Assembly: GCF_900172265.1 (NCBI RefSeq) | Contig: NZ_FWFK01000007.1 | Coordinates: 186,001 to 250,000 of the forward strand | Reading direction: 5' to 3' | Length of the DNA stretch: 64,000 nucleotides | DNA from: Roseivivax jejudonensis | Lineage (GTDB): Bacteria > Pseudomonadota > Alphaproteobacteria > Rhodobacterales > Rhodobacteraceae | Made by a program: the position numbers and the translations under genes | Shown here: in pieces, positions 1-64,000 of the stretch | Numbering within the stretch: position 1 is the first letter of the stretch | Layout: every line of letters starts with the position of its first letter | Notes under the pieces: model-generated | Told to the model about the DNA's origin: nothing | The model's input: the letters and a program-made list of their open reading frames with translations, nothing else | Database searches by the model: none

Positions 1-171
1 TTGCCCCTCGTGCACGAACACGGCCGACTGGCCCTCGCGCACGGTGAGCTTGGCCCCGTACTTGATCTCGTGGCCCTCGCGCTCGAAGCGCCAGACCATC
101 GTGTCGCGGGTGTCGTCGGTCCAGTGGATGACGTCGATGAACTGGCCGGACAGAAAATCGAAGATGCCCAT
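1..171 (-). CDS. SPFH domain / virion-core-like protein, N-terminal fragment
   Basis: The first 57 codons of a minus-strand gene that runs off the left edge of the window. The translation starts MGIFDFLSGQFIDVIHW and continues with a stretch of the form RDTMVWRF…EIKYGAKLTVREGQSAVFV, the N-terminus I know from SPFH-domain proteins annotated as virion core proteins or YdjI-like. That family scaffolds membranes or protein assemblies; no specific partner can be read here. It lies 24 bp downstream of the DUF2927 lipoprotein gene and is probably the last visible member of the TelA/XpaC operon. The start ATG is at 171. The remainder, including the C-terminal zinc ribbons often present in this family, is outside the window. 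Confidence 0.75.
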   Translation of the reverse strand, partial: MGIFDFLSGQFIDVIHWTDDTRDTMVWRFEREGHEIKYGAKLTVREGQSAVFVHEGQ

Positions 172-195
172 GATCACGCTCCGTGGGATGAAATG

Positions 196-1182
196 TCAGC
201 TCGGTCCGGCGGCGACGGACGGCCGCTCCGCCACGAGATCGGCGGCGATGTCGCGCACGATCGGCATCGCCTCTTCCGCGGTCATGCCGACCTCGAGCCG
301 CGGATCGTAAAGGATCCGCAGCAGCATCTCGTCATGCGGGGTCAGGAGCGCGAACTCGTCGTCGTCGTTGAAGATCGACGGCCGCGCCCGCGGCGAGTCG
401 TTGGCGAGGCCGAGCCCCTGCGCGACCTCCTCGTGGATGCACGACTTCATCAGAAGCTCCGGGTGCTCGGCCCGCACCAGCGCGATCGCCCGGCCGTAAT
501 CGTAGCTGCCCGGCGAGTCCGAGAACGCGATCACGAGGCAGTGGATCTCGCGCGGGAGCGTCTCCAGCACCGCGAGCGAGGCCGGATCGATGCCCGGGAC
601 GATCGCGCGGACCCGGTCGCCGATGTCGGCGCGGTCGTCCTCGCTCAGGAACATGACGTGAAAATTCGGGTCCCGGTCGGACATCGAGATCGAATGATCG
701 GTCACCCGGGCCATCCGCTCGACGTAGCGGCTGAGCGTACCGGTCTCGCGGCGCACCTGGTCGGCCCCGACCGAGGCGCCGAACATCGCCTCGACGCGCA
801 CCGGCTGGTCCCAGCGCTTGATGCGGCCGAGCGCCCCGGCGGAGGGGCGCAGGCCCGCGCCGCGCTCGTATTCCTCGGCCAGCGCGATGCGCTCGAAGTT
901 GCGGGCCAGCTGCGTGTCGGTGAACGGCGCGTCTGTGCCGCCGTCATCGGTGCGGAGCAGACCCTGGCCGACAAGGTCGCGCTCCAGCCGCGCGTAGTAG
1001 CTGGCCAGTTCCGCGCTCCGCTCGGACGGGGCGGGTGGCGGCGCCGGCGCCTCGGCCGGGCGATCGGGCCGCGCGCGTGGCTTCACGCCCGGCGGCGCGT
1101 CCGCCTCCGGCATCTCGCAGGCCGCGACGGCAACGAGCGACAGCGCCGCCGCGCAGAAGCGAAGGAGGCGACCCGCCGGCAT
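196..1182 (-). CDS. DUF2927 domain lipoprotein
   Basis: A 328-residue protein with a lipoprotein signal peptide: hydrophobic segment about 6-21 ending in the lipobox AVAAC, so Cys22 would be lipidated. The C-terminal two thirds match the DUF2927 family as I recall it, with a conserved block around CIHEEVAQGLGLANDSP followed by IFNDDDEFALLTPHDEMLLR. The HEE…D arrangement looks like a metallopeptidase-type metal site, but no activity is established to my knowledge. It sits 8 bp downstream of telA and upstream of the SPFH gene in the same orientation, so it is probably a cell-envelope member of that operon. Confidence 0.8.
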   Translation of the reverse strand: MPAGRLLRFCAAALSLVAVAACEMPEADAPPGVKPRARPDRPAEAPAPPPAPSERSAELASYYARLERDLVGQGLLRTDDGGTDAPFTDTQLARNFERIALAEEYERGAGLRPSAGALGRIKRWDQPVRVEAMFGASVGADQVRRETGTLSRYVERMARVTDHSISMSDRDPNFHVMFLSEDDRADIGDRVRAIVPGIDPASLAVLETLPREIHCLVIAFSDSPGSYDYGRAIALVRAEHPELLMKSCIHEEVAQGLGLANDSPRARPSIFNDDDEFALLTPHDEMLLRILYDPRLEVGMTAEEAMPIVRDIAADLVAERPSVAAGPS

Positions 1183-1190
1183 CCCGTCCC

Positions 1191-2393
1191 TCAGCGCGAC
1201 GCCGGCACGGCGCCGGCGGCGGTGTCGCCGGTCCCGTCGCGCCGCGCCTTCGCGGCGGCCAGCGTATCGCGCAGTTCGCGCTCCATCTTGGTCAGTTCCT
1301 CCTCGGCCTGCGCGCGGCGGGCCTTGCCCTCGTCCGCGATCTTGAGGCTTTCCTGAATCGTGCCGACGAGATCGGCGTTCGCCTGCTTCACCGCCTCGAT
1401 GTCAAAGACGCCACGCTCGATCTCGGTGCGAATGGCGCGGTTGCTCTCGCGCAGGTTCTGGGCGTTCGCGGTCAAGAGTTCGTTGGTGAGGTCGTTGGCG
1501 TCGCGCACCGCGGTCGCCGCCTCGTGCGAGCGCTGGATCGTCACGGCCTGCGCCAGCTGCGTCTCCCACAGCGGCACCGTGTTGACCAGCGTCGAGTTGA
1601 TCTTGGTCACGAGGCTCTTGTCGTTCTCCTGCACCAGCCGGATCGACGGCAGCGATTGCATCGTTACCTGCCGGGTGAGTTTCAGGTCGTGCACCCGCCG
1701 CTCGAGGTCGTCGCGGGAGGCGCGCAGGTCGCGCAGCTCCTGCGCCTTCATCACCTGCTGGTCCTCCGGCGCGGCCTCCACCTCGGCCTCTTTCGCCGGG
1801 ATCGCGTCGCTGTCGAGCTCGGCCAGCTTGGCCTCGCCCGCCGCGATATAGAGCGCCAGCTCGTCGTAGAACTGCAGCGTTTTCTCGTACAGCAGGTCGA
1901 GCGACTTGATGTCCTTCAGAAGCACGTGCTCGTGCTTGAGCAGGTCGTCGGTGATGCGGTCGATCTGGCCCTGCACCTCTTCGTAGCGCGCGTGGAACTT
2001 CGCCAGCGGCGCCGCGCGGCCGATCAGCTTTTCCCACCAGGAGCGTTCGCGGCGCACGTCGAGCTCGGAGACCGAGAAACCGCGGATCGTGGTGACGATG
2101 CCGCGCAGGCTGTCGCCGGCCGGGCCGACGTCCTTGTTGCGCACGCCCTGCAGCATCGACTGGCTGATTTCCTGCAGCTCGGCCTGCGCGGCCGAGCCGA
2201 AGGACACGATGGATTGGGTGTCGGATATGTCGATCTCGTCCATCCGCGACCGGATCTCGTCGGCCTGGTCGGGCGCGGCGGCCTGCAGGCTCGGCACGCT
2301 GTCGGGGCCGGCCGGTTCGGGCAGCGCGGCCCGGTTCACGTCCTCGACGAGCGCTTCGGTTTCCTGGGCCTTGGCCCGGACGGCTTCGGACAT
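1191..2393 (-). CDS. telA: Toxic anion resistance protein, TelA/KlaA family
   Basis: A 400-residue largely helical, coiled-coil protein. Recognisable TelA signatures are SFGSAAQAELQEISQSML near residue 65, GFSVSEL…WWEKLIGRAAPLAKF around 105-130, and LPSIRLVQENDKSLVTKI then TVPLWETQLAQA around 255-290. The family was named for tellurite resistance on RK2-type plasmids; its biochemical role is unknown and a link to envelope stress is inferred. It is 30 bp downstream of an XpaC-family gene. The xpaC-telA (yaaN) pairing also occurs in Bacillus, which supports both calls. An AGGGA ribosome-binding site precedes the ATG at 2393. Confidence 0.9.
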   Translation of the reverse strand: MSEAVRAKAQETEALVEDVNRAALPEPAGPDSVPSLQAAAPDQADEIRSRMDEIDISDTQSIVSFGSAAQAELQEISQSMLQGVRNKDVGPAGDSLRGIVTTIRGFSVSELDVRRERSWWEKLIGRAAPLAKFHARYEEVQGQIDRITDDLLKHEHVLLKDIKSLDLLYEKTLQFYDELALYIAAGEAKLAELDSDAIPAKEAEVEAAPEDQQVMKAQELRDLRASRDDLERRVHDLKLTRQVTMQSLPSIRLVQENDKSLVTKINSTLVNTVPLWETQLAQAVTIQRSHEAATAVRDANDLTNELLTANAQNLRESNRAIRTEIERGVFDIEAVKQANADLVGTIQESLKIADEGKARRAQAEEELTKMERELRDTLAAAKARRDGTGDTAAGAVPASR

Positions 2394-2423
2394 GTCACTG
2401 GTTCCCTGTGAGATGGGTTGAAC

Positions 2424-3320
2424 TCATGTTGGTGTGCGGGAGAGGCGGACGCCCTCGCGCTGCAACCGTTCGCGCAGCACGTCGATTTCGACCGCGAGGT
2501 CGGTATTGGTATCGACGAGGAGGGTCTTGGTCTTGCGGCCGAAGCTTTCCTCGAGATCTGCGAGGAGTTGCATGAACCGGTCGCGTGCGGCCGCGTCGCG
2601 GCTACGCTGCTGAATGTCGGCGAACTTCACCGCCGCGTCGCGCGCGCCCATCAGGTACACCCCGAGATAGCGCCGCGCCGCGGTCAGGTCGCGTGGATCC
2701 TCCTCGACCGTGCGGATGAGCTCGCGCGCCGTCGTCTGGAAGCGTTCGACCCGGGCGAGCACCTGCCGGTCGCCGGCGCGGCGGGCGGCGGCGCCCATAT
2801 CGTCGAGGTAATCCTCGGCCTCGTCGACCACGCGCGCAACCCGGTCCTGCTGAAACGAATCGACGCCACCGAGCCCCTTTCCGCGCAGCGGATCGATCCC
2901 GAAGGCGGCGAGGTGGAGCGCACCGGCGGCCACGCCGTAGAGCACCGCGGCCGGCACGCCCGTGTCGCCCGACAAGGTGGCGAGCGCCGTGCCGCCGCCC
3001 GCCAGGCCCGCGGCGAGGATCTTGCGCGGCAGGGCCGGCCGGTGCGCGACCTTGCGTTCGTTGAAGGCAGCCTCGGCCTTCAGCCCCTCGCGCAGGAGCC
3101 ACGCACCGAGGATCCACGACGCCGCTCCGGCCAGCCCGAGGACGAGCCCCGCCGCGCCTGCGCCCAGCGACAGAAAGCCGAGCACCACCGGCGGTACGAA
3201 CATCACATTGGCCCGAGCGCCCACCGGGTTCACGCGCGCCCCGGCATAGGCCGGGGGCGGCGTGTCGGGGGGATCGCCCGCGGATCCGGGGCTGTATTTT
3301 CCGCCGAAGCGCTGCGCCAT
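2424..3320 (-). CDS. xpaC: XpaC family protein (5-bromo-4-chloroindolyl phosphate hydrolysis family)
   Basis: A 298-residue membrane protein with two hydrophobic segments around 40-80 and another near 105-140, followed by a helical cytoplasmic domain. The family hallmarks AHRPALPRK (about residue 90) and FGIDPLRGKGLGG (about 140) are present. The family name reflects an assay phenotype in Bacillus; the true function is not established. Its stop is 30 bp before telA, and its start is 3 bp after the stop of a 29-residue hydrophobic ORF, so translation is probably coupled. A second, diverged copy lies at 3630-4460. Confidence 0.85.
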   Translation of the reverse strand: MAQRFGGKYSPGSAGDPPDTPPPAYAGARVNPVGARANVMFVPPVVLGFLSLGAGAAGLVLGLAGAASWILGAWLLREGLKAEAAFNERKVAHRPALPRKILAAGLAGGGTALATLSGDTGVPAAVLYGVAAGALHLAAFGIDPLRGKGLGGVDSFQQDRVARVVDEAEDYLDDMGAAARRAGDRQVLARVERFQTTARELIRTVEEDPRDLTAARRYLGVYLMGARDAAVKFADIQQRSRDAAARDRFMQLLADLEESFGRKTKTLLVDTNTDLAVEIDVLRERLQREGVRLSRTPT

Positions 3321-3323
3321 CGC

Positions 3324-3413
3324 TCAGAGCCCCCCGAGCCAGCCGAGGGCGGCGCCCATCTGCAGCAGGAACAGCAGCACGAAGGCCAGCTTTTGCAGAG
3401 CAGTGCCCGACAT
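3324..3413 (-). CDS. 29-residue hydrophobic peptide
   Basis: A short ORF encoding MSGTALQKLAFVLLFLLQMG… and ending AALGWLGGL, that is, one transmembrane helix. A GGGAGAG Shine-Dalgarno lies 4 bp before the ATG. It is tightly packed between the two XpaC-like genes, with its stop 3 bp from the next start. This packing, the good RBS and the membrane character argue that it is translated, perhaps as a membrane subunit of the TelA/XpaC assembly. I do not recognise a family. Confidence 0.55.
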   Translation of the reverse strand: MSGTALQKLAFVLLFLLQMGAALGWLGGL

Positions 3414-3629
3414 GGGCTCTCCCGGTTCGCCAGTGTCTTCGCGAACCGCCTCGGTCGGCTCGCCGATATCACCGGAAACCTAAGCCATCCCCCAAGCGGT
3501 TGCTAGGGCGTTTGCCGCGCTGCCGCACTTGTCGGGACGTGGGTCGGGGCATCGACGCCGTGCGCGCGCGCCCTGCGGTTGCACCGATGGCGGATATCGG
3601 TCCGGGCCCGTGCGCCCGCCGCGTGGCCG

Positions 3630-4460
3630 TCAGGCCGCGCGCTCGCGCTGCATCCGCTCGACCAGCAGATCCGCGTCGAGCGCGTAGGCATCGGGCGTCT
3701 CGCGCTGGCGCCGCTGGCGGGCGCCGGCCTCGAAGGCCGTCGTCATCGCCGTCAGACGCGTGGCGTAAAGCCGGGTGGCCTGCGCCGGGTTTTCCTGCCA
3801 GCCGGCTTCGAGCCGCGACACCTCCGCTTCGACGAGCCCGAGGAACCGGTCGAGCGGTTTCTGCAGGCCCAGGAGCCGCTCCGGCTCCACGGCGAAGGCG
3901 CGCAAAAGGCGCATGGTCGCGCCGTGCATGGCCTCGGTGCGCGCGGTCAGCGGCTGGTGGCCGAGCGCGCCGACCCGGTCGACCGCGTCGCGCAGCGCCG
4001 CGTCGGAATGCACGATCAGCGCGTCGGCCCGGCTGCGGGCGATGTGCGCGGGATCGTTCAGGCCCTTGTGCCGCAGAGGATCGAAGCCGAACGCGGCGAT
4101 GGCGAAGCCGGCGGCGGCAAGGCCGAGCATCAGCGCCGGCAGCGCGTGGGTGAACCGGCTGGCAGCCAACAGGAACACCAGGACGCCGAGAAGCAGCGCG
4201 CCGATGAGCTTGCGCGGCACCGCCGGGCGGTGCGCGACCGGCGCGGCATCGTAGGCCTGGTGCGCGGCGTGCCCCTGCGCGATCAGCAGAGCGGCAACGC
4301 CCAGCAGCGCGAAGTGGACCAGCGCCGCGATCAGCGCCATCAGCGATCCGTCGAAGAGCCACAGCAGCAGCGGCAGCGCCGCCAGAAGCAGCAGCGGCAG
4401 GCTGTCGACGGCCGAGGTCTTGTTCGGATCCGGGCCGGTCGTGTGAATGCGGGACTTCAT
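3630..4460 (-). CDS. Second XpaC-like membrane protein
   Basis: A 276-residue protein paralogous to the XpaC protein downstream. It shares the core signatures AHRPAVPRK and FGFDPLRHKGLNDP in the same order and spacing after two hydrophobic hairpins (about residues 22-65 and 85-125). The C-terminal domain is helical with many Arg and Glu. I chose the ATG at 4460 because TGAGG lies 9 bp upstream. An alternative ATG at 4475 would overlap the upstream stop (ATGA). Two XpaC paralogues in one operon suggest a hetero-oligomer, but that is inference. Confidence 0.7.
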   Translation of the reverse strand: MKSRIHTTGPDPNKTSAVDSLPLLLLAALPLLLWLFDGSLMALIAALVHFALLGVAALLIAQGHAAHQAYDAAPVAHRPAVPRKLIGALLLGVLVFLLAASRFTHALPALMLGLAAAGFAIAAFGFDPLRHKGLNDPAHIARSRADALIVHSDAALRDAVDRVGALGHQPLTARTEAMHGATMRLLRAFAVEPERLLGLQKPLDRFLGLVEAEVSRLEAGWQENPAQATRLYATRLTAMTTAFEAGARQRRQRETPDAYALDADLLVERMQRERAA

Positions 4461-4471
4461 CGGGCGAAACC

Positions 4472-4669
4472 TCATCCGTAACTCAGCGCGAAGATCAGAA
4501 GCCAAAGGCAGCCGAAGGCGAGATTGGAGGCGAGACGGCCGCCGCGGCTCAGGCGCCGGGCGCCGTCCCGCAACGTGCGGGCGGTGTCGGTGGCGAGCAT
4601 GCGCAGGTTCACCGCCACGAGGACGACAGACAGGCACATGAGAAGGGCAGCAATGACAGTGACGAGCAT
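4472..4669 (-). CDS. Small two-helix membrane protein, operon head
   Basis: A 65-residue protein beginning MLVTVIAALLMCLSVVLVAV, with a second hydrophobic stretch at the C-terminus (LAFGCLWLLIFALSYG) and a basic loop containing repeated Arg between them, consistent with two transmembrane helices. Its stop overlaps the alternative start of the second XpaC-like gene by the ATGA tetranucleotide. It appears to be the first gene of the TelA/XpaC operon. I do not recognise the family. Confidence 0.6.
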   Translation of the reverse strand: MLVTVIAALLMCLSVVLVAVNLRMLATDTARTLRDGARRLSRGGRLASNLAFGCLWLLIFALSYG

Positions 4670-4744
4670 GCTCCCGTGATCCCGCCCAAACCGGGCGAAA
4701 TCGCGGCGTGCGACGGGTCAAAACCGGGAAATATTGGCGTACAG

Positions 4745-5542
4745 TTAACGTCTGCGCCTTATTTTGCGACGTTTCGGCGGGGCTCCGCCGGTCTTGTCCC
4801 CGGGGGCCTCCGCAGGCAGGCCGAGCTGGTCGCGCAGCACGCGCGGCCGCACTTCCTCGACCGCGCCGCGCGCCATCTGGCCCAGCTGGAACGGCCCGTA
4901 GGAGACGCGGATCAGGCGGCTGACCTTCAGCCCGAGATCGGCCATCGCGCGGCGGACCTCGCGGTTCTTGCCCTCGCGAAGGCCCACGGTGACCCACGCG
5001 TTCGCACCCTGCTGGCGGTCGAGCGTCACGATCATCGGCTGAAAGCGCTGGCCGTCGACCTCGAGCCCGTCGCGCAGCGGCGCGAAGGTGGCGTCGTCGG
5101 GCTGGCCGTTCACCCGGACGCGATACTTGCGCAGCCAGCCGGTCGCCGGCAGCTCGAGCTTGCGCTTGATGCCGCCATCGTTGGTCAGCAGCAGCAGCCC
5201 CTCGGAATTGAGGTCGAGCCGGCCGACCGTCATCACCCGAGGCAGGTCCGCCGGCAGCTCGTCAAAGATCGTGGGCCGGCCCTGCTCGTCGCGCGTCGTC
5301 GTCACGAGGCCCGGCGGCTTGTGGTAGAGCCAAAGGCGCGGCGCCTCGGCCGCGCCGAGGGGCTTGCCGTCCACGGTGATCCGGTCGGCCGCCGTCACGT
5401 TCAGCGCCGGGGACTCGATCCGCTTGCCGTTCACGCTCACGCGGCCGGCCTCGATCATGCGCTCGGCGTCGCGCCGCGAGGCGACACCGGCGCGGGCGAT
5501 GACCTTGGCGATGCGGTCGCCGGGGGGAGTCTCTGCAGCCAT
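4745..5542 (-). CDS. rluB: 23S rRNA pseudouridine synthase, RluB-type
   Basis: A 265-residue RsuA/RluB/RluE/RluF-family pseudouridine synthase. An N-terminal S4 RNA-binding domain (about 9-60, RIAKVIARAGVASRRDAERM) is followed by the catalytic domain with the motif GRLDLNSEGLLLLTNDG near 125, where the Asp is the family's catalytic residue, and the closing motif EGKNREVRRAM. The tail is very basic (PPKRRKIRRRR), common in alphaproteobacterial RluB. It modifies 23S rRNA in helix 89 in E. coli; the same target is assumed. It diverges from tadA with about 85 bp between. Confidence 0.88.
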   Translation of the reverse strand: MAAETPPGDRIAKVIARAGVASRRDAERMIEAGRVSVNGKRIESPALNVTAADRITVDGKPLGAAEAPRLWLYHKPPGLVTTTRDEQGRPTIFDELPADLPRVMTVGRLDLNSEGLLLLTNDGGIKRKLELPATGWLRKYRVRVNGQPDDATFAPLRDGLEVDGQRFQPMIVTLDRQQGANAWVTVGLREGKNREVRRAMADLGLKVSRLIRVSYGPFQLGQMARGAVEEVRPRVLRDQLGLPAEAPGDKTGGAPPKRRKIRRRR

Positions 5543-5627
5543 GGCGCCGCTCTAGCGCGCCCGCCGATCGGGCGGAAGGGGGCCGCGCGGCTGTTTTCCG
5601 TCGCGCGCAGCCGCTAGAACGCGGATC

Positions 5628-6080
5628 ATGACATTCCGCAGCCACATGGAGCGCGCGCTGGCCGAGGCCCGGGCCGCCGCCGATCGGGGCGAGGTGCCGG
5701 TCGGCGCCGTCGTCGTCGCGCCGACAGGCGCGGTCGTCGCCGCGGCGGGCAACCGCACACGCGAACTGGCCGATCCGACCGCCCATGCCGAGATCCTGGC
5801 ACTCCGGGCGGCCTGTGCCGCGGCCGGGTCGGAGCGGCTTGCCGGACACGATCTCTACGTCACGCTGGAGCCCTGCGCGATGTGCGCCGCGGCCATTTCG
5901 TTCGCGCGGATCGCGCGGCTCTACTGGGGGGCCGCGGATCCGAAATCGGGCGGCGTCCTGCAGGGCGCCCGCGTGTTCGCGCAGCCGCAATGCCACCACG
6001 CCCCCGAGCTCTACGACGGGATCGCGGCTACCGAGGCAGAGGCGCTCCTGCGCGATTTCTTTGCGGCGCGCCGGGCATGA
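5628..6080 (+). CDS. tadA: tRNA(adenine34) deaminase TadA
   Basis: A 150-residue cytidine-deaminase-fold enzyme that converts A34 to inosine in tRNA-Arg(ACG). The zinc site is visible: His53 and catalytic Glu55 in TAHAEI, and Cys83/Cys86 in EPCAMC. The length matches bacterial TadA. The stop overlaps the start of rluE by ATGA, so the two RNA-modification genes are translationally coupled. It diverges from rluB, which makes this a three-gene RNA-modification locus. Confidence 0.92.
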
Positions 6081-6619
6081 CGACGATCCTCTTCAACAAG
6101 CCGTTCGGGGTGCTGTCGCAGTTCACCGATCGCGGAACCGAGGGCTCGCCCCGCCCGACCCTCTCGGCCTTCGTCGACGTGAAGGGCGTCTATCCGGCCG
6201 GACGGCTGGACCGAGACAGCGAGGGTCTGCTCGTCCTGACCGATGACGGCCGGCTGCAGGCGCGCATCGCCAGCCCGAAATTCAAGGCGCCGAAGCGCTA
6301 CCTCGTGCAGGTCGAGGGCACGCCGGAAGAGGCGCAACTGGCCGCCCTGCGGGCCGGCGTGACGCTCAGGGACGGGCCGACGCGTCCGGCGGGGGCACGT
6401 GCGATCGCGCCGCCCGCGCTCTGGCCGCGCGACCCGCCGGTGCGCTATCGCAAGTCGGTGCCGGACGCCTGGCTCGAGATCGAACTGACCGAGGGCCGCA
6501 ATCGGCAGGTCCGGCGCATGTGCGCGCATGTGGGCCTGCCGTGCCTGCGACTGGTGCGCTGGTCGGTGGGCGACTGGACGCTCGACGGCATCGCGCCCGG
6601 CACGTGGCGCCGGGCCTGA
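6077..6619 (+). CDS. rluE: 23S rRNA pseudouridine synthase, RluE-type
   Basis: A 180-residue pseudouridine synthase without an S4 domain, as in RluE. It opens [18 protein letters not shown] and carries the catalytic motif [17 protein letters not shown] near residue 37 and the terminal [17 protein letters not shown] motif. The start is the ATG at 6077 overlapping the tadA stop. RluE modifies U2457 of 23S rRNA in E. coli; the target here is inferred. Confidence 0.88.
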
Positions 6620-6651
6620 GTCGCCGCACGCCCGGGCCCGTCGAAAGACGG

Positions 6652-7668
6652 TCAGATCTTCATGATCTGCTTGCCGGTGTTGCCGCCCTTCAGCATCCGG
6701 ATGAAGGTTTCGGGCGCATGGTCGAGCCCTTCGGCCACGTCCTCGCGCCAGTCGATCTCGCCCTTGGCGACGCGCGGGGCCACGTCCGACAGGAAGGCGT
6801 CGAAGCGATCCCAGTGATCGGCGATGATGAAGCCGCTGACGGACATCCGCTTCACCAGCACCGACCGCCAGAGCATCGGCAGGCGGTCCTCGGACTCCTC
6901 GACGCCACCGTACCACGCGACCATGCCGCAGACCGGGATCCGCCCGAAGGTGTTCATCAGCGGCACCACCGCCTCCAGCACCTTGCCGCCGACATTCTCG
7001 AAGTAGATGTCCACGCCGTCCGGCGCCGCCTCGGCGATGGCGGCGCGCAGCGACCGCGCGTCATCATGGGCGCGGTGGTCGATCGCGGCGTCGAAGCCGA
7101 ACGCGTCGCGCGCCAGCGCGCACTTGTCCGCGCCGCCGGCGATGGCGACCGTGCGCAGCCCGGCGGCCTTGGCCAGCTGCCCGACCATCGACCCGACGGG
7201 GCCGGTCGCTGCCGCCACGACCAGCGTTTCGCCGGCCTTCGGGCGGCCCAGATCGTTCAGCCCGTACCAGCCGGTGAAGCCCGGCATCCCGAGCACGCCC
7301 AGAACCGACGTGGGCGGGACGCCGTCGTCGATCCGGCGCGCCTCGGATGCCTTGAGCACCGCGTGACTCGCCCAGCCGGTCATGCCGGTCACGCGGTCGC
7401 CCTCCGACAGCCCGTCGGCGTTCGACGCGACCACGCGGCCCACGCCCTGCGCGGTCATCGTGCCGCCGATCGGCACCGGATCGGCATAGCTCCGCGCATC
7501 GTCCATGCGTCCGCGCATGTAGGGATCGAGTGAGAAATGCTCGACCGCGACGAGCACCTCGCCCGCGCCGGGGTTCGGCAAGTCGCCTGTTTCGAGCGCG
7601 AAATCCTCTGGCACCGGGTCGCCCGAGGGGCGCCGGGCAAGCGTGATGCGGCGAAGCTGGTCGGCCAT
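6652..7668 (-). CDS. NADP-dependent oxidoreductase, CurA/prostaglandin-reductase type
   Basis: A 338-residue zinc-independent medium-chain dehydrogenase/reductase of the leukotriene B4 dehydrogenase/CurA (YncB) group. Family marks include HFSLDPYMRGRM near 50, GMPGFTGWYGL near 135, the nucleotide-binding AAATGPVGSMVGQLAK near 160 and DIYFENVGG near 235. Such enzymes reduce C=C bonds of enones with NADPH. The start ATG at 7668 has AAGGAC 6 bp upstream. It diverges from the acyl-CoA synthetase gene, with about 120 bp between them. Confidence 0.85.
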   Translation of the reverse strand: MADQLRRITLARRPSGDPVPEDFALETGDLPNPGAGEVLVAVEHFSLDPYMRGRMDDARSYADPVPIGGTMTAQGVGRVVASNADGLSEGDRVTGMTGWASHAVLKASEARRIDDGVPPTSVLGVLGMPGFTGWYGLNDLGRPKAGETLVVAAATGPVGSMVGQLAKAAGLRTVAIAGGADKCALARDAFGFDAAIDHRAHDDARSLRAAIAEAAPDGVDIYFENVGGKVLEAVVPLMNTFGRIPVCGMVAWYGGVEESEDRLPMLWRSVLVKRMSVSGFIIADHWDRFDAFLSDVAPRVAKGEIDWREDVAEGLDHAPETFIRMLKGGNTGKQIMKI

Positions 7669-7789
7669 GATCTGTCCTTCCGTGCGGGAAAATTCCGTTG
7701 GGTCAGCAGGATTTGCGGTTGCGCCGCAGCGCGGCTGCCGCCCAAGCTGCATCTGGAGACGCGAGTTGCGGAAGGCAAGGGAGGGCCCG

Positions 7790-9424
7790 ATGCACGGCAT
7801 GATGATGCACGAACCGCTGTCGATCCTCGAGATCCTGCGCTACGCCGCCGGGGCCCATCCGGGCGCCGAGGTGGTGTCGGCGCGGGTCGAGGGCGACGTT
7901 CACCGCGAAAGCTATGCCGAGCTCTACGCGCGCGCCGGGCAACTGGCGCATGCGCTGTCCCGTCTCGGCATCGCCGAGGGCGACCGCGTCGCCACGCTCG
8001 CATGGAACGGTCACCGGCATGTCGAGCTCTACTACGGCGTCTCCGGCATGGGCGCGGTCTGCCACACGATCAATCCGCGTCTCTCGGCCGAGCAGATGCT
8101 CTACATCATCGGCCACGCCGAGGACCGCCTCCTGTTCGTCGACCTGACCTTCGTGCCGCTGGTCGAGACGCTTGCCGATCACCTGCCGGCCGGTCTGCGC
8201 CTCGTGGTGATGACGGACCGCGCCCATATGCCCGACAGCCCGCTCGAGCTGATGTGCTACGAGGACCTGCTGGCGGCCGCGGCGCCGGACTACGACTGGC
8301 CCTCGCTGCCCGAGGAGACCGCCGCGGCGCTCTGCTACACCTCCGGGACCACCGGCAATCCCAAGGGCGCGCTCTACACCCACCGCTCGACCGTCCTGCA
8401 CGCGATGAGCGTGACCGTCGCGCTGGCCAAGTCGCTGTGCGAGGGCGGGCGAATCCTGCCGGTGGTGCCGCTCTTTCACGTGAACGCGTGGGGGCTGCCC
8501 TACGCCGCGCCGCTCGCCGGTGCGTCGCTGGTCATGCCGGGGCCCAATCTCGACGGGGCGTCGCTGTGGGACCTGATGGAGGCCGAGAAGGTCACCTCGG
8601 CCTGGGGCGTGCCGACGGTCTGGTTCGGGCTGACCGCGGAGATCGAGAAACGCGGCCGCCCGCCCGAGGGCTTCGGCCAGGTGGTCGTCGGCGGCTCTGC
8701 CGCGCCGCGCTCGATGATCGAGGGCTTCGAGAGCGCCGGGATCGAGGTGATCCACGCCTGGGGGATGACCGAGATGAGCCCGGTCGGCACGCACGGGCTG
8801 TTGTCCGCGCCGATGCGCGAGCTGCCCTTCGAGGAGCAGATGGCGCTCAAGGCCAAGCAGGGACGCCGGATCTTCGGCGTCGCGCTGAAGATCGTCGACG
8901 AGGCCGGCAACCGGCTGCCCCATGACGGCGAGGCGGCCGGAGAGCTCTTCGTGCGGGGCAACACGGTCGTGTCGGGCTACTTCGCCAACGCCGAGGCGAG
9001 CGACGCGGCGATCGACGCCGAGGGCTGGTTCGGCACCGGCGACGTGGCCTCGATCGATCCCGACGGATTCCTGACGATCCAGGACCGGACCAAGGACCTG
9101 ATCAAGTCGGGCGGCGAATGGATCAGCTCGATCGATCTGGAGAATATCGCCGTCGCGCATCCCCAGGTGGCCGCCTGCGCGGTGATCGCGGTGCCGCACC
9201 CCAAATGGGACGAGCGCCCGCTGCTGGTCGTAGTGCCGAAGGACGCCTCGGACCCGCCGACGCTCGACGCGCTGCACGAGGCGATGCGCGCGCATGTGGC
9301 GAAATGGCAGCTGCCCGACGACATGGTGCTGGTCGAGGACCTGCCGTTGACGGCGACCGGGAAGGTGTCGAAGTTGACGCTGCGCGCGCGCTTCGCCGAT
9401 CACGCTCTGCCCGATGCAGGCTAG
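7790..9424 (+). CDS. Long/medium-chain fatty acid-CoA ligase
   Basis: A 544-residue ANL-superfamily acyl-CoA synthetase. The P-loop YTSGTTGNPKGALYTHRS is near residue 180, the adenylate-binding GWGMTEMSP-type motif (HAWGMTEMSPVGTH) near 325, the FGTGDVASIDPDG hinge near 410, and the C-terminal catalytic Lys in PLTATGKVSKL near 525. A GGGAGGG RBS lies 4 bp before the ATG at 7790, favouring this over the longer frame. It activates a fatty acid to acyl-CoA and heads a run with an acyl-CoA dehydrogenase and an APH-like kinase, a gene set typical of fatty acid or hydroxy-acid catabolism. Confidence 0.88.
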   Translation: MHGMMMHEPLSILEILRYAAGAHPGAEVVSARVEGDVHRESYAELYARAGQLAHALSRLGIAEGDRVATLAWNGHRHVELYYGVSGMGAVCHTINPRLSAEQMLYIIGHAEDRLLFVDLTFVPLVETLADHLPAGLRLVVMTDRAHMPDSPLELMCYEDLLAAAAPDYDWPSLPEETAAALCYTSGTTGNPKGALYTHRSTVLHAMSVTVALAKSLCEGGRILPVVPLFHVNAWGLPYAAPLAGASLVMPGPNLDGASLWDLMEAEKVTSAWGVPTVWFGLTAEIEKRGRPPEGFGQVVVGGSAAPRSMIEGFESAGIEVIHAWGMTEMSPVGTHGLLSAPMRELPFEEQMALKAKQGRRIFGVALKIVDEAGNRLPHDGEAAGELFVRGNTVVSGYFANAEASDAAIDAEGWFGTGDVASIDPDGFLTIQDRTKDLIKSGGEWISSIDLENIAVAHPQVAACAVIAVPHPKWDERPLLVVVPKDASDPPTLDALHEAMRAHVAKWQLPDDMVLVEDLPLTATGKVSKLTLRARFADHALPDAG

Positions 9425-9433
9425 ACGCGCCGC

Positions 9434-9489
9434 CCCGGCCGTGCGCCGGGCGCAACCGGCCGGGCCGGAGTATTTGGACCAAGAAGAAG
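9434..9489 (+). repeat. Interspersed hairpin repeat, copy 1
   Basis: An 8-bp-arm hairpin (9434-9441 pairs with 9457-9464) is followed directly by CCGGAGTATTTGGACCAAGAAGAAG-type sequence at 9465-9489. The order hairpin, GGAGTATTT, then CCAAGAAGAAG recurs at 42961-43007 and 51553-51597. This copy sits in the 147-bp gap between the acyl-CoA ligase and acyl-CoA dehydrogenase genes. The hairpin stem varies between copies while the tail is conserved. Confidence 0.7.
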
Positions 9490-9571
9490 CGGGGGCGCGC
9501 GCCCGGCCGGGACCGGCGACGCCCGCGGATGGCGGGGCGGCGCGGCCATTCCCTCGCCGGAAAGGACCGGA

Positions 9572-10837
9572 ATGGACGGCATGAACGACAGCGGCGCGGC
9601 GATGGATCTGGGCATGAGCGCGCGGGTGCGCCCGCTCGTCGCGGCGGTGCGCGCGATGATCGCCGACGAGATCGCGCCCCTCGACGCCGAGTACCATGCC
9701 GAGGTGGGCCGGCACCCGTCGGGCGACCGGTTCCGGCTGACCGATCGCCAGCGCGAGATCATCGACGGGCTGAAGGCCGAGGCGAAGGCCCGCGGGCTCT
9801 GGAATCTCTGGCTCACCGACAGCGCGCGTGGCGGGGGGCTGACCACGGTGGACTACGCCTACCTCGCCGAGGAGATGGGCAAGGTGCCGCTGGCGGCGGA
9901 GGTGTTCAACTGCAATGCCCCGGACACCGGCAACATGGAAGTTCTGGAGCGCTACGGCGCGGAGTGGATGAAGGCGCGCTGGCTCGCGCCGCTGCTCGCG
10001 GGCGAGATCCGCTCGGCCTACGTGATGAGCGAGCCGGGGGTGGCGTCGTCGGACGCCGCGCAGCTCGCCTTCGCGGCCCGGCGCGACGGCGACGGCTTCG
10101 TGCTGAACGGCGAGAAGCACTGGATCTCGGGCGCCGGCGATCCGCGCTGCGCGGTCTACATCCTGCTGGCCTGCACCGATCCGGAGGCGGACAAGCACGC
10201 CCGGCACACGATGTTCGCGCTCGATGCCGACATGCCGGGGATCGAGGTCGTGCGGCCGATGACGGTGTTCGGCGCCGACGACGCCCCGCACGGGCACATG
10301 CACCTGCGCTTCACCGATGTCCGGGTGCCGGCGGAGAACGTCATCCTCGGGGAGGGCCGCGGCTTCGAGGTGGCGCAGGGCCGGCTCGGCCCCGGCCGGA
10401 TCCATCATTGCATGCGCGCGATCGGGCAGGCCGAGAAGGCGCTGGCGCTGATGTGCCGCCGCGGGACGGAGCGGACCGCCTTCGGCAAGCCGCTGGCGGA
10501 GCTGGGCGCGAACTACGACATCGTCGCCAACGCCCGGATGGAGATCGAGATGGCGCGGCTGCTGTGCCTCAAGGCGGCCTGGGTGATGGACACCGAAGGC
10601 ACGCGGGCGGCGGCGCCGTGGATCAGCCAGATCAAGGTGGTGGCGCCGCTGATGGCGGGGCGGGTCATCGACGAGGCGATCCAGATGCATGGCGGGTCGG
10701 GCATCAGCCAGGATTTCGAGCTGGCACGGATGTGGACCCATGTGCGCACGCTGCGGTTCGCCGACGGGCCGGACGCGGTGCACCGCCGCCAGGTGGCGCG
10801 CGCCGAGCTGAAGGCGCAGCGCGGCGCCGGGGACTGA
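9572..10837 (+). CDS. Acyl-CoA dehydrogenase (ACAD11-like)
   Basis: A 421-residue FAD-dependent acyl-CoA dehydrogenase. Recognisable blocks are YVMSEPGVASSDA near 152, the FAD-contacting HWISGAGDPRC near 188, GRLGPGRIHHCMRAIG near 275, ERTAFGKPL near 305 and the C-terminal IQMHGGSGISQDFELARM near 375. It oxidises an acyl-CoA to the enoyl-CoA. It is followed after 3 bp by an aminoglycoside-phosphotransferase-like kinase; the same pairing is fused in eukaryotic ACAD10/11, which handle 4-hydroxyacyl-CoAs, so that substrate class is a fair inference. Confidence 0.88.
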   Translation: MDGMNDSGAAMDLGMSARVRPLVAAVRAMIADEIAPLDAEYHAEVGRHPSGDRFRLTDRQREIIDGLKAEAKARGLWNLWLTDSARGGGLTTVDYAYLAEEMGKVPLAAEVFNCNAPDTGNMEVLERYGAEWMKARWLAPLLAGEIRSAYVMSEPGVASSDAAQLAFAARRDGDGFVLNGEKHWISGAGDPRCAVYILLACTDPEADKHARHTMFALDADMPGIEVVRPMTVFGADDAPHGHMHLRFTDVRVPAENVILGEGRGFEVAQGRLGPGRIHHCMRAIGQAEKALALMCRRGTERTAFGKPLAELGANYDIVANARMEIEMARLLCLKAAWVMDTEGTRAAAPWISQIKVVAPLMAGRVIDEAIQMHGGSGISQDFELARMWTHVRTLRFADGPDAVHRRQVARAELKAQRGAGD

Positions 10838-10840
10838 GCG

Positions 10841-11860
10841 ATGGAGCGCGACGAACTCGATCGCGTGCGCCGCTGGATGGAGCGCAACGTGCCCGGGTTC
10901 TCGGGACCGCTCGGCGCGACGAAGTTCGACAGCGGGCAGTCGAACCCGACCTACCGGCTGAACGCGGCGTCCGGGGCCTACGTGTTGCGGCGCAAGCCGC
11001 ACGGTCCGCTGCTGAAGTCCGCGCACGCGGTCGACCGCGAGTTTCGCGTGATGCGCGCTCTGGCCGACACGCCCGTGCCGGTGCCGCGCGTCCACGCGCT
11101 CTGCGAGGACGAGAGCGTTCTCGGCGCGATGTTCTTCGTGATGGAGCACGTGTCGGGGCGCGTGATCGACGAGCCGTCGATGCCGCGCTCGGTGCCGCGG
11201 GAACGCGCCGAGGTGATCGTCGAGATGGGGCGCGTGCTGGCCGAGATCCATGCCGTCGACGTGGACGCGGTCGGGCTCGGCGATTTCGGCCCGCCGGGCG
11301 ACTACTACGCGCGCCAGCTCGGCCGCTGGACGAAACAGTACCGCGCGAGCGAGACCGAGGCGATCGACGACATGGACCGGCTGATCGCCTGGCTGGAGGC
11401 GCACCTGCCGGAGGACGACGGCCAGCGCACGCTGGTGCACGGCGACTACCGGATCGACAACCTGCTGTTCGCCTCCGAGGGCACCCTGTGCCGGGCGGTG
11501 CTGGACTGGGAGCTGTCGACGCTCGGCCACCCGCTCGCCGATCTGGCCGCGGTGATCATGCAGTGGCGTCTGCCGCCGGGCCCCGAAGGCCGGGGGCTGG
11601 CCGGTGTCGACCGTGCCGCGCTGGGCCTGCCCTCGGATGCGGATTTCGTGGCGGCATACTGCGCGCGGCGCGGGATCGACGTGCCGGCGGACTTCAATTT
11701 CCACCTCGCCTTCGCGTTTTTCCGCATGGGCGCGATCCTGCAGGGCGTGAAGAAGCGCGCGCTCGACGGCAATGCCTCGAACCCCGACAAGGGTCTGCGG
11801 CTCGGGTCCTTCGTGCCGCGCTTCGCGGCCCTGGGGCTCGAGGCGGCGCACGAGGGATGA
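10841..11860 (+). CDS. Phosphotransferase family protein (APH/ACAD10-type kinase)
   Basis: A 339-residue aminoglycoside-phosphotransferase-fold kinase. The N-terminal FDSGQSNPTYRL matches the ACAD10/11 kinase subgroup. The catalytic loop is LVHGDYRIDNLLF near 200 and the metal-binding loop is VLDWELSTLGHPLADLA near 225. By analogy with ACAD10/11 it probably phosphorylates a 4-hydroxyacyl-CoA so that phosphate can be eliminated and the chain enter beta-oxidation. It starts 3 bp after the dehydrogenase stop and overlaps the MOSC gene by ATGA. Confidence 0.85.
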   Translation: MERDELDRVRRWMERNVPGFSGPLGATKFDSGQSNPTYRLNAASGAYVLRRKPHGPLLKSAHAVDREFRVMRALADTPVPVPRVHALCEDESVLGAMFFVMEHVSGRVIDEPSMPRSVPRERAEVIVEMGRVLAEIHAVDVDAVGLGDFGPPGDYYARQLGRWTKQYRASETEAIDDMDRLIAWLEAHLPEDDGQRTLVHGDYRIDNLLFASEGTLCRAVLDWELSTLGHPLADLAAVIMQWRLPPGPEGRGLAGVDRAALGLPSDADFVAAYCARRGIDVPADFNFHLAFAFFRMGAILQGVKKRALDGNASNPDKGLRLGSFVPRFAALGLEAAHEG

Positions 11861-12339
11861 GTGCGCTCGGCGAGATGCAGGCGCGCGTGGCGCAGTCCGG
11901 GCGCCTCGACTGGATCGGGCTGCGGCCCGCGCGGCGCGCCGCCCCGGTGCCGGCGGACCGCGCGGAGGTCGGCGACGGCGGCCTCACCGGCGATCACGGC
12001 CGTCCGGGGCGACGGGCCGTCACGCTGATGCAGGCCGAGCACCTCGCCGCGATCGGGGCGTTTCTCGGGCGCGGCCCGGTGGCGCCGGAGGCGTTGCGCC
12101 GCAATCTCGTGGTGTCGGGCATCAACCTCGCCGCGCTGAAACGGCGTATCATCCGCATCGGCACGGTGGAGCTTCGGCTGACGGTGATCTGTGCGCCCTG
12201 CTCGCGGATGGAGCAGGCCTTCGGCCCCGGCGGCTACTCTGCGGTCCGCGGCCATGGCGGCTGGTGCGCCGAAGTGCTGCGCCCCGGCCGGATCGCGGTC
12301 GGCGATCCGGTCGAGGCGTTCGACGATCAGAGCGTGTAG
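11857..12339 (+). CDS. MOSC domain protein
   Basis: A 160-residue protein with the MOSC (molybdenum cofactor sulfurase C-terminal) fold: GDHGRPGRRAVTLMQAEHL near 50, RRNLVVSGINLAALKRR near 85, and ICAPCSRMEQAFGPGGYSA with the conserved Cys near 120. MOSC proteins typically handle sulfur or serve in molybdenum-cofactor-dependent reduction; the substrate here is unknown. The ATG at 11857 overlaps the kinase stop. The 3' end overlaps the convergent metallo-beta-lactamase-fold gene by 13 bp. Confidence 0.82.
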   Translation: MSALGEMQARVAQSGRLDWIGLRPARRAAPVPADRAEVGDGGLTGDHGRPGRRAVTLMQAEHLAAIGAFLGRGPVAPEALRRNLVVSGINLAALKRRIIRIGTVELRLTVICAPCSRMEQAFGPGGYSAVRGHGGWCAEVLRPGRIAVGDPVEAFDDQSV

Positions 12340-13286
12340 GTCCACTCGGCCGGGACCATGCGGTAGCCGTCGCCCTCGGCCGCGACGTTGACGACGCCCG
12401 GAAAGCCGATATGCGAGCCGGCGACCGTCATCCGGTCGGCGACGACGCGGTCGAGGATCTGCTGGCGCGTCGCGACCGCCTGTTCGGGGTCGGCGTCGAA
12501 GCCGATGGCGACGTCGGGCCGCGCGAACTGGATCGGCGTGACGTGCACGATATCGGCCCATATCAGCAGCTGGCTGTCGCCCGATGCGACCATGAAGCCG
12601 GAATGCCCGGGCGTGTGGCCGGGCAGGGGCATCGACGTCACGCCAGGTGCGACCTCCTCCTCGCCCGAGAAGGTGACGATCCGGTCGCCGTAGGCCGACA
12701 GGACGTTCCGTGCGAGGGCCGCGAAGTTCTGCACCATCTCGCCGGCGCCGGAGAAGTTGCCCTCGTCGGACCAGAAATCGCGCTCGGTCTCGTGCACGAC
12801 GAGCTCCGCGTTCGGAAACATCGCGCCGCCGTCCGACAGCGCGCCGGCGACGTGATCGGGATGCAGGTGCGTGGCCAGAAGCTTGGTGACCGACGCCGGG
12901 TCGATCCCCGCGGCCGACAGGTTCTGCGGCAGCTTGCCGAGGCTCGGGCCCATCGCGTCGGCGGTGCCGGCATCGACGAGGATCGTCTCGTCGCCGCTCT
13001 GGATCGCGAAGGCGTTGACCGCGGAGGGGAAGGTCTCGGGGTCGCGGAAATGCTCTCGCATCAGCTCTTCGTAGCCGGCGGCGTCGATGCCGATGAGCGC
13101 GTCGGGCCCGATATGCAGGCTGCCGTCGTTGAGGCAGGTCACGGTGACGTCGCCGATGGCGACGCGCTGCACCGCGGGCACCTGGCCGGTGGCGGCGCTT
13201 CCGGACTGGGCGAAGGCGGGCACGGAAGCGCCCGTGGCGGCGAGGCCGGCGAGCGGCGCGGTGGCGAGAAACTGGCGGCGGTCCAT
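12327..13286 (-). CDS. Tat-exported metallo-beta-lactamase-fold hydrolase
   Basis: A 319-residue protein with a twin-arginine-type signal (MDRRQFLATAPLAGLAATGA, cleavage after AFA near 29) and a metallo-beta-lactamase fold. The metal motif THLHPDH is near 140, with later ligands at PLPGHTPGHSGF near 230 and a conserved SHIGFPG near 295. It belongs with periplasmic MBL-fold hydrolases of the quorum-lactonase/arylsulfatase-like set; the substrate cannot be read. The ATG at 13286 is preceded by GAGGAG. Its 3' end overlaps the convergent MOSC gene. Confidence 0.85.
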   Translation of the reverse strand: MDRRQFLATAPLAGLAATGASVPAFAQSGSAATGQVPAVQRVAIGDVTVTCLNDGSLHIGPDALIGIDAAGYEELMREHFRDPETFPSAVNAFAIQSGDETILVDAGTADAMGPSLGKLPQNLSAAGIDPASVTKLLATHLHPDHVAGALSDGGAMFPNAELVVHETERDFWSDEGNFSGAGEMVQNFAALARNVLSAYGDRIVTFSGEEEVAPGVTSMPLPGHTPGHSGFMVASGDSQLLIWADIVHVTPIQFARPDVAIGFDADPEQAVATRQQILDRVVADRMTVAGSHIGFPGVVNVAAEGDGYRMVPAEWTYTL

Positions 13287-13433
13287 CACTGTCTCCTCTG
13301 TCGTGGAACCGGGTAGACGACGAGTTGGATCGTGCACGACACAAGTCAAAGCCGCATGACGGCGTTGCGCTCGGGGCCCGGGCGGTGTTTCTGGGGCCGC
13401 GAGACGCGCCCGGAGCGGCAGGAGCGAGGCCCG

Positions 13434-14048
13434 ATGGCAGAGACCGACCGGATCACCGGACTGACGCTGCCGCGCGGGGCGCGCGTCGGGCTGCTGGGCG
13501 GATCGTTCGATCCGGCGCACCGCGGGCACGCCCACATCACCCGCGAGGCGCTCAAGCGCTTCGGCCTCGACCGGGTGGTGTGGCTCGTATCGCCGGGCAA
13601 TCCGCTCAAGGCGCACGGGCCCGCGCCGCTCGCCGAACGCATGGCGCAGGCGCGCCGCGTGATGCGCCACCCGCGCGTCATCGTGTCGGATGCCGAGGCG
13701 CGCCTCGGCACGCGCTACACCGCGCAGACGCTGGCCCGGCTGCGCGGACGCCATTCCGAGGTGCGCTTCGTCTGGCTGATGGGCGCCGACAACCTGCGCC
13801 AGCTTCATCGCTGGGACAATTGGCGCGCAATCATGGATCAGGTGCCGGTCGGCGTGATGGCCCGGCCGGGCGATCGCATGTCGGCGCAGACCTCCGTCGC
13901 GGCGCGGGTCTATGCCGGCGCACGGCTGTCGGAGGCGGCGTCGCAGCTTCTGCCGCTCTGCGACGCGCCGGCCTGGTGCTTCGTCAACCTGCCGATGAGC
14001 GACGCGAGCTCTTCGGCGATCCGCGCCGGCGGCGGCTGGTCGGCCTGA
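13434..14048 (+). CDS. nadD: Nicotinate-nucleotide adenylyltransferase
   Basis: A 204-residue nucleotidyltransferase of NAD synthesis, adenylylating nicotinate mononucleotide. The N-terminal [18 protein letters not shown] is the family's GSFDP and HxGH catalytic pair, and the C-terminal [10 protein letters not shown] matches the ISSTxIR motif. [15 protein letters not shown] in the middle is typical of alphaproteobacterial NadD. I took the ATG at 13434 with GGAGCGAGG upstream; the frame is open further 5' but that part is not family-like. Confidence 0.92.
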
Positions 14049-14137
14049 GCGCGCTTCGGCCGCTCACGCAGACGTGGCCGTGCGTGGGGCTGCGCGCCCG
14101 CTTGCCGGGGTCGGGTTCCTCGGGTTAACTCCGACGC

Positions 14138-15643
14138 ATGTCGCTCGAGCTCTCCCGCCGCCGCTTTCTTGCCGCGCTCTCCGCATCGGTCGCCGCCGGT
14201 CCCGCACTGGCGCGGGCGCCCGAAACCTCGCTGCGCCCCGTCGCCCGGGGCGACGATCTCTGGAAGCGCTCGATCGAGAGCCTCGACGACATCGTGCGCG
14301 ATGCCGGTCTGCCGGGCCGCTTCGGCTTTTCCGTCGGCAGCGTCGATACCGGCGCCGCGCTGGAGGAGCGCAACGCCGCGACGGGCCTGCCGCCGGCCTC
14401 GGTCGCCAAGGCGCTGACGGCGGCCTACGCGCTCGAGCATCTGGGCGACGACCACCGCTTCGTCACGCGCTGCCTCGCCACCGGCCCGGTCGATGCCGAG
14501 GGCACGCTCGACGGTGACCTGATCCTCGCGGGCGGCGGCGATCCGACGCTCGACACCGACGGGCTCGCGGCGCTGGCCGACGACCTGCGCGCGGCCGGCG
14601 TGCAATCGGTTCGCGGCCGGTTCCTCGTCTGGGGCGGCGCGCTGCCGCAGGTGTCGCAGATCGATCCCGGCCAGCCTGACCACGTGGGCTACAACCCGTC
14701 GGTCTCGGGACTGAACGTGAATTTCAACCGCGTCCACTTCGAGTGGCGCCGCACCGGCGAGAGCTACCAGATCACGATGGACGGTCGCTCCGGGTCGCTG
14801 CGCCCGCCGGTGTCGATGGCGCGCATGGTCGTCGTCGCGCGCCGCACCCCGGTCTATACCTACACCGACGCCGGCGACCGCGACGACTGGACCGTGGCGA
14901 AGGCCGCGCTGGGCAATGGCGGCGCCCGCTGGCTGCCGGTCCGGCGCGCGGCGCTCTACGGCGGCGAGGTGTTCCAGTCCGTCGCGGGCAGCGCCGGGAT
15001 CCGGCTGAAGGCGCCCGAACTGATCGACGCGCTGCCGGCCACCACAGAACCGCTGGCCGAGCGCGAGAGCCAACCGCTCGAGACGATCCTGCGCGACATG
15101 CTGAAATACTCCACCAACCTCACCGCCGAGGCCGTCGGCTGCGCCGCCAGCGTCGCCCGGGGCGAGATGCCCGCCACGCTCGCCGAGTCGGCCGGGATGA
15201 TGAACGCGTGGGCCCGCGAGGCGCTCGGCCTCGGGGACGTCGCTCTCATTGATCACTCCGGGCTGGGCGACGGGAGCCGCATCGCCGCGGCGGACATGTG
15301 CCGCGCGCTCGTCGCGCTGCGCCGCCGGATGGAGCTGAAGCCGCTTCTGAAGCCGATACCGATCCGCGACGAGGCGCGGCGCGTGGTCGACGGGCACCCG
15401 CTCGACGTCCACGCCAAGACGGGCACGCTCAACTTCGTGTCCGGGTTGGCCGGCTACATCGACTGCCCGGACGGTAGCGAACTGGCCTTCGCGATCTTCT
15501 CCGGCGATCTGGACCACCGCGCCACCATCCCGCGAGAGGATCGCGATCGCCCGCAGGGCGCGCGCACCTACAACACGCGCGCCAAGAAGTTCCAGATGGC
15601 GCTCATCCGGCGCTGGGGCGCGCTTTACGGCCGCCCGGCCTGA
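14138..15643 (+). CDS. dacB: D-alanyl-D-alanine carboxypeptidase/endopeptidase (PBP4)
   Basis: A 501-residue periplasmic low-molecular-weight class C penicillin-binding protein. It has a twin-arginine-like signal (SRRRFLAALSASVAAGPALA). The active-site triad motifs are SVAK (Ser88, Lys91), YSTN near residue 325 and HAKTGTLNFVSGLAGY near 425. It trims or cleaves peptidoglycan cross-links. It lies 89 bp after nadD and is probably a separate or loosely coupled transcript. Confidence 0.9.
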   Translation: MSLELSRRRFLAALSASVAAGPALARAPETSLRPVARGDDLWKRSIESLDDIVRDAGLPGRFGFSVGSVDTGAALEERNAATGLPPASVAKALTAAYALEHLGDDHRFVTRCLATGPVDAEGTLDGDLILAGGGDPTLDTDGLAALADDLRAAGVQSVRGRFLVWGGALPQVSQIDPGQPDHVGYNPSVSGLNVNFNRVHFEWRRTGESYQITMDGRSGSLRPPVSMARMVVVARRTPVYTYTDAGDRDDWTVAKAALGNGGARWLPVRRAALYGGEVFQSVAGSAGIRLKAPELIDALPATTEPLAERESQPLETILRDMLKYSTNLTAEAVGCAASVARGEMPATLAESAGMMNAWAREALGLGDVALIDHSGLGDGSRIAAADMCRALVALRRRMELKPLLKPIPIRDEARRVVDGHPLDVHAKTGTLNFVSGLAGYIDCPDGSELAFAIFSGDLDHRATIPREDRDRPQGARTYNTRAKKFQMALIRRWGALYGRPA

Positions 15644-15744
15644 ACGGTGCGCTGCGCGGTGTCGTCCCCGCCGAGCGCGACGCCGACGAGCGGCAGAAGG
15701 CACAGAAGCGCGGCGGCGAAAATGGTGAACATGCGTCGGGTCAT
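15625..15744 (-). CDS. Small secreted or membrane peptide (39 codons), tentative
   Basis: A short minus-strand ORF overlapping the dacB 3' end by 19 bp. It reads MTRRMFTIFAAALLCLLPLVG and ends in a polar tail, which resembles a signal peptide or single membrane helix. No strong RBS is visible and no family is recognised, so it may be chance; the N-terminal composition is the only positive evidence. Confidence 0.3.
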   Translation of the reverse strand: MTRRMFTIFAAALLCLLPLVGVALGGDDTAQRTVQAGRP

Positions 15745-15921
15745 GGCGAAATCGTCCTTGAAAACGGGCGCGTGGCCGAGCCTGCGCCGAATGGTGTGAA
15801 TATTTCGACCATACCCCGGAAAGATGTCAGGAAAGGGGCCGGCCCCGCGCGGCGGGGCCGCGACGATTGGCGCACCGGCCGCAGCGTGTCAGACTGACCC
15901 GGCGAAAGAGGAGCGCGCCCC

Positions 15922-16239
15922 ATGCCGAACATCGTCCATCCGAGCGAGGTCCAGATCGTCCTGACCACCTTCGAGACCAGCCCAGGCATGTGCCAGGATC
16001 TCATGGATGCGCTGCAGGACGCCTATGCCAGCTTCATCTCGAAACAGCCCGGCTTCGTCGCGGCCGGCCTGCACGTCAACGACGCGCAGACCCGGATCGC
16101 AAACTACTCGCAGTGGCGCCGGCGCGAGGATTTCATGGAGATGCTGCGCTCCGAGGAGATGCGCGAGCGCAATCGCCGGTTCTCCGATCTCTGCCATCGG
16201 TTCGAGCCGGTGATGTATGATGTCGCGGCGGTGTTCTGA
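15922..16239 (+). CDS. Antibiotic biosynthesis monooxygenase (ABM) fold protein
   Basis: A 105-residue dimeric ferredoxin-like fold protein. The sequence VLTTFETSPGMCQDLMDALQ, then KQPGFVAAGLHVNDAQTRIANYSQWRRREDF, matches the ABM family, where Asn and Trp residues line the pocket. Functions range from quinol oxidation to haem degradation; none can be assigned here. GAAAGAGGAG lies upstream of the ATG. It is followed by a hemerythrin gene on the same strand. Confidence 0.8.
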   Translation: MPNIVHPSEVQIVLTTFETSPGMCQDLMDALQDAYASFISKQPGFVAAGLHVNDAQTRIANYSQWRRREDFMEMLRSEEMRERNRRFSDLCHRFEPVMYDVAAVF

Positions 16240-16289
16240 GTCTTGATCCCGGTCCGCTCCGCTGCACCTACTCAGCGCGGAGGTACGAC

Positions 16290-16841
16290 ATGGACGACGA
16301 TCTGACGCTCGAGCGCCGCTCCGGATTGCCGGACGCGCTGCGCACGCTGCTCGAAAGCTATCCCCGCCCGACGTGGGAAACCCATCCCGAGTTCGAGGGG
16401 CTGGTGCGGTTCTGGCTCGACCGTCACCTGATGTTCCGCAAGCTCGGCACGCTGCTGCGCGAGGACGCAGAGGCGACGATCGACGGCAAGATGCCCCCCG
16501 AGGCACAGCGCGCCCGGCTCGCCCGCTACGGCACGATGCTGGTGAACGAACTTCACGGCCATCACCAGATCGAGGATCATCACTACTTTCCCGCGTTGAG
16601 CGGGCTCGAGCCGACGCTCATCCGCGGTTTCACCCTTCTCGATCGCGATCACGAGGCGATGGACGGCCTTCTCGACCGGTTCGCCTCCGGCGCCAACGAC
16701 GTGATCGGCGGCAAGAGCGAGGTCGGCCCGTTCCGCGAGCAGCTCCTCGCCTTCGACTCGCTGCTCGACCGCCACCTCGTCGACGAGGAGGACCTGATCG
16801 TGCCGGTCATCCTCAAGCATGGTGCCGGGCGGATGCAGTGA
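16290..16841 (+). CDS. Hemerythrin domain protein
   Basis: A 183-residue four-helix-bundle protein with the spaced His and acidic residues of hemerythrin-like domains: LHGHHQIEDHHYFP near 88, LDRDHEAMDGLLDRF near 120 and LDRHLVDEEDLIVPVIL near 160. These would bind a di-iron centre used for oxygen, NO or iron sensing. No signal peptide is present, so it is cytoplasmic. GGAGG lies 10 bp before the ATG. Confidence 0.85.
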   Translation: MDDDLTLERRSGLPDALRTLLESYPRPTWETHPEFEGLVRFWLDRHLMFRKLGTLLREDAEATIDGKMPPEAQRARLARYGTMLVNELHGHHQIEDHHYFPALSGLEPTLIRGFTLLDRDHEAMDGLLDRFASGANDVIGGKSEVGPFREQLLAFDSLLDRHLVDEEDLIVPVILKHGAGRMQ

Positions 16842-16850
16842 CCCGGCCGG

Positions 16851-16870
16851 GCCGGGCGCCGGCGCCCGGC
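16851..16870. repeat. Perfect 20-bp palindrome between convergent genes
   Basis: A perfect palindrome (two 10-bp arms, GCCGGGCGCC and its complement) fills the 33-bp gap between the hemerythrin and histidine kinase stop codons. There is no T-run, so it is not a standard intrinsic terminator, but it could form a strong hairpin in both transcripts. Confidence 0.5.
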
Positions 16871-16874
16871 GCGC

Positions 16875-18212
16875 TCAGCCATCCGGAAAGCGCAGCGTCA
16901 CCCGCAGGCCCGGCCCCGCATCGGACAGCTCCGGCGGGGCGCCGTGCAACTGCGCGATGGCCGTGACCAGTGACAGACCCAGCCCATTGCCCGGCGTCGT
17001 GCGGCTTCGTTCCAGCCGGTAGAGACGGCGCAGGACGTTCTCGCGCTCGGCCTCCGGAATGCCGGGGCCGGTATCGGCCACCGACAGCGTGCGATCCGCC
17101 CCCACCGTCACGGTCACGTGCGCATCGCGGCCGGCGTGGCGCAGGGCGTTCTCCAGAAGGTTCGCCAGCGCCTGCGCAATCAGGTCGCGGTCCCCGGTCA
17201 CGGTGACCGGCCGCTCCGGCAACGCGACCGACAGCGCGATGCCGGCCTCCTCGGCCGCCGGGTCGTAAAGCTCCACCATCTCCGCGGCGAGCGCGCTCAG
17301 GTCGACCGGGCCGAACCCCTGCGCCGGGCTGCCACCCTCGATCTGCGCGATCTGCAGCAGCGCGCGGAACACCGCGGTCGCGCGCGCCGCCTCGCTTTCG
17401 GCCCGCCGCGCGAGATCGGCGGCGCGCGTTTCCTCGGGCAGATCGGCCCGTAGATCCTCGAGCAGAACCGAGATCCGCTGCAACGGTGTGCGCAGGTCGT
17501 GCGCGATATCGGCCGAGACCTGCCGCAGCGCGTCCGTCGCCGCTTCCTGCCGCGCCGCCATCCGGTTCACGCCCTGTCCGATCCGCGCGAGGTCGTCGCC
17601 CGCGCGGTCCGACGGGTCGTAGCGCGCGGTCAGGTCGCCTCCCGCGATCTCGGCCAGCGTCCGCTCGATCCGCGTGACCCGGCGCGCGGACCGCCGCGCG
17701 ACCAACGTCCCGATCCCGAGCGACAGCAGCGTCGTCGGCACGAGGCTGAGAACAAGCAGTGCAAGGAACGTGCGCCGCAGCGCGTCGAGGGGCGCAAGGC
17801 TCTCTGCGACGATCAGCACGCCGGAGGACAGCCGGCGCACCTCGCGGACATAGCCCGCGTCCGACAGGGGCCGGTTCGGCCCGAGCGCGACCAGCCGGGG
17901 CTGGCCGCCGCGCATCACCGCGTCGGCATTGCCGGCGCGTCGCCCGTCGTCGCCCAGGAACACGTAGACCCGGTTGCGCGGCTCGGCGGCGCGCGCACGG
18001 GCGCCCACCAGCGTGGCGAGCGCCGCAGGCGTCGCCGTCACGTCGAGCCCGGCCATCTCGGCCGATACGCTCTGTCGGATCTGCGCCTTGGTGGTGGCTG
18101 CGAGCTGCAGGTAAGCCCCGCCGAGCGTCGCGCCGTTCACGAGCGTGAACAGGGCCACGAGGAACAACGCCAGACGGACCGGGGTCGAGGACAGGACGCG
18201 TCCGGCCCTCAT
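16875..18212 (-). CDS. Sensor histidine kinase
   Basis: A 445-residue membrane kinase: transmembrane segments about 10-32 and 147-172 enclose a periplasmic sensor of about 115 residues, followed by a HAMP linker (about 172-225), a DHp domain with the phospho-acceptor His238 in ADIAHDLRTPL, and a HATPase_c domain with LLENALRHAGRDA, DTGPGIPEAE and NGLGLSLV. The ATG at 18212 overlaps the response-regulator stop by 4 bp, so the two are coupled. The pair diverges from an htrA/degP gene, suggesting envelope-stress sensing. Confidence 0.9.
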   Translation of the reverse strand: MRAGRVLSSTPVRLALFLVALFTLVNGATLGGAYLQLAATTKAQIRQSVSAEMAGLDVTATPAALATLVGARARAAEPRNRVYVFLGDDGRRAGNADAVMRGGQPRLVALGPNRPLSDAGYVREVRRLSSGVLIVAESLAPLDALRRTFLALLVLSLVPTTLLSLGIGTLVARRSARRVTRIERTLAEIAGGDLTARYDPSDRAGDDLARIGQGVNRMAARQEAATDALRQVSADIAHDLRTPLQRISVLLEDLRADLPEETRAADLARRAESEAARATAVFRALLQIAQIEGGSPAQGFGPVDLSALAAEMVELYDPAAEEAGIALSVALPERPVTVTGDRDLIAQALANLLENALRHAGRDAHVTVTVGADRTLSVADTGPGIPEAERENVLRRLYRLERSRTTPGNGLGLSLVTAIAQLHGAPPELSDAGPGLRVTLRFPDG

Positions 18213-18883
18213 CCGTCGATCCGGTAGCCCGCGCCGCGCACGGTGACGATGAGATCGCGCTCGAAGGGCCGGTCCACCTTCGCCCGAAGCCGAGAGATAT
18301 GCGTCTCGACGACGTTGGTCTGGGGATCGAAATGCAGGTTCCACACCGCTTCGAGAAGCATGGTCCGGGTCTGCACCCGACCCTTGCGGCGCAGCAGGTG
18401 CTCGAGCAACGCGAACTCGCGAGGCAGCAGGTCGATCGTCTGGCCGCCGCGCGTCACCGTCCGGCGGACAAGGTCCATCTCGAGGTCGCCGGCCCGCAGC
18501 ACCGTCTCGGTCTCGTCCGACAGGGGCAGCCGCCGCGCGAGCGCGGCGATCCGCGCCGAAAGCTCGCCGAACGCGAAGGGCTTGGCGAGGTAGTCGTCAC
18601 CGCCCGCACGCAAGCCCTCGATCCGGTCCTCGGTGGTGCCCATCGCCGTCAGGAACAGCGCGGGCGTCGGCACCTTGGCCGCGCGCAGCGCCTTCACGAG
18701 GCTCAGCCCGTCGAGATCGGGCAGCATCCGGTCGACCACGATCACGTCGTAGCCCTGCGACATCGCCTGCGCGAGCGCGTCCTTGCCCGACTCCAGCGCG
18801 TCCACGGCATGACCTTCCTCGGTCAGGCCGCGCACGATGAAGTCCGCGGTGGTCGGATCGTCCTCCACGACAAGCAGTTTCAT
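18209..18883 (-). CDS. OmpR-family response regulator
   Basis: A 224-residue regulator with a receiver domain (acidic pocket Glu7-Asp8-Asp9, phospho-acceptor Asp51 in VVDRMLPDLDG, Lys near 102 in YLAKPF) and a winged-helix DNA-binding domain (LLPREFALLEHLLRRKGRV … TNVVETHISRLRAKVDR … TVRGAGYRID). I took the ATG at 18883 because MKLLVVEDD is the usual family start. It partners the adjacent kinase. The closest named relatives by feel are TctD/QseB-like regulators. Confidence 0.92.
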   Translation of the reverse strand: MKLLVVEDDPTTADFIVRGLTEEGHAVDALESGKDALAQAMSQGYDVIVVDRMLPDLDGLSLVKALRAAKVPTPALFLTAMGTTEDRIEGLRAGGDDYLAKPFAFGELSARIAALARRLPLSDETETVLRAGDLEMDLVRRTVTRGGQTIDLLPREFALLEHLLRRKGRVQTRTMLLEAVWNLHFDPQTNVVETHISRLRAKVDRPFERDLIVTVRGAGYRIDG

Positions 18884-19160
18884 GCGGTTCGTGCCTCTCG
18901 TCGGCTCACGACCGCGTAAGTGGGGGTCGCGGCGCCGTGATTTCAAGCGCGGAATGCCGCCCTCCGCCCGCCGTGACCAACCTTACGAATATGTAATCGT
19001 CTGGCCGATGTCCCGGTAATCCGGCGGACCGACCTTTGTCCCATCCGGCGCCGGGCACCCATCGCCCGCTGCCGGCCCCCATTGTCATGCGGCGGGAGGG
19101 CACCGCGGCCGATCGGCCGTCCTCCTGTGCCGCGAGAGACCCGATTGGAGCAGGACACCG
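18884..19160. promoter_or_regulatory. Divergent promoter region between response regulator and htrA
   Basis: A 277-bp intergenic stretch between the divergently transcribed two-component operon and the HtrA protease gene. It is the natural place for the regulator's own operator. I see an AT-richer block around 18990-19015 (ACCTTACGAATATGTAATCG) that could be a promoter or operator core, but no clear tandem half-sites that I can defend. Confidence 0.4.
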
Positions 19161-20303
19161 ATGACCATCACACCCCGCCGCACCGTGTCGGCCCTCGCCA
19201 TTGCCACGATGATCGCCGCCGGCGGCGTCACCACGCTCGGCCAGGGCCCCGCCGAGGCGCAATCCGCCCCGCAGCCGGGCAACGACTACGTCGATCTCGT
19301 CGCCGAGCTGTCGCCCGCCGTGGTGACGATCGAGGTGACCAAGACCCGCCAGAACGCGCAGTTCGAACGCGAGATGCCGCAGGGCGACTTCCCGTGGGAG
19401 GAGTTCATGCGCCGCTTCGGCATGCCCGAGGGTCACGGCCAGATGCCCCCCCGCGGCATGCCAGACCGCCAGATGCAGGGCACCGGCACCGGCTTCGCGA
19501 TCTCCGCGGACGGCACCATCGTCACCAACGCGCACGTCGTGTCGGACGCCGACGAGGTGACCGTGACCCTCGAGGACGGGCGCGAGTTCGACGCCGAGGT
19601 GATCGGCCTCGACGAAGCGACCGATCTCGCCGTGCTCGAGATCGACGCCACGGATCTGGACTTCGTCGAATTCGGCGACTCGACCACGCTGCGCGTCGGG
19701 CAGAACGTCATCGCCATCGGCAACCCGTTCGGCCTCGGCAACACCGTGACAACGGGCATCGTCTCGGCGCTCGGCCGCGACATCAACGCCGGCCCGTTCG
19801 ACGACTTCATCCAGACCGACGCGGCGATCAACCGCGGCAACTCGGGCGGCCCGCTCTTCAACGAGGCTGGCGAGGTCGTGGGCGTGAACACCGCGATCAT
19901 CTCGCCCACCGGCGGCTCTGTCGGCATCGGCTTCTCCGTCCCGTCCGAGATCGCTGCCGAGGTCGTCACCGACCTGACCGATGACGGCGAGGTCGAGCGT
20001 GGCTGGCTCGGCGTCCGCATCGCACCCGTGTCCGAGGACGTGGCGCGCGCGCTCGGCTTCGACGACGACACCGGCGTGATGATCGAGAGCGTGCAGAACG
20101 ATACGCCCGCGGCCGCCGCCGGGCTCCAGGACGGCGACATCGTCATGTCGGTCAACGGCGACACGATGGGCGGCCCGCGCGACCTGACCCGCGCCATCGC
20201 CATCGAGCGTCCGGGCGCCGAGGTCGAGATCGAGGTGCTGCGCCGTGGCGAAACCGAAAGTTTCACCGTCGAGCTCGGCAACCGCGCCGACATGCCGACC
20301 TGA
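19161..20303 (+). CDS. HtrA/DegP-family periplasmic serine protease
   Basis: A 380-residue exported trypsin-like protease. A signal peptide (about 1-34, ending AEAQS) precedes the protease domain with the triad His125 (TNAHVV), Asp155 (EATDLAVLE) and Ser228 (NRGNSGGPLF). A single PDZ domain occupies about 275-370 (GWLGVRIAPVSEDVARALGF … PGAEVEIEVLRRGE). It is shorter than two-PDZ DegP, and closer to DegS or DegQ in architecture, although it lacks a DegS-style membrane anchor. It degrades or refolds damaged envelope proteins. The divergent two-component system is its likely regulator. Confidence 0.9.
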   Translation: MTITPRRTVSALAIATMIAAGGVTTLGQGPAEAQSAPQPGNDYVDLVAELSPAVVTIEVTKTRQNAQFEREMPQGDFPWEEFMRRFGMPEGHGQMPPRGMPDRQMQGTGTGFAISADGTIVTNAHVVSDADEVTVTLEDGREFDAEVIGLDEATDLAVLEIDATDLDFVEFGDSTTLRVGQNVIAIGNPFGLGNTVTTGIVSALGRDINAGPFDDFIQTDAAINRGNSGGPLFNEAGEVVGVNTAIISPTGGSVGIGFSVPSEIAAEVVTDLTDDGEVERGWLGVRIAPVSEDVARALGFDDDTGVMIESVQNDTPAAAAGLQDGDIVMSVNGDTMGGPRDLTRAIAIERPGAEVEIEVLRRGETESFTVELGNRADMPT

Positions 20304-20328
20304 TCGGCAGCCACGATGCCATGACACG

Positions 20329-20357
20329 AGGGGCGTCCCGCCGGGGCGCCCCTTTTT
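20329..20357 (+). terminator. Intrinsic terminator after htrA
   Basis: An 11-bp stem (AGGGGCGTCCC / GGGGCGCCCCT, one G-T pair) with a 3-nt loop, followed by TTTTT at 20353-20357, 26 bp after the protease stop. Confidence 0.9.
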
Positions 20358-20433
20358 CGTGCCTTGCGCGGCAGGCGCGCGCGCCGCTATGGCGCTCTGG
20401 CGCATCCGACACGCCGACAGCCCGAGAGCCGCC

Positions 20434-21291
20434 ATGACCGACGTTTCCCGCCCGTTCGCAGCCCGCTTCGCCGACATCGCCGACCGGCGCTCCGCCTTCT
20501 GCTTCGGCGCCGATCCCTCGCCGGCGGTGTTGCGGGACTGGGGCCTGCCCGCGGACGCGACCGGGCTCGCCGATTTCGTGTCGATCGTGCTGGAGGCGGT
20601 CGAGGCCGGCCATGTCGGCCTGCTGAAGCCGCAGGTCGCCTTCTACGAGGCGTTCGGACCGGCCGGCATGGCGGAGCTCGCGCGGCTGATCGCCGGCGCG
20701 CGCAACCGCGGCCTTCTGGTGATCGCCGACGCCAAGCGTGGCGATATCGGCACGTCGTCCGCCGGCTACGGCGCGGCGTGGCTGGGGCGGGGCGGCTTCG
20801 ACGCGGATGCGGTGACGCTGACCGCCTATCTCGGGCTGGGCGCGCTCTCTCCGGTGTTCGACCGCGCGGCGGACACCGGCAGCGCGGCCTTCGTCGTCGT
20901 GCGCTCGTCCAATCCCGAGGGCGCGGCGCTGCAATCGGCCCTGTCGGGCGACGTCGCGGTGGCCGACCGTCTCGCCGCCGAGATCGAGGCGGAGAACGCC
21001 CGCCTTGCGCCCGGGGCCACCGGACCGGTCGGCGCGGTGATCGGCGCGACGCTCGGGGCCGAGGCGACGCGCACCGTCGCGGCGATGCCGAGCGCGCTGT
21101 TCCTTGTCCCGGGCCTCGGCGCGCAGGGCGGCACGCTCGAGGACATGGCACGGATCTTTGTCGGCGCCGAGGCCCGCGTCATCCCGACCGCCTCGCGCGC
21201 CATCCTCGCCGCCGGCCCGTCCGTCGCGGACCTGCGCACCGCGCTCGCCCGGAACGCCGAGGCGGCGATGCGCCTGCGTCCCAAGGCATGA
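20434..21291 (+). CDS. pyrF: Orotidine-5'-phosphate decarboxylase, type 2
   Basis: A 285-residue enzyme for the last step of UMP synthesis. The catalytic loop DAKRGDIGTSSAGYG lies near residue 98, and LLKPQVAFYEAFG and LGALSPVFDRA are typical of the type-2 (long, mycobacterial/myxobacterial-like) OMP decarboxylases. Type-1 enzymes are around 230 residues and have DxKxxDIPNT instead. Alphaproteobacteria of this group normally carry type 1, as far as I recall, so this may be transferred or an additional copy. The ATG at 20434 (MTDVSRPF) is chosen as the family-like start. Confidence 0.85.
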   Translation: MTDVSRPFAARFADIADRRSAFCFGADPSPAVLRDWGLPADATGLADFVSIVLEAVEAGHVGLLKPQVAFYEAFGPAGMAELARLIAGARNRGLLVIADAKRGDIGTSSAGYGAAWLGRGGFDADAVTLTAYLGLGALSPVFDRAADTGSAAFVVVRSSNPEGAALQSALSGDVAVADRLAAEIEAENARLAPGATGPVGAVIGATLGAEATRTVAAMPSALFLVPGLGAQGGTLEDMARIFVGAEARVIPTASRAILAAGPSVADLRTALARNAEAAMRLRPKA

Positions 21292-21350
21292 CGCCGGGCG
21301 GCCGGATCGGCCCTCGGGCAGGGCGGGTCGTGGATGTGTCGTGGGGGTTT

Positions 21351-21426
21351 TGGTGGAGCCTAGGGGGATCGAACCCCTGACCTCCTGCATGCCATGCAGG
21401 CGCTCTCCCAGCTGAGCTAAGGCCCC
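21351..21426 (-). tRNA. tRNA-Ala (anticodon GGC)
   Basis: The minus strand folds as a 76-nt cloverleaf: 5' GGGGCCT acceptor, D-arm TAGCTCAGCTGGGAGAGC, anticodon arm CCTGCATGGCATGCAGG with GGC at the centre, T-arm with GGTTCGATCCC, and a 3' end GGCTCCACCA, so the CCA tail is encoded. It reads GCC codons. It sits between pyrF and the TIGR02300 gene with no neighbouring rRNA or integrase. Confidence 0.95.
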
Positions 21427-21524
21427 GAATGTGACGGCGCCGCCGGCGCCGTGGAGCGTCGTCTATCCAAGGGCCGGGACGGGATCAAGCGGAAAATCCG
21501 GCCCGTTCCCGGCACCTCGGACCG

Positions 21525-21851
21525 TCAGTCGTCGCCTTCGTCGGAGACGTCCGCGATCTCGTCGAGCGACACGTTGTCGTCGTCGTCATCGTCCTCGAGA
21601 ACATCGTCGTCATCGAGTTCGACCTCGACGTCCTCTTCGGTCTCGTTGTCCGACTCTTTCTCGGTCGCGGCCTTCTTCGACTTGCGGCTCGCGCCGTCCT
21701 CGGCGTCCGCGGCGATCATGCTGCGCTTGCCGGTCTCGACCTCGACGACCTCGCCCGTGTAGGGGCTGATCACCGGGTTCTGGTTCAGGTCGTAGAAGCG
21801 CTTGCCGGTCGTGGGGCAGACACGTTTGACACCCCATTCTTCCTTCGGCAT
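21525..21851 (-). CDS. TIGR02300 family (FYDLN acid) protein
   Basis: A 108-residue protein beginning MPKEEWGVKRVCPTTGKRFYDLNQNPVISPYTG, the hallmark of the FYDLN-acid family restricted to alphaproteobacteria, followed by a long low-complexity acidic tail rich in Asp and Glu (about 70-108). Function unknown. The single-domain size is typical. Confidence 0.9.
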   Translation of the reverse strand: MPKEEWGVKRVCPTTGKRFYDLNQNPVISPYTGEVVEVETGKRSMIAADAEDGASRKSKKAATEKESDNETEEDVEVELDDDDVLEDDDDDDNVSLDEIADVSDEGDD

Positions 21852-21975
21852 GGGAGGTCCTTTCCCGAATATCGTGGCTCTTGCGGTAGATCACGGCCCC
21901 CTGCCATAACGCGCGAGGGCCGTCAACGGCCCGCCGCCCGCGCCCGAGAGACGCCAAGCGACAGGAGCCTCCGAC

Positions 21976-22677
21976 ATGGGACGCATCGCCTTGCCCGGCA
22001 ACCCGCCGATCTCGGTCGATCTGCGCCGCTCCGCCGCCGCGCGGCGGATTTCGCTGCGCCTGTCGGGCATCGACGGGCGGGTGACCCTGACGTTGCCGCG
22101 GCGGGTGCCGGAGGCCGAGGGCATCGCCTTCCTGCGCGAAAAGGAGGGCTGGCTGCGGCGTCACCTGTCGGACCGGGCACCCGAGGTCCCGGTGGGCCCC
22201 GGCGCCATCCTGCCGCTCGAGGGCGCCCCGCACGAGATCGTGTCCGGGGCCGGGCGGGGCGTGCGGATCGAGGACGGGCGGCTCGCGGTTCCGGGCGATC
22301 CTGCCACCTCCGGCGCGCGGCTCCGCGCCTGGCTGCGCGAGCGTGCGCGCACGCGGCTGGCCGCGGCATCCGACCGGCACGCCGCGGCGCTCGGCCGCCG
22401 CTACGACCGCATCACGCTGCGCGACACGCGTTCGCGCTGGGGCTCGTGCTCGTCGGCCGGCGCGCTGATGTATTCGTGGCGGCTGATCCTCGCGCCGCCC
22501 GAGGTGCTCGACTATGTCGCCGCGCACGAGGTCGCGCATCTCGCCGAGATGAACCATTCGCCCGACTTCTGGGCCGTGGTCGACCGGCTCTGCCCGGGCT
22601 GGCGCGCGCAGCGCGACTGGCTGCGCCGCGAGGGCGGCGGCCTGCATCGCTACCGCTTCGAGACGACACAGGATTGA
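21976..22677 (+). CDS. YgjP/M48-like zinc metallopeptidase
   Basis: A 233-residue protein of the DUF45/YgjP group. The zinc motif HEVAHLAEMNHSPDFW (HExxH plus a downstream His) is near residue 185, preceded by the conserved RDTRSRWGSCSSAGALMYSWRLILAP. Substrates of the family are not well established. GACAGGAG lies upstream of the ATG. It is followed after 30 bp by a GntR-family gene. Confidence 0.87.
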   Translation: MGRIALPGNPPISVDLRRSAAARRISLRLSGIDGRVTLTLPRRVPEAEGIAFLREKEGWLRRHLSDRAPEVPVGPGAILPLEGAPHEIVSGAGRGVRIEDGRLAVPGDPATSGARLRAWLRERARTRLAAASDRHAAALGRRYDRITLRDTRSRWGSCSSAGALMYSWRLILAPPEVLDYVAAHEVAHLAEMNHSPDFWAVVDRLCPGWRAQRDWLRREGGGLHRYRFETTQD

Positions 22678-22707
22678 CGGCGCCGCATTTTGTGATCACA
22701 TCGCGGC

Positions 22708-23382
22708 ATGCTGTCTCCGTCGCGCTCTTCGCCGATCTTCGGACCGCGGGCCGCCGAGCCCGCGCCCTCGGCGCATGACCGGGTCTACCGCGGGCTGCGG
22801 TCGCGCATCATGTTCGGCCAGATCGCGCCGGGCGAGCCGCTGACCCTGCGCGGCATCGGGCGCGAGTTCGACGTGTCGATGACGCCCGCGCGCGAGGCGG
22901 TGCAGCGCCTCGTCGCCGAGGGCGCGCTGTCGATGTCGGCCTCGGGCCGGGTTGCGACGCCGGAACTGACGCCCGAACGGATCGAGGAACTGGCCGCCCT
23001 GCGTGCGCTCATCGAGGTCGAGCTTGCCAGCCGGGCGCTGCCCCGCGCGCACATGGCGCTGATCGACCGGCTGCAGACGATCAACGGCGCGATCTCCGAA
23101 GTGGTCCAGAACCGCGACGCCGTGGGCTACATCCGGGGCAACCTGGAATTCCACCGCACGCTCTACCTGCGGGCGCAGGCGCCGGCGATGCTGGCGATGG
23201 CCGAGACGGTCTGGCTGCAACTCGGCCCGACGATGCGGTCGCTCTACAGCCGGTTGCGCCGCTCCGAGGCGCCGCATTTCCACCGGCTGATCATCGCCGC
23301 GCTCAAGGCCGGGGACGAGCCGGGCCTGCGCCTCGCCGTGCGTTCGGACGTCACGCAGGGCCTCAAGATGCTGGTCGCGTGA
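22708..23382 (+). CDS. GntR-family transcriptional regulator, FadR/FCD subfamily
   Basis: A 224-residue regulator with an N-terminal winged helix (VYRGLRSRIMFGQIAPGEPL … DVSMTPAREAVQRLVAEGAL, about 30-75) and a C-terminal all-helical FCD effector domain with the metal-binding D/H pattern (NLEFHRTLYL near 150, HFHRLIIAALKAGD near 190). Such proteins respond to small carboxylates. No target operon is evident; the neighbours are a peptidase and accA. Confidence 0.87.
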   Translation: MLSPSRSSPIFGPRAAEPAPSAHDRVYRGLRSRIMFGQIAPGEPLTLRGIGREFDVSMTPAREAVQRLVAEGALSMSASGRVATPELTPERIEELAALRALIEVELASRALPRAHMALIDRLQTINGAISEVVQNRDAVGYIRGNLEFHRTLYLRAQAPAMLAMAETVWLQLGPTMRSLYSRLRRSEAPHFHRLIIAALKAGDEPGLRLAVRSDVTQGLKMLVA

Positions 23383-23454
23383 TCGCGCCAAGGTCGCGCG
23401 CGGGCCGAGCGCGCCAGAAGCGGCGACCGTGATCCGGCGGCCTTCGCCTCGGCG

Positions 23455-24414
23455 TCAGGCCGCGAGGCCCTTCGCGCCCATCTTGAGGAACTTCTCGCGG
23501 CGTTGCCGCACGATGTCGGTGCGCGAGACGTCCTCGAGCTGACCGAGCATCGCCGCCAGGGTCGCCGCGACGCTCGCCATCATGCTTTCGGGGTCGCGGT
23601 GCGCGCCGCCCAGCGGTTCGGGAATGATCCGGTCGATCACGCCGAGCTTGTGCAGATCCTGCGCCGTCAGGCGCAGCGCCTCGGCGGCTTCGCGCATCTT
23701 CTCCGAATCCTTCCACAGGATCGAGGCGCAGCCTTCGGGCGAGATCACCGAATAGACCGAGTGTTCGAGCATCGCGACGCGGTTGGCGGTGGCGAAGGCC
23801 ACCGCACCGCCCGATCCGCCTTCGCCGATCACGATGGACACCAGCGGCACGCCGATCTGAAGGCAGGTTTCGGTCGAGCGCGCGATCGCTTCGGACTGGC
23901 CGCGCTCCTCCGCGCCCTTGCCGGGATACGCGCCGGGCGTGTCGACGAGCGTGACAACGGGCAGGCCGAAGCGGTCTGCCATCTCCATCAGCCGGATCGC
24001 CTTGCGGTAGCCCTCGGGCCGGGCCATGCCGAAATTGTGGGTGAGCCGCGAGCTCGTGTCGTGGCCCTTCTCGTGGCCGATCACCATCACCGCGCGGTCG
24101 TTGAACCGCGCGAGCCCCCCCATGACCGCATGATCGTCGCCGAAGGCGCGGTCGCCGGCGAGCGGCGTGTACTCGGTAAACAGCGCCGCGATGTAGTCGC
24201 GGCAATGCGGCCGTTCGGGATGGCGCGCGACCTGGCATTTCCGCCACGGCGTCAGCTTGGCGTAGAGATCGCGCAGCATCGTCTCGGCCTTGCGGTCGAG
24301 CGCCGCGGCCTCGTCGCCGATATCGACCTCCGCGTTCGCCGCCGCCATGGCGCGCAGCTCTTCCGCCTTGCCTTCGATCTCGGCGAGCGGCTTTTCGAAG
24401 TCGAGATAGTGCAT
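23455..24414 (-). CDS. accA: Acetyl-CoA carboxylase carboxyltransferase subunit alpha
   Basis: A 319-residue protein with the complete AccA architecture, transferring carboxyl from carboxybiotin to acetyl-CoA with AccD for fatty acid synthesis. It opens with the coiled region [17 protein letters not shown]. The crotonase-fold core carries [33 protein letters not shown] near 160 and [39 protein letters not shown] near 205. Length and order match E. coli AccA. Confidence 0.95.
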
Positions 24415-24492
24415 CTGGGGCTCCGGAATATCGCGCCCGATATGGCGAAGGCTGGGCCCGGATGCAACCGGCGGCGCGCCGACCGCCCCCGC

Positions 24493-25086
24493 TCAGGCGA
24501 GGAACACCGGCACCAGCGTGGCCACCAGCAGGATCGCCATGACGACGTTGAAGATCCGCAGCCGCCGCGCGTCGCCGAGGATCCGGCCGATCCCGGTTCC
24601 GAGGATCGTCCAGGCGCTGGTCGAGATCAGCGACACGAGGACGTAGATCCCCGCGACCCAGGCCACCGCGCCGAGATCGCGCCCGGGCGCGTAGAGCGTG
24701 ATCGCCGACAGACCCATCGACCACGCCTTGGGATTGACCCATTGGAAGCCCGCGGCCTCGAGAAATGTCAGCGGCCGCCCGCGCGCGGCGCTCTCCGTCC
24801 GCGGTGCCGCCGTCGCGATCTTCCAGGCGAGATAGAGAAGGTAGAGCGCCGAGACGATGCGCAGGATCGCGTAGGCCGGCGGCCATAGGTCGAACACGCG
24901 CATGACCCCGAGCCCGACGAGGAAGGTCATCGCCGGAAACCCCAGCGCGATCCCGGCCATGTGCGGCACGGTCCGCGCGACCCCGAAATTCGCCCCCGAC
25001 GCCATCAGCATGAAGTTGTTCGGTCCCGGCGTGATGACCGTGACGAGCGCGAAGGTCGCGAGCGCGGTGAGAAGATCGGGGCTCAT
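24493..25086 (-). CDS. LysE-family amino acid exporter
   Basis: A 197-residue inner-membrane protein with about six hydrophobic segments. The N-terminal VTVITPGPNNFMLMASGANFG is the LysE/RhtB hallmark, and FQWVNPKAWSMGL near 115 is also conserved. It exports an amino acid or derivative; the substrate cannot be told. I chose the ATG at 25086 because the hydrophobic family start follows directly. It is the last core-like gene before the accessory region. Confidence 0.87.
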   Translation of the reverse strand: MSPDLLTALATFALVTVITPGPNNFMLMASGANFGVARTVPHMAGIALGFPAMTFLVGLGVMRVFDLWPPAYAILRIVSALYLLYLAWKIATAAPRTESAARGRPLTFLEAAGFQWVNPKAWSMGLSAITLYAPGRDLGAVAWVAGIYVLVSLISTSAWTILGTGIGRILGDARRLRIFNVVMAILLVATLVPVFLA

Positions 25087-25437
25087 ACGCTGCCAGAAGC
25101 ATGCGCGGGCCGGAGATGCAATCCGCTCCGCGAGCGGGGGACTTCGGCGGAGGGGACGGGAGCGAGGGCACTTCCCAAGCGGTGATTGCACGCGAGGCAA
25201 CAGCCGAAGTCAGTTCTCGCCGAATGGCGACTTACCAGCCAAAAGCGGCGAAGGTGCGAAGCGAACTCGAAGCGACCGATTGCTGTCGCGCATCATGGCC
25301 TCTTTGCCCCAAAATTGGCGGAGAGGGCGTCTACTGCATACGGGGCAATTCCATCATGAACTTGGCATTCGCCCAATAACACCAGACTTGGGTGTGCGTT
25401 CCCTCGCCGGAAATCTATAGAGGCCTGATACACTTCT
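25087..25437. other. Gene-free border between core and accessory DNA
   Basis: About 350 bp with no supportable gene. Base composition falls from very GC-rich to mixed within it, around 25190-25400, which marks the left edge of the accessory region. I looked for a direct repeat shared with the sequence after the serine recombinase (35233-35330) and saw none by eye. Confidence 0.5.
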
Positions 25438-27378
25438 CTAAGCGCGCAGCCAATAAAATGGCACAAGCGCAATTCCATCCCGCCATCGCTCGATGATCGC
25501 CGACCGAAACCATTCGTCGAGGAGTTCGACATGGTCTGTGACGATGAGTTGCATTTGCGGAACAGCTTCACTGTAATCTCGAAGAAGGCAGTAGAGCTCA
25601 TGCACGGCAGCCTGATCCTCGTCACCAAGCCCGTCGATCTTGCCATCCCGATCGCGCTCCGGCGGGTAATGCGCCTGGGACGGCTGGTCCAGCATAAGGA
25701 ATCCTGGAACGGGCCTACGCCTGCGGCGGAAAAGGCTGTGCAGACTGAGATGCGCGGCAACGTGATAGCCGACCCAATTTTCTCCGCTGCCCATCTGGGA
25801 AAGCGAAAGCGGCCCGTCGTCGGTGTCTGCAACGACCGTCAGATGCTTGAGATCCAGCCGCAGCGGGTTCTCGCCATGTTCGAGATTCAACGTTGACGCG
25901 AACTTGGTGAGATCGCGGCCGACAATGTTGAGGGCGGTCAAAAGCCGTTCTTGCGCCGCGTCGTCGTCGATCGCGCGTTGCAGCTCGTGGATCTCTGCGC
26001 GGAGCTGGTCGATCTTGCGCGGCAGATCACTGTTCGGCGCAGCCGCCGTGGAGTTCTCAAGATAGTAGGCGATCCGGCCGGCCACGCGCGCCTGCTCTGC
26101 GAATTGGTTCTGTTCGATTCGAAGGCGCTCGTTGTCTTCGATGCGCTTGCCGATGTCGGTCTGTACGGTACGCAATTGGTCCGAAAGTTCGGCCCGTTGG
26201 CCTTCCAGACCTGCAAGCCGTTCCATTAAACGCGGTGCATCTCGGCGGACAGACCTCAGCTGGGTCTGCAACTGCACCAGCGAAGAACGAATATCTTCTA
26301 CCGTGGGAACCGGAATATCGAGATGGCTGTCGCAAAGCGGACAGTAGCTGTCTTCGCCGCCCTTACCTGATATGAGACCAATTGAAGACAAACGTGCCTC
26401 TTGCTCTCGTGCTTCGGTTTCAAATTCGCCTACCTCTCGGCTAAGGCGCTGAACGTCAGAGATTTCCTCCCGCAAGTCTTGCAACTGCCCGAGCAAGGAG
26501 CGACGGCGATCATCGAGCGCTGCAAGGTCCGCTTCGGGATCATCGACGGTTGAAAAATGGATTGGCTGGGGCACGGCTGCCTCACGGAGAAGCGCCAATA
26601 CAGCTTCGGATTCATCGGGTTCCGGACCCGCTGGCGTTAGCCCAACCCGGCGGGCTTCCTGATATAGCGAGCGCGCCGCGCCCGTCGCGCCCTGCGCGAT
26701 AGACTGGATATCTGCAAATTCGCGTTCCAATCGGCGCAGGCGCGTTCTTGCATCCTGATGGCGCTTTAGAGCAAGGAAATGCTCTTCGTCGACCGCGCCC
26801 AAAAAAAAGGGCATCGAATCCCTTATGGCTTGCTGGACCCAAGATGACTCACCCTGTCTATGAAACAGCAGTCGCCGGTTTGCTATCTCGTCCTGTGCTT
26901 GAAGACAGAAGATGATTGCATGGCGTGAAGAAGCTTCAAGAGGCTGTCGTGTAGCTCCGGCATCGGGAATATGGATATTTTCGGAAATACCAAGAATTGC
27001 AGAAAGTTGGAATTTGAGTCCGTCCGGAGTAATGTTTTTTTGGAAATCACTTGGGTCGGGGGGTAGCTCTTCGATGCCCCTGGCGAAGTAAATCTCATCG
27101 CTACTCTTTCCCGCCGGCCCAGGATTTTTCCGGGCGAGCAGGATACCTTCGCCCCGATTGTCTAGATGAACGGCAAACCAGCTTACACTGCGCCGGATTT
27201 CACCCTCGGCAACTGTGCATTCGCTGCGTCCCCAGCAATAGTCAACGATATCGAGCAGCGCAGATTTCCCGGTCTTGGATGCGCCCGTAACAATGTTAAG
27301 CGCACCAAGATTGAACTTAACATCGCGGCGTTCGCCTTCGTGGGAGTAGATCGAGATGGCTCGTATTTGGAATGTCAT
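25438..27378 (-). CDS. DUF3732 SMC/Rad50-like ATPase of an ABC three-component system
   Basis: A 646-residue ABC-type ATPase. It has a Walker A of the form GASKTGKS (32-39), long coiled coils about 200-345 and 365-480, a central CPLC (Cys346/Cys349) like a Rad50 zinc hook, a signature-like SLSQMGSGENWVGYH (526-538) and a Walker B FLMLDQPSQ (560-568). The signature and the DQPSQ box are what I know as DUF3732. In ABC-3C systems it would sense or grip DNA or nucleoprotein and license the effector. Its start overlaps the middle-component stop by ATGA. Codon bias is weaker than in flanking core genes, consistent with transfer. Confidence 0.85.
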   Translation of the reverse strand: MTFQIRAISIYSHEGERRDVKFNLGALNIVTGASKTGKSALLDIVDYCWGRSECTVAEGEIRRSVSWFAVHLDNRGEGILLARKNPGPAGKSSDEIYFARGIEELPPDPSDFQKNITPDGLKFQLSAILGISENIHIPDAGATRQPLEASSRHAIIFCLQAQDEIANRRLLFHRQGESSWVQQAIRDSMPFFLGAVDEEHFLALKRHQDARTRLRRLEREFADIQSIAQGATGAARSLYQEARRVGLTPAGPEPDESEAVLALLREAAVPQPIHFSTVDDPEADLAALDDRRRSLLGQLQDLREEISDVQRLSREVGEFETEAREQEARLSSIGLISGKGGEDSYCPLCDSHLDIPVPTVEDIRSSLVQLQTQLRSVRRDAPRLMERLAGLEGQRAELSDQLRTVQTDIGKRIEDNERLRIEQNQFAEQARVAGRIAYYLENSTAAAPNSDLPRKIDQLRAEIHELQRAIDDDAAQERLLTALNIVGRDLTKFASTLNLEHGENPLRLDLKHLTVVADTDDGPLSLSQMGSGENWVGYHVAAHLSLHSLFRRRRRPVPGFLMLDQPSQAHYPPERDRDGKIDGLGDEDQAAVHELYCLLRDYSEAVPQMQLIVTDHVELLDEWFRSAIIERWRDGIALVPFYWLRA

Positions 27379-27887
27379 GGTGCCACCCCAAACCCCTGAA
27401 GGATTGCGCTTTCTCTTGGCTGTGCACCAAACCACCGACCAAGCAGTGCGGCAGTGGCGCGGGCATCATTCACGTCGTCGGTTGTAGGGGACGAACGTGC
27501 GGTGAGCTTGATCGGCTTGGCACCGGGCACAAGACCACCGCCGTTCAGTGCGTTGATCCCGTAGCGGATCGAGAAAATAAGCGCTTCGCGGCTTACAGGT
27601 CGTAGACGATTGACTCGTCCCGGCAGTTCGGCCAGCAGCGGATTATTGGTTGCGATCCAAGCAGCAAAGGCGGTGTTGGCTCGACCGGGAAGTGCGTTCC
27701 GTGTGGGCTTATACAGCGTGAGCGGCAAAACCAGAAAAGCAGTCGCAATGCTGAGCGGTGTCTTTCGAGCCTTATGGTATTCCGCAACCGTTCTTGCGAT
27801 GAGTTCGGCGCAGAATGCGGGGTTGAGATTGCGCGCCTCTTCGGCTGGCCGCTCGTCCCAGACAAGAGACCAGCGCGTGTCAGACAT
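27375..27887 (-). CDS. ABC-3C middle component
   Basis: A 170-residue protein between the ATPase and the effector genes, overlapping the effector by 8 bp and the ATPase by 4 bp. The sequence FNPAF-like NLNPAFCAELIARTVAEYHKA, then LPLTLYKP, followed by LPGRVNRLRPVSREALIFSIRYG, resembles the small middle components of ABC three-component modules, proposed to be winged-helix adaptors linking ATPase and effector. I identify it mainly by size, position and these motifs. Confidence 0.7.
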   Translation of the reverse strand: MSDTRWSLVWDERPAEEARNLNPAFCAELIARTVAEYHKARKTPLSIATAFLVLPLTLYKPTRNALPGRANTAFAAWIATNNPLLAELPGRVNRLRPVSREALIFSIRYGINALNGGGLVPGAKPIKLTARSSPTTDDVNDARATAALLGRWFGAQPRESAILQGFGVAP

Positions 27888-29097
27888 CGGCGGGCTCCTC
27901 TTCGACCACGGCGTGCAGAGACTCGAAGTCCCGGTGCCAACCCACGCGAAGATCATCGGCAAGGATTTGGTAAGAACCGACGGTTAGAAAGCGTGCTATC
28001 TGGGAACGAATCGGAAAACGCGCGTCGGTTTCAACCCAGCCGTAGAGCTTCTGGCCGGAGTTCCGAAGCGCGGCAGCATCGCACCCGTCTGTCAATCCAT
28101 CGCACATCTGCGCAAATCGCGGCTGCCATTCCTCGATCAGAAGCTGCTCAAAGCGCCCGACTTCGTCATCAAACAACAAGCTATCTCGCACCCACCGCGA
28201 GCGCTGCGTGGAGGCGCGGTAGAAGTCGCGCTTGGCATATTCGAGCCGTGACCCGCCTATACCAACGCTTTGCAGTTGCTTTACGAAGCGCATCTGGTCG
28301 AGTGATTCCAGCTCCGCGGCCGAAGGTACGAAGTGCTCCATGTCGAGCGGCAGCGCATCGCGTTTCAATCCGTCGCGGATGTCATCAAGCTTCTGCTCCA
28401 CTTCGAGCACGGAGATTGCTCCCGGCGTCGCCGATTGCAGCGCTCTGCAAATGCGTGGCCACCACCACCCTTCAAGCTGCTCACGCGCGAGCGCAGCTTT
28501 GCCGCGCGGCGCCATCATTTTCAGACGTTCTTCGATGGTCACTTCAAGATCAGAAATCTGCGCCGCACTATCAAGAACCTCGACTGCCGAAACAAGTTCA
28601 TGCCGAATTGCCGGACTAAGCCCCTTGAACGCTTCAATCGCTTTCTGAAGGCTCTGGTTTTTAGATGCGTCTGCAGCCGCCATCAGCAGTTCATCAGCAA
28701 CAGCGGGGTCACGTGCTGTCGACCCAGCTCCGGCGGGCCGCAAGTGAGCGGCGGCAGAACCGTCGGGCGCCTTAGCTGTAGTTATCAACACAAAGCGAGT
28801 GCGGCCTGGAAGCGAAGGATCGTCGCCGACAGCGTCCGCCCAAACCCGCAATGTCTTCCACAGATCGACACTGCCATCGCTTAGGTCGCCCGCCTTTTTC
28901 AGGTGGTGCTTGGTTTGAAGGAGTTCGAGCGGAGCGCCGTCTCTTTCGAACGAGACATCATCCAATCGTTCAACAAAAACTTCGACGCTGGAGTCAGAAT
29001 ATGCGTAGCGCAAGGACTCGGCGAGCGCGAGCCGGGCTTGGTATAGATATCCGGCCGCTGATTGGGCCGCCCCGTGAACTGAGTTCGCCTTTGACAC
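27880..29097 (-). CDS. ABC-3C effector with Cap4-like nuclease N-terminus
   Basis: A 405-residue protein. Residues 9-65 match the Cap4/DUF4297 dsDNA-nuclease pattern of the PD-(D/E)XK fold: a GAAQSAAGYLYQARLAL helix, VFVERLDDVSF (Glu43, Asp46/47), then LELLQTKHH (Gln61, Lys63). The rest (about 150-405) is helical with a WWWPRICRAL patch and a C-terminal part ending in VGWHRDFESLHAV, probably the domain that docks on the middle component. I chose the GTG at 29097 because AGGA lies 5 bp upstream; an ATG at 29178 lacks one. It is the promoter-proximal gene of the three. Confidence 0.75.
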   Translation of the reverse strand: MSKANSVHGAAQSAAGYLYQARLALAESLRYAYSDSSVEVFVERLDDVSFERDGAPLELLQTKHHLKKAGDLSDGSVDLWKTLRVWADAVGDDPSLPGRTRFVLITTAKAPDGSAAAHLRPAGAGSTARDPAVADELLMAAADASKNQSLQKAIEAFKGLSPAIRHELVSAVEVLDSAAQISDLEVTIEERLKMMAPRGKAALAREQLEGWWWPRICRALQSATPGAISVLEVEQKLDDIRDGLKRDALPLDMEHFVPSAAELESLDQMRFVKQLQSVGIGGSRLEYAKRDFYRASTQRSRWVRDSLLFDDEVGRFEQLLIEEWQPRFAQMCDGLTDGCDAAALRNSGQKLYGWVETDARFPIRSQIARFLTVGSYQILADDLRVGWHRDFESLHAVVEEEPADV

Positions 29098-29432
29098 ATT
29101 TATCCTACTACGACGACTGCCCTGCTGTAGGCTCCTAATGCCGACGATGTGAAACAAAATCATCGGATTAGTCAACAAAGCTTGTTCGAAGGCAAAATGC
29201 GTCAGGAAGGAGCGTCCCGGTTCGATCGACGGTGACCAGGACCAAATTGGATGTCGCGACGAAGGTCTGGCATCGCTCAGCTAGGAGCAGTACTTACGTT
29301 TTGCTCGCATGACCGCTCTCCGCCTTCCTTGTATGAAAGGCTAGCCCTTGATGGCCGCCGCGAGCGCGCCGGGGTCGCGCTGGCGACGATCAACTACTGA
29401 CAACTCTTGAACAGCAGTTCGGTAGGCGACTT

Positions 29433-29936
29433 ATGGATCTTGCGCGGCTCGCCGCTCTTGCCTCACAAGCGCATGAAATCGATACTCACAACGAGTTCCC
29501 GAAAATGAAGAAGCTCTCTCACCAGCAGGCCGGAAATCTCGGCGAGGTTCTCGCGCTCGCCAAGCTGAATTCCTTAGGGATCGCGGCCTACGCCAGTCCA
29601 GAAGGAGCGCCAGGGCATGACCTGATTGCCGTGGTAGAAGGGACCGCGCTCTCGATCGAAGTGAAGACCCGCCAGTTCCTTCTGCGGGCAACCGAGATCT
29701 CGCGCTGGCCGGTCGACATGGACACAAAAGGTGACGCAGACTTCTTTCTTTTTGTGGAACTCGATCTGCGGACGCTTTCTCCGACCTTCTATCTGCTGAC
29801 GAACGACCAGGCCCGCGCGACGCACCGCGTCTCAAAGGGGCTCGGGAATTGCTACCCGTCGCATGTCCGCAAAGCGGCCGCGCCAAATGACTTCGCTCCG
29901 CTTCTCGCCTCCGGCGCGCCTCAGTCGACAGCGTAG
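29433..29936 (+). CDS. PD-(D/E)XK nuclease-like protein
   Basis: A 167-residue protein. The alignable nuclease core is Glu38 in QAGNLGEVLAL, Asp63 in GHDLIAVVEG and Glu76/Lys78 in LSIEVKTRQF, the E…D…ExK order of restriction-endonuclease-like folds. There is no partner methylase. It is divergent from the ABC-3C operon with a 335-bp gap, so it may belong to the defence module or be independent. I do not recognise a named family. Confidence 0.6.
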   Translation: MDLARLAALASQAHEIDTHNEFPKMKKLSHQQAGNLGEVLALAKLNSLGIAAYASPEGAPGHDLIAVVEGTALSIEVKTRQFLLRATEISRWPVDMDTKGDADFFLFVELDLRTLSPTFYLLTNDQARATHRVSKGLGNCYPSHVRKAAAPNDFAPLLASGAPQSTA

Positions 29937-30047
29937 ATTTTCAACGCAACTGTCCCATAGACCACATCCGCCGCTTACTCCCACGTCGCGTGAGGTGCGA
30001 GCTGTCGGCTGACGAATAGCCTTCGGAGACAACTCAGGGCATCGCTC

Positions 30048-30080
30048 AAAAAACAAGGCGCGGAGGATATCCCCCGCGCC
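30048..30080 (-). terminator. Intrinsic terminator after the 113-residue gene (copy A)
   Basis: On the minus strand GGCGCGG…CCGCGCC forms a stem around an inner GGATATCC palindrome, followed by TTGTTTTTT. It begins about 28 bp after the stop of the gene at 30108-30449. Confidence 0.85.
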
Positions 30081-30107
30081 CTGCTCGTCCTCCGGCTGAG
30101 GCAAAGC

Positions 30108-30449
30108 TCAGCCGTCGTTCTGCGCCTTGGCCGCTTCGCGCTCGGCCTTGGCGGCCGCTTTCGCGGCGCGCTGGTTGGCGGCCTCGGTCTTGAGGCGCGC
30201 GACCAGCTTGGTCGTCTCCTCCGGACGGAGGACGTGCTCGGCGATCCGGGGTGCGGCCGATTTGGACGCATGGAACTCCGCGAGTGCGAAGAGCCAGGCG
30301 AGACCCTCTTCATCGAGGGCGTTGGTGCTGTCGATAATCTTCGACAGCTTGCGCGAGAGAAGCTCGCGCATGATATCCTCGAGCTCGTCGCGCGCGAGGT
30401 CTTCAGTAAGGTCCGCGAGGACCCGGCGAAGGGCTTTCGGTGAAGCCAT
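30108..30449 (-). CDS. 113-residue helical protein, paralogue A of a two-copy cassette
   Basis: A 113-residue, probably all-helical, cytoplasmic protein of unknown function. Its core RKLSKIIDSTNALDEEGLAW, followed by LFALAEFHAS and the block HVLRPEETTKLVARLK, is clearly homologous to the protein encoded at 42222-42563. The first 30 residues are acidic and the last 25 are an Ala/Lys/Arg-rich charged helix. The RBS (AGGAG) lies 10 bp before the ATG. The gene follows the MobV relaxase stop after 126 bp, but that gap holds a structured leader shared with the paralogue, and a terminator follows, so it looks like a self-contained cassette. Confidence 0.65.
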   Translation of the reverse strand: MASPKALRRVLADLTEDLARDELEDIMRELLSRKLSKIIDSTNALDEEGLAWLFALAEFHASKSAAPRIAEHVLRPEETTKLVARLKTEAANQRAAKAAAKAEREAAKAQNDG

Positions 30450-30577
30450 GTAACCATACTCCTATGGTCGTTTCGACGTGCGGGCTGGGCCCGCGGCGGT
30501 CAGGCACTTCGTGGCGCCCAGAAAGACTTGGGTCTCGATTTTCGAGCGAAGAAAAAGTTTGGTTTGGGTTTGAGTCA
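30450..30577 (-). promoter_or_regulatory. Two-hairpin leader of paralogue A
   Basis: Minus-strand leader of the gene at 30108-30449. Reading 5' to 3': a CAAACCCAAACCAAAC motif beginning at the relaxase stop codon (30557-30577); hairpin 1, GGGCGC/GTGCCT with a 6-nt loop (30502-30519, two G-U pairs); hairpin 2, GCGGGC/GCCCGC with a 3-nt loop (30480-30494); then 30 nt to the start codon. The same elements, in the same order and spacing, precede the paralogue at 42222. Confidence 0.65.
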
Positions 30578-31867
30578 TTTTTCTTCGTCGCGGTCGCGGT
30601 CGCGACCGCGCTGACGCAGCCAGGTCTGCAGCCGTGTGATCGGCTTGGTCAGGGATCTGCGCAGCTCGGCGATCCGCGCGCGGTCCGGCCCCGGAAGGCG
30701 CCTGGCGATATCCACGATCGCATCGTCCTCGGTCCGGATCTCGGCGAACGCATCTTCGACTTCGGCGTGCGCCTCGTCTCGCGCGCGTTTGCGCAGGCGC
30801 GCGAGCGCCGCGCTGAACAGGCTACGCGCCCTTGATGCGCTGCCTCTTGTCGGAACTGTGCCAGCCCGGTCGGTATCCGTCAGCTCGAAGTCTGTCAGAT
30901 CGCCCGCGGCGACCGATGCCGCGATGTCCAGTGTTTCGGTGGCCTCCGCTTCACGGCCGGTCACCTCGGTCTCGCGGCTCACAAGCTCTTGGTCCCGATC
31001 CGCGAGCTCGACCTCCTGCTGGCGTCGCCAGTGTCGCGGGCTCACATGCCTGCGGCGCAGCGGAACATCCTTCAGCGGCTCGTCGCCGCGGCGCTCTGCA
31101 TTGTGCTGGATCGCCTCACGGATGGCCTCGGCGCGCCGCTCGCCGCGCGTCAGGCCGATATCGGCGAACCACTGGCCAACGCTGTCCTGCGCGGCCTCGT
31201 AGTCCTTGATCATCGGGTGCTTCGACGGCTGCAGCATGCGGCGACCGTCCTTCGTGGTCGCGCGCGGCACGATGATCGCGTGGATGTGGTAGCTCTCCTC
31301 GTCGAGATCGGCGCGGGCGTGGACCACGTCGTCGCCGAAGTGTTGGCGCAGCCAGGAGACGGCGCGGGCCTCGAAGAGTTTTTCGCGCCGTTCCTTGCTG
31401 TCGAGGGGACGCCCGGCAATTGGCCCGTCGTCCTCGTCGAGCAGGCTGTCGATATCGACCGGACCGAGACCGGCCTCCTCTCTTTCGCTCTCTCCCTCGG
31501 CCAACGGCTGCTCGAACCATTTGCGATTGGCCGTCAGGATGATCTCTCGCAGAGGTCCGTGCCGTGTGGCCCGCCACGGATCTTTCGGCCCCTCGGCCAC
31601 GCGGGTTCGGAACTCCGTCTTCCGCCGCCGCGTCTTGAGCTTTTTGAGATCGTCGGTGTGGTTGTCGAGAGCCATGTCCTCGATCTCGGTCCGGACCGTC
31701 TTGGCCCAATCCTCGCTCCCGATGAGCCGGCGATTGAGCGTGGAGCGCTCGCGGTCCACGTGGCCAAGATCGCCGCCCTTGCGCGTTCGGTGCCCCTCGT
31801 AGCCGCCGAGATCCTTGGGAAAGAGGCCCTGCATCCGCAGCACCACCGGATGTGTCGTGTCGTCCAT
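30575..31867 (-). CDS. mobV: MobV-family relaxase (plasmid mobilization/recombination, Mob_Pre)
   Basis: A 430-residue relaxase that nicks oriT and starts conjugal transfer in trans with a helper transfer system. The N-terminus (VVLRMQGL … HRTRKGGDLGHVDRERSTLN) and the metal-binding motif HARADLDEESYHIHAIIVPR (His183, His194, His196) are those of MobV/Pre. The C-terminal 200 residues are highly charged coiled coil. The 520-bp structured region upstream (31868-32388) is its likely oriT. It is the clearest mobility marker here, with the serine recombinase at 33649. Confidence 0.85.
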   Translation of the reverse strand: MDDTTHPVVLRMQGLFPKDLGGYEGHRTRKGGDLGHVDRERSTLNRRLIGSEDWAKTVRTEIEDMALDNHTDDLKKLKTRRRKTEFRTRVAEGPKDPWRATRHGPLREIILTANRKWFEQPLAEGESEREEAGLGPVDIDSLLDEDDGPIAGRPLDSKERREKLFEARAVSWLRQHFGDDVVHARADLDEESYHIHAIIVPRATTKDGRRMLQPSKHPMIKDYEAAQDSVGQWFADIGLTRGERRAEAIREAIQHNAERRGDEPLKDVPLRRRHVSPRHWRRQQEVELADRDQELVSRETEVTGREAEATETLDIAASVAAGDLTDFELTDTDRAGTVPTRGSASRARSLFSAALARLRKRARDEAHAEVEDAFAEIRTEDDAIVDIARRLPGPDRARIAELRRSLTKPITRLQTWLRQRGRDRDRDEEK

Positions 31868-32388
31868 CGTCCTTACTCCGTTCTGGAGGTCGGGACGTCG
31901 GTTCGGGTGAGGAGGCTTGGCGTATCGGTTTGATCCAAAGACCGCGCCGCGCGGCCAGTGGCTGCGCCGGGGGAGTTACTCACTAATCAGGTCGCGCAAA
32001 TGCCTTCGGCCTTTGCACGACCTGTCGCTCGTCGGGGCGCTGCCCCGAACCCCGCGCCTGTCCGGCGGGGACGCCTGCGCGGCGCGCGGCAGGGCGTCGC
32101 TCGCCGCTCCCCTGCACCCCTGGCGTCTCCGACGGCTCGGGGACGGTCCGCCCGTCCCGCGAGACCCCCTGTCGCCAGGGGGAGCGTCGTTCCGCACTCC
32201 TCCCCCTGGACCCCCGCCTGCTCGCGCGCCCGGCGCCGGGTCGAGAGGGATGTCCCTCTCGACGCTCTCCCGAAGGGCATGGACCGGGGGTGTCCCGTGA
32301 TCGGCTGCGCGCTGGCCGTGCCGCGCAGCCGATCACGGGACACCCCGGACGACATCAGACGCGGCGCTCATCACAAGAGGCCACCAAG
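31868..32388. other. Hairpin-dense intergenic region, candidate oriT
   Basis: A 521-bp gap between the divergent relaxase and PemK-like genes, with no gene but at least five inverted repeats: 31989-32023 (16-bp arms, 2 mismatches, 3-nt loop), 32033-32047 (CGGGGC/GCCCCG), 32165-32182 (CCCCCT/AGGGGG), 32240-32263 (11-bp perfect arms, 2-nt spacer) and 32287-32346 (25-bp perfect arms). Such arrays are typical of transfer origins or single-strand origins of mobilizable elements. The nic site is not identified. Confidence 0.55.
32287..32346. repeat. 25-bp perfect inverted repeat
   Basis: Left arm 32287-32311 begins GGGGTGTCCCGTGATCGGCT; right arm 32322-32346 is its exact complement. The spacer is 10 nt. 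It lies 42 bp upstream of the PemK-like start codon. No T-run follows, so it is not a normal terminator. It could be an oriT element, a recombinase or toxin operator, or an RNA hairpin. Confidence 0.85.
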
Positions 32389-32913
32389 ATGCTGCACGCA
32401 GACATCCCCCAAGCTGCCGCCTGGCAGGAGACGATCAAGCCCGGCGACATCGTCGCGTTCCGGATGCCCCACAAGGACCCGTCCGCAGAACCGCTCAAGG
32501 CGCGCCCGACGCTGGTTCTCGATATCGAGGACATTGACGGCACGAGCATGGCGACGCTCGCCTACGGCACAACCCGGCCGCCGCGCGGCAAGACCGGGCA
32601 CCTCGTGCCGGTCACGGATCCGGACGAGATCGTTGCCGCCTCGCTCGATCGACCGACACGCTTCGATCCGCACCGGACGGTCCTCGTCACGCTCTCGCAC
32701 AACGGCTTCGTGTGCCGGCGCTCGGACGGCTCCGCGATCATCGGCACCCTCTCGGGCACGTCCGCGCAACGCCTCGCGCGGGCGCGCAAGACCCGGCGGG
32801 CCGCACGCCGGAGGCATCGCAGTCACCTCCGGCGGCAGGACAAGCGCCGCGAGGTCGTCGTCGAGCGCCGGCGCGGCGCGCGGCTCGTGTCGAAGGAGGT
32901 GATCCATGCGTGA
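32389..32913 (+). CDS. PemK/MazF-fold protein
   Basis: A 174-residue protein whose first 110 residues resemble the PemK/MazF SH3-like barrel: IKPGDIVAFRMPHKDP…KARPTLVLDIEDIDG, then ATLAYGTTRPPRGKTGHLVPV. The last 50 residues are extremely Arg-rich, suggesting nucleic-acid binding. MazF-type proteins are endoribonucleases, but no antitoxin gene precedes it, so it may be a plasmid-derived regulatory relative. AAGAGG lies 8 bp before the ATG at 32389. It overlaps the next gene by 8 bp. Confidence 0.55.
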   Translation: MLHADIPQAAAWQETIKPGDIVAFRMPHKDPSAEPLKARPTLVLDIEDIDGTSMATLAYGTTRPPRGKTGHLVPVTDPDEIVAASLDRPTRFDPHRTVLVTLSHNGFVCRRSDGSAIIGTLSGTSAQRLARARKTRRAARRRHRSHLRRQDKRREVVVERRRGARLVSKEVIHA

Positions 32914-33331
32914 GGGAGCACTCGATTACGACCCGCTCCTGGCGGCCGTTCACGACGTGCTGATGCGTGCGCGCCCGACGATCGACGCGCTGAACGGCGC
33001 TGCCGGACATCTCGACCGGACGCAGGCGCGCCTCGCCGACGAGATCGCCGGGCGGATCGCGCGCGAGCGCATCCGCGACCCGCGGGATCTCTCCGGGCTC
33101 ACGACGCTGCTCGAGACGCTCTCGGGCATCGTGGCAGACGGATACCAAACGCGCGTCGATTATCCCGAGTTCGGCGAGCCCACCCCCTATCGCGTGCTCT
33201 CGGACGCGGCGCGCGAGCTCGAGCTCGAGCGCCAGACGATCGCGCAGTATCGCGACGCGCTCGAGAGCCTGCACATGCTGCGCCGGGCCGAGATCCTCAC
33301 CCTGCAGATGCGCGCAGAAGACGCCGCCTGA
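32906..33331 (+). CDS. Hypothetical helical protein of the mobilizable element
   Basis: A 141-residue acidic/helical protein with no family I recognise. It begins MREGALDYDPLLAAVHDVLM and ends in a predicted long helix (RELELERQTIAQYRDALESLHMLRRAEILT). The start overlaps the PemK-like gene by 8 bp and it precedes the small ORF and recombinase genes on the same strand, so it is part of that operon. Confidence 0.55.
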   Translation: MREGALDYDPLLAAVHDVLMRARPTIDALNGAAGHLDRTQARLADEIAGRIARERIRDPRDLSGLTTLLETLSGIVADGYQTRVDYPEFGEPTPYRVLSDAARELELERQTIAQYRDALESLHMLRRAEILTLQMRAEDAA

Positions 33332-33457
33332 CACGTCGCGGCGGGGGCCGATCCGGTCTCCGCCGCGGGATCAAACAAACCGTTTTCCGAAAAAATCTGC
33401 CCGCTCCGAGGTCCCGACTGTCCGCGTGACGGACGGCAAACCTCGAAGGGCAGACCC

Positions 33458-33652
33458 ATGATCGATCCGACCCCCTCGCCGCTGCTCACCGCAGCCAACG
33501 ACAACCCCGGCGGCACGACCGAGGCGCGATGCGCGCTCCTCGGTCTCGTCGATCTTCTGGCCCGCGCCGAAGCCCGTCGCGGCCTCGCGCAGGACGCAGC
33601 CAACACCAACCGCGCGCCGGCAGGACGGCAGAATACGGAGGACACCGAATGA
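33458..33652 (+). CDS. Small ORF translationally coupled to the recombinase
   Basis: A 64-residue protein beginning MIDPTPSPLLTAANDNPGG. A GAAGGG RBS lies 7 bp before the ATG, and the stop overlaps the recombinase ATG as ATGA. Small AANDN-containing proteins occur upstream of recombinases in alphaproteobacterial elements in my recollection. The coupling is the best evidence that it is translated; function unknown. Confidence 0.5.
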   Translation: MIDPTPSPLLTAANDNPGGTTEARCALLGLVDLLARAEARRGLAQDAANTNRAPAGRQNTEDTE

Positions 33653-35232
33653 CCAGGCGAGCCGCCATCTACACGCGCTACTCCAGCGCCCGCCAGGATG
33701 TCACCTCGACCACCGACCAGGTGGCGATGTGCCAGGAGTATTGCGACAAGCAGGGCTACACCGTGGTCCATGTCTTCTCCGACCAGGAGAAGACCGGGAA
33801 GAATACCCGGCGTCCGGGCTTCCAGCGGCTGAAGGCGGCCGCCGAGGCGGGCGAGATCGACGTCGTCGTGATCGAGGCGGTCGATCGCCTGACGCGGCGT
33901 CTCGCCGACGCCCTGACGACCTTCGACCTGTTCAGGTTCCGCGGCGCGTCTCTCGAGTCCGTCAAAGAAGGTCCGCAGGACTTTCTAAGGGTCCTGATGC
34001 TGGGCATGGGCGCCCAGTTTTACGCCGACAATGTCGGCGCTCATACGCTCCGCGCCCGGCGCGGCGGGATCTCCCGGGGCCGGATCGGCACCACCGCCTA
34101 CGGGTATCGCAGCCTCGAAATCGAGACCGGCCTCAACCGCGAGATCGATCCCGACCAGGCGGCTGTGGTGCACCGGATCTTTAATGAGTTCGCCTCGGGC
34201 CGCTCGCCGCACGCGATCGCCGACGGCCTGAATGCCGATGGCATCCGCGCGCCGCGCGGTGGCACGTGGAACAGCTCGACAATCCGCGGCAACGCCGACC
34301 GCCAAGAAGGTCTTCTGCGCAACCGGCTCTACACCGGCCGCGCCGCGATCTGCCGCACCCGGACCTCCCACCATCCTGAAACCGGCACGAAGAAGGTCGA
34401 GCTGACGCCTGAAGAGATGGTCGAGGCGGAGTTCCCGTCGCTCCGTATCGTCTCCGAGGAGCTTTGGGACGCGGTCCAGGCGGAGCTCGCGCGCCGTCAC
34501 GAGCAGTATGGCCAGAAGGGCAACGCCGTCGGCGCGCGGCGCACGCGCTACCTGCTCTCCGACTTGCTCAAATGCGCCTGCTGCGGCGCCAACTACATCA
34601 TCTACAACCGCACATCCTATCGCTGCGCGGAGTCTCGGAAAAACGCGTGCAACAACACCGTCGGGATCTCGCGCAGACGCATCGAGGCGCGCGTCTTCGG
34701 CAAGCTCCGCGACGTGATGATGTCGGAGGACCTGATCGAGCGGTTCCAAGCGACGCTGAAAGCCGAGCGCAAGGCGCTCGCCAACGTGGATCTCGACGAC
34801 GAGCACCGGCGCCTCGCCGCCGCGTTGCGCGACGCCGAACGCGGGCGCGACAACATGCTGGCCGCCATCGAACAAGGCGCGCCTTACGAAACCTTCGCCG
34901 CGCGCGCGGGCAAGCTGGAGGCCGAGATCACGTGGCTGACCGCGAAGATCGACGAGACCTCCTCGCGCAAGCAGGCACGGAACGCCCCGCTGCCGGACGC
35001 CCGCGCGATCTATGGAGAGGCCGTCGCACGGATGGAGGCCCTGCTCTCAGATCCGACGCTGGTCGAGGAAGCACACGGCTACATCGCGGCGCTCGTTCCG
35101 CGGATCGAGCTGATGCCCGACCCAGAGGCGCAGCACGGCATCGCCGTTCGGATGCATACGAGGTTCGCGCTTCTGATCGGTGAGGCCGCAGACGGTGCGA
35201 AAGTCGGTGAGACGACGGTCATCGACTGCTGA
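33649..35232 (+). CDS. Large serine recombinase
   Basis: A 527-residue site-specific recombinase. An N-terminal resolvase domain opens AAIYTRYSSARQDVTSTTDQ with nucleophile Ser12, then EAVDRLTRRLADALTTFDLF. A Recombinase domain follows (about 165-280, IFNEFASGRSPHAIADGLNADGI), then a zinc ribbon (LLKCACCGANYIIYNRTSYRC … ACNNT, about 305-345) and a C-terminal coiled coil (about 370-450). It would integrate or excise the mobile element at att sites without high homology. It is the last gene of the plus-strand operon; attachment sites for such enzymes often lie next to the gene, but I could not identify one. Confidence 0.9.
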   Translation: MTRRAAIYTRYSSARQDVTSTTDQVAMCQEYCDKQGYTVVHVFSDQEKTGKNTRRPGFQRLKAAAEAGEIDVVVIEAVDRLTRRLADALTTFDLFRFRGASLESVKEGPQDFLRVLMLGMGAQFYADNVGAHTLRARRGGISRGRIGTTAYGYRSLEIETGLNREIDPDQAAVVHRIFNEFASGRSPHAIADGLNADGIRAPRGGTWNSSTIRGNADRQEGLLRNRLYTGRAAICRTRTSHHPETGTKKVELTPEEMVEAEFPSLRIVSEELWDAVQAELARRHEQYGQKGNAVGARRTRYLLSDLLKCACCGANYIIYNRTSYRCAESRKNACNNTVGISRRRIEARVFGKLRDVMMSEDLIERFQATLKAERKALANVDLDDEHRRLAAALRDAERGRDNMLAAIEQGAPYETFAARAGKLEAEITWLTAKIDETSSRKQARNAPLPDARAIYGEAVARMEALLSDPTLVEEAHGYIAALVPRIELMPDPEAQHGIAVRMHTRFALLIGEAADGAKVGETTVIDC

Positions 35233-35540
35233 GCCAGAAGGGCTGACGGATTGGCAGCGGGCGTGGCCTTGAAGCCTGGCCGCTAGCTCAATTTCTACGG
35301 GCTGACATTCGGTAATCCATCACCCGACGGCGTGTTTGCGGGACGATATGTGAATTCGTTGCGTCTGCGCACGTGGCTTCTTTGGCACACTTTGCGGACC
35401 TTGAATTGGCGTTTCACACAAACCTCCCACCTCCAGCGGACACTCTGTGTGTTCAGCGGAACGGTGTTCCTTCCTCCATTCCAGCGGTGCTGAAGATCGC
35501 CGCCAGCATCTACTAACAACCCTCTTTTCGACCTCGTCAC
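35233..35540. other. Gene-free stretch after the serine recombinase
   Basis: 308 bp without a gene I can support. A minus-strand frame at 35295-35540 lacks an RBS and family-like content. This would be a plausible place for an attachment site. I see no terminator. Confidence 0.4.
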
Positions 35541-36422
35541 TCAGGGGCGCATGCAAAAGGCGTCTGCGACATCCACGCTCACTTCCATCGACAAGACGTC
35601 TGTCGGTCTCCCATGGAAACTCCCGCTGACCGGCGCAACCTGCTCGATTCTTCTCGCGACGGCGACGGGAATGAGATTGATGGAGCCGACCGATCTGTTT
35701 GTCGGGTCGAACGGGATCCAGCCCGCTCCTGGAACGAAGACCTCCACCCAGGCGTGCGTGGAACCGGAAGCATCCGTTCCAACCTCGTTTCCGGAGGGGT
35801 TGAAAAGATATCCAGAAACAAGCCTGGCGCCAAAGCCGAGCGTCCGGACCGCCTCGGCGAAAAGAACTGCGAAGTCCCGGCAGGATCCCCAGCCCCTGTC
35901 GAGGGTCTCCAGCGGCCCCTGGGTGCCTTCCGTCTCGCGGCTCTGATAGGAAATTGCGGCTGTGACGCCGTTGCTGATGTCTTTCAGCAGAGAAAGCGCA
36001 TCTGTTGGGCGTGCCATGACAAATTGCTCGACCCAATTCGGCAGCCGGCTGGTTTCGTCCGCATATTGCGGCATCGCCAGATCGCCGAGGTCTGTCCAGT
36101 CATCAGGTGAATACGCGAATGGGAATGAGACCGCGGCGGCGGCAATCGGGTAGACAGGCCAAATCGGGGCGCGCAGTTCCACACGCGCGCACGATTGGAT
36201 CGAGAGCTTCATAGTGTTGGTTTCGAAATGTGCTGTCGCGACCGCATTGCCGGTAACGTCGTGTGACCAGTCGATGCGGGCTTCCGGACTGATCCCAAGG
36301 TCGAACGACGTCAGAATGAGATCCCGAGTTTCCCGCGGACGGAGCATCAGTCTGTGCGGTCCGAGAGAGACCCTGGTTCCATATTGATAGAGTGTCGTGT
36401 GAGTAATCGTGACGAATGGCAT
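35541..36422 (-). CDS. Transglutaminase-like protease-fold protein, copy 1
   Basis: A 293-residue protein. An N-terminal beta-rich region (ITHTTLYQYGTRVSLGPHRLMLRPRET, the bacterial transglutaminase N domain) precedes the catalytic core, with Cys in DRGWGSCRDFAVLF near 180, His in STHAWVEVF near 225 and Asp in FDPTNRSVG near 245. It is cytoplasmic as there is no signal peptide. Proteins of this kind hydrolyse or form isopeptide bonds; the substrate is unknown. It is the last gene of a compact minus-strand operon, 9 bp after the zinc-ribbon gene. Confidence 0.85.
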   Translation of the reverse strand: MPFVTITHTTLYQYGTRVSLGPHRLMLRPRETRDLILTSFDLGISPEARIDWSHDVTGNAVATAHFETNTMKLSIQSCARVELRAPIWPVYPIAAAAVSFPFAYSPDDWTDLGDLAMPQYADETSRLPNWVEQFVMARPTDALSLLKDISNGVTAAISYQSRETEGTQGPLETLDRGWGSCRDFAVLFAEAVRTLGFGARLVSGYLFNPSGNEVGTDASGSTHAWVEVFVPGAGWIPFDPTNRSVGSINLIPVAVARRIEQVAPVSGSFHGRPTDVLSMEVSVDVADAFCMRP

Positions 36423-36431
36423 CGGTCAGAC

Positions 36432-36647
36432 CTATGATGATCGACCGCCGGAGCGCCGCCGGCCCTGTCCGCCGCCCTCGGGAATTGCCGATCGCCAGAC
36501 AGCCGATCCCTTGCAACGGGAACATATCCGTTCGCAAAACCCCTCGCTCCAGAAGGTTGACCTGCATCTAAGGCAGGCCCGCGCAGCAGCAACGTCGTCC
36601 GTCGCCTTGATTGTCTCGAACTCGATCTCCGCAGACTTTTTCGTCAC
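36432..36647 (-). CDS. Small zinc-ribbon protein
   Basis: A 71-residue protein with two CxxC pairs, CLRCRSTFWSEGFCERICSRCK at about residues 25-46 (quoted up to the second pair), a zinc ribbon. The C-terminus is Gly/Arg-rich. Such ribbons are common in alphaproteobacterial mobile elements and may bind nucleic acid. Its start overlaps the preceding gene's stop by ATGA. Confidence 0.65.
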   Translation of the reverse strand: MTKKSAEIEFETIKATDDVAAARACLRCRSTFWSEGFCERICSRCKGSAVWRSAIPEGGGQGRRRSGGRSS

Positions 36648-36952
36648 TTCCGCTCCTCACGTTTTCTCAATCTGTCCATGTCGCCAACGGCACGCTTAAT
36701 GAGTTTCTGAGTGCGCTCATCGCCAGCCCCGAGGGTCGCTGCGTAACGGTCGAGAAGGAACCGCCACTTTTTCGTGACTTCGGCCCAAGTCCGCGCCGGC
36801 TCCGCAAGCATCTGATCTTCGAGGCTTTCAAGGTGCGGTTGCTGTGGGAGCTGAAGTGGTCGCTGCTTGTTCGCTGGGCGCCGCCGCAATTCAGACGCAT
36901 GCTGTCCGGCAACGGACCTGCGGTCGTCGAGATCAATCGGGTCATCGGTCAT
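36644..36952 (-). CDS. 102-residue basic protein, unknown family
   Basis: A protein beginning MTDDPIDLDDRRSVAGQ and ending with a helical basic part, WAEVTKKWRFLLDRYAATLG…KLIKRAVGDMDRLRKREE. Homologues in other elements share that WxxxxxKWRFLLDRYA core, as I recall. The frame is open to an ATG at 37117, but that start would overlap the upstream gene by 95 bp and has no family-like content. The ATG at 36952 instead overlaps a short ORF stop by ATGA, so I prefer it. Confidence 0.55.
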   Translation of the reverse strand: MTDDPIDLDDRRSVAGQHASELRRRPANKQRPLQLPQQPHLESLEDQMLAEPARTWAEVTKKWRFLLDRYAATLGAGDERTQKLIKRAVGDMDRLRKREERK

Positions 36953-37026
36953 TTCGAAGCCTTGACAATGCCATCGAGCAAAGCTCTCGACTGGACGGAG
37001 CGACATATTTCCAACGCCAAAGTCAT
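36949..37026 (-). CDS. 25-codon ORF joined by ATGA overlaps on both sides, tentative
   Basis: A short frame, starting MTLALEICRSVQSR and ending IVKASK, fits exactly between the gene at 37023-37514 and the one at 36644-36952: its ATG overlaps the upstream stop by 4 bp and its stop overlaps the downstream ATG by 4 bp. That chain of ATGA junctions is what translational coupling looks like. There is no family evidence, so it may only be a ribosome-relay leader or chance. Confidence 0.35.
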   Translation of the reverse strand: MTLALEICRSVQSRALLDGIVKASK

Positions 37027-37514
37027 TCTCCGATGCCAGGGCGCGCGCTTCCGGAGCGTGGTCCGGCATCGCTGGCATGCCTACCGCGGCGATGCTCTTC
37101 CGTCTTAGACAGGTCATCTTGCCCTGCCTGCTGTCGATCGGGCTGGGGAGAGTAGAGGGCGCGGATGTCGGCCTCGGCCACGCCGTCGGCCTGCATGACG
37201 AGGCGGATCATCGGGTCGGCCAGCATCTCCTCGAGGAAGAAATCCGTCAGAGCTTTTCCGGTCAGTTTGTCCTTGGCAACGGCGTGCTCCAGTTCGGCAA
37301 GCGGCACGGAGAGCGTTCGGCTGAGTCCGGGATGAGTGGCCCGCGGATGTAGGCGGACGAGCACGGACGACGTCCATGTGCCTGGTTCAATCCAATCTAC
37401 AGGTTCCAGCAGCTGGGTTTCGATCTCGTATTCGCCGGCCGGAAGGGTCTCGTTGAAGCTCGGAAGTTGGAACGGTTGCAGGAACACCGCAGTCGTCTTG
37501 ATCAAATTGGTCAT
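37023..37514 (-). CDS. 163-residue unknown protein of the transglutaminase operon
   Basis: The protein begins MTNLIKTTAVFLQPFQLPSF and continues LPAGEYEIETQLLEPVDWIEP, a beta-rich part, followed by a helical part (LTDFFLEEMLADPMIRLVMQADGV) and a charged disordered tail. I do not recognise a family name, but it looks conserved rather than random. The start ATG at 37514 is chosen because the upstream part of the open frame is Arg-rich shadow. The stop overlaps the following short ORF by 4 bp. Confidence 0.55.
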   Translation of the reverse strand: MTNLIKTTAVFLQPFQLPSFNETLPAGEYEIETQLLEPVDWIEPGTWTSSVLVRLHPRATHPGLSRTLSVPLAELEHAVAKDKLTGKALTDFFLEEMLADPMIRLVMQADGVAEADIRALYSPQPDRQQAGQDDLSKTEEHRRGRHASDAGPRSGSARPGIGE

Positions 37515-37626
37515 CTCGGCTTTCCAGAACGATTGGTGATTTGGGATGCAATGACGCGGCACCCGCAGAGCGGCCGGCCTCGCGAGCCGACGACGGACGA
37601 ACACATCCACTCTGCGATTGGACTGA

Positions 37627-38463
37627 TCAATTCCGCGACACAGGCATTGTCTCGGCGGGGTCGTGCCTTGCATCCCATGTCCAGACGTCGAATTGTGTCA
37701 GGGTGTTGGGTCCGAACGTTTGGGTCAGCGGCACATCGGCTGCATCCCGACCACGGGCGATCAGGATCCGTCCCACGCGTCTTGAGTTGTTGCGCGGATC
37801 AAAAACCCACCAGCGGCCGTGGAGATAGACCTCCATCCAGGCCGCGAAATCGTCGGGCGCATGAGGTTCGGGTTGGCCGAATTCGCTCAGATAGCCGGTG
37901 CAATAGCGGGCCGGAATGTTCATGCAACGGCAGAAGGTGATCGCGAGGTGGGCGAAATCGCGGCATACCCCTCGCCGCCCGACCAGCGTTTGAGAGGCCG
38001 TGCGCGTCGAGCTTGCGTGCATGTAGTCGAAAGAGACGGTTGTGTGCACGAAATCGCAGATCGCCTGCACCCGCGCCCAGCCCAGCGGCGTGGTCTCGAA
38101 CAGGCGCCACGCCTCTTCCGACAGAAGATCCGTGTCGCAGTAGCGACTGCCAAGAAGATAGACCAGCGTCTCGGAAGGCAGTTCCTGCACGGCCTGCTGC
38201 GGGGCGTTGGGCGCGACCGCATCGGGCAGTCCGCAATCGCGGAAGATCCCGTCGGTGGACAGTGTGAAGTCGCCGGCTGGCGCCACCATGCGCGCGCACC
38301 AGTTTCCGAACCCGTCGCGATAGCTTTCGAGCGGCACACTAGGCGTGGTCACCAGATAGTCGGCGCGTTCCAGGTCACCGAAACGAGAGTAGTGCACGTT
38401 CAAGATTGCAATGAGTGGAGTGGGTTGCGTCAGTCGGTACTTCAGACGGCATCCGATCCGCAT
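37627..38463 (-). CDS. Transglutaminase-like protein, copy 2
   Basis: A 278-residue protein with start MRIGCRLKYRLTQPTPLIAI, the usual N-terminus of this subgroup. The catalytic core has Cys in LVGRRGVCRDFAHLAITFCR near 180, His/Asp-equivalent positions in HAPDDFAAWMEVYLHGRWWVFDPRNN near 215-235; note that the usual HAW is replaced by AAW, with the His four residues earlier. The ATG at 38463 fits the family; the open frame upstream overlaps the Cys/Trp-repeat gene and is shadow. It shares little sequence with copy 1 beyond the catalytic blocks. Confidence 0.82.
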   Translation of the reverse strand: MRIGCRLKYRLTQPTPLIAILNVHYSRFGDLERADYLVTTPSVPLESYRDGFGNWCARMVAPAGDFTLSTDGIFRDCGLPDAVAPNAPQQAVQELPSETLVYLLGSRYCDTDLLSEEAWRLFETTPLGWARVQAICDFVHTTVSFDYMHASSTRTASQTLVGRRGVCRDFAHLAITFCRCMNIPARYCTGYLSEFGQPEPHAPDDFAAWMEVYLHGRWWVFDPRNNSRRVGRILIARGRDAADVPLTQTFGPNTLTQFDVWTWDARHDPAETMPVSRN

Positions 38464-38503
38464 CCGGATGCCTGGCGTGTCGCCGCGGTCTGACCGAGAG
38501 GCT

Positions 38504-39313
38504 TTATCGTCCAAGAACGCACTCCCCATCTGTGAGTTGAAACCCGCGATCGCAGCGCCATGCGTTGCCGGATCGCTCGAGATGCGCGTTTGCCGGAAGG
38601 TCGATCGCGACACAGGCGGTGCCCACCTTCTCAAATCCCCGTTCACAGCGCCAACCCGGTCCGTAGAACGCCGGGTCCAGAAAGGCGTTCGGCGGAAGCG
38701 CCACGGGATCGCAGCGGCCATCGATTTCAAAGAACCCCCTTTCGCAGGCCCATTCTTCGCCGTGGTCCGCATTGGTGATATAACCGTTTTCGGGCACCGC
38801 AATCGGGACGCAGTCGCTGGAACTCGCCGTGAAGCCGCGTTCGCAGGTCCACCCGGAGCTTGAGGTATCGTTGGTGAGATACGCGTTGTTTGGCAGAACG
38901 ATGAGAACGCACGTCTCGCCATCCTCCCGGTAACCGCGTTCACATTGCCAGTCGTAGCCGGACGATCTCAGAAAAGCTTTCTCGGGCACCGGGATCGCCT
39001 CGCAGGCCGTTCCTCCCGCTTCTTCGTACCCGCGCCGACACGCCCAGCCCGAACCGTAGGACCGGCCGGTTGCATAGGCGTTCTCCGGGATGTCGATGGC
39101 AATGCAGTCTTCACCAGCCACCCGGTATCCGAGCGCGCAGTTCCACCCGCCACCATAGCTCCGGGCTTCTGCGTTGTCCGGCAACGGCCCGATGCCATCC
39201 TGCGCGACAACCGGAAACGCTAGGAAGGCGATCACTCCGGCAGCAACGATCACGTCCCTACCGAGGCTCGGCGCCGGAACCCATGATCTGACGGTGGCGA
39301 TAAAACCGATCAT
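38504..39313 (-). CDS. Secreted Cys/Trp tandem-repeat protein
   Basis: A 269-residue exported protein. A hydrophobic segment (about 18-38, ending PVVAQ) acts as signal. Residues about 50-268 are six to seven repeats of roughly 36 residues with the consensus WxCxRGYxxxGxxCxxIxxPxNAYL, each with two Cys that could form a disulfide. Repeat starts are at WNCALGYR, WACRRGYEE, WQCERGYRE, WTCERGFTA, WACERGFFE, WRCERGFEK and WRCDRGFQL. I know such modules from uncharacterised alphaproteobacterial proteins. It is 1 bp coupled (TGATG) to the membrane protein upstream and precedes transglutaminase copy 2. Confidence 0.75.
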   Translation of the reverse strand: MIGFIATVRSWVPAPSLGRDVIVAAGVIAFLAFPVVAQDGIGPLPDNAEARSYGGGWNCALGYRVAGEDCIAIDIPENAYATGRSYGSGWACRRGYEEAGGTACEAIPVPEKAFLRSSGYDWQCERGYREDGETCVLIVLPNNAYLTNDTSSSGWTCERGFTASSSDCVPIAVPENGYITNADHGEEWACERGFFEIDGRCDPVALPPNAFLDPAFYGPGWRCERGFEKVGTACVAIDLPANAHLERSGNAWRCDRGFQLTDGECVLGR

Positions 39314-39684
39314 CAGTTGTCCCCTCCGTCTTCCGGACGCTCCGACGACGCATCGACGTCAAGCGAGGCCAGGCAGGCCTGAGCGATGTCGTGGTCCGGC
39401 GCCTCGGCGCCGGGGACGGTCGCCCAGCCTGCCTGCATCAGCGCGTTTCGGCGCTGGTAGGTCTGAGAATCTCGAGTAACGGCAAACTTCGCCATGCGGT
39501 CCGGATCGGCCAGCGGCATGTCAAGACAGATCGGAACCATGGCCGAGACAACATCCGTGCGGGACATCGCCATCGCCCTTTCATGCGCGGTGCCGCCCGT
39601 CACCCAACCGCCCCAAGTGAAGCCGCCTATGCCGACGACCGCGGCACCATAGGTCCCGGGTTTGAGCCATTCGGGAGTGTTCAT
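39313..39684 (-). CDS. Small membrane protein upstream of the repeat protein
   Basis: A 123-residue protein starting MNTPEWLKPGTYGAAVVGIG with one membrane segment (about 10-32) followed by a soluble domain containing MVPICLDMPLADPDRMAKF and a Gln/Asn-rich helix. I have seen this WLKPGxYGAxxG…WGGWVTGGTA type in alphaproteobacteria as conserved hypothetical. An AGGAG lies 10 bp before the ATG at 39684. Its stop overlaps the repeat protein start. It is probably the first gene of the minus-strand operon. Confidence 0.6.
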   Translation of the reverse strand: MNTPEWLKPGTYGAAVVGIGGFTWGGWVTGGTAHERAMAMSRTDVVSAMVPICLDMPLADPDRMAKFAVTRDSQTYQRRNALMQAGWATVPGAEAPDHDIAQACLASLDVDASSERPEDGGDN

Positions 39685-40350
39685 TGAAGTATGCTCCTGC
39701 GGAGAAAGCGCCGCCTCGCTGTGAAAGCATGTCCGGGTCGCAGTTAGCTGCCGGTTCAGCGGTGTCTCAGACGCTTTGCCCAAGGTGCCTGTGGCCTGCC
39801 CTCACGCAGCCATTCGTTCTGGACGACCCGCCGAGCGTCGGCGCATCTGCCTTCTCTTCTGCGGCTCGCCGGTCACCGCATCCGAGGTTAGACCGCCGGC
39901 GATCCCGATAAAGGTGCCGAGCACCTTTTCGATGGCATTGAGCTCGGCGCGTTCGGTCGGGGTGCACCCAGGCGAACACTCCGGCACCGCATTGTGCCCG
40001 GAGCCGCCTCGGGCGGCGTCCCCCCTTCGTGATTTGGGAAAACGGTGCGCCACGGCCGGGGGCGGAAGTAAACCCGCCTGCTCACGCAGCATAGCCGTGG
40101 CGCATGCATTACATGGGAAGCCGTCGATGGCGTTTCAATGCCGCCCCATCAGCCGTCACCGACTATCAAGCGAATTCGCAACGTCGCAAAACAACTCTTG
40201 TAGGTCGCGTTCATAAGGCGCATCATCGCGGGGCGAGCGTTTTTCTCTGCGACCTTCTGCTTCCGTTCATCCGGCTTCAGTCGATCTCTCAGTCTGACTT
40301 TGCCTGGCTGCCGCATCCCGTGGGCAGCATATGAATAGGAGACCACGGAT
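39685..40350. other. Gene-poor stretch and long 5' region of the cold-shock gene
   Basis: About 665 bp. A minus-strand frame at 39802-40092 contains a plausible helical piece (ERAELNAIEKVLGTFIGIAG) but has no clear RBS or family, so it is left uncalled. The last 150 bp are the likely untranslated leader of the csp gene, which in this family often regulates by RNA structure; no specific fold is claimed. Confidence 0.4.
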
Positions 40351-40557
40351 ATGGCCAATGGCACCGTGAAATTTTTCAATAGCAGCAAAGGCTTCGGCTT
40401 CATCGAGCCGGAATCGGGCGGCAAGGACGTGTTCGTCCACATTTCCGCCGTCGAACGCGCGGGCCTAACAGGACTCTCAGACGCCCAGAAAGTGACGTTC
40501 GAGGTCGAGACCGGCCGCGACGGCCGCGAAAGCGCGACCAATCTCGCGCTTGCCTGA
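40351..40557 (+). CDS. CspA-family cold-shock protein
   Basis: A 68-residue single cold-shock domain with the RNP motifs NGTVKFFNSSKGFGFIEPE and KDVFVHISAVERAG. It binds single-stranded RNA or DNA as a chaperone. AGGAGACC lies 10 bp before the ATG. Its location in the accessory block, away from housekeeping genes, suggests an accessory copy. Confidence 0.92.
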   Translation: MANGTVKFFNSSKGFGFIEPESGGKDVFVHISAVERAGLTGLSDAQKVTFEVETGRDGRESATNLALA

Positions 40558-40879
40558 GTCCACGGATGCCGGGTGCCCTACGGTTGCCCGGCGCACGTCG
40601 CCCTTCCATAAGCGTTCTCGCGGTCGGAGGCCCCCGATCCGGCCTCATTTGCGAAACCGGAAAGTAATGGGCGTCAGTGCCGTTCAGCATTAGCGCGCAC
40701 GGCCGCCCAACGCAGCCGCATTGAATTGGCGGTGGCAATCCTTCTGTTTGCAGCACGCTTAGCCCTTCACTGGGGGCGCCCTCGAACGACCAAAGGATGT
40801 CGAGCGTAGCTTATTGGGCAAGAGCAGGTTCGAACAAGAACGGCAGAACTGCTGTCAGCGGGACTTAGGAGACAAGACC

Positions 40880-41554
40880 ATGAATAATTTCAGCACGGAC
40901 GCTCGCACTGCTACGGGCCGAGATCTCTTCGAGGACAAGCCGAAGAAAACCAGGGAAAAGCCGGAGCTGGCGGTGCCCGAGATTCAGATCGGCGAGCATG
41001 GAAGGTACCAAATCAAGTCTGGCCGTCTTTCGGGGGAATATGTCGCGCGCGCGTTTCCCAAGAAGCCGACAAAGGCACAGGGTTTGATTGCAGAAGCACG
41101 GGGGAGCACGGAAGAAGCAGCGATCGCTGCCCTGCACGAAGTTATCGACTCAAGAGAAATTCGCAGAACCGAGGAACGCAGGATCGACCCGAAAACGGGC
41201 TCAGCCGTACCAAGCACCGCCGAATATGTTGAAGCAATCGGGCAGGTCGCACTGTCGCGCCCACAGGCTGCGATGCTGACAGCGTTGGCCATCGCCGGAG
41301 ACGATGGCTTGCCTGATACGCGGATCGCATACGCAGCAGGTTACAAGTCGCAGAAATCGGCCAATCGCGCTTTGGCGACCGCAGGGCTATTGCTGGCGAA
41401 TTATCTTTCCGTGGAGTTGGCCACAAGCGCGGAGACATGCACTCTCAATGGGACCGCGCTCTTGGGTTTCCGAGGTGCGCGGCCAAACGAAGAAGTCCCG
41501 GGAAACTGGATACTTCACCTGGAATTACGCGAAGCTGTGAGAGTTGTTCTCTAA
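40880..41554 (+). CDS. 224-residue protein of unknown function
   Basis: The protein begins MNNFSTDARTATGRDLFEDK with TTAGGAGAC 7 bp upstream. A middle section YQIKSGRLSGEYVARAFPKK…KAQGLIAEARGSTEEAAIAAL looks like a small beta-alpha domain, and the C-terminal half (LSRPQAAMLTALAIAGDDGL … RIAYAAGYKSQKSANRALATAGLLLANYLSVEL) looks like a winged helix-turn-helix. DNA binding is therefore possible. I know no family name. It is flanked by non-coding DNA on both sides. Confidence 0.55.
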   Translation: MNNFSTDARTATGRDLFEDKPKKTREKPELAVPEIQIGEHGRYQIKSGRLSGEYVARAFPKKPTKAQGLIAEARGSTEEAAIAALHEVIDSREIRRTEERRIDPKTGSAVPSTAEYVEAIGQVALSRPQAAMLTALAIAGDDGLPDTRIAYAAGYKSQKSANRALATAGLLLANYLSVELATSAETCTLNGTALLGFRGARPNEEVPGNWILHLELREAVRVVL

Positions 41555-42098
41555 CAACTTCGACCCAGAACTCCGCAGAGTGAATGTTGCCTTTCGACAT
41601 GCCAAAGGAGGACGGCGTGGCCAGTCCGATACCATCCTTAAGGTGGTGGGGTCTCCGAATATTGCCGGACAGGACACGAATATGCGAGGTCGAACTACTA
41701 ACAACTCATGCGCGGAACGCCTTGTATGCCACTGATATTAATTCGAACTCACCACTTCCTACCGCGTAGCTTCAAAAGCCCTTTTTCGACGAGGGATAGT
41801 GTTGGCATTGCAGGCATGGGCGCAGATTGCCGAATTAGGTAGTTTTAAGCTGGCTCCCGACCTTCGCCGCGCTGACACCGGTGGCGGCTTCGACTGAACA
41901 GGTTGTCAATGCGCGCTTGGCCAGTCCGCCGGAGTGCCGCTCAGAACCCGGGCCATCGGCCCGGACGCGAGCCTCTAAGGGCGCCCTCCCGTTCGCGAGC
42001 CCACGGCCAGTCGCCAAATGGCAGCGCGCTGCCACTTGGTGGATAGCCCGTCGGCCATGCCCGCTCACAGGCAGCGGCGGCGCAGGCTCAAAAAATTT
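41555..42098. other. Gene-free stretch before paralogue B cassette
   Basis: About 540 bp with no supportable gene. Several short frames exist but lack RBS and coding bias. Composition is mixed, lower in GC than the core, becoming GC-rich at 41880-42090. Confidence 0.4.
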
Positions 42099-42221
42099 GA
42101 GTCAAACCAAACCAAAAAATTTGGGCGCACGGAGATCGATACAAAGTCCTCTTCGGGCGCCAGAAGCGCCCGCCCACCGCGGGCTCAGGCCCGCATATTT
42201 ACCAATTACGGAGATGGCTAA
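42099..42221 (+). promoter_or_regulatory. Two-hairpin leader of paralogue B
   Basis: Leader of the gene at 42222. In order: GAGTCAAACCAAACCAAA (42099-42116); hairpin 1 GGGCGC/GCGCCC with a 5-nt loop (42155-42171); hairpin 2 GCGGGC/GCCCGC with a 4-nt loop (42179-42194); then 27 nt containing CGGAGATGG to the ATG. The same arrangement is at 30450-30577 on the other strand. Stems are kept while loop sequences differ. Confidence 0.65.
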
Positions 42222-42563
42222 ATGACTATCAGTAAGTCAACCCGCCGCGCCTTGGTGGACCTGTTCGAAGATGCCGACCGACAAGAGGCCGAGAAAAAGA
42301 TGATGGCTGCATTCGGCCCCAAGCTGTCGAAGGTCATCGACAGCTTACATGCTCTCGATCTGGACGGTCTCGCATGGCTCTTTGCCGCCGCAGAGTTCCA
42401 TGCCTCGTCCGCCGCGGCGCGCGAGATCGCGAAGCATGTCATGCGTCCGGACGAGACCACCGTTCTTGTCGAAAAGCTCAGGGCAGAGGCGGAAGCCCAG
42501 AAAGCCGCGCGCCGAGCCGAACGCGACGCAAAGCGCGCCGAGGCGGACAAGACCGAAGACTGA
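42222..42563 (+). CDS. 113-residue helical protein, paralogue B of a two-copy cassette
   Basis: A 113-residue protein homologous over its whole length to the one at 30108-30449, with the core PKLSKVIDSLHALDLDGLAW, LFAAAEFHAS and HVMRPDETTVLVEKLR. The N-terminal 30 residues are more divergent and the C-terminal tail is again Ala/Arg/Lys/Glu-rich. Equal length, shared leader and an own terminator suggest a mobile or duplicated cassette with one function, perhaps RNA- or DNA-binding in the tail. Unknown family. Confidence 0.65.
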   Translation: MTISKSTRRALVDLFEDADRQEAEKKMMAAFGPKLSKVIDSLHALDLDGLAWLFAAAEFHASSAAAREIAKHVMRPDETTVLVEKLRAEAEAQKAARRAERDAKRAEADKTED

Positions 42564-42588
42564 TCGGCGACTGCAATTTGTCTGTCGA

Positions 42589-42618
42589 GGGCGTAGAGGA
42601 AACTCTGCGCCCTTTTTT
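42589..42618 (+). terminator. Intrinsic terminator after paralogue B
   Basis: A 10-bp stem (GGGCGTAGAG / CTCTGCGCCC, one G-T pair), GAAA loop and TTTTTT at 42613-42618, 26 bp after the stop. Confidence 0.92.
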
Positions 42619-42889
42619 ATGTCGAAGGAGTGCGTTGGCGCTTCGCGGCGCACTGCCCAACTCAGGCGTCGGCGAACCCTGTGCCGACCCAACTCATGTC
42701 ACCGACACGATGTGTCGCGCCGCGCCCGACCGCGAGCTGCCGGTCACACGACAGGTGAAGCGCCCTCACTTGGCCAAAGCCGCCGAGCGGTCTGTTCCTG
42801 TTTCTTGAGCGGCAACCGCTTGGTCGGCGCTCGTAGACCTGGGCCTTCATTGTGCCGGCGCGGGAATGGGTTACATAGCAATGACCGGG

Positions 42890-42910
42890 GTATGTGTTAT
42901 GCGCACATAC
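42890..42910. repeat. Operator-like inverted repeat
   Basis: GTATGTG and CACATAC arms separated by 7 bp (TTATGCG). No gene starts immediately downstream, so its role is open. Confidence 0.35.
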
Positions 42911-42960
42911 GATGCCTCCGGCACTCGGCGTTTTCGCGATGCAAACCTCGGTGGGGCAAA

Positions 42961-43007
42961 GGGGCCGGCCCCTCGCGCTCCCCGGAGTATTTCGGCCAAG
43001 AAGAAGG
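42961..43007 (+). repeat. Interspersed hairpin repeat, copy 2
   Basis: A 12-bp palindrome GGGGCCGGCCCC (42961-42972) followed by CCCCGGAGTATTTCGGCCAA and AGAAGAAGG (42979-43007). It has the same order of elements as the copies at 9434 and 51553 and lies in the gap before the dienelactone hydrolase gene. Confidence 0.75.
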
Positions 43008-43176
43008 GCTGGGCAGGGTTCGGGGCCCGGTCGGGGCGGAGGCCCGGAGGCCGGTGGGCGCCGGGAGGGGCGGAGAGGAGACCGGGAGGGTGTCCGAGAG
43101 GGGCGCCACGGGTGCTCGACATGCGCGGATCCGATCTAGGTTTTCGCCCAGTGCAGAGACCCCAGGGAGGATCGGG

Positions 43177-43926
43177 ATGAGACAGCTCATGACACTTGCG
43201 GCGGCTTTGGCGCTGCCGATGGCGGCGGAGGCACAGATCGCTGGCGAGGCGCACACCTACACCGTGGGCGAGCGCAGCTACGAGGGATACGTGGCCCGGC
43301 AGCCGGCGCTCGAGGAGTCGCGCGGGACGGTGCTGATCGTGCACGACTGGGACGGGCTGACCGATTACGAGATGCGGCGCGCCGACATGCTGGCCGCGCA
43401 GGGCTACACGGCGTTCGCCATCGACGTCTACGGCGCCGACGAGGCGCCGTCGAGCGTCGAGGAGAACCGCGCGCTGTCCGGGGCGCTCTATTCCGATCGC
43501 GAGGAGTTCCGGGCCCGCCTGTCCGGCTCGATCGAGGCGGCGCGCGCGCTCGAGGGCGCGGATGGCCCGATGGCGATCATCGGGTACTGCTTCGGCGGCG
43601 CGGCGGTGCTCGAGGCGGCCCGCGCGGGCGCGGATCTCGACGCCTTCGCGACCTTCCATGCCGGGCTCGACCTGCCGGAGGGGCAGGACTACGCCGCCGT
43701 GCCGGCGCCTGTCATGCTGTTTCACGGCTCCGCCGACCCGGTGTCGGGGATGGACGCGATGGCGATGACGCTGAACGCGCTGCAGGAGGCCGGCGTGGCG
43801 CACGATGCGCGCATCTTCGGCGGCGCGCGGCATTCCTTCACCGTGTGGGGCTCGGAAGACTACGTTCTGGAGGCCGACCGCCAGTCCTGGGACGGGCTCA
43901 TGCGCTTTCTCGACGAGGTGATGTGA
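43177..43926 (+). CDS. Exported dienelactone hydrolase family protein
   Basis: A 249-residue alpha/beta hydrolase with a signal peptide (about 1-20, ending AEAQ). The nucleophile elbow is GYCFGGAAVLEAA (Cys in place of Ser, as in dienelactone hydrolases) near 135, with the Asp and His of the triad at HGSADPVSG near 188 and GGARHSFTVWG near 218. The ATG at 43177 has GGGAGG upstream. The stop overlaps the next gene's GTG. Confidence 0.85.
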   Translation: MRQLMTLAAALALPMAAEAQIAGEAHTYTVGERSYEGYVARQPALEESRGTVLIVHDWDGLTDYEMRRADMLAAQGYTAFAIDVYGADEAPSSVEENRALSGALYSDREEFRARLSGSIEAARALEGADGPMAIIGYCFGGAAVLEAARAGADLDAFATFHAGLDLPEGQDYAAVPAPVMLFHGSADPVSGMDAMAMTLNALQEAGVAHDARIFGGARHSFTVWGSEDYVLEADRQSWDGLMRFLDEVM

Positions 43927-44459
43927 GACTGCGCCGGCGCGACATCCTGGCCGCCGGGCTGGCGTTGCCGGCGCTGTCGCTGCCGGCGCGGGCCAATGAC
44001 TGGGACGCCTTCGGCGAGGAGGGGGCGGTGGCGCCCGGGACCGGCGATCCGCCGGGCTTCGAGATCGGCGATTGCGCGACCCAGCGCACTCTCTCCGAGG
44101 CCGGGCGCGCGCAGGCACGGACGATCGGGGCCGCGCTCCGCGCCCGCGGGATCGGGTTCGACCGGGTGCTGACGAGCGCGTGGTGCCGCTGCCGCGAGAC
44201 CGCGGACCTCCTGGGCGTCGGGCCGGTGGAGACCGCGCCCGCCTTCAACAGCTTCTTTTCGGACCGCGCCGCGCGCGCGGCCCGCACCGAGGCCGCCCTC
44301 GGCATCGTGTCGCGAGCGCGCGGCCGGGTCCTCGCGGTGACGCACCAGGTCAACATCAGCGCGCTGACGGGGCAGGGGACCGCGTCGGGCGAGATCGTCA
44401 TCGCCCGGCCGACCGAGGGCGGGATGACGGTGCTGGGCTCGGTCTTCCTCGCGGCGTGA
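43923..44459 (+). CDS. Histidine-phosphatase-like protein lacking the catalytic RH
   Basis: A 178-residue exported protein with a twin-arginine-like start (RLRRRDILAAGLALPALSLPARA). The family block GDPPGFEIGDCATQRTLSEAGRAQARTIG, the CRCRETADLL arginine region and the second His in LAVTHQVNIS are all present. However, the stretch just before, EEGAVAPGTGD, lacks the expected LxRHAxAPG: five or so residues with the nucleophilic His are missing while the frame is kept. It is probably catalytically dead. The GTG at 43923 overlaps the hydrolase stop. Confidence 0.75.
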   Translation: MRLRRRDILAAGLALPALSLPARANDWDAFGEEGAVAPGTGDPPGFEIGDCATQRTLSEAGRAQARTIGAALRARGIGFDRVLTSAWCRCRETADLLGVGPVETAPAFNSFFSDRAARAARTEAALGIVSRARGRVLAVTHQVNISALTGQGTASGEIVIARPTEGGMTVLGSVFLAA

Positions 44460-44523
44460 GCGGATCGACAGTCGCGCCGGAACGGGGTAGCGCAGGCGCG
44501 TTCCCGCGTCTTCGGAGGACTGC

Positions 44524-44865
44524 ATGCCGAGCCTCGCCACATATCTTCTTCTCGCCGCGGCGATCTGCGCCGAGGTCGTCGCCACGACCGCACTGGCGCG
44601 CAGCGCGAGCTTCACCCGGCTGTGGCCATCGGTCATCACCGTCGTCGGATATGCGCTGGCGTTCTGGTTCCTGAGCTACCCGATCCGGGTGCTCCCGACC
44701 GGCGTGATCTACGCGATCTGGTCCGGGCTCGGTGTGGTGCTGATCACGCTCGTGGCGTGGCTCTGGGCCGGAGAGCGGCTCGACACCGCGGCGCTCCTGG
44801 GGCTGGCGCTGATCGTGGCGGGGGTCGTGGTGATCAACGTGTTCTCGGGATCGATGCGCCACTGA
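44524..44865 (+). CDS. Small multidrug resistance (SMR) efflux protein
   Basis: A 113-residue four-helix membrane protein. The essential membrane Glu17 is in AAAICAEVVATTAL, and the YAIWSGLGVVLITLVAWLWAGERLD section is the family core (EmrE/QacE-like). It exports cationic compounds by proton antiport as a dimer. GAGGACTGC precedes the ATG. Confidence 0.9.
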   Translation: MPSLATYLLLAAAICAEVVATTALARSASFTRLWPSVITVVGYALAFWFLSYPIRVLPTGVIYAIWSGLGVVLITLVAWLWAGERLDTAALLGLALIVAGVVVINVFSGSMRH

Positions 44866-44890
44866 TCCGGGCGTCCCGCGGCGGGTCGGC

Positions 44891-44989
44891 AGGCCGCGCG
44901 GGCCGCGGCGATGCGAGAGGCCGCGCGGGCCGCGGCGAGGCGAGAGGCGGCTCGGGCCGCGGCGACGCGGAACGCCGCGCGCGCCGAGA
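44891..44989. repeat. 27-bp tandem repeat, about 3.7 copies
   Basis: Units start at 44891, 44918, 44945 and 44972, with the consensus AGGCCGCGCGGGCCGCGGCG plus GAxGCGAG. The first two units are almost identical; the last two diverge. It lies between the stop of the SMR gene and the convergent 56-residue ORF. It would be translatable as an Ala/Arg-rich peptide, but there is no sign of a gene. Confidence 0.75.
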
Positions 44990-44991
44990 GA

Positions 44992-45162
44992 TCACTGCGG
45001 CAGGGCCGCGCAATGGGCGCCGCCGGCGGCCGCGCCCGAGCCGAGCGCGATCAGCGGCGGCTGGCGGTAGATGTCCGGGCCGCCCGTCGCCGCGAGGTCG
45101 GCGAGCGTCATCGTGGCGAGGCCGGCCAGCGCGAGACCGGCAATCAGGGCGCGCGTGGTCAT
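44992..45162 (-). CDS. Small exported protein coupled to YeeE
   Basis: A 56-residue protein, MTTRALIAGLALAGLATMTL…, with a signal peptide or membrane helix and a Cys near the C-terminus. Its ATG overlaps the YeeE stop by ATGA, so it is likely co-translated. Function unknown; the association with sulfur genes suggests a role there. Confidence 0.55.
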   Translation of the reverse strand: MTTRALIAGLALAGLATMTLADLAATGGPDIYRQPPLIALGSGAAAGGAHCAALPQ

Positions 45163-46289
45163 GACCGCGCCTCCAGCCCGAGGATCGGGCGCAGCTTGAT
45201 GCCGTAGAACGCGCCGCCGAAGGCCGCCGCGAACCACGCCCAGCCGTGCAGGCTCCCGGTCGAGATCCCCGAGAAGAACGCGCCCACGTTGCATCCGAAG
45301 GCGAGCCGCGACGAGTAGCCGAGAAGGAAGCCCGCGATCACGGTCGCGATCCAGGCGCGTGCAGGCAGGTCGGGCAGCCCGCCGCCGAGGCCCGCGCGCC
45401 ATGCGGCGACGAGGGACGCGCCACCGACGATGCCGAGATTGGTGAGCGACGTCACGTCGGTCAGGAGCGGCTGGGCCAAGCGTTCGACATTGCCGGGCGT
45501 GCCCCAGAAGGCGGAGCCCGACAGGTCCGCGCCGAGGGCCGTCGCACCCTTCGCCGCCCAGAGCCCGAGGCCGTAGACCACGCCCCAAGGCTGGCCGGCG
45601 ACGACGAGGTTGGCGATCGCGAGACCGGCGAGGCAGATCGCGGCGATCCAGAACCGGCGCGGCATGACCCGCTTGTCGGCCGGGGCCCGCAGCCACAGGA
45701 ACGCAGAGACCGCGGCCAGGGCGGCCAGCGTGACGAGCAGGCCGGTCGTGCCCGAGAGCGCGACGGTCGGCGCCGTGCCGAGGCCGGTCCACCACAGCAG
45801 GTGGTCGGCTCCGAAGAACGAGCCGATGGCGAAGAACGGCAGCGCCAGCAGGCTGACGGCGTTGCCGCTGCCCGCATTCACGAGCGTGCCGGAGCCGCAG
45901 CCCATCACGATCTGCATGCAGGCGCCGAAGACGAAAGCGCCGCCGATCATCGCGAAGCCGATCGGCGCATGCGCCCCGATCAGCTCCTGCCCGTGGGTCG
46001 CGAGAAGCGGGAACGCGGCGAGCGCGACGAGGCCGATCGACAGGAGCTGCGCCACCGTGCCGGCCGGATCGCGTTCGCGAATGGTCCGGCGCCATGGGCC
46101 TGCGAAGCCGAAGCGGAAGCCTTCGAGCACGATGCCGAAGCCGAGTCCGATCAGCAGCAACAGGCCGTAGCGCGCGCCGACGAGCGCCGACACGGCGAGG
46201 ACAAGAAGTGCGGCGCCGAAAACGAGGGCGCCGCGCGAGGCGACGCGCGCCCCGGGGCGCGCGTCGTCGGGAGCGGTCGTGGTGGTCAT
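45159..46289 (-). CDS. YeeE/YedE-family sulfur-compound transporter
   Basis: A 376-residue membrane protein with about ten hydrophobic helices and two copies of the sulphur transport domain. The characteristic Cys-containing loops are FVFGACMQIVMGCGSGTLVNAGSG near 130 and LAFGCNVGAFFSGISTGSLHGW near 335. YeeE takes up thiosulfate in E. coli. It lies between a small exported protein and a periplasmic rhodanese, supporting a thiosulfate or sulfane-sulfur role. Confidence 0.88.
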   Translation of the reverse strand: MTTTTAPDDARPGARVASRGALVFGAALLVLAVSALVGARYGLLLLIGLGFGIVLEGFRFGFAGPWRRTIRERDPAGTVAQLLSIGLVALAAFPLLATHGQELIGAHAPIGFAMIGGAFVFGACMQIVMGCGSGTLVNAGSGNAVSLLALPFFAIGSFFGADHLLWWTGLGTAPTVALSGTTGLLVTLAALAAVSAFLWLRAPADKRVMPRRFWIAAICLAGLAIANLVVAGQPWGVVYGLGLWAAKGATALGADLSGSAFWGTPGNVERLAQPLLTDVTSLTNLGIVGGASLVAAWRAGLGGGLPDLPARAWIATVIAGFLLGYSSRLAFGCNVGAFFSGISTGSLHGWAWFAAAFGGAFYGIKLRPILGLEARS

Positions 46290-46302
46290 GCGGACCTCAG
46301 AT

Positions 46303-47238
46303 TTAGAAGACCGAGCGGATCTGGTGCCACAGCGTGCGCAGCGGCCCCGGGACGTTGGCCATGTCGTAGCCGGCGTTCGACCAGCCGACCATCGATTCGG
46401 GATAGAGCTTCACGTTGTCGATGCCGGCGAGTTCGGACAGCGCGAACCAGTTGGTCGCCGCCCAGTGGCCGGTGTTGCAGAACGAGATCAGGTTCTCCGC
46501 GCCGGTCAGTTCGTTCTCTTCGGCGAGGCTGCGCGCGGCGTCGGCGTCGATGATCGCCGGGCCCGAGGAGAACCAGTTGGCGTGCTCGAAATAGTCCGAT
46601 TGCGGCAGCGTGCCGGGGCGCGCGGCGGCCGGGTGCGACTCGGTGCCGTTCCAGAAGCTTTCGGGCCGCGCGTCCAGCAGGAGCGTGTCGCTGCCGCCGT
46701 CGATCGCGGTCTGGACGTCCTCGACGCTCGCGGTCCAGGTGTCGTCCCACGTCACCTCGATGTCCGATGCCTCGGCCGTCACGGCGTCGGTCGACAGCTC
46801 CATCCCGGCCTCGGACCAGGCGCTGAGCCCCCCGTTCAGGATCGTCAGGTCCTCGATGCCCGAGGACTTGAGCGTCCAGTAGACGCGCGCGGCAGCGCCG
46901 AAATCGGTGACGCTCGAGCCCGCGTAGGTGATGACCACCGGCGTGCCGGTGTCCAGCCCGAGTTGGCCGAGCGTGTCGGTCAGGGCGGCGGCATCGGGCA
47001 CCTGGCCCGGGTTCTCGGCGGGGCCGCGGAACAGGCTGTAGGGGGCGTTCACGGCGCCCGCGACATGGCCTTCGGCGTAGGCGTCGCCGTCGCGGATGTC
47101 GATCACGTCGACACCGTCGGTGCCCACGAGGTCGGCGACCTGTTCGGGCGTGGCGAGCGGGCCGGGCAGGCTCTGGGCCACGGCGCCGGTGGCGGCGAGC
47201 GTGGCGATCGCGGTGGTTGCGGCGAGAAGCGACTTCAT
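46303..47238 (-). CDS. Periplasmic sulfurtransferase with two rhodanese domains
   Basis: A 311-residue exported protein. A signal peptide (about 1-22) precedes an N-terminal rhodanese domain (VDVIDIRDGDAYAEGHVAGAVN, inactive because the Cys position is TYAGSS) and a C-terminal rhodanese domain whose active-site loop is SFCNTGHWAATNW near residue 253. It transfers sulfane sulfur. A strong AGGAGG RBS precedes the ATG. It lies 13 bp upstream of yeeE and is probably the first gene of the operon. Confidence 0.87.
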   Translation of the reverse strand: MKSLLAATTAIATLAATGAVAQSLPGPLATPEQVADLVGTDGVDVIDIRDGDAYAEGHVAGAVNAPYSLFRGPAENPGQVPDAAALTDTLGQLGLDTGTPVVITYAGSSVTDFGAAARVYWTLKSSGIEDLTILNGGLSAWSEAGMELSTDAVTAEASDIEVTWDDTWTASVEDVQTAIDGGSDTLLLDARPESFWNGTESHPAAARPGTLPQSDYFEHANWFSSGPAIIDADAARSLAEENELTGAENLISFCNTGHWAATNWFALSELAGIDNVKLYPESMVGWSNAGYDMANVPGPLRTLWHQIRSVF

Positions 47239-47524
47239 GAGGGACCTCCTGCGGAATGACGTGTTTGCGGCTGGATGTGTCGTACGGGCGCGGAAGTGCA
47301 AGGGCAGGATCGCGCGTCGGTCGCGCCTTGGCAATGATGGGTGTTTCACGCCGCGCGCGGTGTCCGGAACGATCGCCAGGCGGCGCAACCGCGCCGGAAC
47401 GGATGTCCTGCCATCGCCGATGTGCCGGGCCGCACGTTCTTATTGCGCGCCGCAGGCACCGCAAGCGCGAACCGGCGTCCTCCGGAAGGCGCGTGCCGCT
47501 CCGCCGGAGTGGCCGCCCCGTGCC

Positions 47525-50005
47525 TCAGCCGTTCTCGCCCGCCTCCGGGCCGAGATCGGCGTCGGGGGGCGCGTCGCTCGTTGGGTGCTTCGTCGCCTCG
47601 TCGCTGCCCCCGCCCGAGCGCGACCGGCGCGCCTCGGCACGGTCCTCGTCGGCGCCGACGTCGCGCAGGCGCAGCACCTGCGTCGAGCCCTCCTTGTTCT
47701 CGCCAAAGAACAGGGTCTGGTGCGGGAACGGGATCTCGATGCCGCGCTCGTCGAACAGCTTCTTCAGAAGCTCGTTGTAGGCGCGTCCGATGCCCCACTG
47801 GCTGCCCGGCTGGGTCTTGATCCGGGTGCGCAGCACCACGGCGCTGTCGCCCAGCGAATTGACCCCGAACCACTCCAGGTCGCCGATGATGTCGGCGCCC
47901 TGTTCGCTGTCCTGCAGGGTCGCGAAGGCGTCGTGCATCGCGGTCTTCGCCTCATCGATATCCTCGCGATAGGCGATGCCCATGTCGGTGACCGTGTAGG
48001 CGAACTCGCGCATGTAGTTCGACACCATGTCGAGCGACGAGAACGGGATGATGTGGTAGGTGCCGTCCAGCGCCCGCAGGCTGACCGACCGGATCGTCAG
48101 CTTTTCGACCGTGCCGGTGGTGCCGCCGACGGTCACGACGTCGCCCACGTTCATCGCGTTGTCGAGCTGGATGAACACGCCGGTGATGATGTCCTGCACC
48201 ATCTTCTGCGCGCCGAAACCGATGGCGAGGCCGAGAACACCGGCCGAGGCCAGGAGCGGCCCGATATTGATGCCGATCTCGCTGAGCGCGAACATCAGCG
48301 TCAGGATGATCAGCGCGATCGTCGCGGCATTGCGGAACAGCGTCAGAAGCGTCTTTTCGCGCGAGGTCGGCGGCTTGCCGTGGCTCACGTCCAGCCGGTA
48401 GTCGATCCAGGCATTGAGCGCGAGCCAGAGGCCCGCCGCGAAGACGAGGATGAAGGCGACCGACACCACCGCGCCCGAAAAGGCGAGGCCGCGATCGCTC
48501 GACAGCCAGCCGGCAATGCCGACAAGGCCGATCACGTTGATCGTGTAGACCAGCACGCCGAACGCCACGAGAAGCCGCAGGATCGTCAGGATCTTCGGCG
48601 CGACCGAATTCACCCGGTTCTCGAGTAGCGGCAGGCGCTCGGTCAGGCTGTCGGGCAGCGGCAGGCCGTCCTTCGACGCGCGGCCGAAGGCGCCGACGAT
48701 GAGCGATCCGACGAGGATCGCCGCGGCGATCTTGCCCGAACCGGCAAGCGCGGCGCTCACCACCTCGGCCGGCCGCGTCATGATCACCACGAACATGACG
48801 AACAGGTAGAACAGCATGAACCAGTGCCAGAGCCGGATGAACGACCCCAGGATGCCGCCGGGCTTCATCCGGTCGGGCACCGCGTCGGACGCGCTTTGCT
48901 CGGTCTCGTCGTGGAACGCGCGCGAGGCGAGTCGCCGGGCGAGCCAGTCGGCCACGGGTTTGCGATAGCGTACCACGGCGATAACGAGGTAGAGCAGCAC
49001 CAGGAGCGCCAGCAGGGCCGATACCCCTGCGCCGGCGGCAAAGGACACGTTGCGATTGACGATCGGCACGATCAGCAGTTGCCCGTAGCCCAGCACGCTG
49101 ACCACGACGTTGAGGATGCGGTAGAGCCGCTGCGCGCCGCCGTCCGACACGTTCAGGAGCCGCAGGCCGCCCGCCGCCGGCGCCACGATCATCCGCACCG
49201 CGACCTTGGTCAGTTCGACCAGCAGGAAGGCGTTGAGGTAGAGCGCCTGGCGAAAGCCCATCTGCCCGTATTCGCCGACCGCGAGCAGCGTCACCGCGTA
49301 GCCGATCGCCCAGGCCAGCACCACGATCAGGATGTCGAGCGCGGCCGAGCCCAGGTAGATGAGCAGCGTGCGCAGCATGCTCGACTCTTCGGCGCGCGCG
49401 CCCATGCGCCGGAAGATCGGCACGAAGATCATCCGCAGCCCGACATACACGGCGATCGTGATGGCGATGATGATGAAGAGCGTCCGGAGCGCGTCGAGCA
49501 GCACCTCGAGCTCCCCGCCGTCGAGCCCGCTGAACACGTTGTCCGAAGACGAGAAGCTGCGCAGGACCGAATTGACCTGATCGAGCGCCGTCTCGGCGAC
49601 GGATTGGGTGAGCTCGGCAATCTGTGCGCCCAGCGAGGCCGGCTGGTCGATCACGGCGGCAAGGCCGTCGCCCTCGGCGCCCGAGCCCTCCGCGGCCTCG
49701 CCGTCGCCCTGACCCTCGGTCTGCCCGTCCTCCTCGAGGATCGCCTCGAGCTGGGTCACCAGCTCTTCGCGCGCCGCGTCGTCCTGCAACACGTTGAGCA
49801 GGCTTTGCAGCGCGAGCGCTTCGGACGGGGCGCCGCCCTCCTCGCCGCCGCTGCCACCACCGTCGCCGCCGCTGCCGTCGCCGCCGGTCGGCGCGGATTG
49901 CGCGACCGCCGTGCCGGGGACGGATACCGCGAGGCTTCCGCCGAGGAAGGCGGCGAAGAACAGCGCGATCAGGCCGGCGCTGAGGCAGTTTGCGAGGCGG
50001 CGCAC
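47525..50005 (-). CDS. Large MscS-family mechanosensitive channel
   Basis: An 826-residue protein. It has a signal peptide ending AVAQS (about 35), a Gly/Ser/Glu-rich periplasmic part (40-130), about ten transmembrane helices (160-600) and the MscS pore and beta domain: VLGLAIGFGAQKMVQDIITGVFIQLDNAMNVGDVV near 630, then GTVEKLTIRSVSLRALDG. Such large forms (MscK/YbiO-like) release osmolytes on hypoosmotic shock, a good companion of ectoine synthesis downstream. The start is a GTG at 50005 with GGAG 9 bp upstream. The frame extends further 5' but is antisense to the next gene. Confidence 0.87.
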   Translation of the reverse strand: MRRLANCLSAGLIALFFAAFLGGSLAVSVPGTAVAQSAPTGGDGSGGDGGGSGGEEGGAPSEALALQSLLNVLQDDAAREELVTQLEAILEEDGQTEGQGDGEAAEGSGAEGDGLAAVIDQPASLGAQIAELTQSVAETALDQVNSVLRSFSSSDNVFSGLDGGELEVLLDALRTLFIIIAITIAVYVGLRMIFVPIFRRMGARAEESSMLRTLLIYLGSAALDILIVVLAWAIGYAVTLLAVGEYGQMGFRQALYLNAFLLVELTKVAVRMIVAPAAGGLRLLNVSDGGAQRLYRILNVVVSVLGYGQLLIVPIVNRNVSFAAGAGVSALLALLVLLYLVIAVVRYRKPVADWLARRLASRAFHDETEQSASDAVPDRMKPGGILGSFIRLWHWFMLFYLFVMFVVIMTRPAEVVSAALAGSGKIAAAILVGSLIVGAFGRASKDGLPLPDSLTERLPLLENRVNSVAPKILTILRLLVAFGVLVYTINVIGLVGIAGWLSSDRGLAFSGAVVSVAFILVFAAGLWLALNAWIDYRLDVSHGKPPTSREKTLLTLFRNAATIALIILTLMFALSEIGINIGPLLASAGVLGLAIGFGAQKMVQDIITGVFIQLDNAMNVGDVVTVGGTTGTVEKLTIRSVSLRALDGTYHIIPFSSLDMVSNYMREFAYTVTDMGIAYREDIDEAKTAMHDAFATLQDSEQGADIIGDLEWFGVNSLGDSAVVLRTRIKTQPGSQWGIGRAYNELLKKLFDERGIEIPFPHQTLFFGENKEGSTQVLRLRDVGADEDRAEARRSRSGGGSDEATKHPTSDAPPDADLGPEAGENG

Positions 50006-50155
50006 GTGGGGTTCTCCTTCCAGACGTCCGGCGTCGGAACCTAGCCGTGGCCTTGGCGAGTGCAAGCAAACTGCCGGCGGCATCCCGCGGGGGCGCGCAG
50101 CTTTGCCGCACCGCGCCCACTTGAGTGGATCAAAAGAAGAACTTAATGTGAACGT

Positions 50156-51388
50156 ATGGCGAAACGCACCCTCGCGGAGAAACTGTCGATCCTGTCCGAC
50201 GCGGCCAAGTACGATGCCTCCTGCGCGTCGTCGGGCGGCGACCGGCGCGATGCGCGCGACGGCAAGGGCCTCGGATCCTCGGGCGGATCGGGAATCTGCC
50301 ACGCCTACGCCCCGGACGGACGGTGCATCTCGCTCCTGAAGATCCTGATGACCAACTTCTGCATCTACGACTGCGCGTATTGCATCAACCGGGCGTCGAG
50401 CCGGGTGGAGCGCGCGCGCTTCTCGGTCGAGGAGGTGGTCAATCTGACGGTCGAGTTTTACCGCCGCAACTACATCGAGGGGCTGTTCCTGTCCTCGGGC
50501 ATCATCCGGTCGCCGGACGACACGATGGCCGACATGGTCCGAATCGCGCGCACCCTGCGCGAACAGGAACGCTTCCGCGGCTACATCCACCTCAAGACGA
50601 TCCCGGCGGCGAGCCAAGAGCTTCTGGACGAGGCCGGGCGCTGGGCCGACCGGCTTTCGATCAACGTGGAGATGCCGACCGAGCGGTCGCTGTCGGAATA
50701 CGCGCCGGAGAAATCGGCCTCGGGCATCCGCAAGGCGATGGCGGACGTGCGCCTGCGCCGCGAGGCGTCGCGCGAAGGGCCGAGCCATCGCGGCAAGCGC
50801 CCGGCGCGCTTTGCCCCGGCGGGGCAGTCGACCCAGGTGATCGTCGGCGCCGACGCGTCCTCGGACCGCACGATCCTGACGCAGAGCTCGACGCTCTACG
50901 CGTCCTACGGGCTCAGCCGCGTCTACTATTCCGCCTTCTCGCCGATCCCCGATCCGGCCAAGGCGCTGCCGCTGAAGCCGCCGCCGCTGGTGCGCGAGCA
51001 CCGGCTCTACCAGGCCGACTGGCTGCTGCGCTTCTACGGCTTCGGGGTCGAGGAGATCGGCGGCGCGTCGGGCATGCTCGACCTCGAGGTCGATCCCAAG
51101 ACCGCCTGGGCGCTCGAACATCGCGAGCGCTTCCCGGTCGACGTCAACCGCGCCAGCCGCGAAGAGCTGCTGCGCGTACCGGGCTTCGGCACCAAGACGG
51201 TGGGGCGCCTGCTGTCGGCGCGGCGCCGCGGGCTGGTGCGCTACGAACACCTCAAGGCGATGGGCGCGGTGATGAAGAAGGCGCAGCCCTTCATCAGCGC
51301 CGGCGGCTGGAGCCCGCGCGGCCTTCTGGACGACGCGCGGCTGCGCGCGCGCTTCGCCCCGCAGCCCGAGCAGATGGCGCTGTTCTGA
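50156..51388 (+). CDS. Putative DNA modification/repair radical SAM protein
   Basis: A 410-residue radical SAM enzyme of the TIGR03916 type that is encoded beside UDG-family proteins. The iron-sulfur motif is CIYDCAYC (Cys69, Cys73, Cys76). A C-terminal helix-hairpin-helix (VDVNRASREELLRVPGFGTKT, near 325) would bind DNA. The reaction is unknown. It is 4 bp upstream of the UdgX fusion gene, the standard arrangement. Confidence 0.88.
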   Translation: MAKRTLAEKLSILSDAAKYDASCASSGGDRRDARDGKGLGSSGGSGICHAYAPDGRCISLLKILMTNFCIYDCAYCINRASSRVERARFSVEEVVNLTVEFYRRNYIEGLFLSSGIIRSPDDTMADMVRIARTLREQERFRGYIHLKTIPAASQELLDEAGRWADRLSINVEMPTERSLSEYAPEKSASGIRKAMADVRLRREASREGPSHRGKRPARFAPAGQSTQVIVGADASSDRTILTQSSTLYASYGLSRVYYSAFSPIPDPAKALPLKPPPLVREHRLYQADWLLRFYGFGVEEIGGASGMLDLEVDPKTAWALEHRERFPVDVNRASREELLRVPGFGTKTVGRLLSARRRGLVRYEHLKAMGAVMKKAQPFISAGGWSPRGLLDDARLRARFAPQPEQMALF

Positions 51389-51392
51389 GCCG

Positions 51393-52880
51393 ATGCGCGA
51401 GGTCGTCCTCCCGGTGGTGAACACGGTCGCGGCATGGCGCCGCGAGGCGCGCGCGCTGGCCGCCGCCGGCGTGCCGCCCGAGGCGGTGCTCTGGTCGGTC
51501 GGGCAGGGCACGCGTGACCTCTTCGCCGACGGCGCGGGCGGGCCGGACGGGACCGGGGCGCTGCCCCGGACCCCGGAGTATTTTCGCCAAGAAGAAGGAG
51601 GCGGCGGGATCCGGGTGTCGAAAACGGCGCTCGACACGATCGAGAGCGCGCTCTGCCACAGCGACCCGGAACGCTTCGCGCGCGGCTACCGGCTGGTGCT
51701 GCGGCTGTCGCGGGGGGCGGTGGCCTGGGGCGATCGCAGCGACGCCGATATGCTGACGGTGCTGCGCCACGCCAAGGCGGTGGGGCGCGACATCCACAAG
51801 ATGCATGCTTTCGTGCGGTTCCGCGAAGTGCCGACCGAGGGCGCGCGCCGGGCCTTTGCCGCGTGGTTCGAGCCCGAGCACCCCTGCGTCGAACGGGGCA
51901 CGCCGTTCTTCGCCCGGCGCTTCGGCGACATGGACTGGGTGATCGCGACACCGGGCGTGACCGCGCGGTTCGAGGCGGGACGGTTGCGGTTCGAGGAAAC
52001 ACGCGCGGAGATGCGCCCGCCCGAGGATGCGACAGAGGAACTTTGGCGGACCTACTACGCCTCCATCTTCAACCCGGCGCGGGTGATGGTGAAGGCGATG
52101 TGCGCCGAGATGCCGAAGAAGTACTGGAAGAACCTTCCGGAAGCGGAGCTCATCCCCGACCTCGTGCGCGGCGCCGAGGCGCGGGTGCGCGGCATGGCGG
52201 AGACGGCGCCGGCCGAGACCGCGGCGCCGCGGGTGGACAAGGTGCGCGCGCGCACCGCGGCGCTCCTCGCGGAGGCCGCGCCCGAGGATGCGCTGGGGCA
52301 CCTTCGGCGCGACCTGTCGGCCTGCGCGCGCTGCGGAATTTGCGCGCGCGCCACCGCGCCGGTGCCGGGCGAGGGGCCGGCGGGCGCGCCGCTGATGATC
52401 GTGGGCGAGCAGCCGGGCGATCACGAGGACCTCGCCGGGCGGCCCTTCGTCGGACCGGCGGGCGCGGTGTTCGACGAGGCGGCGCGGGCCGCCGGGCTCG
52501 ATCGCGGCGCGGCCTACATCACCAACGCGGTCAAGGGCTTCAAGTACGCGCCGCGGGGCAAGCGGCGGATCCACCAGCGCCCCGACGCGGGCGAGGTGAC
52601 GCGGTGCCGCTGGTGGCTCGACCTCGAGCGGGACCTGGTGCGTCCGCGGCTGATCCTCGCGATGGGGTCCACCGCGCTCGCGTCGCTCACCGGCAGCGGA
52701 CAGGGCATCCTGTCGCGCCGGGGACGGGCGGAGACGCTCGCCGACGGCACGCCCGTCCTGCCGGCGGTGCATCCGGCCTACCTTCTGCGGCTGCCCGACC
52801 GGGCGCAGGCGGCGGCGGAGAGGGCACGGTTCGAGGCGGACGTGGCGCGGGCGGTGGCGCTGGCGCGCGCCGCGGCCTGA
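51393..52880 (+). CDS. udgX: DUF4130 / UdgX fusion protein, uracil-DNA binding
   Basis: A 495-residue fusion. The N-terminal half (about 1-270) is the TIGR03915/DUF4130 domain (HAFVRFREV, FEPEHPCVERGTPFFARRFGDMDW, YYASIFNPARVMVKAM). The C-terminal half is a family-4-like uracil-DNA glycosylase of the UdgX type, with a CxxC (CARCGIC), GEQPGDHEDLAGRPFVGPAG and the KRRIHQRP loop whose His forms a covalent bond with uracil-DNA in studied homologues, then VHPAYLLRL. Odd feature: residues about 52-69 (GALPRTPEYFRQEEGG) are encoded by interspersed repeat copy 3, an in-frame insertion in the linker region. Confidence 0.88.
   Translation: MREVVLPVVNTVAAWRREARALAAAGVPPEAVLWSVGQGTRDLFADGAGGPDGTGALPRTPEYFRQEEGGGGIRVSKTALDTIESALCHSDPERFARGYRLVLRLSRGAVAWGDRSDADMLTVLRHAKAVGRDIHKMHAFVRFREVPTEGARRAFAAWFEPEHPCVERGTPFFARRFGDMDWVIATPGVTARFEAGRLRFEETRAEMRPPEDATEELWRTYYASIFNPARVMVKAMCAEMPKKYWKNLPEAELIPDLVRGAEARVRGMAETAPAETAAPRVDKVRARTAALLAEAAPEDALGHLRRDLSACARCGICARATAPVPGEGPAGAPLMIVGEQPGDHEDLAGRPFVGPAGAVFDEAARAAGLDRGAAYITNAVKGFKYAPRGKRRIHQRPDAGEVTRCRWWLDLERDLVRPRLILAMGSTALASLTGSGQGILSRRGRAETLADGTPVLPAVHPAYLLRLPDRAQAAAERARFEADVARAVALARAAA
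51553..51597 (+). repeat. Interspersed hairpin repeat, copy 3, inside the udgX coding frame
   Basis: A 7-bp-arm hairpin CCGGGGC-GCT-GCCCCGG (51553-51569) followed by ACCCCGGAGTATTTTCGCCA and AGAAGAAGG (51570-51598). It has the same order of elements as the copies at 9434 and 42961. Here it is translated, and the frame stays open. Confidence 0.8.
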
Positions 52881-52942
52881 ACGCTTGCACCGCGGCGCCG
52901 CGCGTGCCACGCGCAGGGCCGAGAGCGACAGGAGGCAATGCC

Positions 52943-53401
52943 ATGACCGGCTTCACCATCCGCAAGAACGCGCCGTTCGAGCTCGAGACGCTGTCGGAGA
53001 TGCTGACCGATCCCGACGACCTGGCGCTGGTCAACCCCAACGCGAAGGTGCCGTTCGACAGCCGGGAATGGGCGGAGAAGTGGCTCAACGAGCCCGACGA
53101 CGCGTCGTTCTACATCCTCGACGGCTCGGGCGCGCCGGTGGGGTTCTTCGCGCTGCGCGTCGGCGTGGGGCCGGAGGTGCGTCACCTGACCTATGCCTAC
53201 GTCGTGCCCGACGCGCGGGGCGGCGCGGGCGCGGAAATGGCCCGGCTGGTGGAGGCGGCGGCGCGCGAACTGGGCGCGCTGACGATCACGCTCAAGGTCG
53301 AGACGGACAACGAACCGGCGCTCAATGCCTATCGCTCGGCCGGGTTCGAGGAGCTGTCGCGCCGCGGCGGGATGGCGACGATGCGGCGCGACCTCGACTG
53401 A
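52943..53401 (+). CDS. GNAT-family N-acetyltransferase
   Basis: A 152-residue acetyltransferase with the GNAT core: YVVPDARGGAGAEMARLV (acetyl-CoA-binding loop, about 92-109), then LKVETDNEPALNAYRSAGF. Substrate unknown. GGAGG lies 8 bp before the ATG at 52943. A terminator follows. Confidence 0.87.
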   Translation: MTGFTIRKNAPFELETLSEMLTDPDDLALVNPNAKVPFDSREWAEKWLNEPDDASFYILDGSGAPVGFFALRVGVGPEVRHLTYAYVVPDARGGAGAEMARLVEAAARELGALTITLKVETDNEPALNAYRSAGFEELSRRGGMATMRRDLD

Positions 53402-53421
53402 CCTTCGCGCCGCACAGAAAA

Positions 53422-53448
53422 ACGGCCGCCCCGGGGGACGGCCGTCTT
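53422..53448. terminator. Terminator between convergent genes
   Basis: ACGGCCG…CGGCCGT stem (53422-53428 / 53439-53445) with CCCC/GGGGG inside; TTT on the plus side and AAAAA (53417-53422) on the other. It probably serves both the GNAT gene and the convergent gene at 53470. Confidence 0.75.
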
Positions 53449-53469
53449 TGACACCCTGGTGCCGTGCGA

Positions 53470-53958
53470 TCAGTTGGCGACCGTGGTGGTCGGGCCGGTC
53501 TCGATCGCCGCGGCCAGTTGCGCGCGGGTCATGTCGAGCATGAGGGTGTTGTCCGATACCATCATCGATCGGGTCTGCAGGGCGATGGTCTCGACCCCGT
53601 CGCGCGCGATCTGGTTTTCCATCTCGCCGTCGAGATCCACGAGCACGCGGTCGCCGTCCATGTCGGTGCGCGACACGGTGCCCACGATCTCGCCGTCGGA
53701 GGAGCGGATGACCGCATCTTCGGTCAGCGCGGCATCGAGCCGTGCGGCGGCGTTGCTGGCCGCGCCGTAGGTTTCCTCGGCGGCTTCGCCCACCGCGCCC
53801 ACGGCGGCCTGCCCGGTGTCGACGATCTCGCGGCCGGCATCGGCGGCCTGCCCGGTCACGCTCATGTCGGCGTCGTCGCTCGGCGCGACGGTCTGGGCCG
53901 CGGCGGCGCCGGCGAGGCCGAGGGTCAGGGCGGTGGTCGTCAGGATGCGGGTCATCAT
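53470..53958 (-). CDS. Periplasmic PRC-barrel-like protein
   Basis: A 162-residue exported protein with a signal peptide (about 1-22, ending AAAAQ), an Ala-rich linker (about 40-80) and a C-terminal domain, DAVIRSSDGEIVGTVSRTDMDGDRVLVDLD, that resembles a PRC barrel. PRC-barrel proteins of this type are abundant periplasmic proteins in Rhodobacterales, role unknown. Confidence 0.65.
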   Translation of the reverse strand: MMTRILTTTALTLGLAGAAAAQTVAPSDDADMSVTGQAADAGREIVDTGQAAVGAVGEAAEETYGAASNAAARLDAALTEDAVIRSSDGEIVGTVSRTDMDGDRVLVDLDGEMENQIARDGVETIALQTRSMMVSDNTLMLDMTRAQLAAAIETGPTTTVAN

Positions 53959-54076
53959 GTCGGCATCTCCTTCAATCTGTGAATGGCCGTTGCGGCCGCT
54001 CACACGAGAAATGCCGACCCCCCTCCGCGATGTTCCAAGATCTCTGCCGACCGGCGAAGTCCTGCACGTCGCGCGC

Positions 54077-54103
54077 AAAAAAAGGCCCGCTCGAAAGCGG
54101 GCC
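54077..54103 (-). terminator. Intrinsic terminator of the ectoine operon
   Basis: On the minus strand, GGCCCGC-TTTCGA-GCGGGCC (stem 7 bp, 54084-54103) followed by TTTTTTT (54077-54083), 17 bp after the ask stop codon. Confidence 0.92.
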
Positions 54104-54120
54104 CAGTCAGGTTCAGACGG

Positions 54121-55551
54121 TTACGCCACCAGCTTCGGGGCGGCGTTTCCCTTTCCCATGAACGTGTCATGGAGTGCCTTGATGCACCGGTCGCGATCGT
54201 CGCGATGGATGACGAACTGGGCGTCCACGGTGCGCGTCGTCTGGTGCGCCGAGATCACGTCGACGCCTTCCTCGCGCAGCGCGCCGAGACCGCGTTCGAG
54301 CACGTGAAGGCCGCGCAGGTCGCGCCCGATCACCGACACGATGGCCGAGGAGCGCACGTTGATCGACGCGCTCGGGTAGATCCCGGCGATTTCCTTTTCC
54401 ACCGTGCGCAGCGCCGAGAGCGGCGCGTCGACATAGTGGGTGATGGTGTTCGCGTTCGAGGTCTTGGAGACGATGCGCAGGTTGTGGTCGGTCAGCACGT
54501 CGAGGATGGCGGCGTCGTAGCCCTTCACGCCGACCATGTCCTGCTCGAAGAGCTCGAGCGCGTACACGTCGACCCCGCAGACGATCTCGGCCACGCCCTT
54601 TTCGGCTTCCTGGTCGTCGATCAGAGTGCCGGGATCCTCGGGCTCGAACGCGTTGGTCACGCGCAGCGGCACCTCGGCCTGGCGCAGCGCCTTGGCGGCG
54701 GTCGGGTGGATCGCCTCCATCCCCATGTTCGACAGCTGGTCGGCCACGTCGTAGTTGGTGTGGCCGAGCTTGCGCACGTTTTCCGCACCCACGAGCTTGG
54801 GATCGGCGGAGCTCAGGTGGAACTCCTTGTGGATGATCGCCTCGCGCGCCTTTGTGAGCGCGGCGATCTGGCTGAACGTGACCTCGGAATAGCCGCGGTC
54901 GTACTTGTTCATGAGGCCCTCGGCGCATTGCGCGTAGCCCGTCACGATCGGCATCTCGTGCTCCAGGTCGACGGAGTCGAGGCCATCGCAGATCCGGTCG
55001 TCGAGACTCATTTCGCGATCATCGCGCCAGCCCGACAAGTCGACGAAGCGCGCGTTCACGCCGTTGCGCTGCAACAGCTTCGCGGTGACGAAGGCGGAAT
55101 GCGCCTCGCCCAGCCCCGACAGGAGCTCGCGCGTGACCTGCATGTGCGCCGACAGCCGGAAGTGGCCGTAGGAGCAGAGGCGATGCAGGTCGATCAGGCA
55201 GTTGCGCGCGCCTTCGATGCGGTCGCGCACGAAGTCGTCGGCCTCCTGCCGGTCGCCCTTGTGCTCGAGGAGCGCCTCGTGCGCCTCGCGCATGGACCGG
55301 TCGACGCGGTTGAGCGCCGTCATCCAGCCATGCTCCTCGGTTTCGTTGGCGAACTCGGCATAGACGCCGGACTCGCCGGTCTTCTTGTGCTCGAGCAGCA
55401 GGTCGGTGATGCCGCCGAACGCCGAGACCACGAAGATGCGGTTGTACTCGGGCGCCGAGACCTTGAAGAGCGGGTCCAGAAGCTCGTCGAGGCGCGACAT
55501 CGAGGTGCCGCCGATCTTTTCGACCGTGTGGTTCTTGAAGTCGATGCTCAT
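54121..55551 (-). CDS. ask: Ectoine-pathway aspartate kinase
   Basis: A 476-residue aspartokinase of the Ask_Ect type clustered with ectABC. It starts MSIDFKNHTVEKIGGTSMSR with the KxGGTS nucleotide motif, has the LSSADPKLVG and NTITHYVD sections and C-terminal ACT domains (about 385-465). It supplies aspartyl phosphate toward L-aspartate semialdehyde for ectoine. I prefer the ATG at 55551 (GAGGG 6 bp upstream) over 55557, which has no spacing to the RBS. It is the last gene of the operon before the terminator. Confidence 0.9.
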   Translation of the reverse strand: MSIDFKNHTVEKIGGTSMSRLDELLDPLFKVSAPEYNRIFVVSAFGGITDLLLEHKKTGESGVYAEFANETEEHGWMTALNRVDRSMREAHEALLEHKGDRQEADDFVRDRIEGARNCLIDLHRLCSYGHFRLSAHMQVTRELLSGLGEAHSAFVTAKLLQRNGVNARFVDLSGWRDDREMSLDDRICDGLDSVDLEHEMPIVTGYAQCAEGLMNKYDRGYSEVTFSQIAALTKAREAIIHKEFHLSSADPKLVGAENVRKLGHTNYDVADQLSNMGMEAIHPTAAKALRQAEVPLRVTNAFEPEDPGTLIDDQEAEKGVAEIVCGVDVYALELFEQDMVGVKGYDAAILDVLTDHNLRIVSKTSNANTITHYVDAPLSALRTVEKEIAGIYPSASINVRSSAIVSVIGRDLRGLHVLERGLGALREEGVDVISAHQTTRTVDAQFVIHRDDRDRCIKALHDTFMGKGNAAPKLVA

Positions 55552-55570
55552 GTCCATCCCTCGGGGTGGT

Positions 55571-55963
55571 TTAGGCCGCTTCGTCCGGTGCGGCATAGGA
55601 TCCGTCTTCACGGTGCACTTCCTTGCCGGTCACCGGCGGATTGAAGCAGCAGGCGAAGGCGAAGTCCTCTTCACAGCGCAACGTGTGCTTGTCGTGCTTG
55701 TCGAGCGCGTACATCACGCCGGGCGTGATCTCGTGGACCTCGCCGGTGGCGAGATCCTCGATCGTGCCCTTGCCCTTGATGCAGTACACGCTCTCGAAGT
55801 GGTTCTTGTAGTGGAACGTGTGCTCCGAGCCGGCCTTGATGTGCGTGATGTGGAACGAGAATCCCATCTGGTCGTCGGCCAGCAGCATCCGGATCGAGGT
55901 CCATTCCGCGTCGGACACGGACCGGTCGGTGCCGTGCAGCTTGTTTTCGTCACGAACGATCAT
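55571..55963 (-). CDS. ectC: L-ectoine synthase
   Basis: A 130-residue cupin that cyclises N-gamma-acetyl-diaminobutyrate to ectoine. The sequence [23 protein letters not shown] and the cupin strands [23 protein letters not shown] and [13 protein letters not shown] are characteristic. Length is normal. It sits 5 bp after ectB. Confidence 0.95.
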
Positions 55964-55968
55964 GTCTG

Positions 55969-57258
55969 TTACTCCGCTGCGATCTTGGTGTGGCCGACGG
56001 CGTCGCGCGTCGCTTCGAGAAGGATGTCGAGCCCGCGACGGAAGGTTTCCGTCGGCGTCGTCAGCGGGGCGAGGACCTTCACGACCTCGTCGTCCGCGCC
56101 CGACGTCTCGATGATGAGACCCTTCTTGAAGGCATGTGCGCAGATCTCGCCTGCAAGCTCACCCGAGCCCACGTCGACGCCCTGCATCATGCCACGGCCC
56201 TTGAGCTTGGCGCCCGTCACCTCGTCGGCGACGGCCTGAAGCCCGGCGGTCAGCATCACGGCCTTTTCCTGCACGTCGCGCTGCAGCGTGTCGTCCTTCC
56301 AGAACTTCTCGAGCGCCACGCGCGCGGTGACGAAGGCATGGTTGTTGCCGCGGAAGGTGCCGTTGTGCTCGGCCGGCTTCCAGATGTCGTACTCGCTCTT
56401 GATGAGCAGGCAGGCAAACGGCAGGCCCATGCCCGAGATCGATTTCGCCTGCGTGATGAGGTCCGGCTCGATGCCGGCGTCCTCGAAGGCGAAGTAGGTG
56501 CCCGAGCGGCCGCAGCCCGACTGGATGTCATCGACGATCAGCAGCGCGCCATGCTCCTTGGCGAGGCGGGCGATGCCCTGCATCCACTCCTTCGACGCGG
56601 CGTTCAGACCGCCTTCGCCCTGGATCGGCTCGAAGATGAACGCGGCCGGCTTGTCGACGCCGGACGACGAGTTGTTCAGCATCATCTCGATCTGCTCGAG
56701 CGTGTTGACGTCGGGGCCGAACGCGCCGTCGTAGGGCAGGTGGGTCACGCCGCACAGGCCGCCGCAGGAATTGCCCGCGCCTTCACGCTTGCCGGCGTTG
56801 CCGGTCAGCGACAGCGCGCCCATCGTCATGCCGTGGAAGCCGTTGGTGAACGAGATGATGTTCCGGCGGCCGGTGACCTTCCGCGCGAGCTTCATTGCCG
56901 CTTCGACGGCGTTGGTGCCCGTGGGGCCGGTCATCATGATCTTGTAGTCGTCCATGCCACGCGGCTTGAGGATGATGTCCTCGTAGTCCTGAAGCCAGTC
57001 CGCCTTGGCATCGGTGTACATGTCGAGGCCGTGGGTCACGCCGTCACGCTCGATATGCGACAGCAGCGCGGCTTTCATGTCAGGGTCGTTGTGCCCGTAG
57101 TTGAGCGTCGAGCACCCGGCGAGAAAGTCGATGTATGTGGTGCCGTCGGCGTCGGTCATCTCCGACCCTTGCGCCTTGACGAACACGGTATCGAAATTGC
57201 GGCAGTAGCTCCGCGCCTCGGATTCGCGGCGCGCAAAAATTTGTTTGTCTGTCGACAT
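55969..57258 (-). CDS. ectB: Diaminobutyrate-2-oxoglutarate transaminase
   Basis: A 429-residue class III PLP aminotransferase converting L-aspartate semialdehyde to L-2,4-diaminobutyrate. The pyridoxal lysine is Lys272 in [27 protein letters not shown] near 215 and [11 protein letters not shown] near 245 are conserved. It is between ectA and ectC as usual. Confidence 0.95.
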
Positions 57259-57313
57259 TGGGAAGTCCTCTGGACTGTTTGAGCAGGTGTAACGCAGAAG
57301 CGGGAGCGCGGGT

Positions 57314-57844
57314 TCAGGCCGCGCTCTGCACCGCTTCGCGGAACGTGATCGTCACCATGTGTTCGGTGGCATGTTCGCCCGCGAAATGCGTGTCGCGGGT
57401 GAAGTGGGCGTCCGACGTCAGGTCGGCGTTGGAGCGGTCCGCGAACTTGCGGAACAGCGCCCAGGACGCATCGTTGTCTAGCGTGATGGTCGTCTGCATC
57501 CGCTTCACGCCCTCGGTTTCCTCGCGCGCCATCAGCGATTGCAGCATGCGCGAGCCGAGGCCCATGCCGCGGGCCTTCTCGGACACCGCGACCTGCCAGA
57601 CGAACACCGTCTCGGGGTCGTTCGGCGTCACGTAGGCGGAGATCCAGCCGACGATGTCGCCGTCCTTCTCGGCCACCACGCAGGTATCCTTGAAGTGGTC
57701 GCTCTGCAGAAGATTGCAGTACATCGAGTTCTCATCGAGCGGCTTGCAGCTGCGAATGAGCTCCCAGATGTCGGCGCCGTCCTCGCGGACGGGCTTGCGG
57801 AACGTGACGGTGCCTTCGGGTTTGGCGCTTTGCAGTGTCTGCAC
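57314..57844 (-). CDS. ectA: Diaminobutyrate acetyltransferase
   Basis: A 176-residue GNAT enzyme that acetylates L-2,4-diaminobutyrate. Diagnostic blocks are TFRKPVREDGADIWELIRSC, DENSMYCNLLQSDHFKDTCVVAE, VFVWQVAVSEKARGMGLGSRML and EHMVTITF. There is no ATG at the N-terminus; the GTG at 57844 with AAAGG 10 bp upstream is the likely start. It is the first gene of the operon and diverges from the MarR-family gene. Confidence 0.93.
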   Translation of the reverse strand: MQTLQSAKPEGTVTFRKPVREDGADIWELIRSCKPLDENSMYCNLLQSDHFKDTCVVAEKDGDIVGWISAYVTPNDPETVFVWQVAVSEKARGMGLGSRMLQSLMAREETEGVKRMQTTITLDNDASWALFRKFADRSNADLTSDAHFTRDTHFAGEHATEHMVTITFREAVQSAA

Positions 57845-58193
57845 GGGTCTGAACCTTTGTCGCGTCTTTTGTTTCGTATGACTAAGTATAGGTCTCGCTC
57901 GCGGTATTTCAACACTCAAAGTAATTTTCTTCCCCGCAATATCTAGAGTGCTGACATTCGTCGGAACGCATGCGTTTTCAGGGCTTTCCGCGAAAATAGC
58001 AAGGCGGGAACGGCCCGGCAACAGGTTCGAAAAACGATGCAGACCCCGGCCGAAGCCCGTTGCCGCCGTTGTAAAGGTGCATTAAAAGCCTAAGTACTTG
58101 GGCATGTTCAGTGATGTGATCCGCCAGCCCCATGCCTCTGCCTGCGCCGTCTCCGACCGCGCGGGCCGGGCGGACGAGACGAGTGAGACGACG
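57845..58193. promoter_or_regulatory. Divergent ectA / ectR promoter region
   Basis: About 350 bp between the ectoine operon and the MarR-family gene. It is AT-richer than the surroundings. It holds an almost perfect inverted repeat GCCTAAGT|ACTTGGGC at 58088-58103 and a second copy of the shared core CTAAGTA at 57882-57888, about 40 bp upstream of ectA. Both are candidates for regulator binding. Confidence 0.5.
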
Positions 58194-58757
58194 ATGGACC
58201 GGACGGACGAAAGCCTGATTGCCCTGCGCCGCATCCTGCGCGCCACGGAACTTTACGGTCGGGATCTGGCGCGCGACGCCGGTCTGACTGCCGTGCAGCT
58301 GCGCGTTCTGCAGATCGTGGCCGAGCGCGGGCGATGCCACCCCTCGGACGTGGCCTCGCAGATGGGCGTGAGCCAAGCGACGATCTCCGTCCTCATCAAG
58401 AAGCTCGTGTCCTACAACCTGATCGAGCGCCGGCAATCGGCACGCGACGGGCGCCAGATCGACCTGACGATCACGCCGTCGGGCCTCGAGAAGGTCGAGG
58501 CCGCACCGGACGCGCTGCAACAGCGCTACGTCGCGCAGTTCGAGGCACTGCCCGCCTGGGAACAGTCGATGGTCGTGGCGGTGCTCGAACGCGTGGCCGG
58601 CATGCTCGACGCCGGACAGCTCGATGCGGCGCCGGTCCTCGCGATGGGCGACATTACCCGGATGCATCAGCAGTCGGCCGCCAGCAACCGCGAGAGCGCC
58701 CCGGCCCGCGATGCCGCGCCGGCCGCCGAAGCCGAGCCGCGCCGCGTCGCGCCCTGA
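58194..58757 (+). CDS. ectR: MarR-family regulator of ectoine genes (EctR-like)
   Basis: A 187-residue winged-helix regulator: LRVLQIVAERGRCHPSDVASQMGVSQATISVLIKKLVSYNLIERRQSARDGRQIDL is the MarR DNA-binding region (about 45-100). The last 50 residues are a low-complexity Ala/Pro tail not needed for the fold. The position, divergent from ectABC-ask, is that of EctR, a repressor in other halotolerant bacteria. I chose the ATG at 58194; starts at 58098 (TTG) and 58104 lack an RBS and would overlap the inverted repeat. Confidence 0.8.
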   Translation: MDRTDESLIALRRILRATELYGRDLARDAGLTAVQLRVLQIVAERGRCHPSDVASQMGVSQATISVLIKKLVSYNLIERRQSARDGRQIDLTITPSGLEKVEAAPDALQQRYVAQFEALPAWEQSMVVAVLERVAGMLDAGQLDAAPVLAMGDITRMHQQSAASNRESAPARDAAPAAEAEPRRVAP

Positions 58758-58808
58758 CGCCGCGATCCGGAGCCGCCCCGTCGCACGGGCAATCGAGACA
58801 CGGTAACG

Positions 58809-58844
58809 AAAAGAGCCCCCGCAGCGACCTGCGGGGGCTCTTTT
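58809..58844. terminator. Strong bidirectional terminator
   Basis: A 16-bp perfect stem (AAAAGAGCCCCCGCAG / CTGCGGGGGCTCTTTT) with a CGAC loop. It ends the ectR transcript on the plus strand and, being symmetric, could also end the tamB transcript on the minus strand. Confidence 0.93.
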
Positions 58845-58962
58845 CGTGCGCCGCATCGGCATCGGTGCCTGGAACGCGCCGCTCTTGCGTGTCCTGGGCA
58901 GGGCACCGTGCAGGACGCGGACCGGCCCCCTCGGTCCGTCCGCGCCGCTCCGGGTCAGCCCC

Positions 58963-61900
58963 TCAGTAATCGCGCTCGTAGTAGACGCCGACGCCGGTAT
59001 TGCCCGTGCTGCCGACGGTGCCGCGCGCGGTGATGCTGTCGGTCACGGTGAGGTTGAGGTTGATCTCGGTCTCGCCGGAGCTGTTCACCGTCACGTCCGT
59101 GTACGCCCGTTCGTTGATGTAACGGCCGAGCCGCAGCTCGGTCTGCCCGTCCGCGCCGGTCGACACGTCGATGTCGTCGAGGCCGGTGGACTGGCGCAGC
59201 CGGTCGACCACGCTCGTGCCGCTGCGCCCGGCAAGCGTGTTCACGGCATTCGCGATCCGCAGCGCCTGAAGCCCCGAGATCTCGGATAGATCGCGCCCGA
59301 AGAGCAGAAGCGCCAGCACCTCCTCCTGCGGCCGCTCGGGCGTCGCCGAGAACGTCACCTCGGGCTCCGATACCGGCCCCTCGATGATGACCGAGATCGT
59401 GTTGCCGTCGCGCTGGGTGTCGGCCCGAACGCTGACGAACGGGTTGAGATCGCCCTGCAGCACGATCGCCGCCTCGCTGAGCGTGATCCGCTGGCCGAGG
59501 ATGTCGAGACGCCCGCGGATCAGCTCGAACCGGCCCGACGGGACGGGGTTCTGGATCGTGCCGCCGACCTGCACTTCACCGCCGAGTTCGGCGTCGAGGC
59601 CGCGGCCCCGCACGAAGATCTGCGAGGGCGCGGACACCGTGATGTCGAGCCCGTAGTTCACGCCGCCGCCGCCGCCGGCCTCGTCGCCGGTAGTGTCGCC
59701 GCCGAGAAGGCCGGCGCGCCGCTGCGTCTCGCGCACCGCCGGCGGCGTGTTGACGTGTTCGAGGTTGAAGCTCAGCCTGCTCGCGCTGGCCCCGCCCGAC
59801 GGGACCCGGATCTCGGTCCGGCCGAGGTCGATCTGGCCGGCGAGCGTGGCGGTCGAGGCGAGCGGACCGCTCAGACTCAGCTGGCCATTGACCAGTGTCT
59901 CGTAGAGCCCGGGATCGGTCACGACCAGCTCGTTCAGCGCGATGCCCAGATCGCCGTTGAACGGCGCCGAGAGCGTGACCGGACCGCTGACCGAGATCGT
60001 TCCCCCGGTCGACAAGCCGCCGGTGAGGTCGATGTTGGCGGTGCCGCCGTTCAGCCCGACCTGCACGTCGATTCCCTCGAGCACGAGGCCCTGACCCGCC
60101 AGAACGAATTCCGCGCCCGACGCGGTGACGTTCCCCGACACCGAGTTCAGCGCGAGCGGACCGTTCACCGCCAACGAGAAGTTGGCGGTGCCCTCGAGGA
60201 TGTTCGGTTCGAGGAACGGGTTGGCGAGACCGAGGGGCAGGGCGCCGTTCGCATTGAGGTTCGCGCTGCCGAAATCCTGCGCGATCGTGCCGCTCACGTC
60301 GGCATCCGCGCCGCCGGGCCCGGTCAGCGCCGCGTCGATGGTGTATCCGCTGCCGCGGAGAGTCGCCGTGCCCTGCGCCGTCGCGGGCCCCGCGAGGTCG
60401 GGCACGAACAGCCCCACGTCACGCAGCCGCACGTCATAGGTCAGCTGCCCGCCGTTGCCGCCGTAGGTGCCATCCACCTGCGCGTCGATCTCCGCGGCGT
60501 CGACCTGCAGCCGGTCGATCCGGATCGTGCCGGTGTCGTCGCCCGAGGCCGTCGCGCCAAAGGTGGTGGTGCCGCTCAGAAGCTGGTCCACCGCGTCGAT
60601 GCCGGTATCGAGGTTCGAGGCCGAGCCGTCCACGTCCGCCTCGAACGCGCCGGTGGCGAGCGTGTAGGCGCCCGTGCCCTCGATCGACACCGATCCACCG
60701 AGGGACCGCCCGGCCAGCGCGCCGTAGGGCCCGAGCGTGTCGACGGACACCGTGCCGCCGCCCTCGATCCGCTCCAGCGCGTTCTCGACGACGCGGGCGG
60801 TCGCGTCGATATCGGCCTGCGCGCCGCCGGGTCCGGTCGCGTCCGCGGTGACGTCCCAGCTTTCGGGGCCGGTCTGGACCGCGCGGCCGTCGACCGTCGC
60901 GCCGCCGGACAACCCGTCAACGATGTCGGACAGGTCCTGCAGCGATGCGGTGAAGGTCACTTCGCTGTTCTCGTCGCGATAGACCCCCTCGGCCGCGACG
61001 TCGGCGCGCGGTGCGTCCACGTTCAGGCTTCGCAGGGTGATGCCGGCATCGTCGCGCTCGGCGTCGATGTCGTAGGTGACGGTGCCGGCCAGCAGCGTGT
61101 CGGCCTGCGCAATGCCGGTCACCACGTCCTGCGACTGTCCCGAGACATCGGCGCTGAAGAACTGCGTGCCGAGATCGTAGGAGCCGCTTCCCTCGAACCG
61201 CGCCGACCCGGCCAGCTCGCGCCCCGCGAGGTCGGAGTAGGGGGCGAGGCTGTCGATCCCGAGCGTGCCGCCGGCCTCGACCGCCCGGACGTTCAACCCG
61301 TCGAGCGTGGCGGTGCCGTCGAGATCGGCGTTCGCCCCGCCCGGTCCCGCGCCGGTGATGTCGAAGCTGAGCGTGTCGCCGTCCTGCACCGCGCTGCCGC
61401 TCAGACGCGCTTCGCCGTCCATTCCCTCGACCACCGCGGCGAGGTCCGACAGCGTCGCGTCGAACTCCGCCCGCGATCCGGTCTCGGCGTAGACGCCGTC
61501 GCCCGAAACGGACAGCCGCGGCGACTGCACGTCGAGCGAGTCGACGGTGATCCCGTCGGCATCGCGCCGCGCGTCGATGTCGAGCGTCGTCGTGCCCTCG
61601 AGGATCGCGTCCACCTCGGGGATGCCGGTGACGATGTCGACGGACTCGCCTTCGACGTCGGCGGTGAAGAACCCGGTCTCGAGCGCGTAGGAGCCCGACC
61701 CGGTCAGGTCGAGCGCGCCGCCCAGCTCGCGATCGGCGAGCCCGGAATAGGGGGAAAGATCCTCGGCCGCGATCGCGCCCTCGGCCGCGATCTCGCGCAG
61801 CGCCGTTCCGACCGCCTGCGCGGTGCCCGACACGTCGAGGTCCACGCCGCCCGGCGCGTCGCCGGTCACGTCATAGGTCCAGGTCTCGCCGTCCTGCGAC

Positions 61901-64000
61901 GCGGTGCCCGACAGCGTGGCCTCGCCCGACAGGGTCGGGACGACGGCGGCCAGGTCGCTCAGCGTCACATCGAAGCGCGCGTTGCTGCCGTCGTCGGCAT
62001 AGAGACCCTGCGCCGAGATGTCGGCGCGCGGACTGTCCAGCTCCAGCGTGCGCACGGCGATGCCGCCCTCGTCGCGCCCGGCGTCGAGCGTGAAGGTCGC
62101 GGACCCATCGAGAAGCGCGTCGAGCTCCGCGATGCCGACGGCAAGGTCGTTCGACTGGCCGTTCACGTCGGCCTCGACCGCCTCGGTCTCGAGGTCGTAG
62201 CTGCCGGTGCCGTTCAGCTGGACCGAGCCGCCAAGCTCGCGCCCGGCGATCTGCGAAAAGGTCGACAGCGTGTCGATGCGCACCTCGCCGTCGCCGGCGA
62301 CGGCGCTGAGGACGTTCTCGACCACGGTCGCGGTGACGGCGGCGTCGATCCGCGCCCCGCCGGGGCCGTTGCCGTCGACGTCGAGCGTGTAGTCCTCGCC
62401 GTCCTGCACGACCGTGCCGGCCAGTGCCACCGGGCCCGACAGCTCGGGCCGCACGTCCGAGATGTCGGCAATCTCGAGATCGAAGCGCGCGTCGGTGTCG
62501 GAATCCGCCACGCGCCCCTCGGCCGTGAGCGTGAGGGCGTCGGACCGCACGTCGAGCCCGCGCAGGATGATGCCGGCCTCGTTCCGCGCGGCATCCAGAG
62601 CGAGGTCGAGTTGCCCGGCGATCAGGCCGTCGGCCTCGGGGATGCCGGTCTCGATCCCGCTCGCCGTGCCGTTCACCGCCATGTCGAAGGCGCCGGTCAC
62701 GGGCTCGTAGGTGCCCGCCGCCTGCACGTCGACACCGCCGGCGAGGTCGCGGCCGGCCAGCCCGGAAAAGCGCGAGATGTCGTCTGCCGCGACGCGCAGG
62801 TCGGGCGCCACGACGAGGTTGAGGTCGTCGGCGATCCCGCTGATTTCGACGCTGCCGGTGGCGGTCACGCCTGCGCCGGTCAGGTCGATATCGCTGATCT
62901 GCAGCGGCGCATCCTCGGTCCAGTCGAAGCTCAGGATCCCCGACAGCGTGTCGCCCACCGCCTGCGCGAGGTCCGGGTCGTCGAAGGACAGGCCGTCTCC
63001 CGAAAAGTCGAGCGTGCCGGACGCCCCGCCCTCGGTCGCGCCGCCGCCGCGCGTCAGCGTGCCTTCGCCGTCGAGCGTGAAGCTCTCGGCCGACAGGTCC
63101 GGACGCTCCAGGTTCTCGACCGAGATGTCCGCCTGCCAGCCGTCGCCGGTCTCGGAATCGTAGGCCACGTCGATGACCGCGCGGTCGAGCAGCGTTTCCT
63201 GTCCCGGGATGGGCAGCGCCACGCGCCCGCCATCGGCGCCTGCCATCTCGCCCTGCAGGGCAAAGCGCACCGGCCACTGGTCGTCGGACAGCTCGAGGGA
63301 GCCCGACAGGTTGATCGCGTCGGATGCAAGGTCGAGCCGGTCGACCTCCAGCGCGCCGCTCTGGAACCGGCGGCCCACGACTTCGAGCGACAGGTTCGGG
63401 CCGAAGAACTCGCGGTTCTCGGGCGTCAGCAGCGGTCGGATGTCGCCGTCGATCGCCACGTCGAAGCCGCGCGCGCCCTCTTCGGTCTCGAGGATCTCGA
63501 CCTGTCCGGCCAGCCGGTCCTCGCCGTCGGTGGCGAGCGCGAGATCGGCGGTGAAGTCGGTCAGCGGGCCCTCGCCCGCGACGGTCAGGTTCAACGGCGG
63601 CTCGCCGGGGATGCCGGCCAGCGACGCGACGATGCCGCCCGGTCCCTCGTCGACCACGAGGTTCAGCGCCAGCTCCTCGGTCTCGTTCGAGTAGCCGGCC
63701 TCCAGCGTCACCTCGCCCTGCGCGCCGTCGGTGCGGTTCACGTCGAGCGTGACGTCCGCCTCGCCGCCGGCGAGGCTGGCCGAGCCCTGAAGCGAGAATT
63801 CCACCGGCTGGCCGATCACCGTCTCGCCGAGCGCGACCCGGTCGGCCGAGATCTCGCCGATCTGGACCGAGACCGGCAGCTCGGGCAGCGAGAACGGCTC
63901 CGTGCCCGCCTCGGGCACCTCGACCGGCGCGTCGGACGACCGGCCGGGCAGGCGATTCAGCACGATCTCGTCGGCGGTCAGCGCGTTTACCGACACCCGC
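58963..64000 (-). CDS. tamB: Translocation/assembly module protein TamB (C-terminal 1,678 residues)
   Basis: A partial gene continuing beyond the right edge. It is a long beta-rich periplasmic protein with the C-terminal DUF490/TamB domain: GRFELIRGRLDILGQRITLSEA, then FVSVRADTQRDGN, EPEVTFSATPERPQEEVLALLLFGRDLSEISGLQALRIANAVNTLAGR and a terminal ITARGTVGSTGNTGVGVYYERDY, which ends in the aromatic residue expected for docking with TamA/BAM. It bridges inner and outer membrane for outer-membrane protein or lipid transport. The first visible codons (RVSVNALTADEI) are internal. The protein contains five ~171-residue internal repeats (60200-62800). Confidence 0.9.
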   Translation of the reverse strand, partial: RVSVNALTADEIVLNRLPGRSSDAPVEVPEAGTEPFSLPELPVSVQIGEISADRVALGETVIGQPVEFSLQGSASLAGGEADVTLDVNRTDGAQGEVTLEAGYSNETEELALNLVVDEGPGGIVASLAGIPGEPPLNLTVAGEGPLTDFTADLALATDGEDRLAGQVEILETEEGARGFDVAIDGDIRPLLTPENREFFGPNLSLEVVGRRFQSGALEVDRLDLASDAINLSGSLELSDDQWPVRFALQGEMAGADGGRVALPIPGQETLLDRAVIDVAYDSETGDGWQADISVENLERPDLSAESFTLDGEGTLTRGGGATEGGASGTLDFSGDGLSFDDPDLAQAVGDTLSGILSFDWTEDAPLQISDIDLTGAGVTATGSVEISGIADDLNLVVAPDLRVAADDISRFSGLAGRDLAGGVDVQAAGTYEPVTGAFDMAVNGTASGIETGIPEADGLIAGQLDLALDAARNEAGIILRGLDVRSDALTLTAEGRVADSDTDARFDLEIADISDVRPELSGPVALAGTVVQDGEDYTLDVDGNGPGGARIDAAVTATVVENVLSAVAGDGEVRIDTLSTFSQIAGRELGGSVQLNGTGSYDLETEAVEADVNGQSNDLAVGIAELDALLDGSATFTLDAGRDEGGIAVRTLELDSPRADISAQGLYADDGSNARFDVTLSDLAAVVPTLSGEATLSGTASQDGETWTYDVTGDAPGGVDLDVSGTAQAVGTALREIAAEGAIAAEDLSPYSGLADRELGGALDLTGSGSYALETGFFTADVEGESVDIVTGIPEVDAILEGTTTLDIDARRDADGITVDSLDVQSPRLSVSGDGVYAETGSRAEFDATLSDLAAVVEGMDGEARLSGSAVQDGDTLSFDITGAGPGGANADLDGTATLDGLNVRAVEAGGTLGIDSLAPYSDLAGRELAGSARFEGSGSYDLGTQFFSADVSGQSQDVVTGIAQADTLLAGTVTYDIDAERDDAGITLRSLNVDAPRADVAAEGVYRDENSEVTFTASLQDLSDIVDGLSGGATVDGRAVQTGPESWDVTADATGPGGAQADIDATARVVENALERIEGGGTVSVDTLGPYGALAGRSLGGSVSIEGTGAYTLATGAFEADVDGSASNLDTGIDAVDQLLSGTTTFGATASGDDTGTIRIDRLQVDAAEIDAQVDGTYGGNGGQLTYDVRLRDVGLFVPDLAGPATAQGTATLRGSGYTIDAALTGPGGADADVSGTIAQDFGSANLNANGALPLGLANPFLEPNILEGTANFSLAVNGPLALNSVSGNVTASGAEFVLAGQGLVLEGIDVQVGLNGGTANIDLTGGLSTGGTISVSGPVTLSAPFNGDLGIALNELVVTDPGLYETLVNGQLSLSGPLASTATLAGQIDLGRTEIRVPSGGASASRLSFNLEHVNTPPAVRETQRRAGLLGGDTTGDEAGGGGGVNYGLDITVSAPSQIFVRGRGLDAELGGEVQVGGTIQNPVPSGRFELIRGRLDILGQRITLSEAAIVLQGDLNPFVSVRADTQRDGNTISVIIEGPVSEPEVTFSATPERPQEEVLALLLFGRDLSEISGLQALRIANAVNTLAGRSGTSVVDRLRQSTGLDDIDVSTGADGQTELRLGRYINERAYTDVTVNSSGETEINLNLTVTDSITARGTVGSTGNTGVGVYYERDY
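60200..62800 (-). repeat. Five internal ~512-bp repeats in tamB
   Basis: A conserved block (F/Y-S/G-x-LAGRxLxGxxxxxGxGxY) recurs at about 62770, 62255, 61745, 61230 and 60720, that is, every 510-515 bp, with the following DVxGxSxDxxTGIxxxDxLLxG motif also repeated. The repeats are diverged at the DNA level, so the expansion is not recent. Confidence 0.75.

Follow-up and report, generated by a model that had tools for sequence, protein, structure and literature searches.

Two genes on opposite strands of one 64-kb window (the whole stretch of DNA analyzed here) encode proteins of 113 residues, and the question they raise is why each is preceded by the same structured leader. A first-pass annotation of this DNA had described both homologues, termed copies A and B (Table 1), and its description is accurate: the coordinates are right, the proteins are identical at 61 of 112 residues (54%), and both leaders contain a CAAACC motif, hairpins 1 and 2, and a short distance from hairpin 2 to the ATG (30 nt in A, 27 nt in B).

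Table 1. Coordinates of the two copies, their leaders and the neighboring mobilization module within the window (L numbers designate relatives' loci)
Feature	Position	Strand	Remarks
Terminator-like hairpin and T run 3′ of copy A	30048-30081	-	GC-rich hairpin, then TTGTTTTTT; seen in sequence, missed by a simple terminator scanner
Copy A, 113-aa accessory protein gene with stop	30108-30449	-	homologues directly 3′ of relaxases in 38/42 evaluable strong-clade loci
Small hairpin of copy A, ACCATA-GGAG-TATGGT	30453-30468	-	Shine-Dalgarno in loop; not a family feature
Leader A part homologous to leader B	30479-30577	-	from relaxase stop through hairpin 2; 76/96 identical
Hairpin 2 of leader A	30480-30494	-	GCGGGC CCA GCCCGC
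Hairpin 1 of leader A	30502-30519	-	GGGCGC/GTGCCT
TCAAACCCAAACCAAAC motif of leader A	30557-30573	-	similar motif in leaders of L016, L062, L065, L068, L072
Relaxase stop codon TGA	30575-30577	-	start of leader A
MOBV-type relaxase, 430 aa	30575-31867	-	Pfam Mob_Pre 3.5e-8; NCBIfam MobV 51.6 bits
Hairpin CTCC-AGAAC-GGAG	31876-31888	-	covers relaxase Shine-Dalgarno
TCAAACC in oriT-relaxase start interval	31927-31933	-	same heptamer as leaders
Predicted oriT	31977-32024	-	inverted repeat 31988-32024; nic-like TTAGTGAGTA 31977-31986
PemK-like gene of element	32290-32913	+	43% identical to L009 protein matching PF02452 at 2.2e-6; own Pfam match none
141-aa gene	32906-33331	+	order conserved; 29% identical to L009 counterpart, E 3e-8
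Large serine recombinase of element	33649-35232	+	Pfam Resolvase 4e-27, Recombinase 2.4e-21; 38% identical to L009 recombinase over 314 columns
Leader of copy B	42098-42221	+	42098-42195 homologous to leader A
Motif of leader B	42102-42113	+	
Hairpin 1 of leader B	42155-42171	+	GGGCGC/GCGCCC
Hairpin 2 of leader B	42179-42194	+	GCGGGC/GCCCGC
Copy B, 113-aa gene with stop	42222-42563	+	
Terminator-like hairpin and T run 3′ of copy B	42587-42617	+	scanner listing of 42587-42614

Results

Copies A and B

When the two leaders are aligned locally, the alignment opens at the relaxase stop codon, where leader A had been said to begin, covers 99 nt of A and is identical at 76 of 96 aligned positions, with a score of 87 that none of 1000 dinucleotide shuffles reached (highest, 35.5). 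This identity exceeds that of fourfold-degenerate codon sites between the two genes (16/35; Fisher p = 3e-4) and that of third positions of identical residues (34/59; p = 0.004), which supports stronger conservation of the leader than neutrality predicts. Because the fourfold sites have diverged so much further than the leader, the pair is, judged from its sequence divergence, an old one with a selected leader, and recent duplication as its origin is ruled out. The CAAACC part is conserved though it lies outside both hairpins. Taken by themselves, A and B show little covariation, as their hairpin 2 arms are identical and those of hairpin 1 exchange only G-C and G-U pairs; the arm change that had been taken as RNA evolution is present. 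Of the strong terminators proposed after both genes, that of B is a terminator-like hairpin with a T run, whereas that of A escaped the scanner. No sigma-70-like promoter was found near either copy.

The 722 nt preceding copy B contain no relaxase remnant and no oriT decamer occurs near it, and copy B is best read as a solitary, relaxase-less stray of an accessory-gene unit. Its retention of the leader without a neighboring relaxase suggests that the leader functions in cis to the accessory gene. Searches of families and structures with the 113-residue protein matched it to neither a family, a solved relative nor a known fold, and gave nothing pointing to RNA binding or naming what the protein binds. 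Its AlphaFold model is all helical (mean pLDDT 79.9, pTM 0.54, residues 1-50 at 60-73) and lacks the beta-alpha-alpha arrangement of a ribbon-helix-helix fold, a verdict limited by the low-confidence N-terminal half.

The mobilization module and the gene family

The relaxase preceding copy A contains a Mob_Pre domain (PF01076; 33.9 bits, above the cut-off of 25.5) and falls below the NCBIfam MobV equivalog cut-off of 100, so we call it MOBV-type and divergent. Upstream of its gene lies an oriT with an inverted repeat, predicted from sequence only, whose nic-like decamer occurs once in the window; the leader as oriT is ruled out by this position. Recombinase, relaxase and predicted oriT thus occur in one module, as in an integrative mobilizable element, and the order recombinase, 141-aa gene, PemK-like gene, oriT, relaxase, leader and accessory gene is repeated in Actibacterium pelagium. 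Relaxase translation looks throttled by the hairpin over its own Shine-Dalgarno.

Among fetched loci, the accessory gene lies directly downstream of 38 of 42 evaluable strong-clade relaxases (it was not recognized at L023, L036, L049 and L073), compared with 2 of the 23 remaining relaxase ends that could be evaluated, each of the two on a fragment of a partial relaxase; L017, L018, L026 and L027, with no recognized relaxase upstream, were left out of both counts. The spacer between relaxase and accessory gene measures 79-236 nt across the family. Start codons and leader ends of relatives were picked by hand, and L004, L006, L007 and L008 were set aside by inspection as chance matches inside long frames. 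These searches assign the 113-residue protein to an unnamed family encoded directly 3′ of one MOBV-type relaxase clade in Rhodobacteraceae. A transfer-linked unit had been one of two readings offered by the first-pass annotation, and the gene order bears it out; the accompanying claim of an undescribed kind of unit narrows, because the protein is tied to a relaxase, to an accessory gene in a MOBV-type module that seems not to have been described.

The two annotated records with a profile match, from Loktanella and Thioclava, label the gene as a hypothetical protein. Viral contigs matched neither the protein, a three-sequence profile nor the relaxase profile; plasmids gave no tblastn match with the A, B or Actibacterium protein as query; and genome contigs yielded nothing with B alone and only Actibacterium with the three-sequence profile. 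In 385 class-level genomes a 35-row profile found only the window's own genome, which is weak evidence of absence since scoring covered no more than 10 candidates per genome.

Leader structure across the family

On average, family spacers have more structure than shuffled sequences and than the 5′ regions of either relaxases or other genes. Over -80 to -20, 36 leaders had a mean folding z of -1.27, whereas the mean was 0.14 across 42 relaxase 5′ regions and -0.55 across 36 other genes. Several leaders (L022, L070, L042 and L060, with z above 0) show no excess of structure over shuffles. In a half-swap test of 37 leaders, own halves folded better than foreign halves (p = 0.00005-0.0014 over four cuts), the difference being -1.53 versus -0.09 ± 0.38 for shuffled halves and reached by 0 of 100 shuffles. 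Since halves fit their own partners better than those of other members, compensatory evolution is supported family-wide. Four relatives have two hairpins with compensatory changes: both partners differ in 5 of 21 pairs (a count reached by 37/500 shuffles), and the covariation score is 0.341 (reached by 3/500) versus 0.209. The covariance model R1, built from these four, recovered neither A nor B at E 10 and had no match in nine genomes of the genus (0/9).

In sequence-profile searches of 84 sources (437 kb), the A/B leader profile matched L016 (E 0.0027) and L065 (E 0.045). The L016/L065/L068/L072 leader profile picked up leader A (E 0.0068) along with L062 (E 0.02), and reached leader B only at E 4.8. 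Apart from leader B, each of these matches sits immediately 3′ of a relaxase stop. Hairpin form varies in the family, and the exact two-hairpin leader is restricted to a subgroup. The conserved two-hairpin leader first proposed is consequently upheld in its compensatory changes and family-wide fit of halves and not in its exact shape, and in the suggested covariance-model check the four relatives showed paired changes and the model missed both of the window's own copies.

The strongest hairpin ends 24-36 nt upstream of the start in 17 of 25 leaders. In the L038 group a hairpin 3′ arm, TCCGG, can pair alternatively with the Shine-Dalgarno in 8/8 leaders; this pairing shows no compensatory change, and none was seen by eye in A. 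The stems contain 10 G-U cells against 1 A-C cell, a leaning and partly circular count because the structure came from the sense-strand fold. As a feature of the accessory-gene family, a Shine-Dalgarno hairpin was rejected (z about 0; arms p = 0.22). By eye, such a hairpin is visible in A, L016, L065 and L068.

Matched sites in the leader and upstream of the relaxase

Elements with the CAAACC motif in the leader have a matching motif between oriT and the relaxase start, and in L065, L068, L072 and A the starts of the (T/C)CAAAC copies are separated by 11 nt. A leader resembles its own relaxase upstream region more than mismatched ones (p 0.0014, n = 37 elements; windows narrowed after a first look, with p 0.012 before and 0.0014-0.0057 after), and a control region gave p 0.23 in the same test. 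Single elements are mostly unremarkable, the window's own pair beating 72% of foreign pairs. Possible base-pairing between leader and relaxase 5′ region gave p 0.006 uncontrolled, and 1 of 22 composition-matched shuffles reached the same. Sites related to the leader are also present farther 5′, in the oriT-relaxase interval up to 32024.

Discussion

Our analysis leads us to favor, with some reserve, a reading in which the 113-residue protein would be the accessory protein of a MOBV-type relaxase and oriT module in a putative integrative mobilizable element family of Rhodobacteraceae. The accessory gene would follow the relaxase as a self-contained unit, consisting of an oriT-matched site, a folded leader, a Shine-Dalgarno, the gene and a terminator, and may have its own promoter. 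The leader would work in cis on the accessory gene and set its dose. Feedback would most likely arise from an element protein, accessory or relaxase, recognizing the site before both genes, while the hairpins would tune translation or mRNA life. Copy B would be an anciently related form of the unit, whose neighboring relaxase was lost or was never present.

Parts of this arrangement have counterparts in known systems. MOBV2 modules have been compared for the Paracoccus plasmids pMARC4, pMOS2 and pAES1 together with pWKS1 and pBBR1 (PMC3832669). They too have a MOBV relaxase with oriT upstream, and the pMOS2 oriT has CTAGTaAGT, resembling the TTAGTGAGTA of this element; the available part of that account describes a single mobilization protein, whereas here a second gene lies 3′ of the relaxase. 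The MOBV1 relaxase MobM of pMV158 offers a parallel in its promoters at oriT and feedback control, except that MobM represses its own gene (PMC5863519) and here a role of the accessory protein is proposed; in most studied plasmids, according to the available text of the same source, the relaxase is regulated via accessory proteins. MobC-type proteins of MOBQ4 plasmids, which raise mobilization (PMC6856555), are likewise small, relaxase-adjacent and without homology to other accessory proteins. However, transcription of mobC leads across oriT and away from mobA, whereas the present gene lies downstream of the relaxase and its product is predicted to be helical, and the accessible portion of that paper describes no structured leader for mobC, in contrast to the one found here.

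Several other explanations bear on the same evidence. That the leader is a DNA site only, serving as an operator or as a second binding site for the relaxosome or accessory protein, a partner of that near oriT, is possible though doubtful: it would fit the 11-nt spacing of the (T/C)CAAAC copies, the recurrence of the motif in the oriT-relaxase interval, and the matched regions, but compensatory changes across loops speak for RNA in the hairpin part, the excess of G-U over A-C cells leans the same way within the bias of its sense-strand fold, and the sole nic-like decamer lies upstream of the relaxase. Intercistronic processing or mRNA protection, with a hairpin shielding the accessory mRNA at its 5′ end and thereby raising accessory protein above relaxase, seems unlikely; the hairpins do lie mostly just 5′ of the ribosome-binding region and relaxase translation does look throttled, yet copy B keeps its leader without a preceding relaxase cistron and the extrahelical CAAACC part is conserved. 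An ordinary duplication with chance hairpins, favored by the presence of two copies in one genome and the ease with which GC-rich DNA folds, is very improbable given the disparity between fourfold sites and leader and given that both structure controls, mean z against other 5′ regions and the half-swap test, run against chance hairpins.

Autogenous structured leader elements precede small protein genes in ribosomal protein operons. The present leaders are likewise structured and precede a small protein gene; they differ in having no Rfam match, and any binding to them is hypothetical. At the gathering threshold the only match within the window is a tRNA (21354-21426), none was obtained in 10 loci scanned, and further leader scans gave sub-threshold matches only. 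Repression of its own translation by the 113-residue protein, bound as an RNA-binding protein to its leader hairpins, is improbable in our estimate. Leader and gene stay paired even without an adjacent relaxase, and both the position of the strongest hairpin and the TCCGG arm of the L038 group would suit such control, but the protein has no match among RNA-binding families or folds, its presence is not always accompanied by the two-hairpin shape, and the alternative pairing lacks compensatory change and is missing by eye in A.

The favored accessory-protein reading could be extended, at a level we regard as speculative and rather improbable, to a two-tier RNA-controlled circuit. The relaxase message would be silenced by a covarying Shine-Dalgarno hairpin, and the accessory protein, translated from an mRNA with its own folded leader, would recognize an element-specific site beside oriT and in its own leader, giving each element a private lock and key; copy B would be a free-standing key that could act in trans on a resident element.

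The accessory gene, to which a role in transfer may be ascribed, is a concrete annotation target. With a second conserved gene, a selected leader and matched regions, mobilization control in Rhodobacteraceae would become testable.

A gene downstream of MOBV relaxases

Read from its recombinase, the window's element runs serine recombinase, 141-aa gene, PemK-like gene, oriT, MOBV-type relaxase, leader and copy A, one of two genes for a 113-aa accessory protein. The order is identical in Actibacterium pelagium, which has an interrupted recombinase frame. An inverted repeat with TTAGTGAGTA forms the predicted oriT, whose exact decamer occurs once in the window and in 34 of 91 loci, some overlapping. 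PMC3832669 describes MOBV2 modules with a single mobilization protein and with oriTs that precede mobA, one of them containing CTAGTaAGT.

Coordinates in the window and in fetched loci of relatives
Feature	Location	Strand	Remark
LmuA-like (Lamassu) protein	27880-29178	-	beside copy A
Copy A	30108-30449	-	intact, 113 codons
Predicted relaxase-start hairpin	31876-31888	-	holds the relaxase Shine-Dalgarno
Inverted repeat	32287-32346		start of PemK-like reading frame
Copy B	42222-42563	+	intact, 113 codons
Dispersed repeat	42960-43010	+	about 48 nt
Relaxase-less accessory gene	L026 4884-5237		reverse transcriptase gene then follows
Relaxase-less accessory gene	L027 about 4849-5274
Relaxase-less accessory gene	L017 427-855		close to contig start
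Relaxase-less accessory gene	L018 1483-1758

A single-sequence search gave matches at E 0.01 in 7 genomes of a 295-genome family draw, with one strong match (1.6e-12) besides the window's own genome. A 35-row profile, run on a 385-genome class draw with up to 10 candidates scored per genome, gave that genome alone. A three-sequence profile reached 9 genomes of a 394-genome draw, and the gene lay immediately 3′ of a relaxase in six of eight further loci examined. The relaxase profile matched 37/394 genomes in the family draw (1e-20), 5/9 in the genus draw (1e-30) and 43/390 in the order draw (1e-40), these draws overlapping. Only the best places in them were taken as loci, and 14 more were fetched later. 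Across all fetched loci there are 70 relaxase 3′ ends after removal of duplicates. For the 45 ends that belong to the strong clade, the accessory gene is directly downstream in 38, absent in 4 and cut by contig ends in 3; at the other 25 it is present in 2, both on partial relaxases, absent in 21 and cut in 2. The 40 spacers measured have a median length of 140 nt and range from 79 to 236 nt. Carriers of both genes include A. pelagium, Loktanella salsilacus and Sulfitobacter pontiacus, and plasmid pC of Cereibacter sphaeroides 2.4.1 has a 117-aa gene at the equivalent place, missed by the profile.

Several neighbouring features were also observed. The cargo beside copy A is the LmuA-like defence protein (PADLOC E 1.6e-54), which also has CTD7 and weak Cap4 nuclease matches. 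Near the relaxase or accessory gene, one locus (L024) carries retron-type genes and another (L026) a reverse transcriptase and a SLATT gene. The inverted repeat in the PemK-like frame is perfect over 25 nt with a 10-nt spacer, and the dispersed repeat recurs at many places in the window's genome and in congeners.

An old gene pair with a conserved leader

Copies A and B encode full-length homologues, as the first-pass annotation held, with 61/112 residues identical. Neither protein meets a curated threshold in Pfam or in NCBIfam, and in PHROGs the E-values start at 0.015. Across 38 family members, one Pfam model matched four weakly and two others matched one member each (E 0.01). Copy A is modelled as an all-helical protein (mean pLDDT 79.9, pTM 0.54), and Foldseek found no PDB match to this model at E 0.001.

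The roughly 100-nt leaders align from the relaxase stop codon TGA, where leader A had been proposed to begin, to hairpin 2. They are identical at 76/96 positions, against 16/35 fourfold-degenerate sites and 34/59 third positions of conserved residues, which indicates an old pair with a leader under selection. This argues against an ordinary recent duplication, the fallback reading. Copy B has kept the leader; no relaxase remnant was found in the 722 nt upstream of it, nor an oriT decamer nearby. Retention in B points to a leader that acts in cis for the accessory gene. Among the matches listed when 38500-44500 was searched against nine genus genomes, the leader and gene B stretch matches copy A only.

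The leader as a probable folded RNA

From -80 to -20, 36 non-redundant leaders have a mean z of -1.27. The means for comparison are 0.14 in relaxase 5′ regions (n=42, p 5e-7) and -0.55 in other genes (n=36, p 0.007). Among 37 members, foreign leader halves fold worse than own halves (four cuts, p 0.00005-0.0014), an advantage seen in 0/100 dinucleotide shuffles.

The expectation of two hairpins upstream of homologues, with covariation in both, held in part. Four relatives (L016, L065, L068, L072) have two hairpins where expected. Of their 21 pairs, 5 changed on both sides (reached by 37/500 shuffles), and their covariation score is 0.341, against 0.209 for shuffled alignments (reached by 3/500) and at most 0.119 for slid versions. 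Their pair cells hold 10 G-U versus 1 A-C, which fits a sense RNA, although taking the structure from the sense-strand fold biases the count that way. The four leaders are tied to A by sequence profiles, and to B weakly (E 4.8), even though the L016, L065 and L068 proteins have just 24-30% identity with A. However, the covariance model of the four leaders recovered neither A nor B, so homology of the single hairpins between A/B and these four is likely but not proven. The eight leaders of the L038 type, a second group, instead have a different hairpin with one doubly changed pair. Its 3′ arm can pair with the Shine-Dalgarno instead in 8/8, and no compensatory change was found in that pairing across the eight.

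At the relaxase start, the predicted hairpin holding the Shine-Dalgarno recurs in 35/36 of the listed relaxase starts readable by eye, with varying flanks. Over 29 non-redundant starts, own arms fit better than foreign arms (p 5e-5), with a difference of -2.98 against -0.78 +/- 0.44 in shuffles (0/100). The hairpin looks as if it silences relaxase translation.

Paired sites around the relaxase

Motifs akin to CAAACC directly follow the relaxase stop in L016, L065, L068, L072, L063 and L070; L062 has an altered version. In the interval from oriT to the relaxase start, A, L016, L065, L068 and L072 also carry a TCAAAC, and L062 carries CAAACCGAACC; L050, L048, L023 and L069 have other look-alike pairs. 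Across 37 elements, own leader/relaxase-upstream pairs score 14.84 versus 13.34 for foreign pairs (p 0.0014). In other nearby windows p is 0.0018-0.0057, and in control regions at -170 to -100 it is 0.23 and 0.33. Individually, most elements, the window's included, have no standout own-pair score. Because the sites diverge together element by element, they suggest recognition by an element-encoded protein rather than a host factor.

Discussion

According to PMC5863519, pMV158 MobM represses its own gene, and relaxase synthesis is under accessory-protein control in most plasmids studied. PMC6856555 describes small accessory proteins that lack homology to other such proteins and increase mobilization. 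In the literature covered, largely outside subscription journals, we found no paper on a second gene that follows the MOBV relaxases of Rhodobacteraceae or on a leader of the A/B kind. No recognised relaxase lies upstream of the accessory gene in L026, L027, L017 or L018, and relaxase-less copies such as B may not be rare. On the simplest reading, the 113-aa protein is probably an accessory regulator of its mobilization module. It would be made from a unit starting at the relaxase stop codon, with the leader serving the accessory gene in cis; we infer all three of a promoter of its own, feedback and an effect on transfer.
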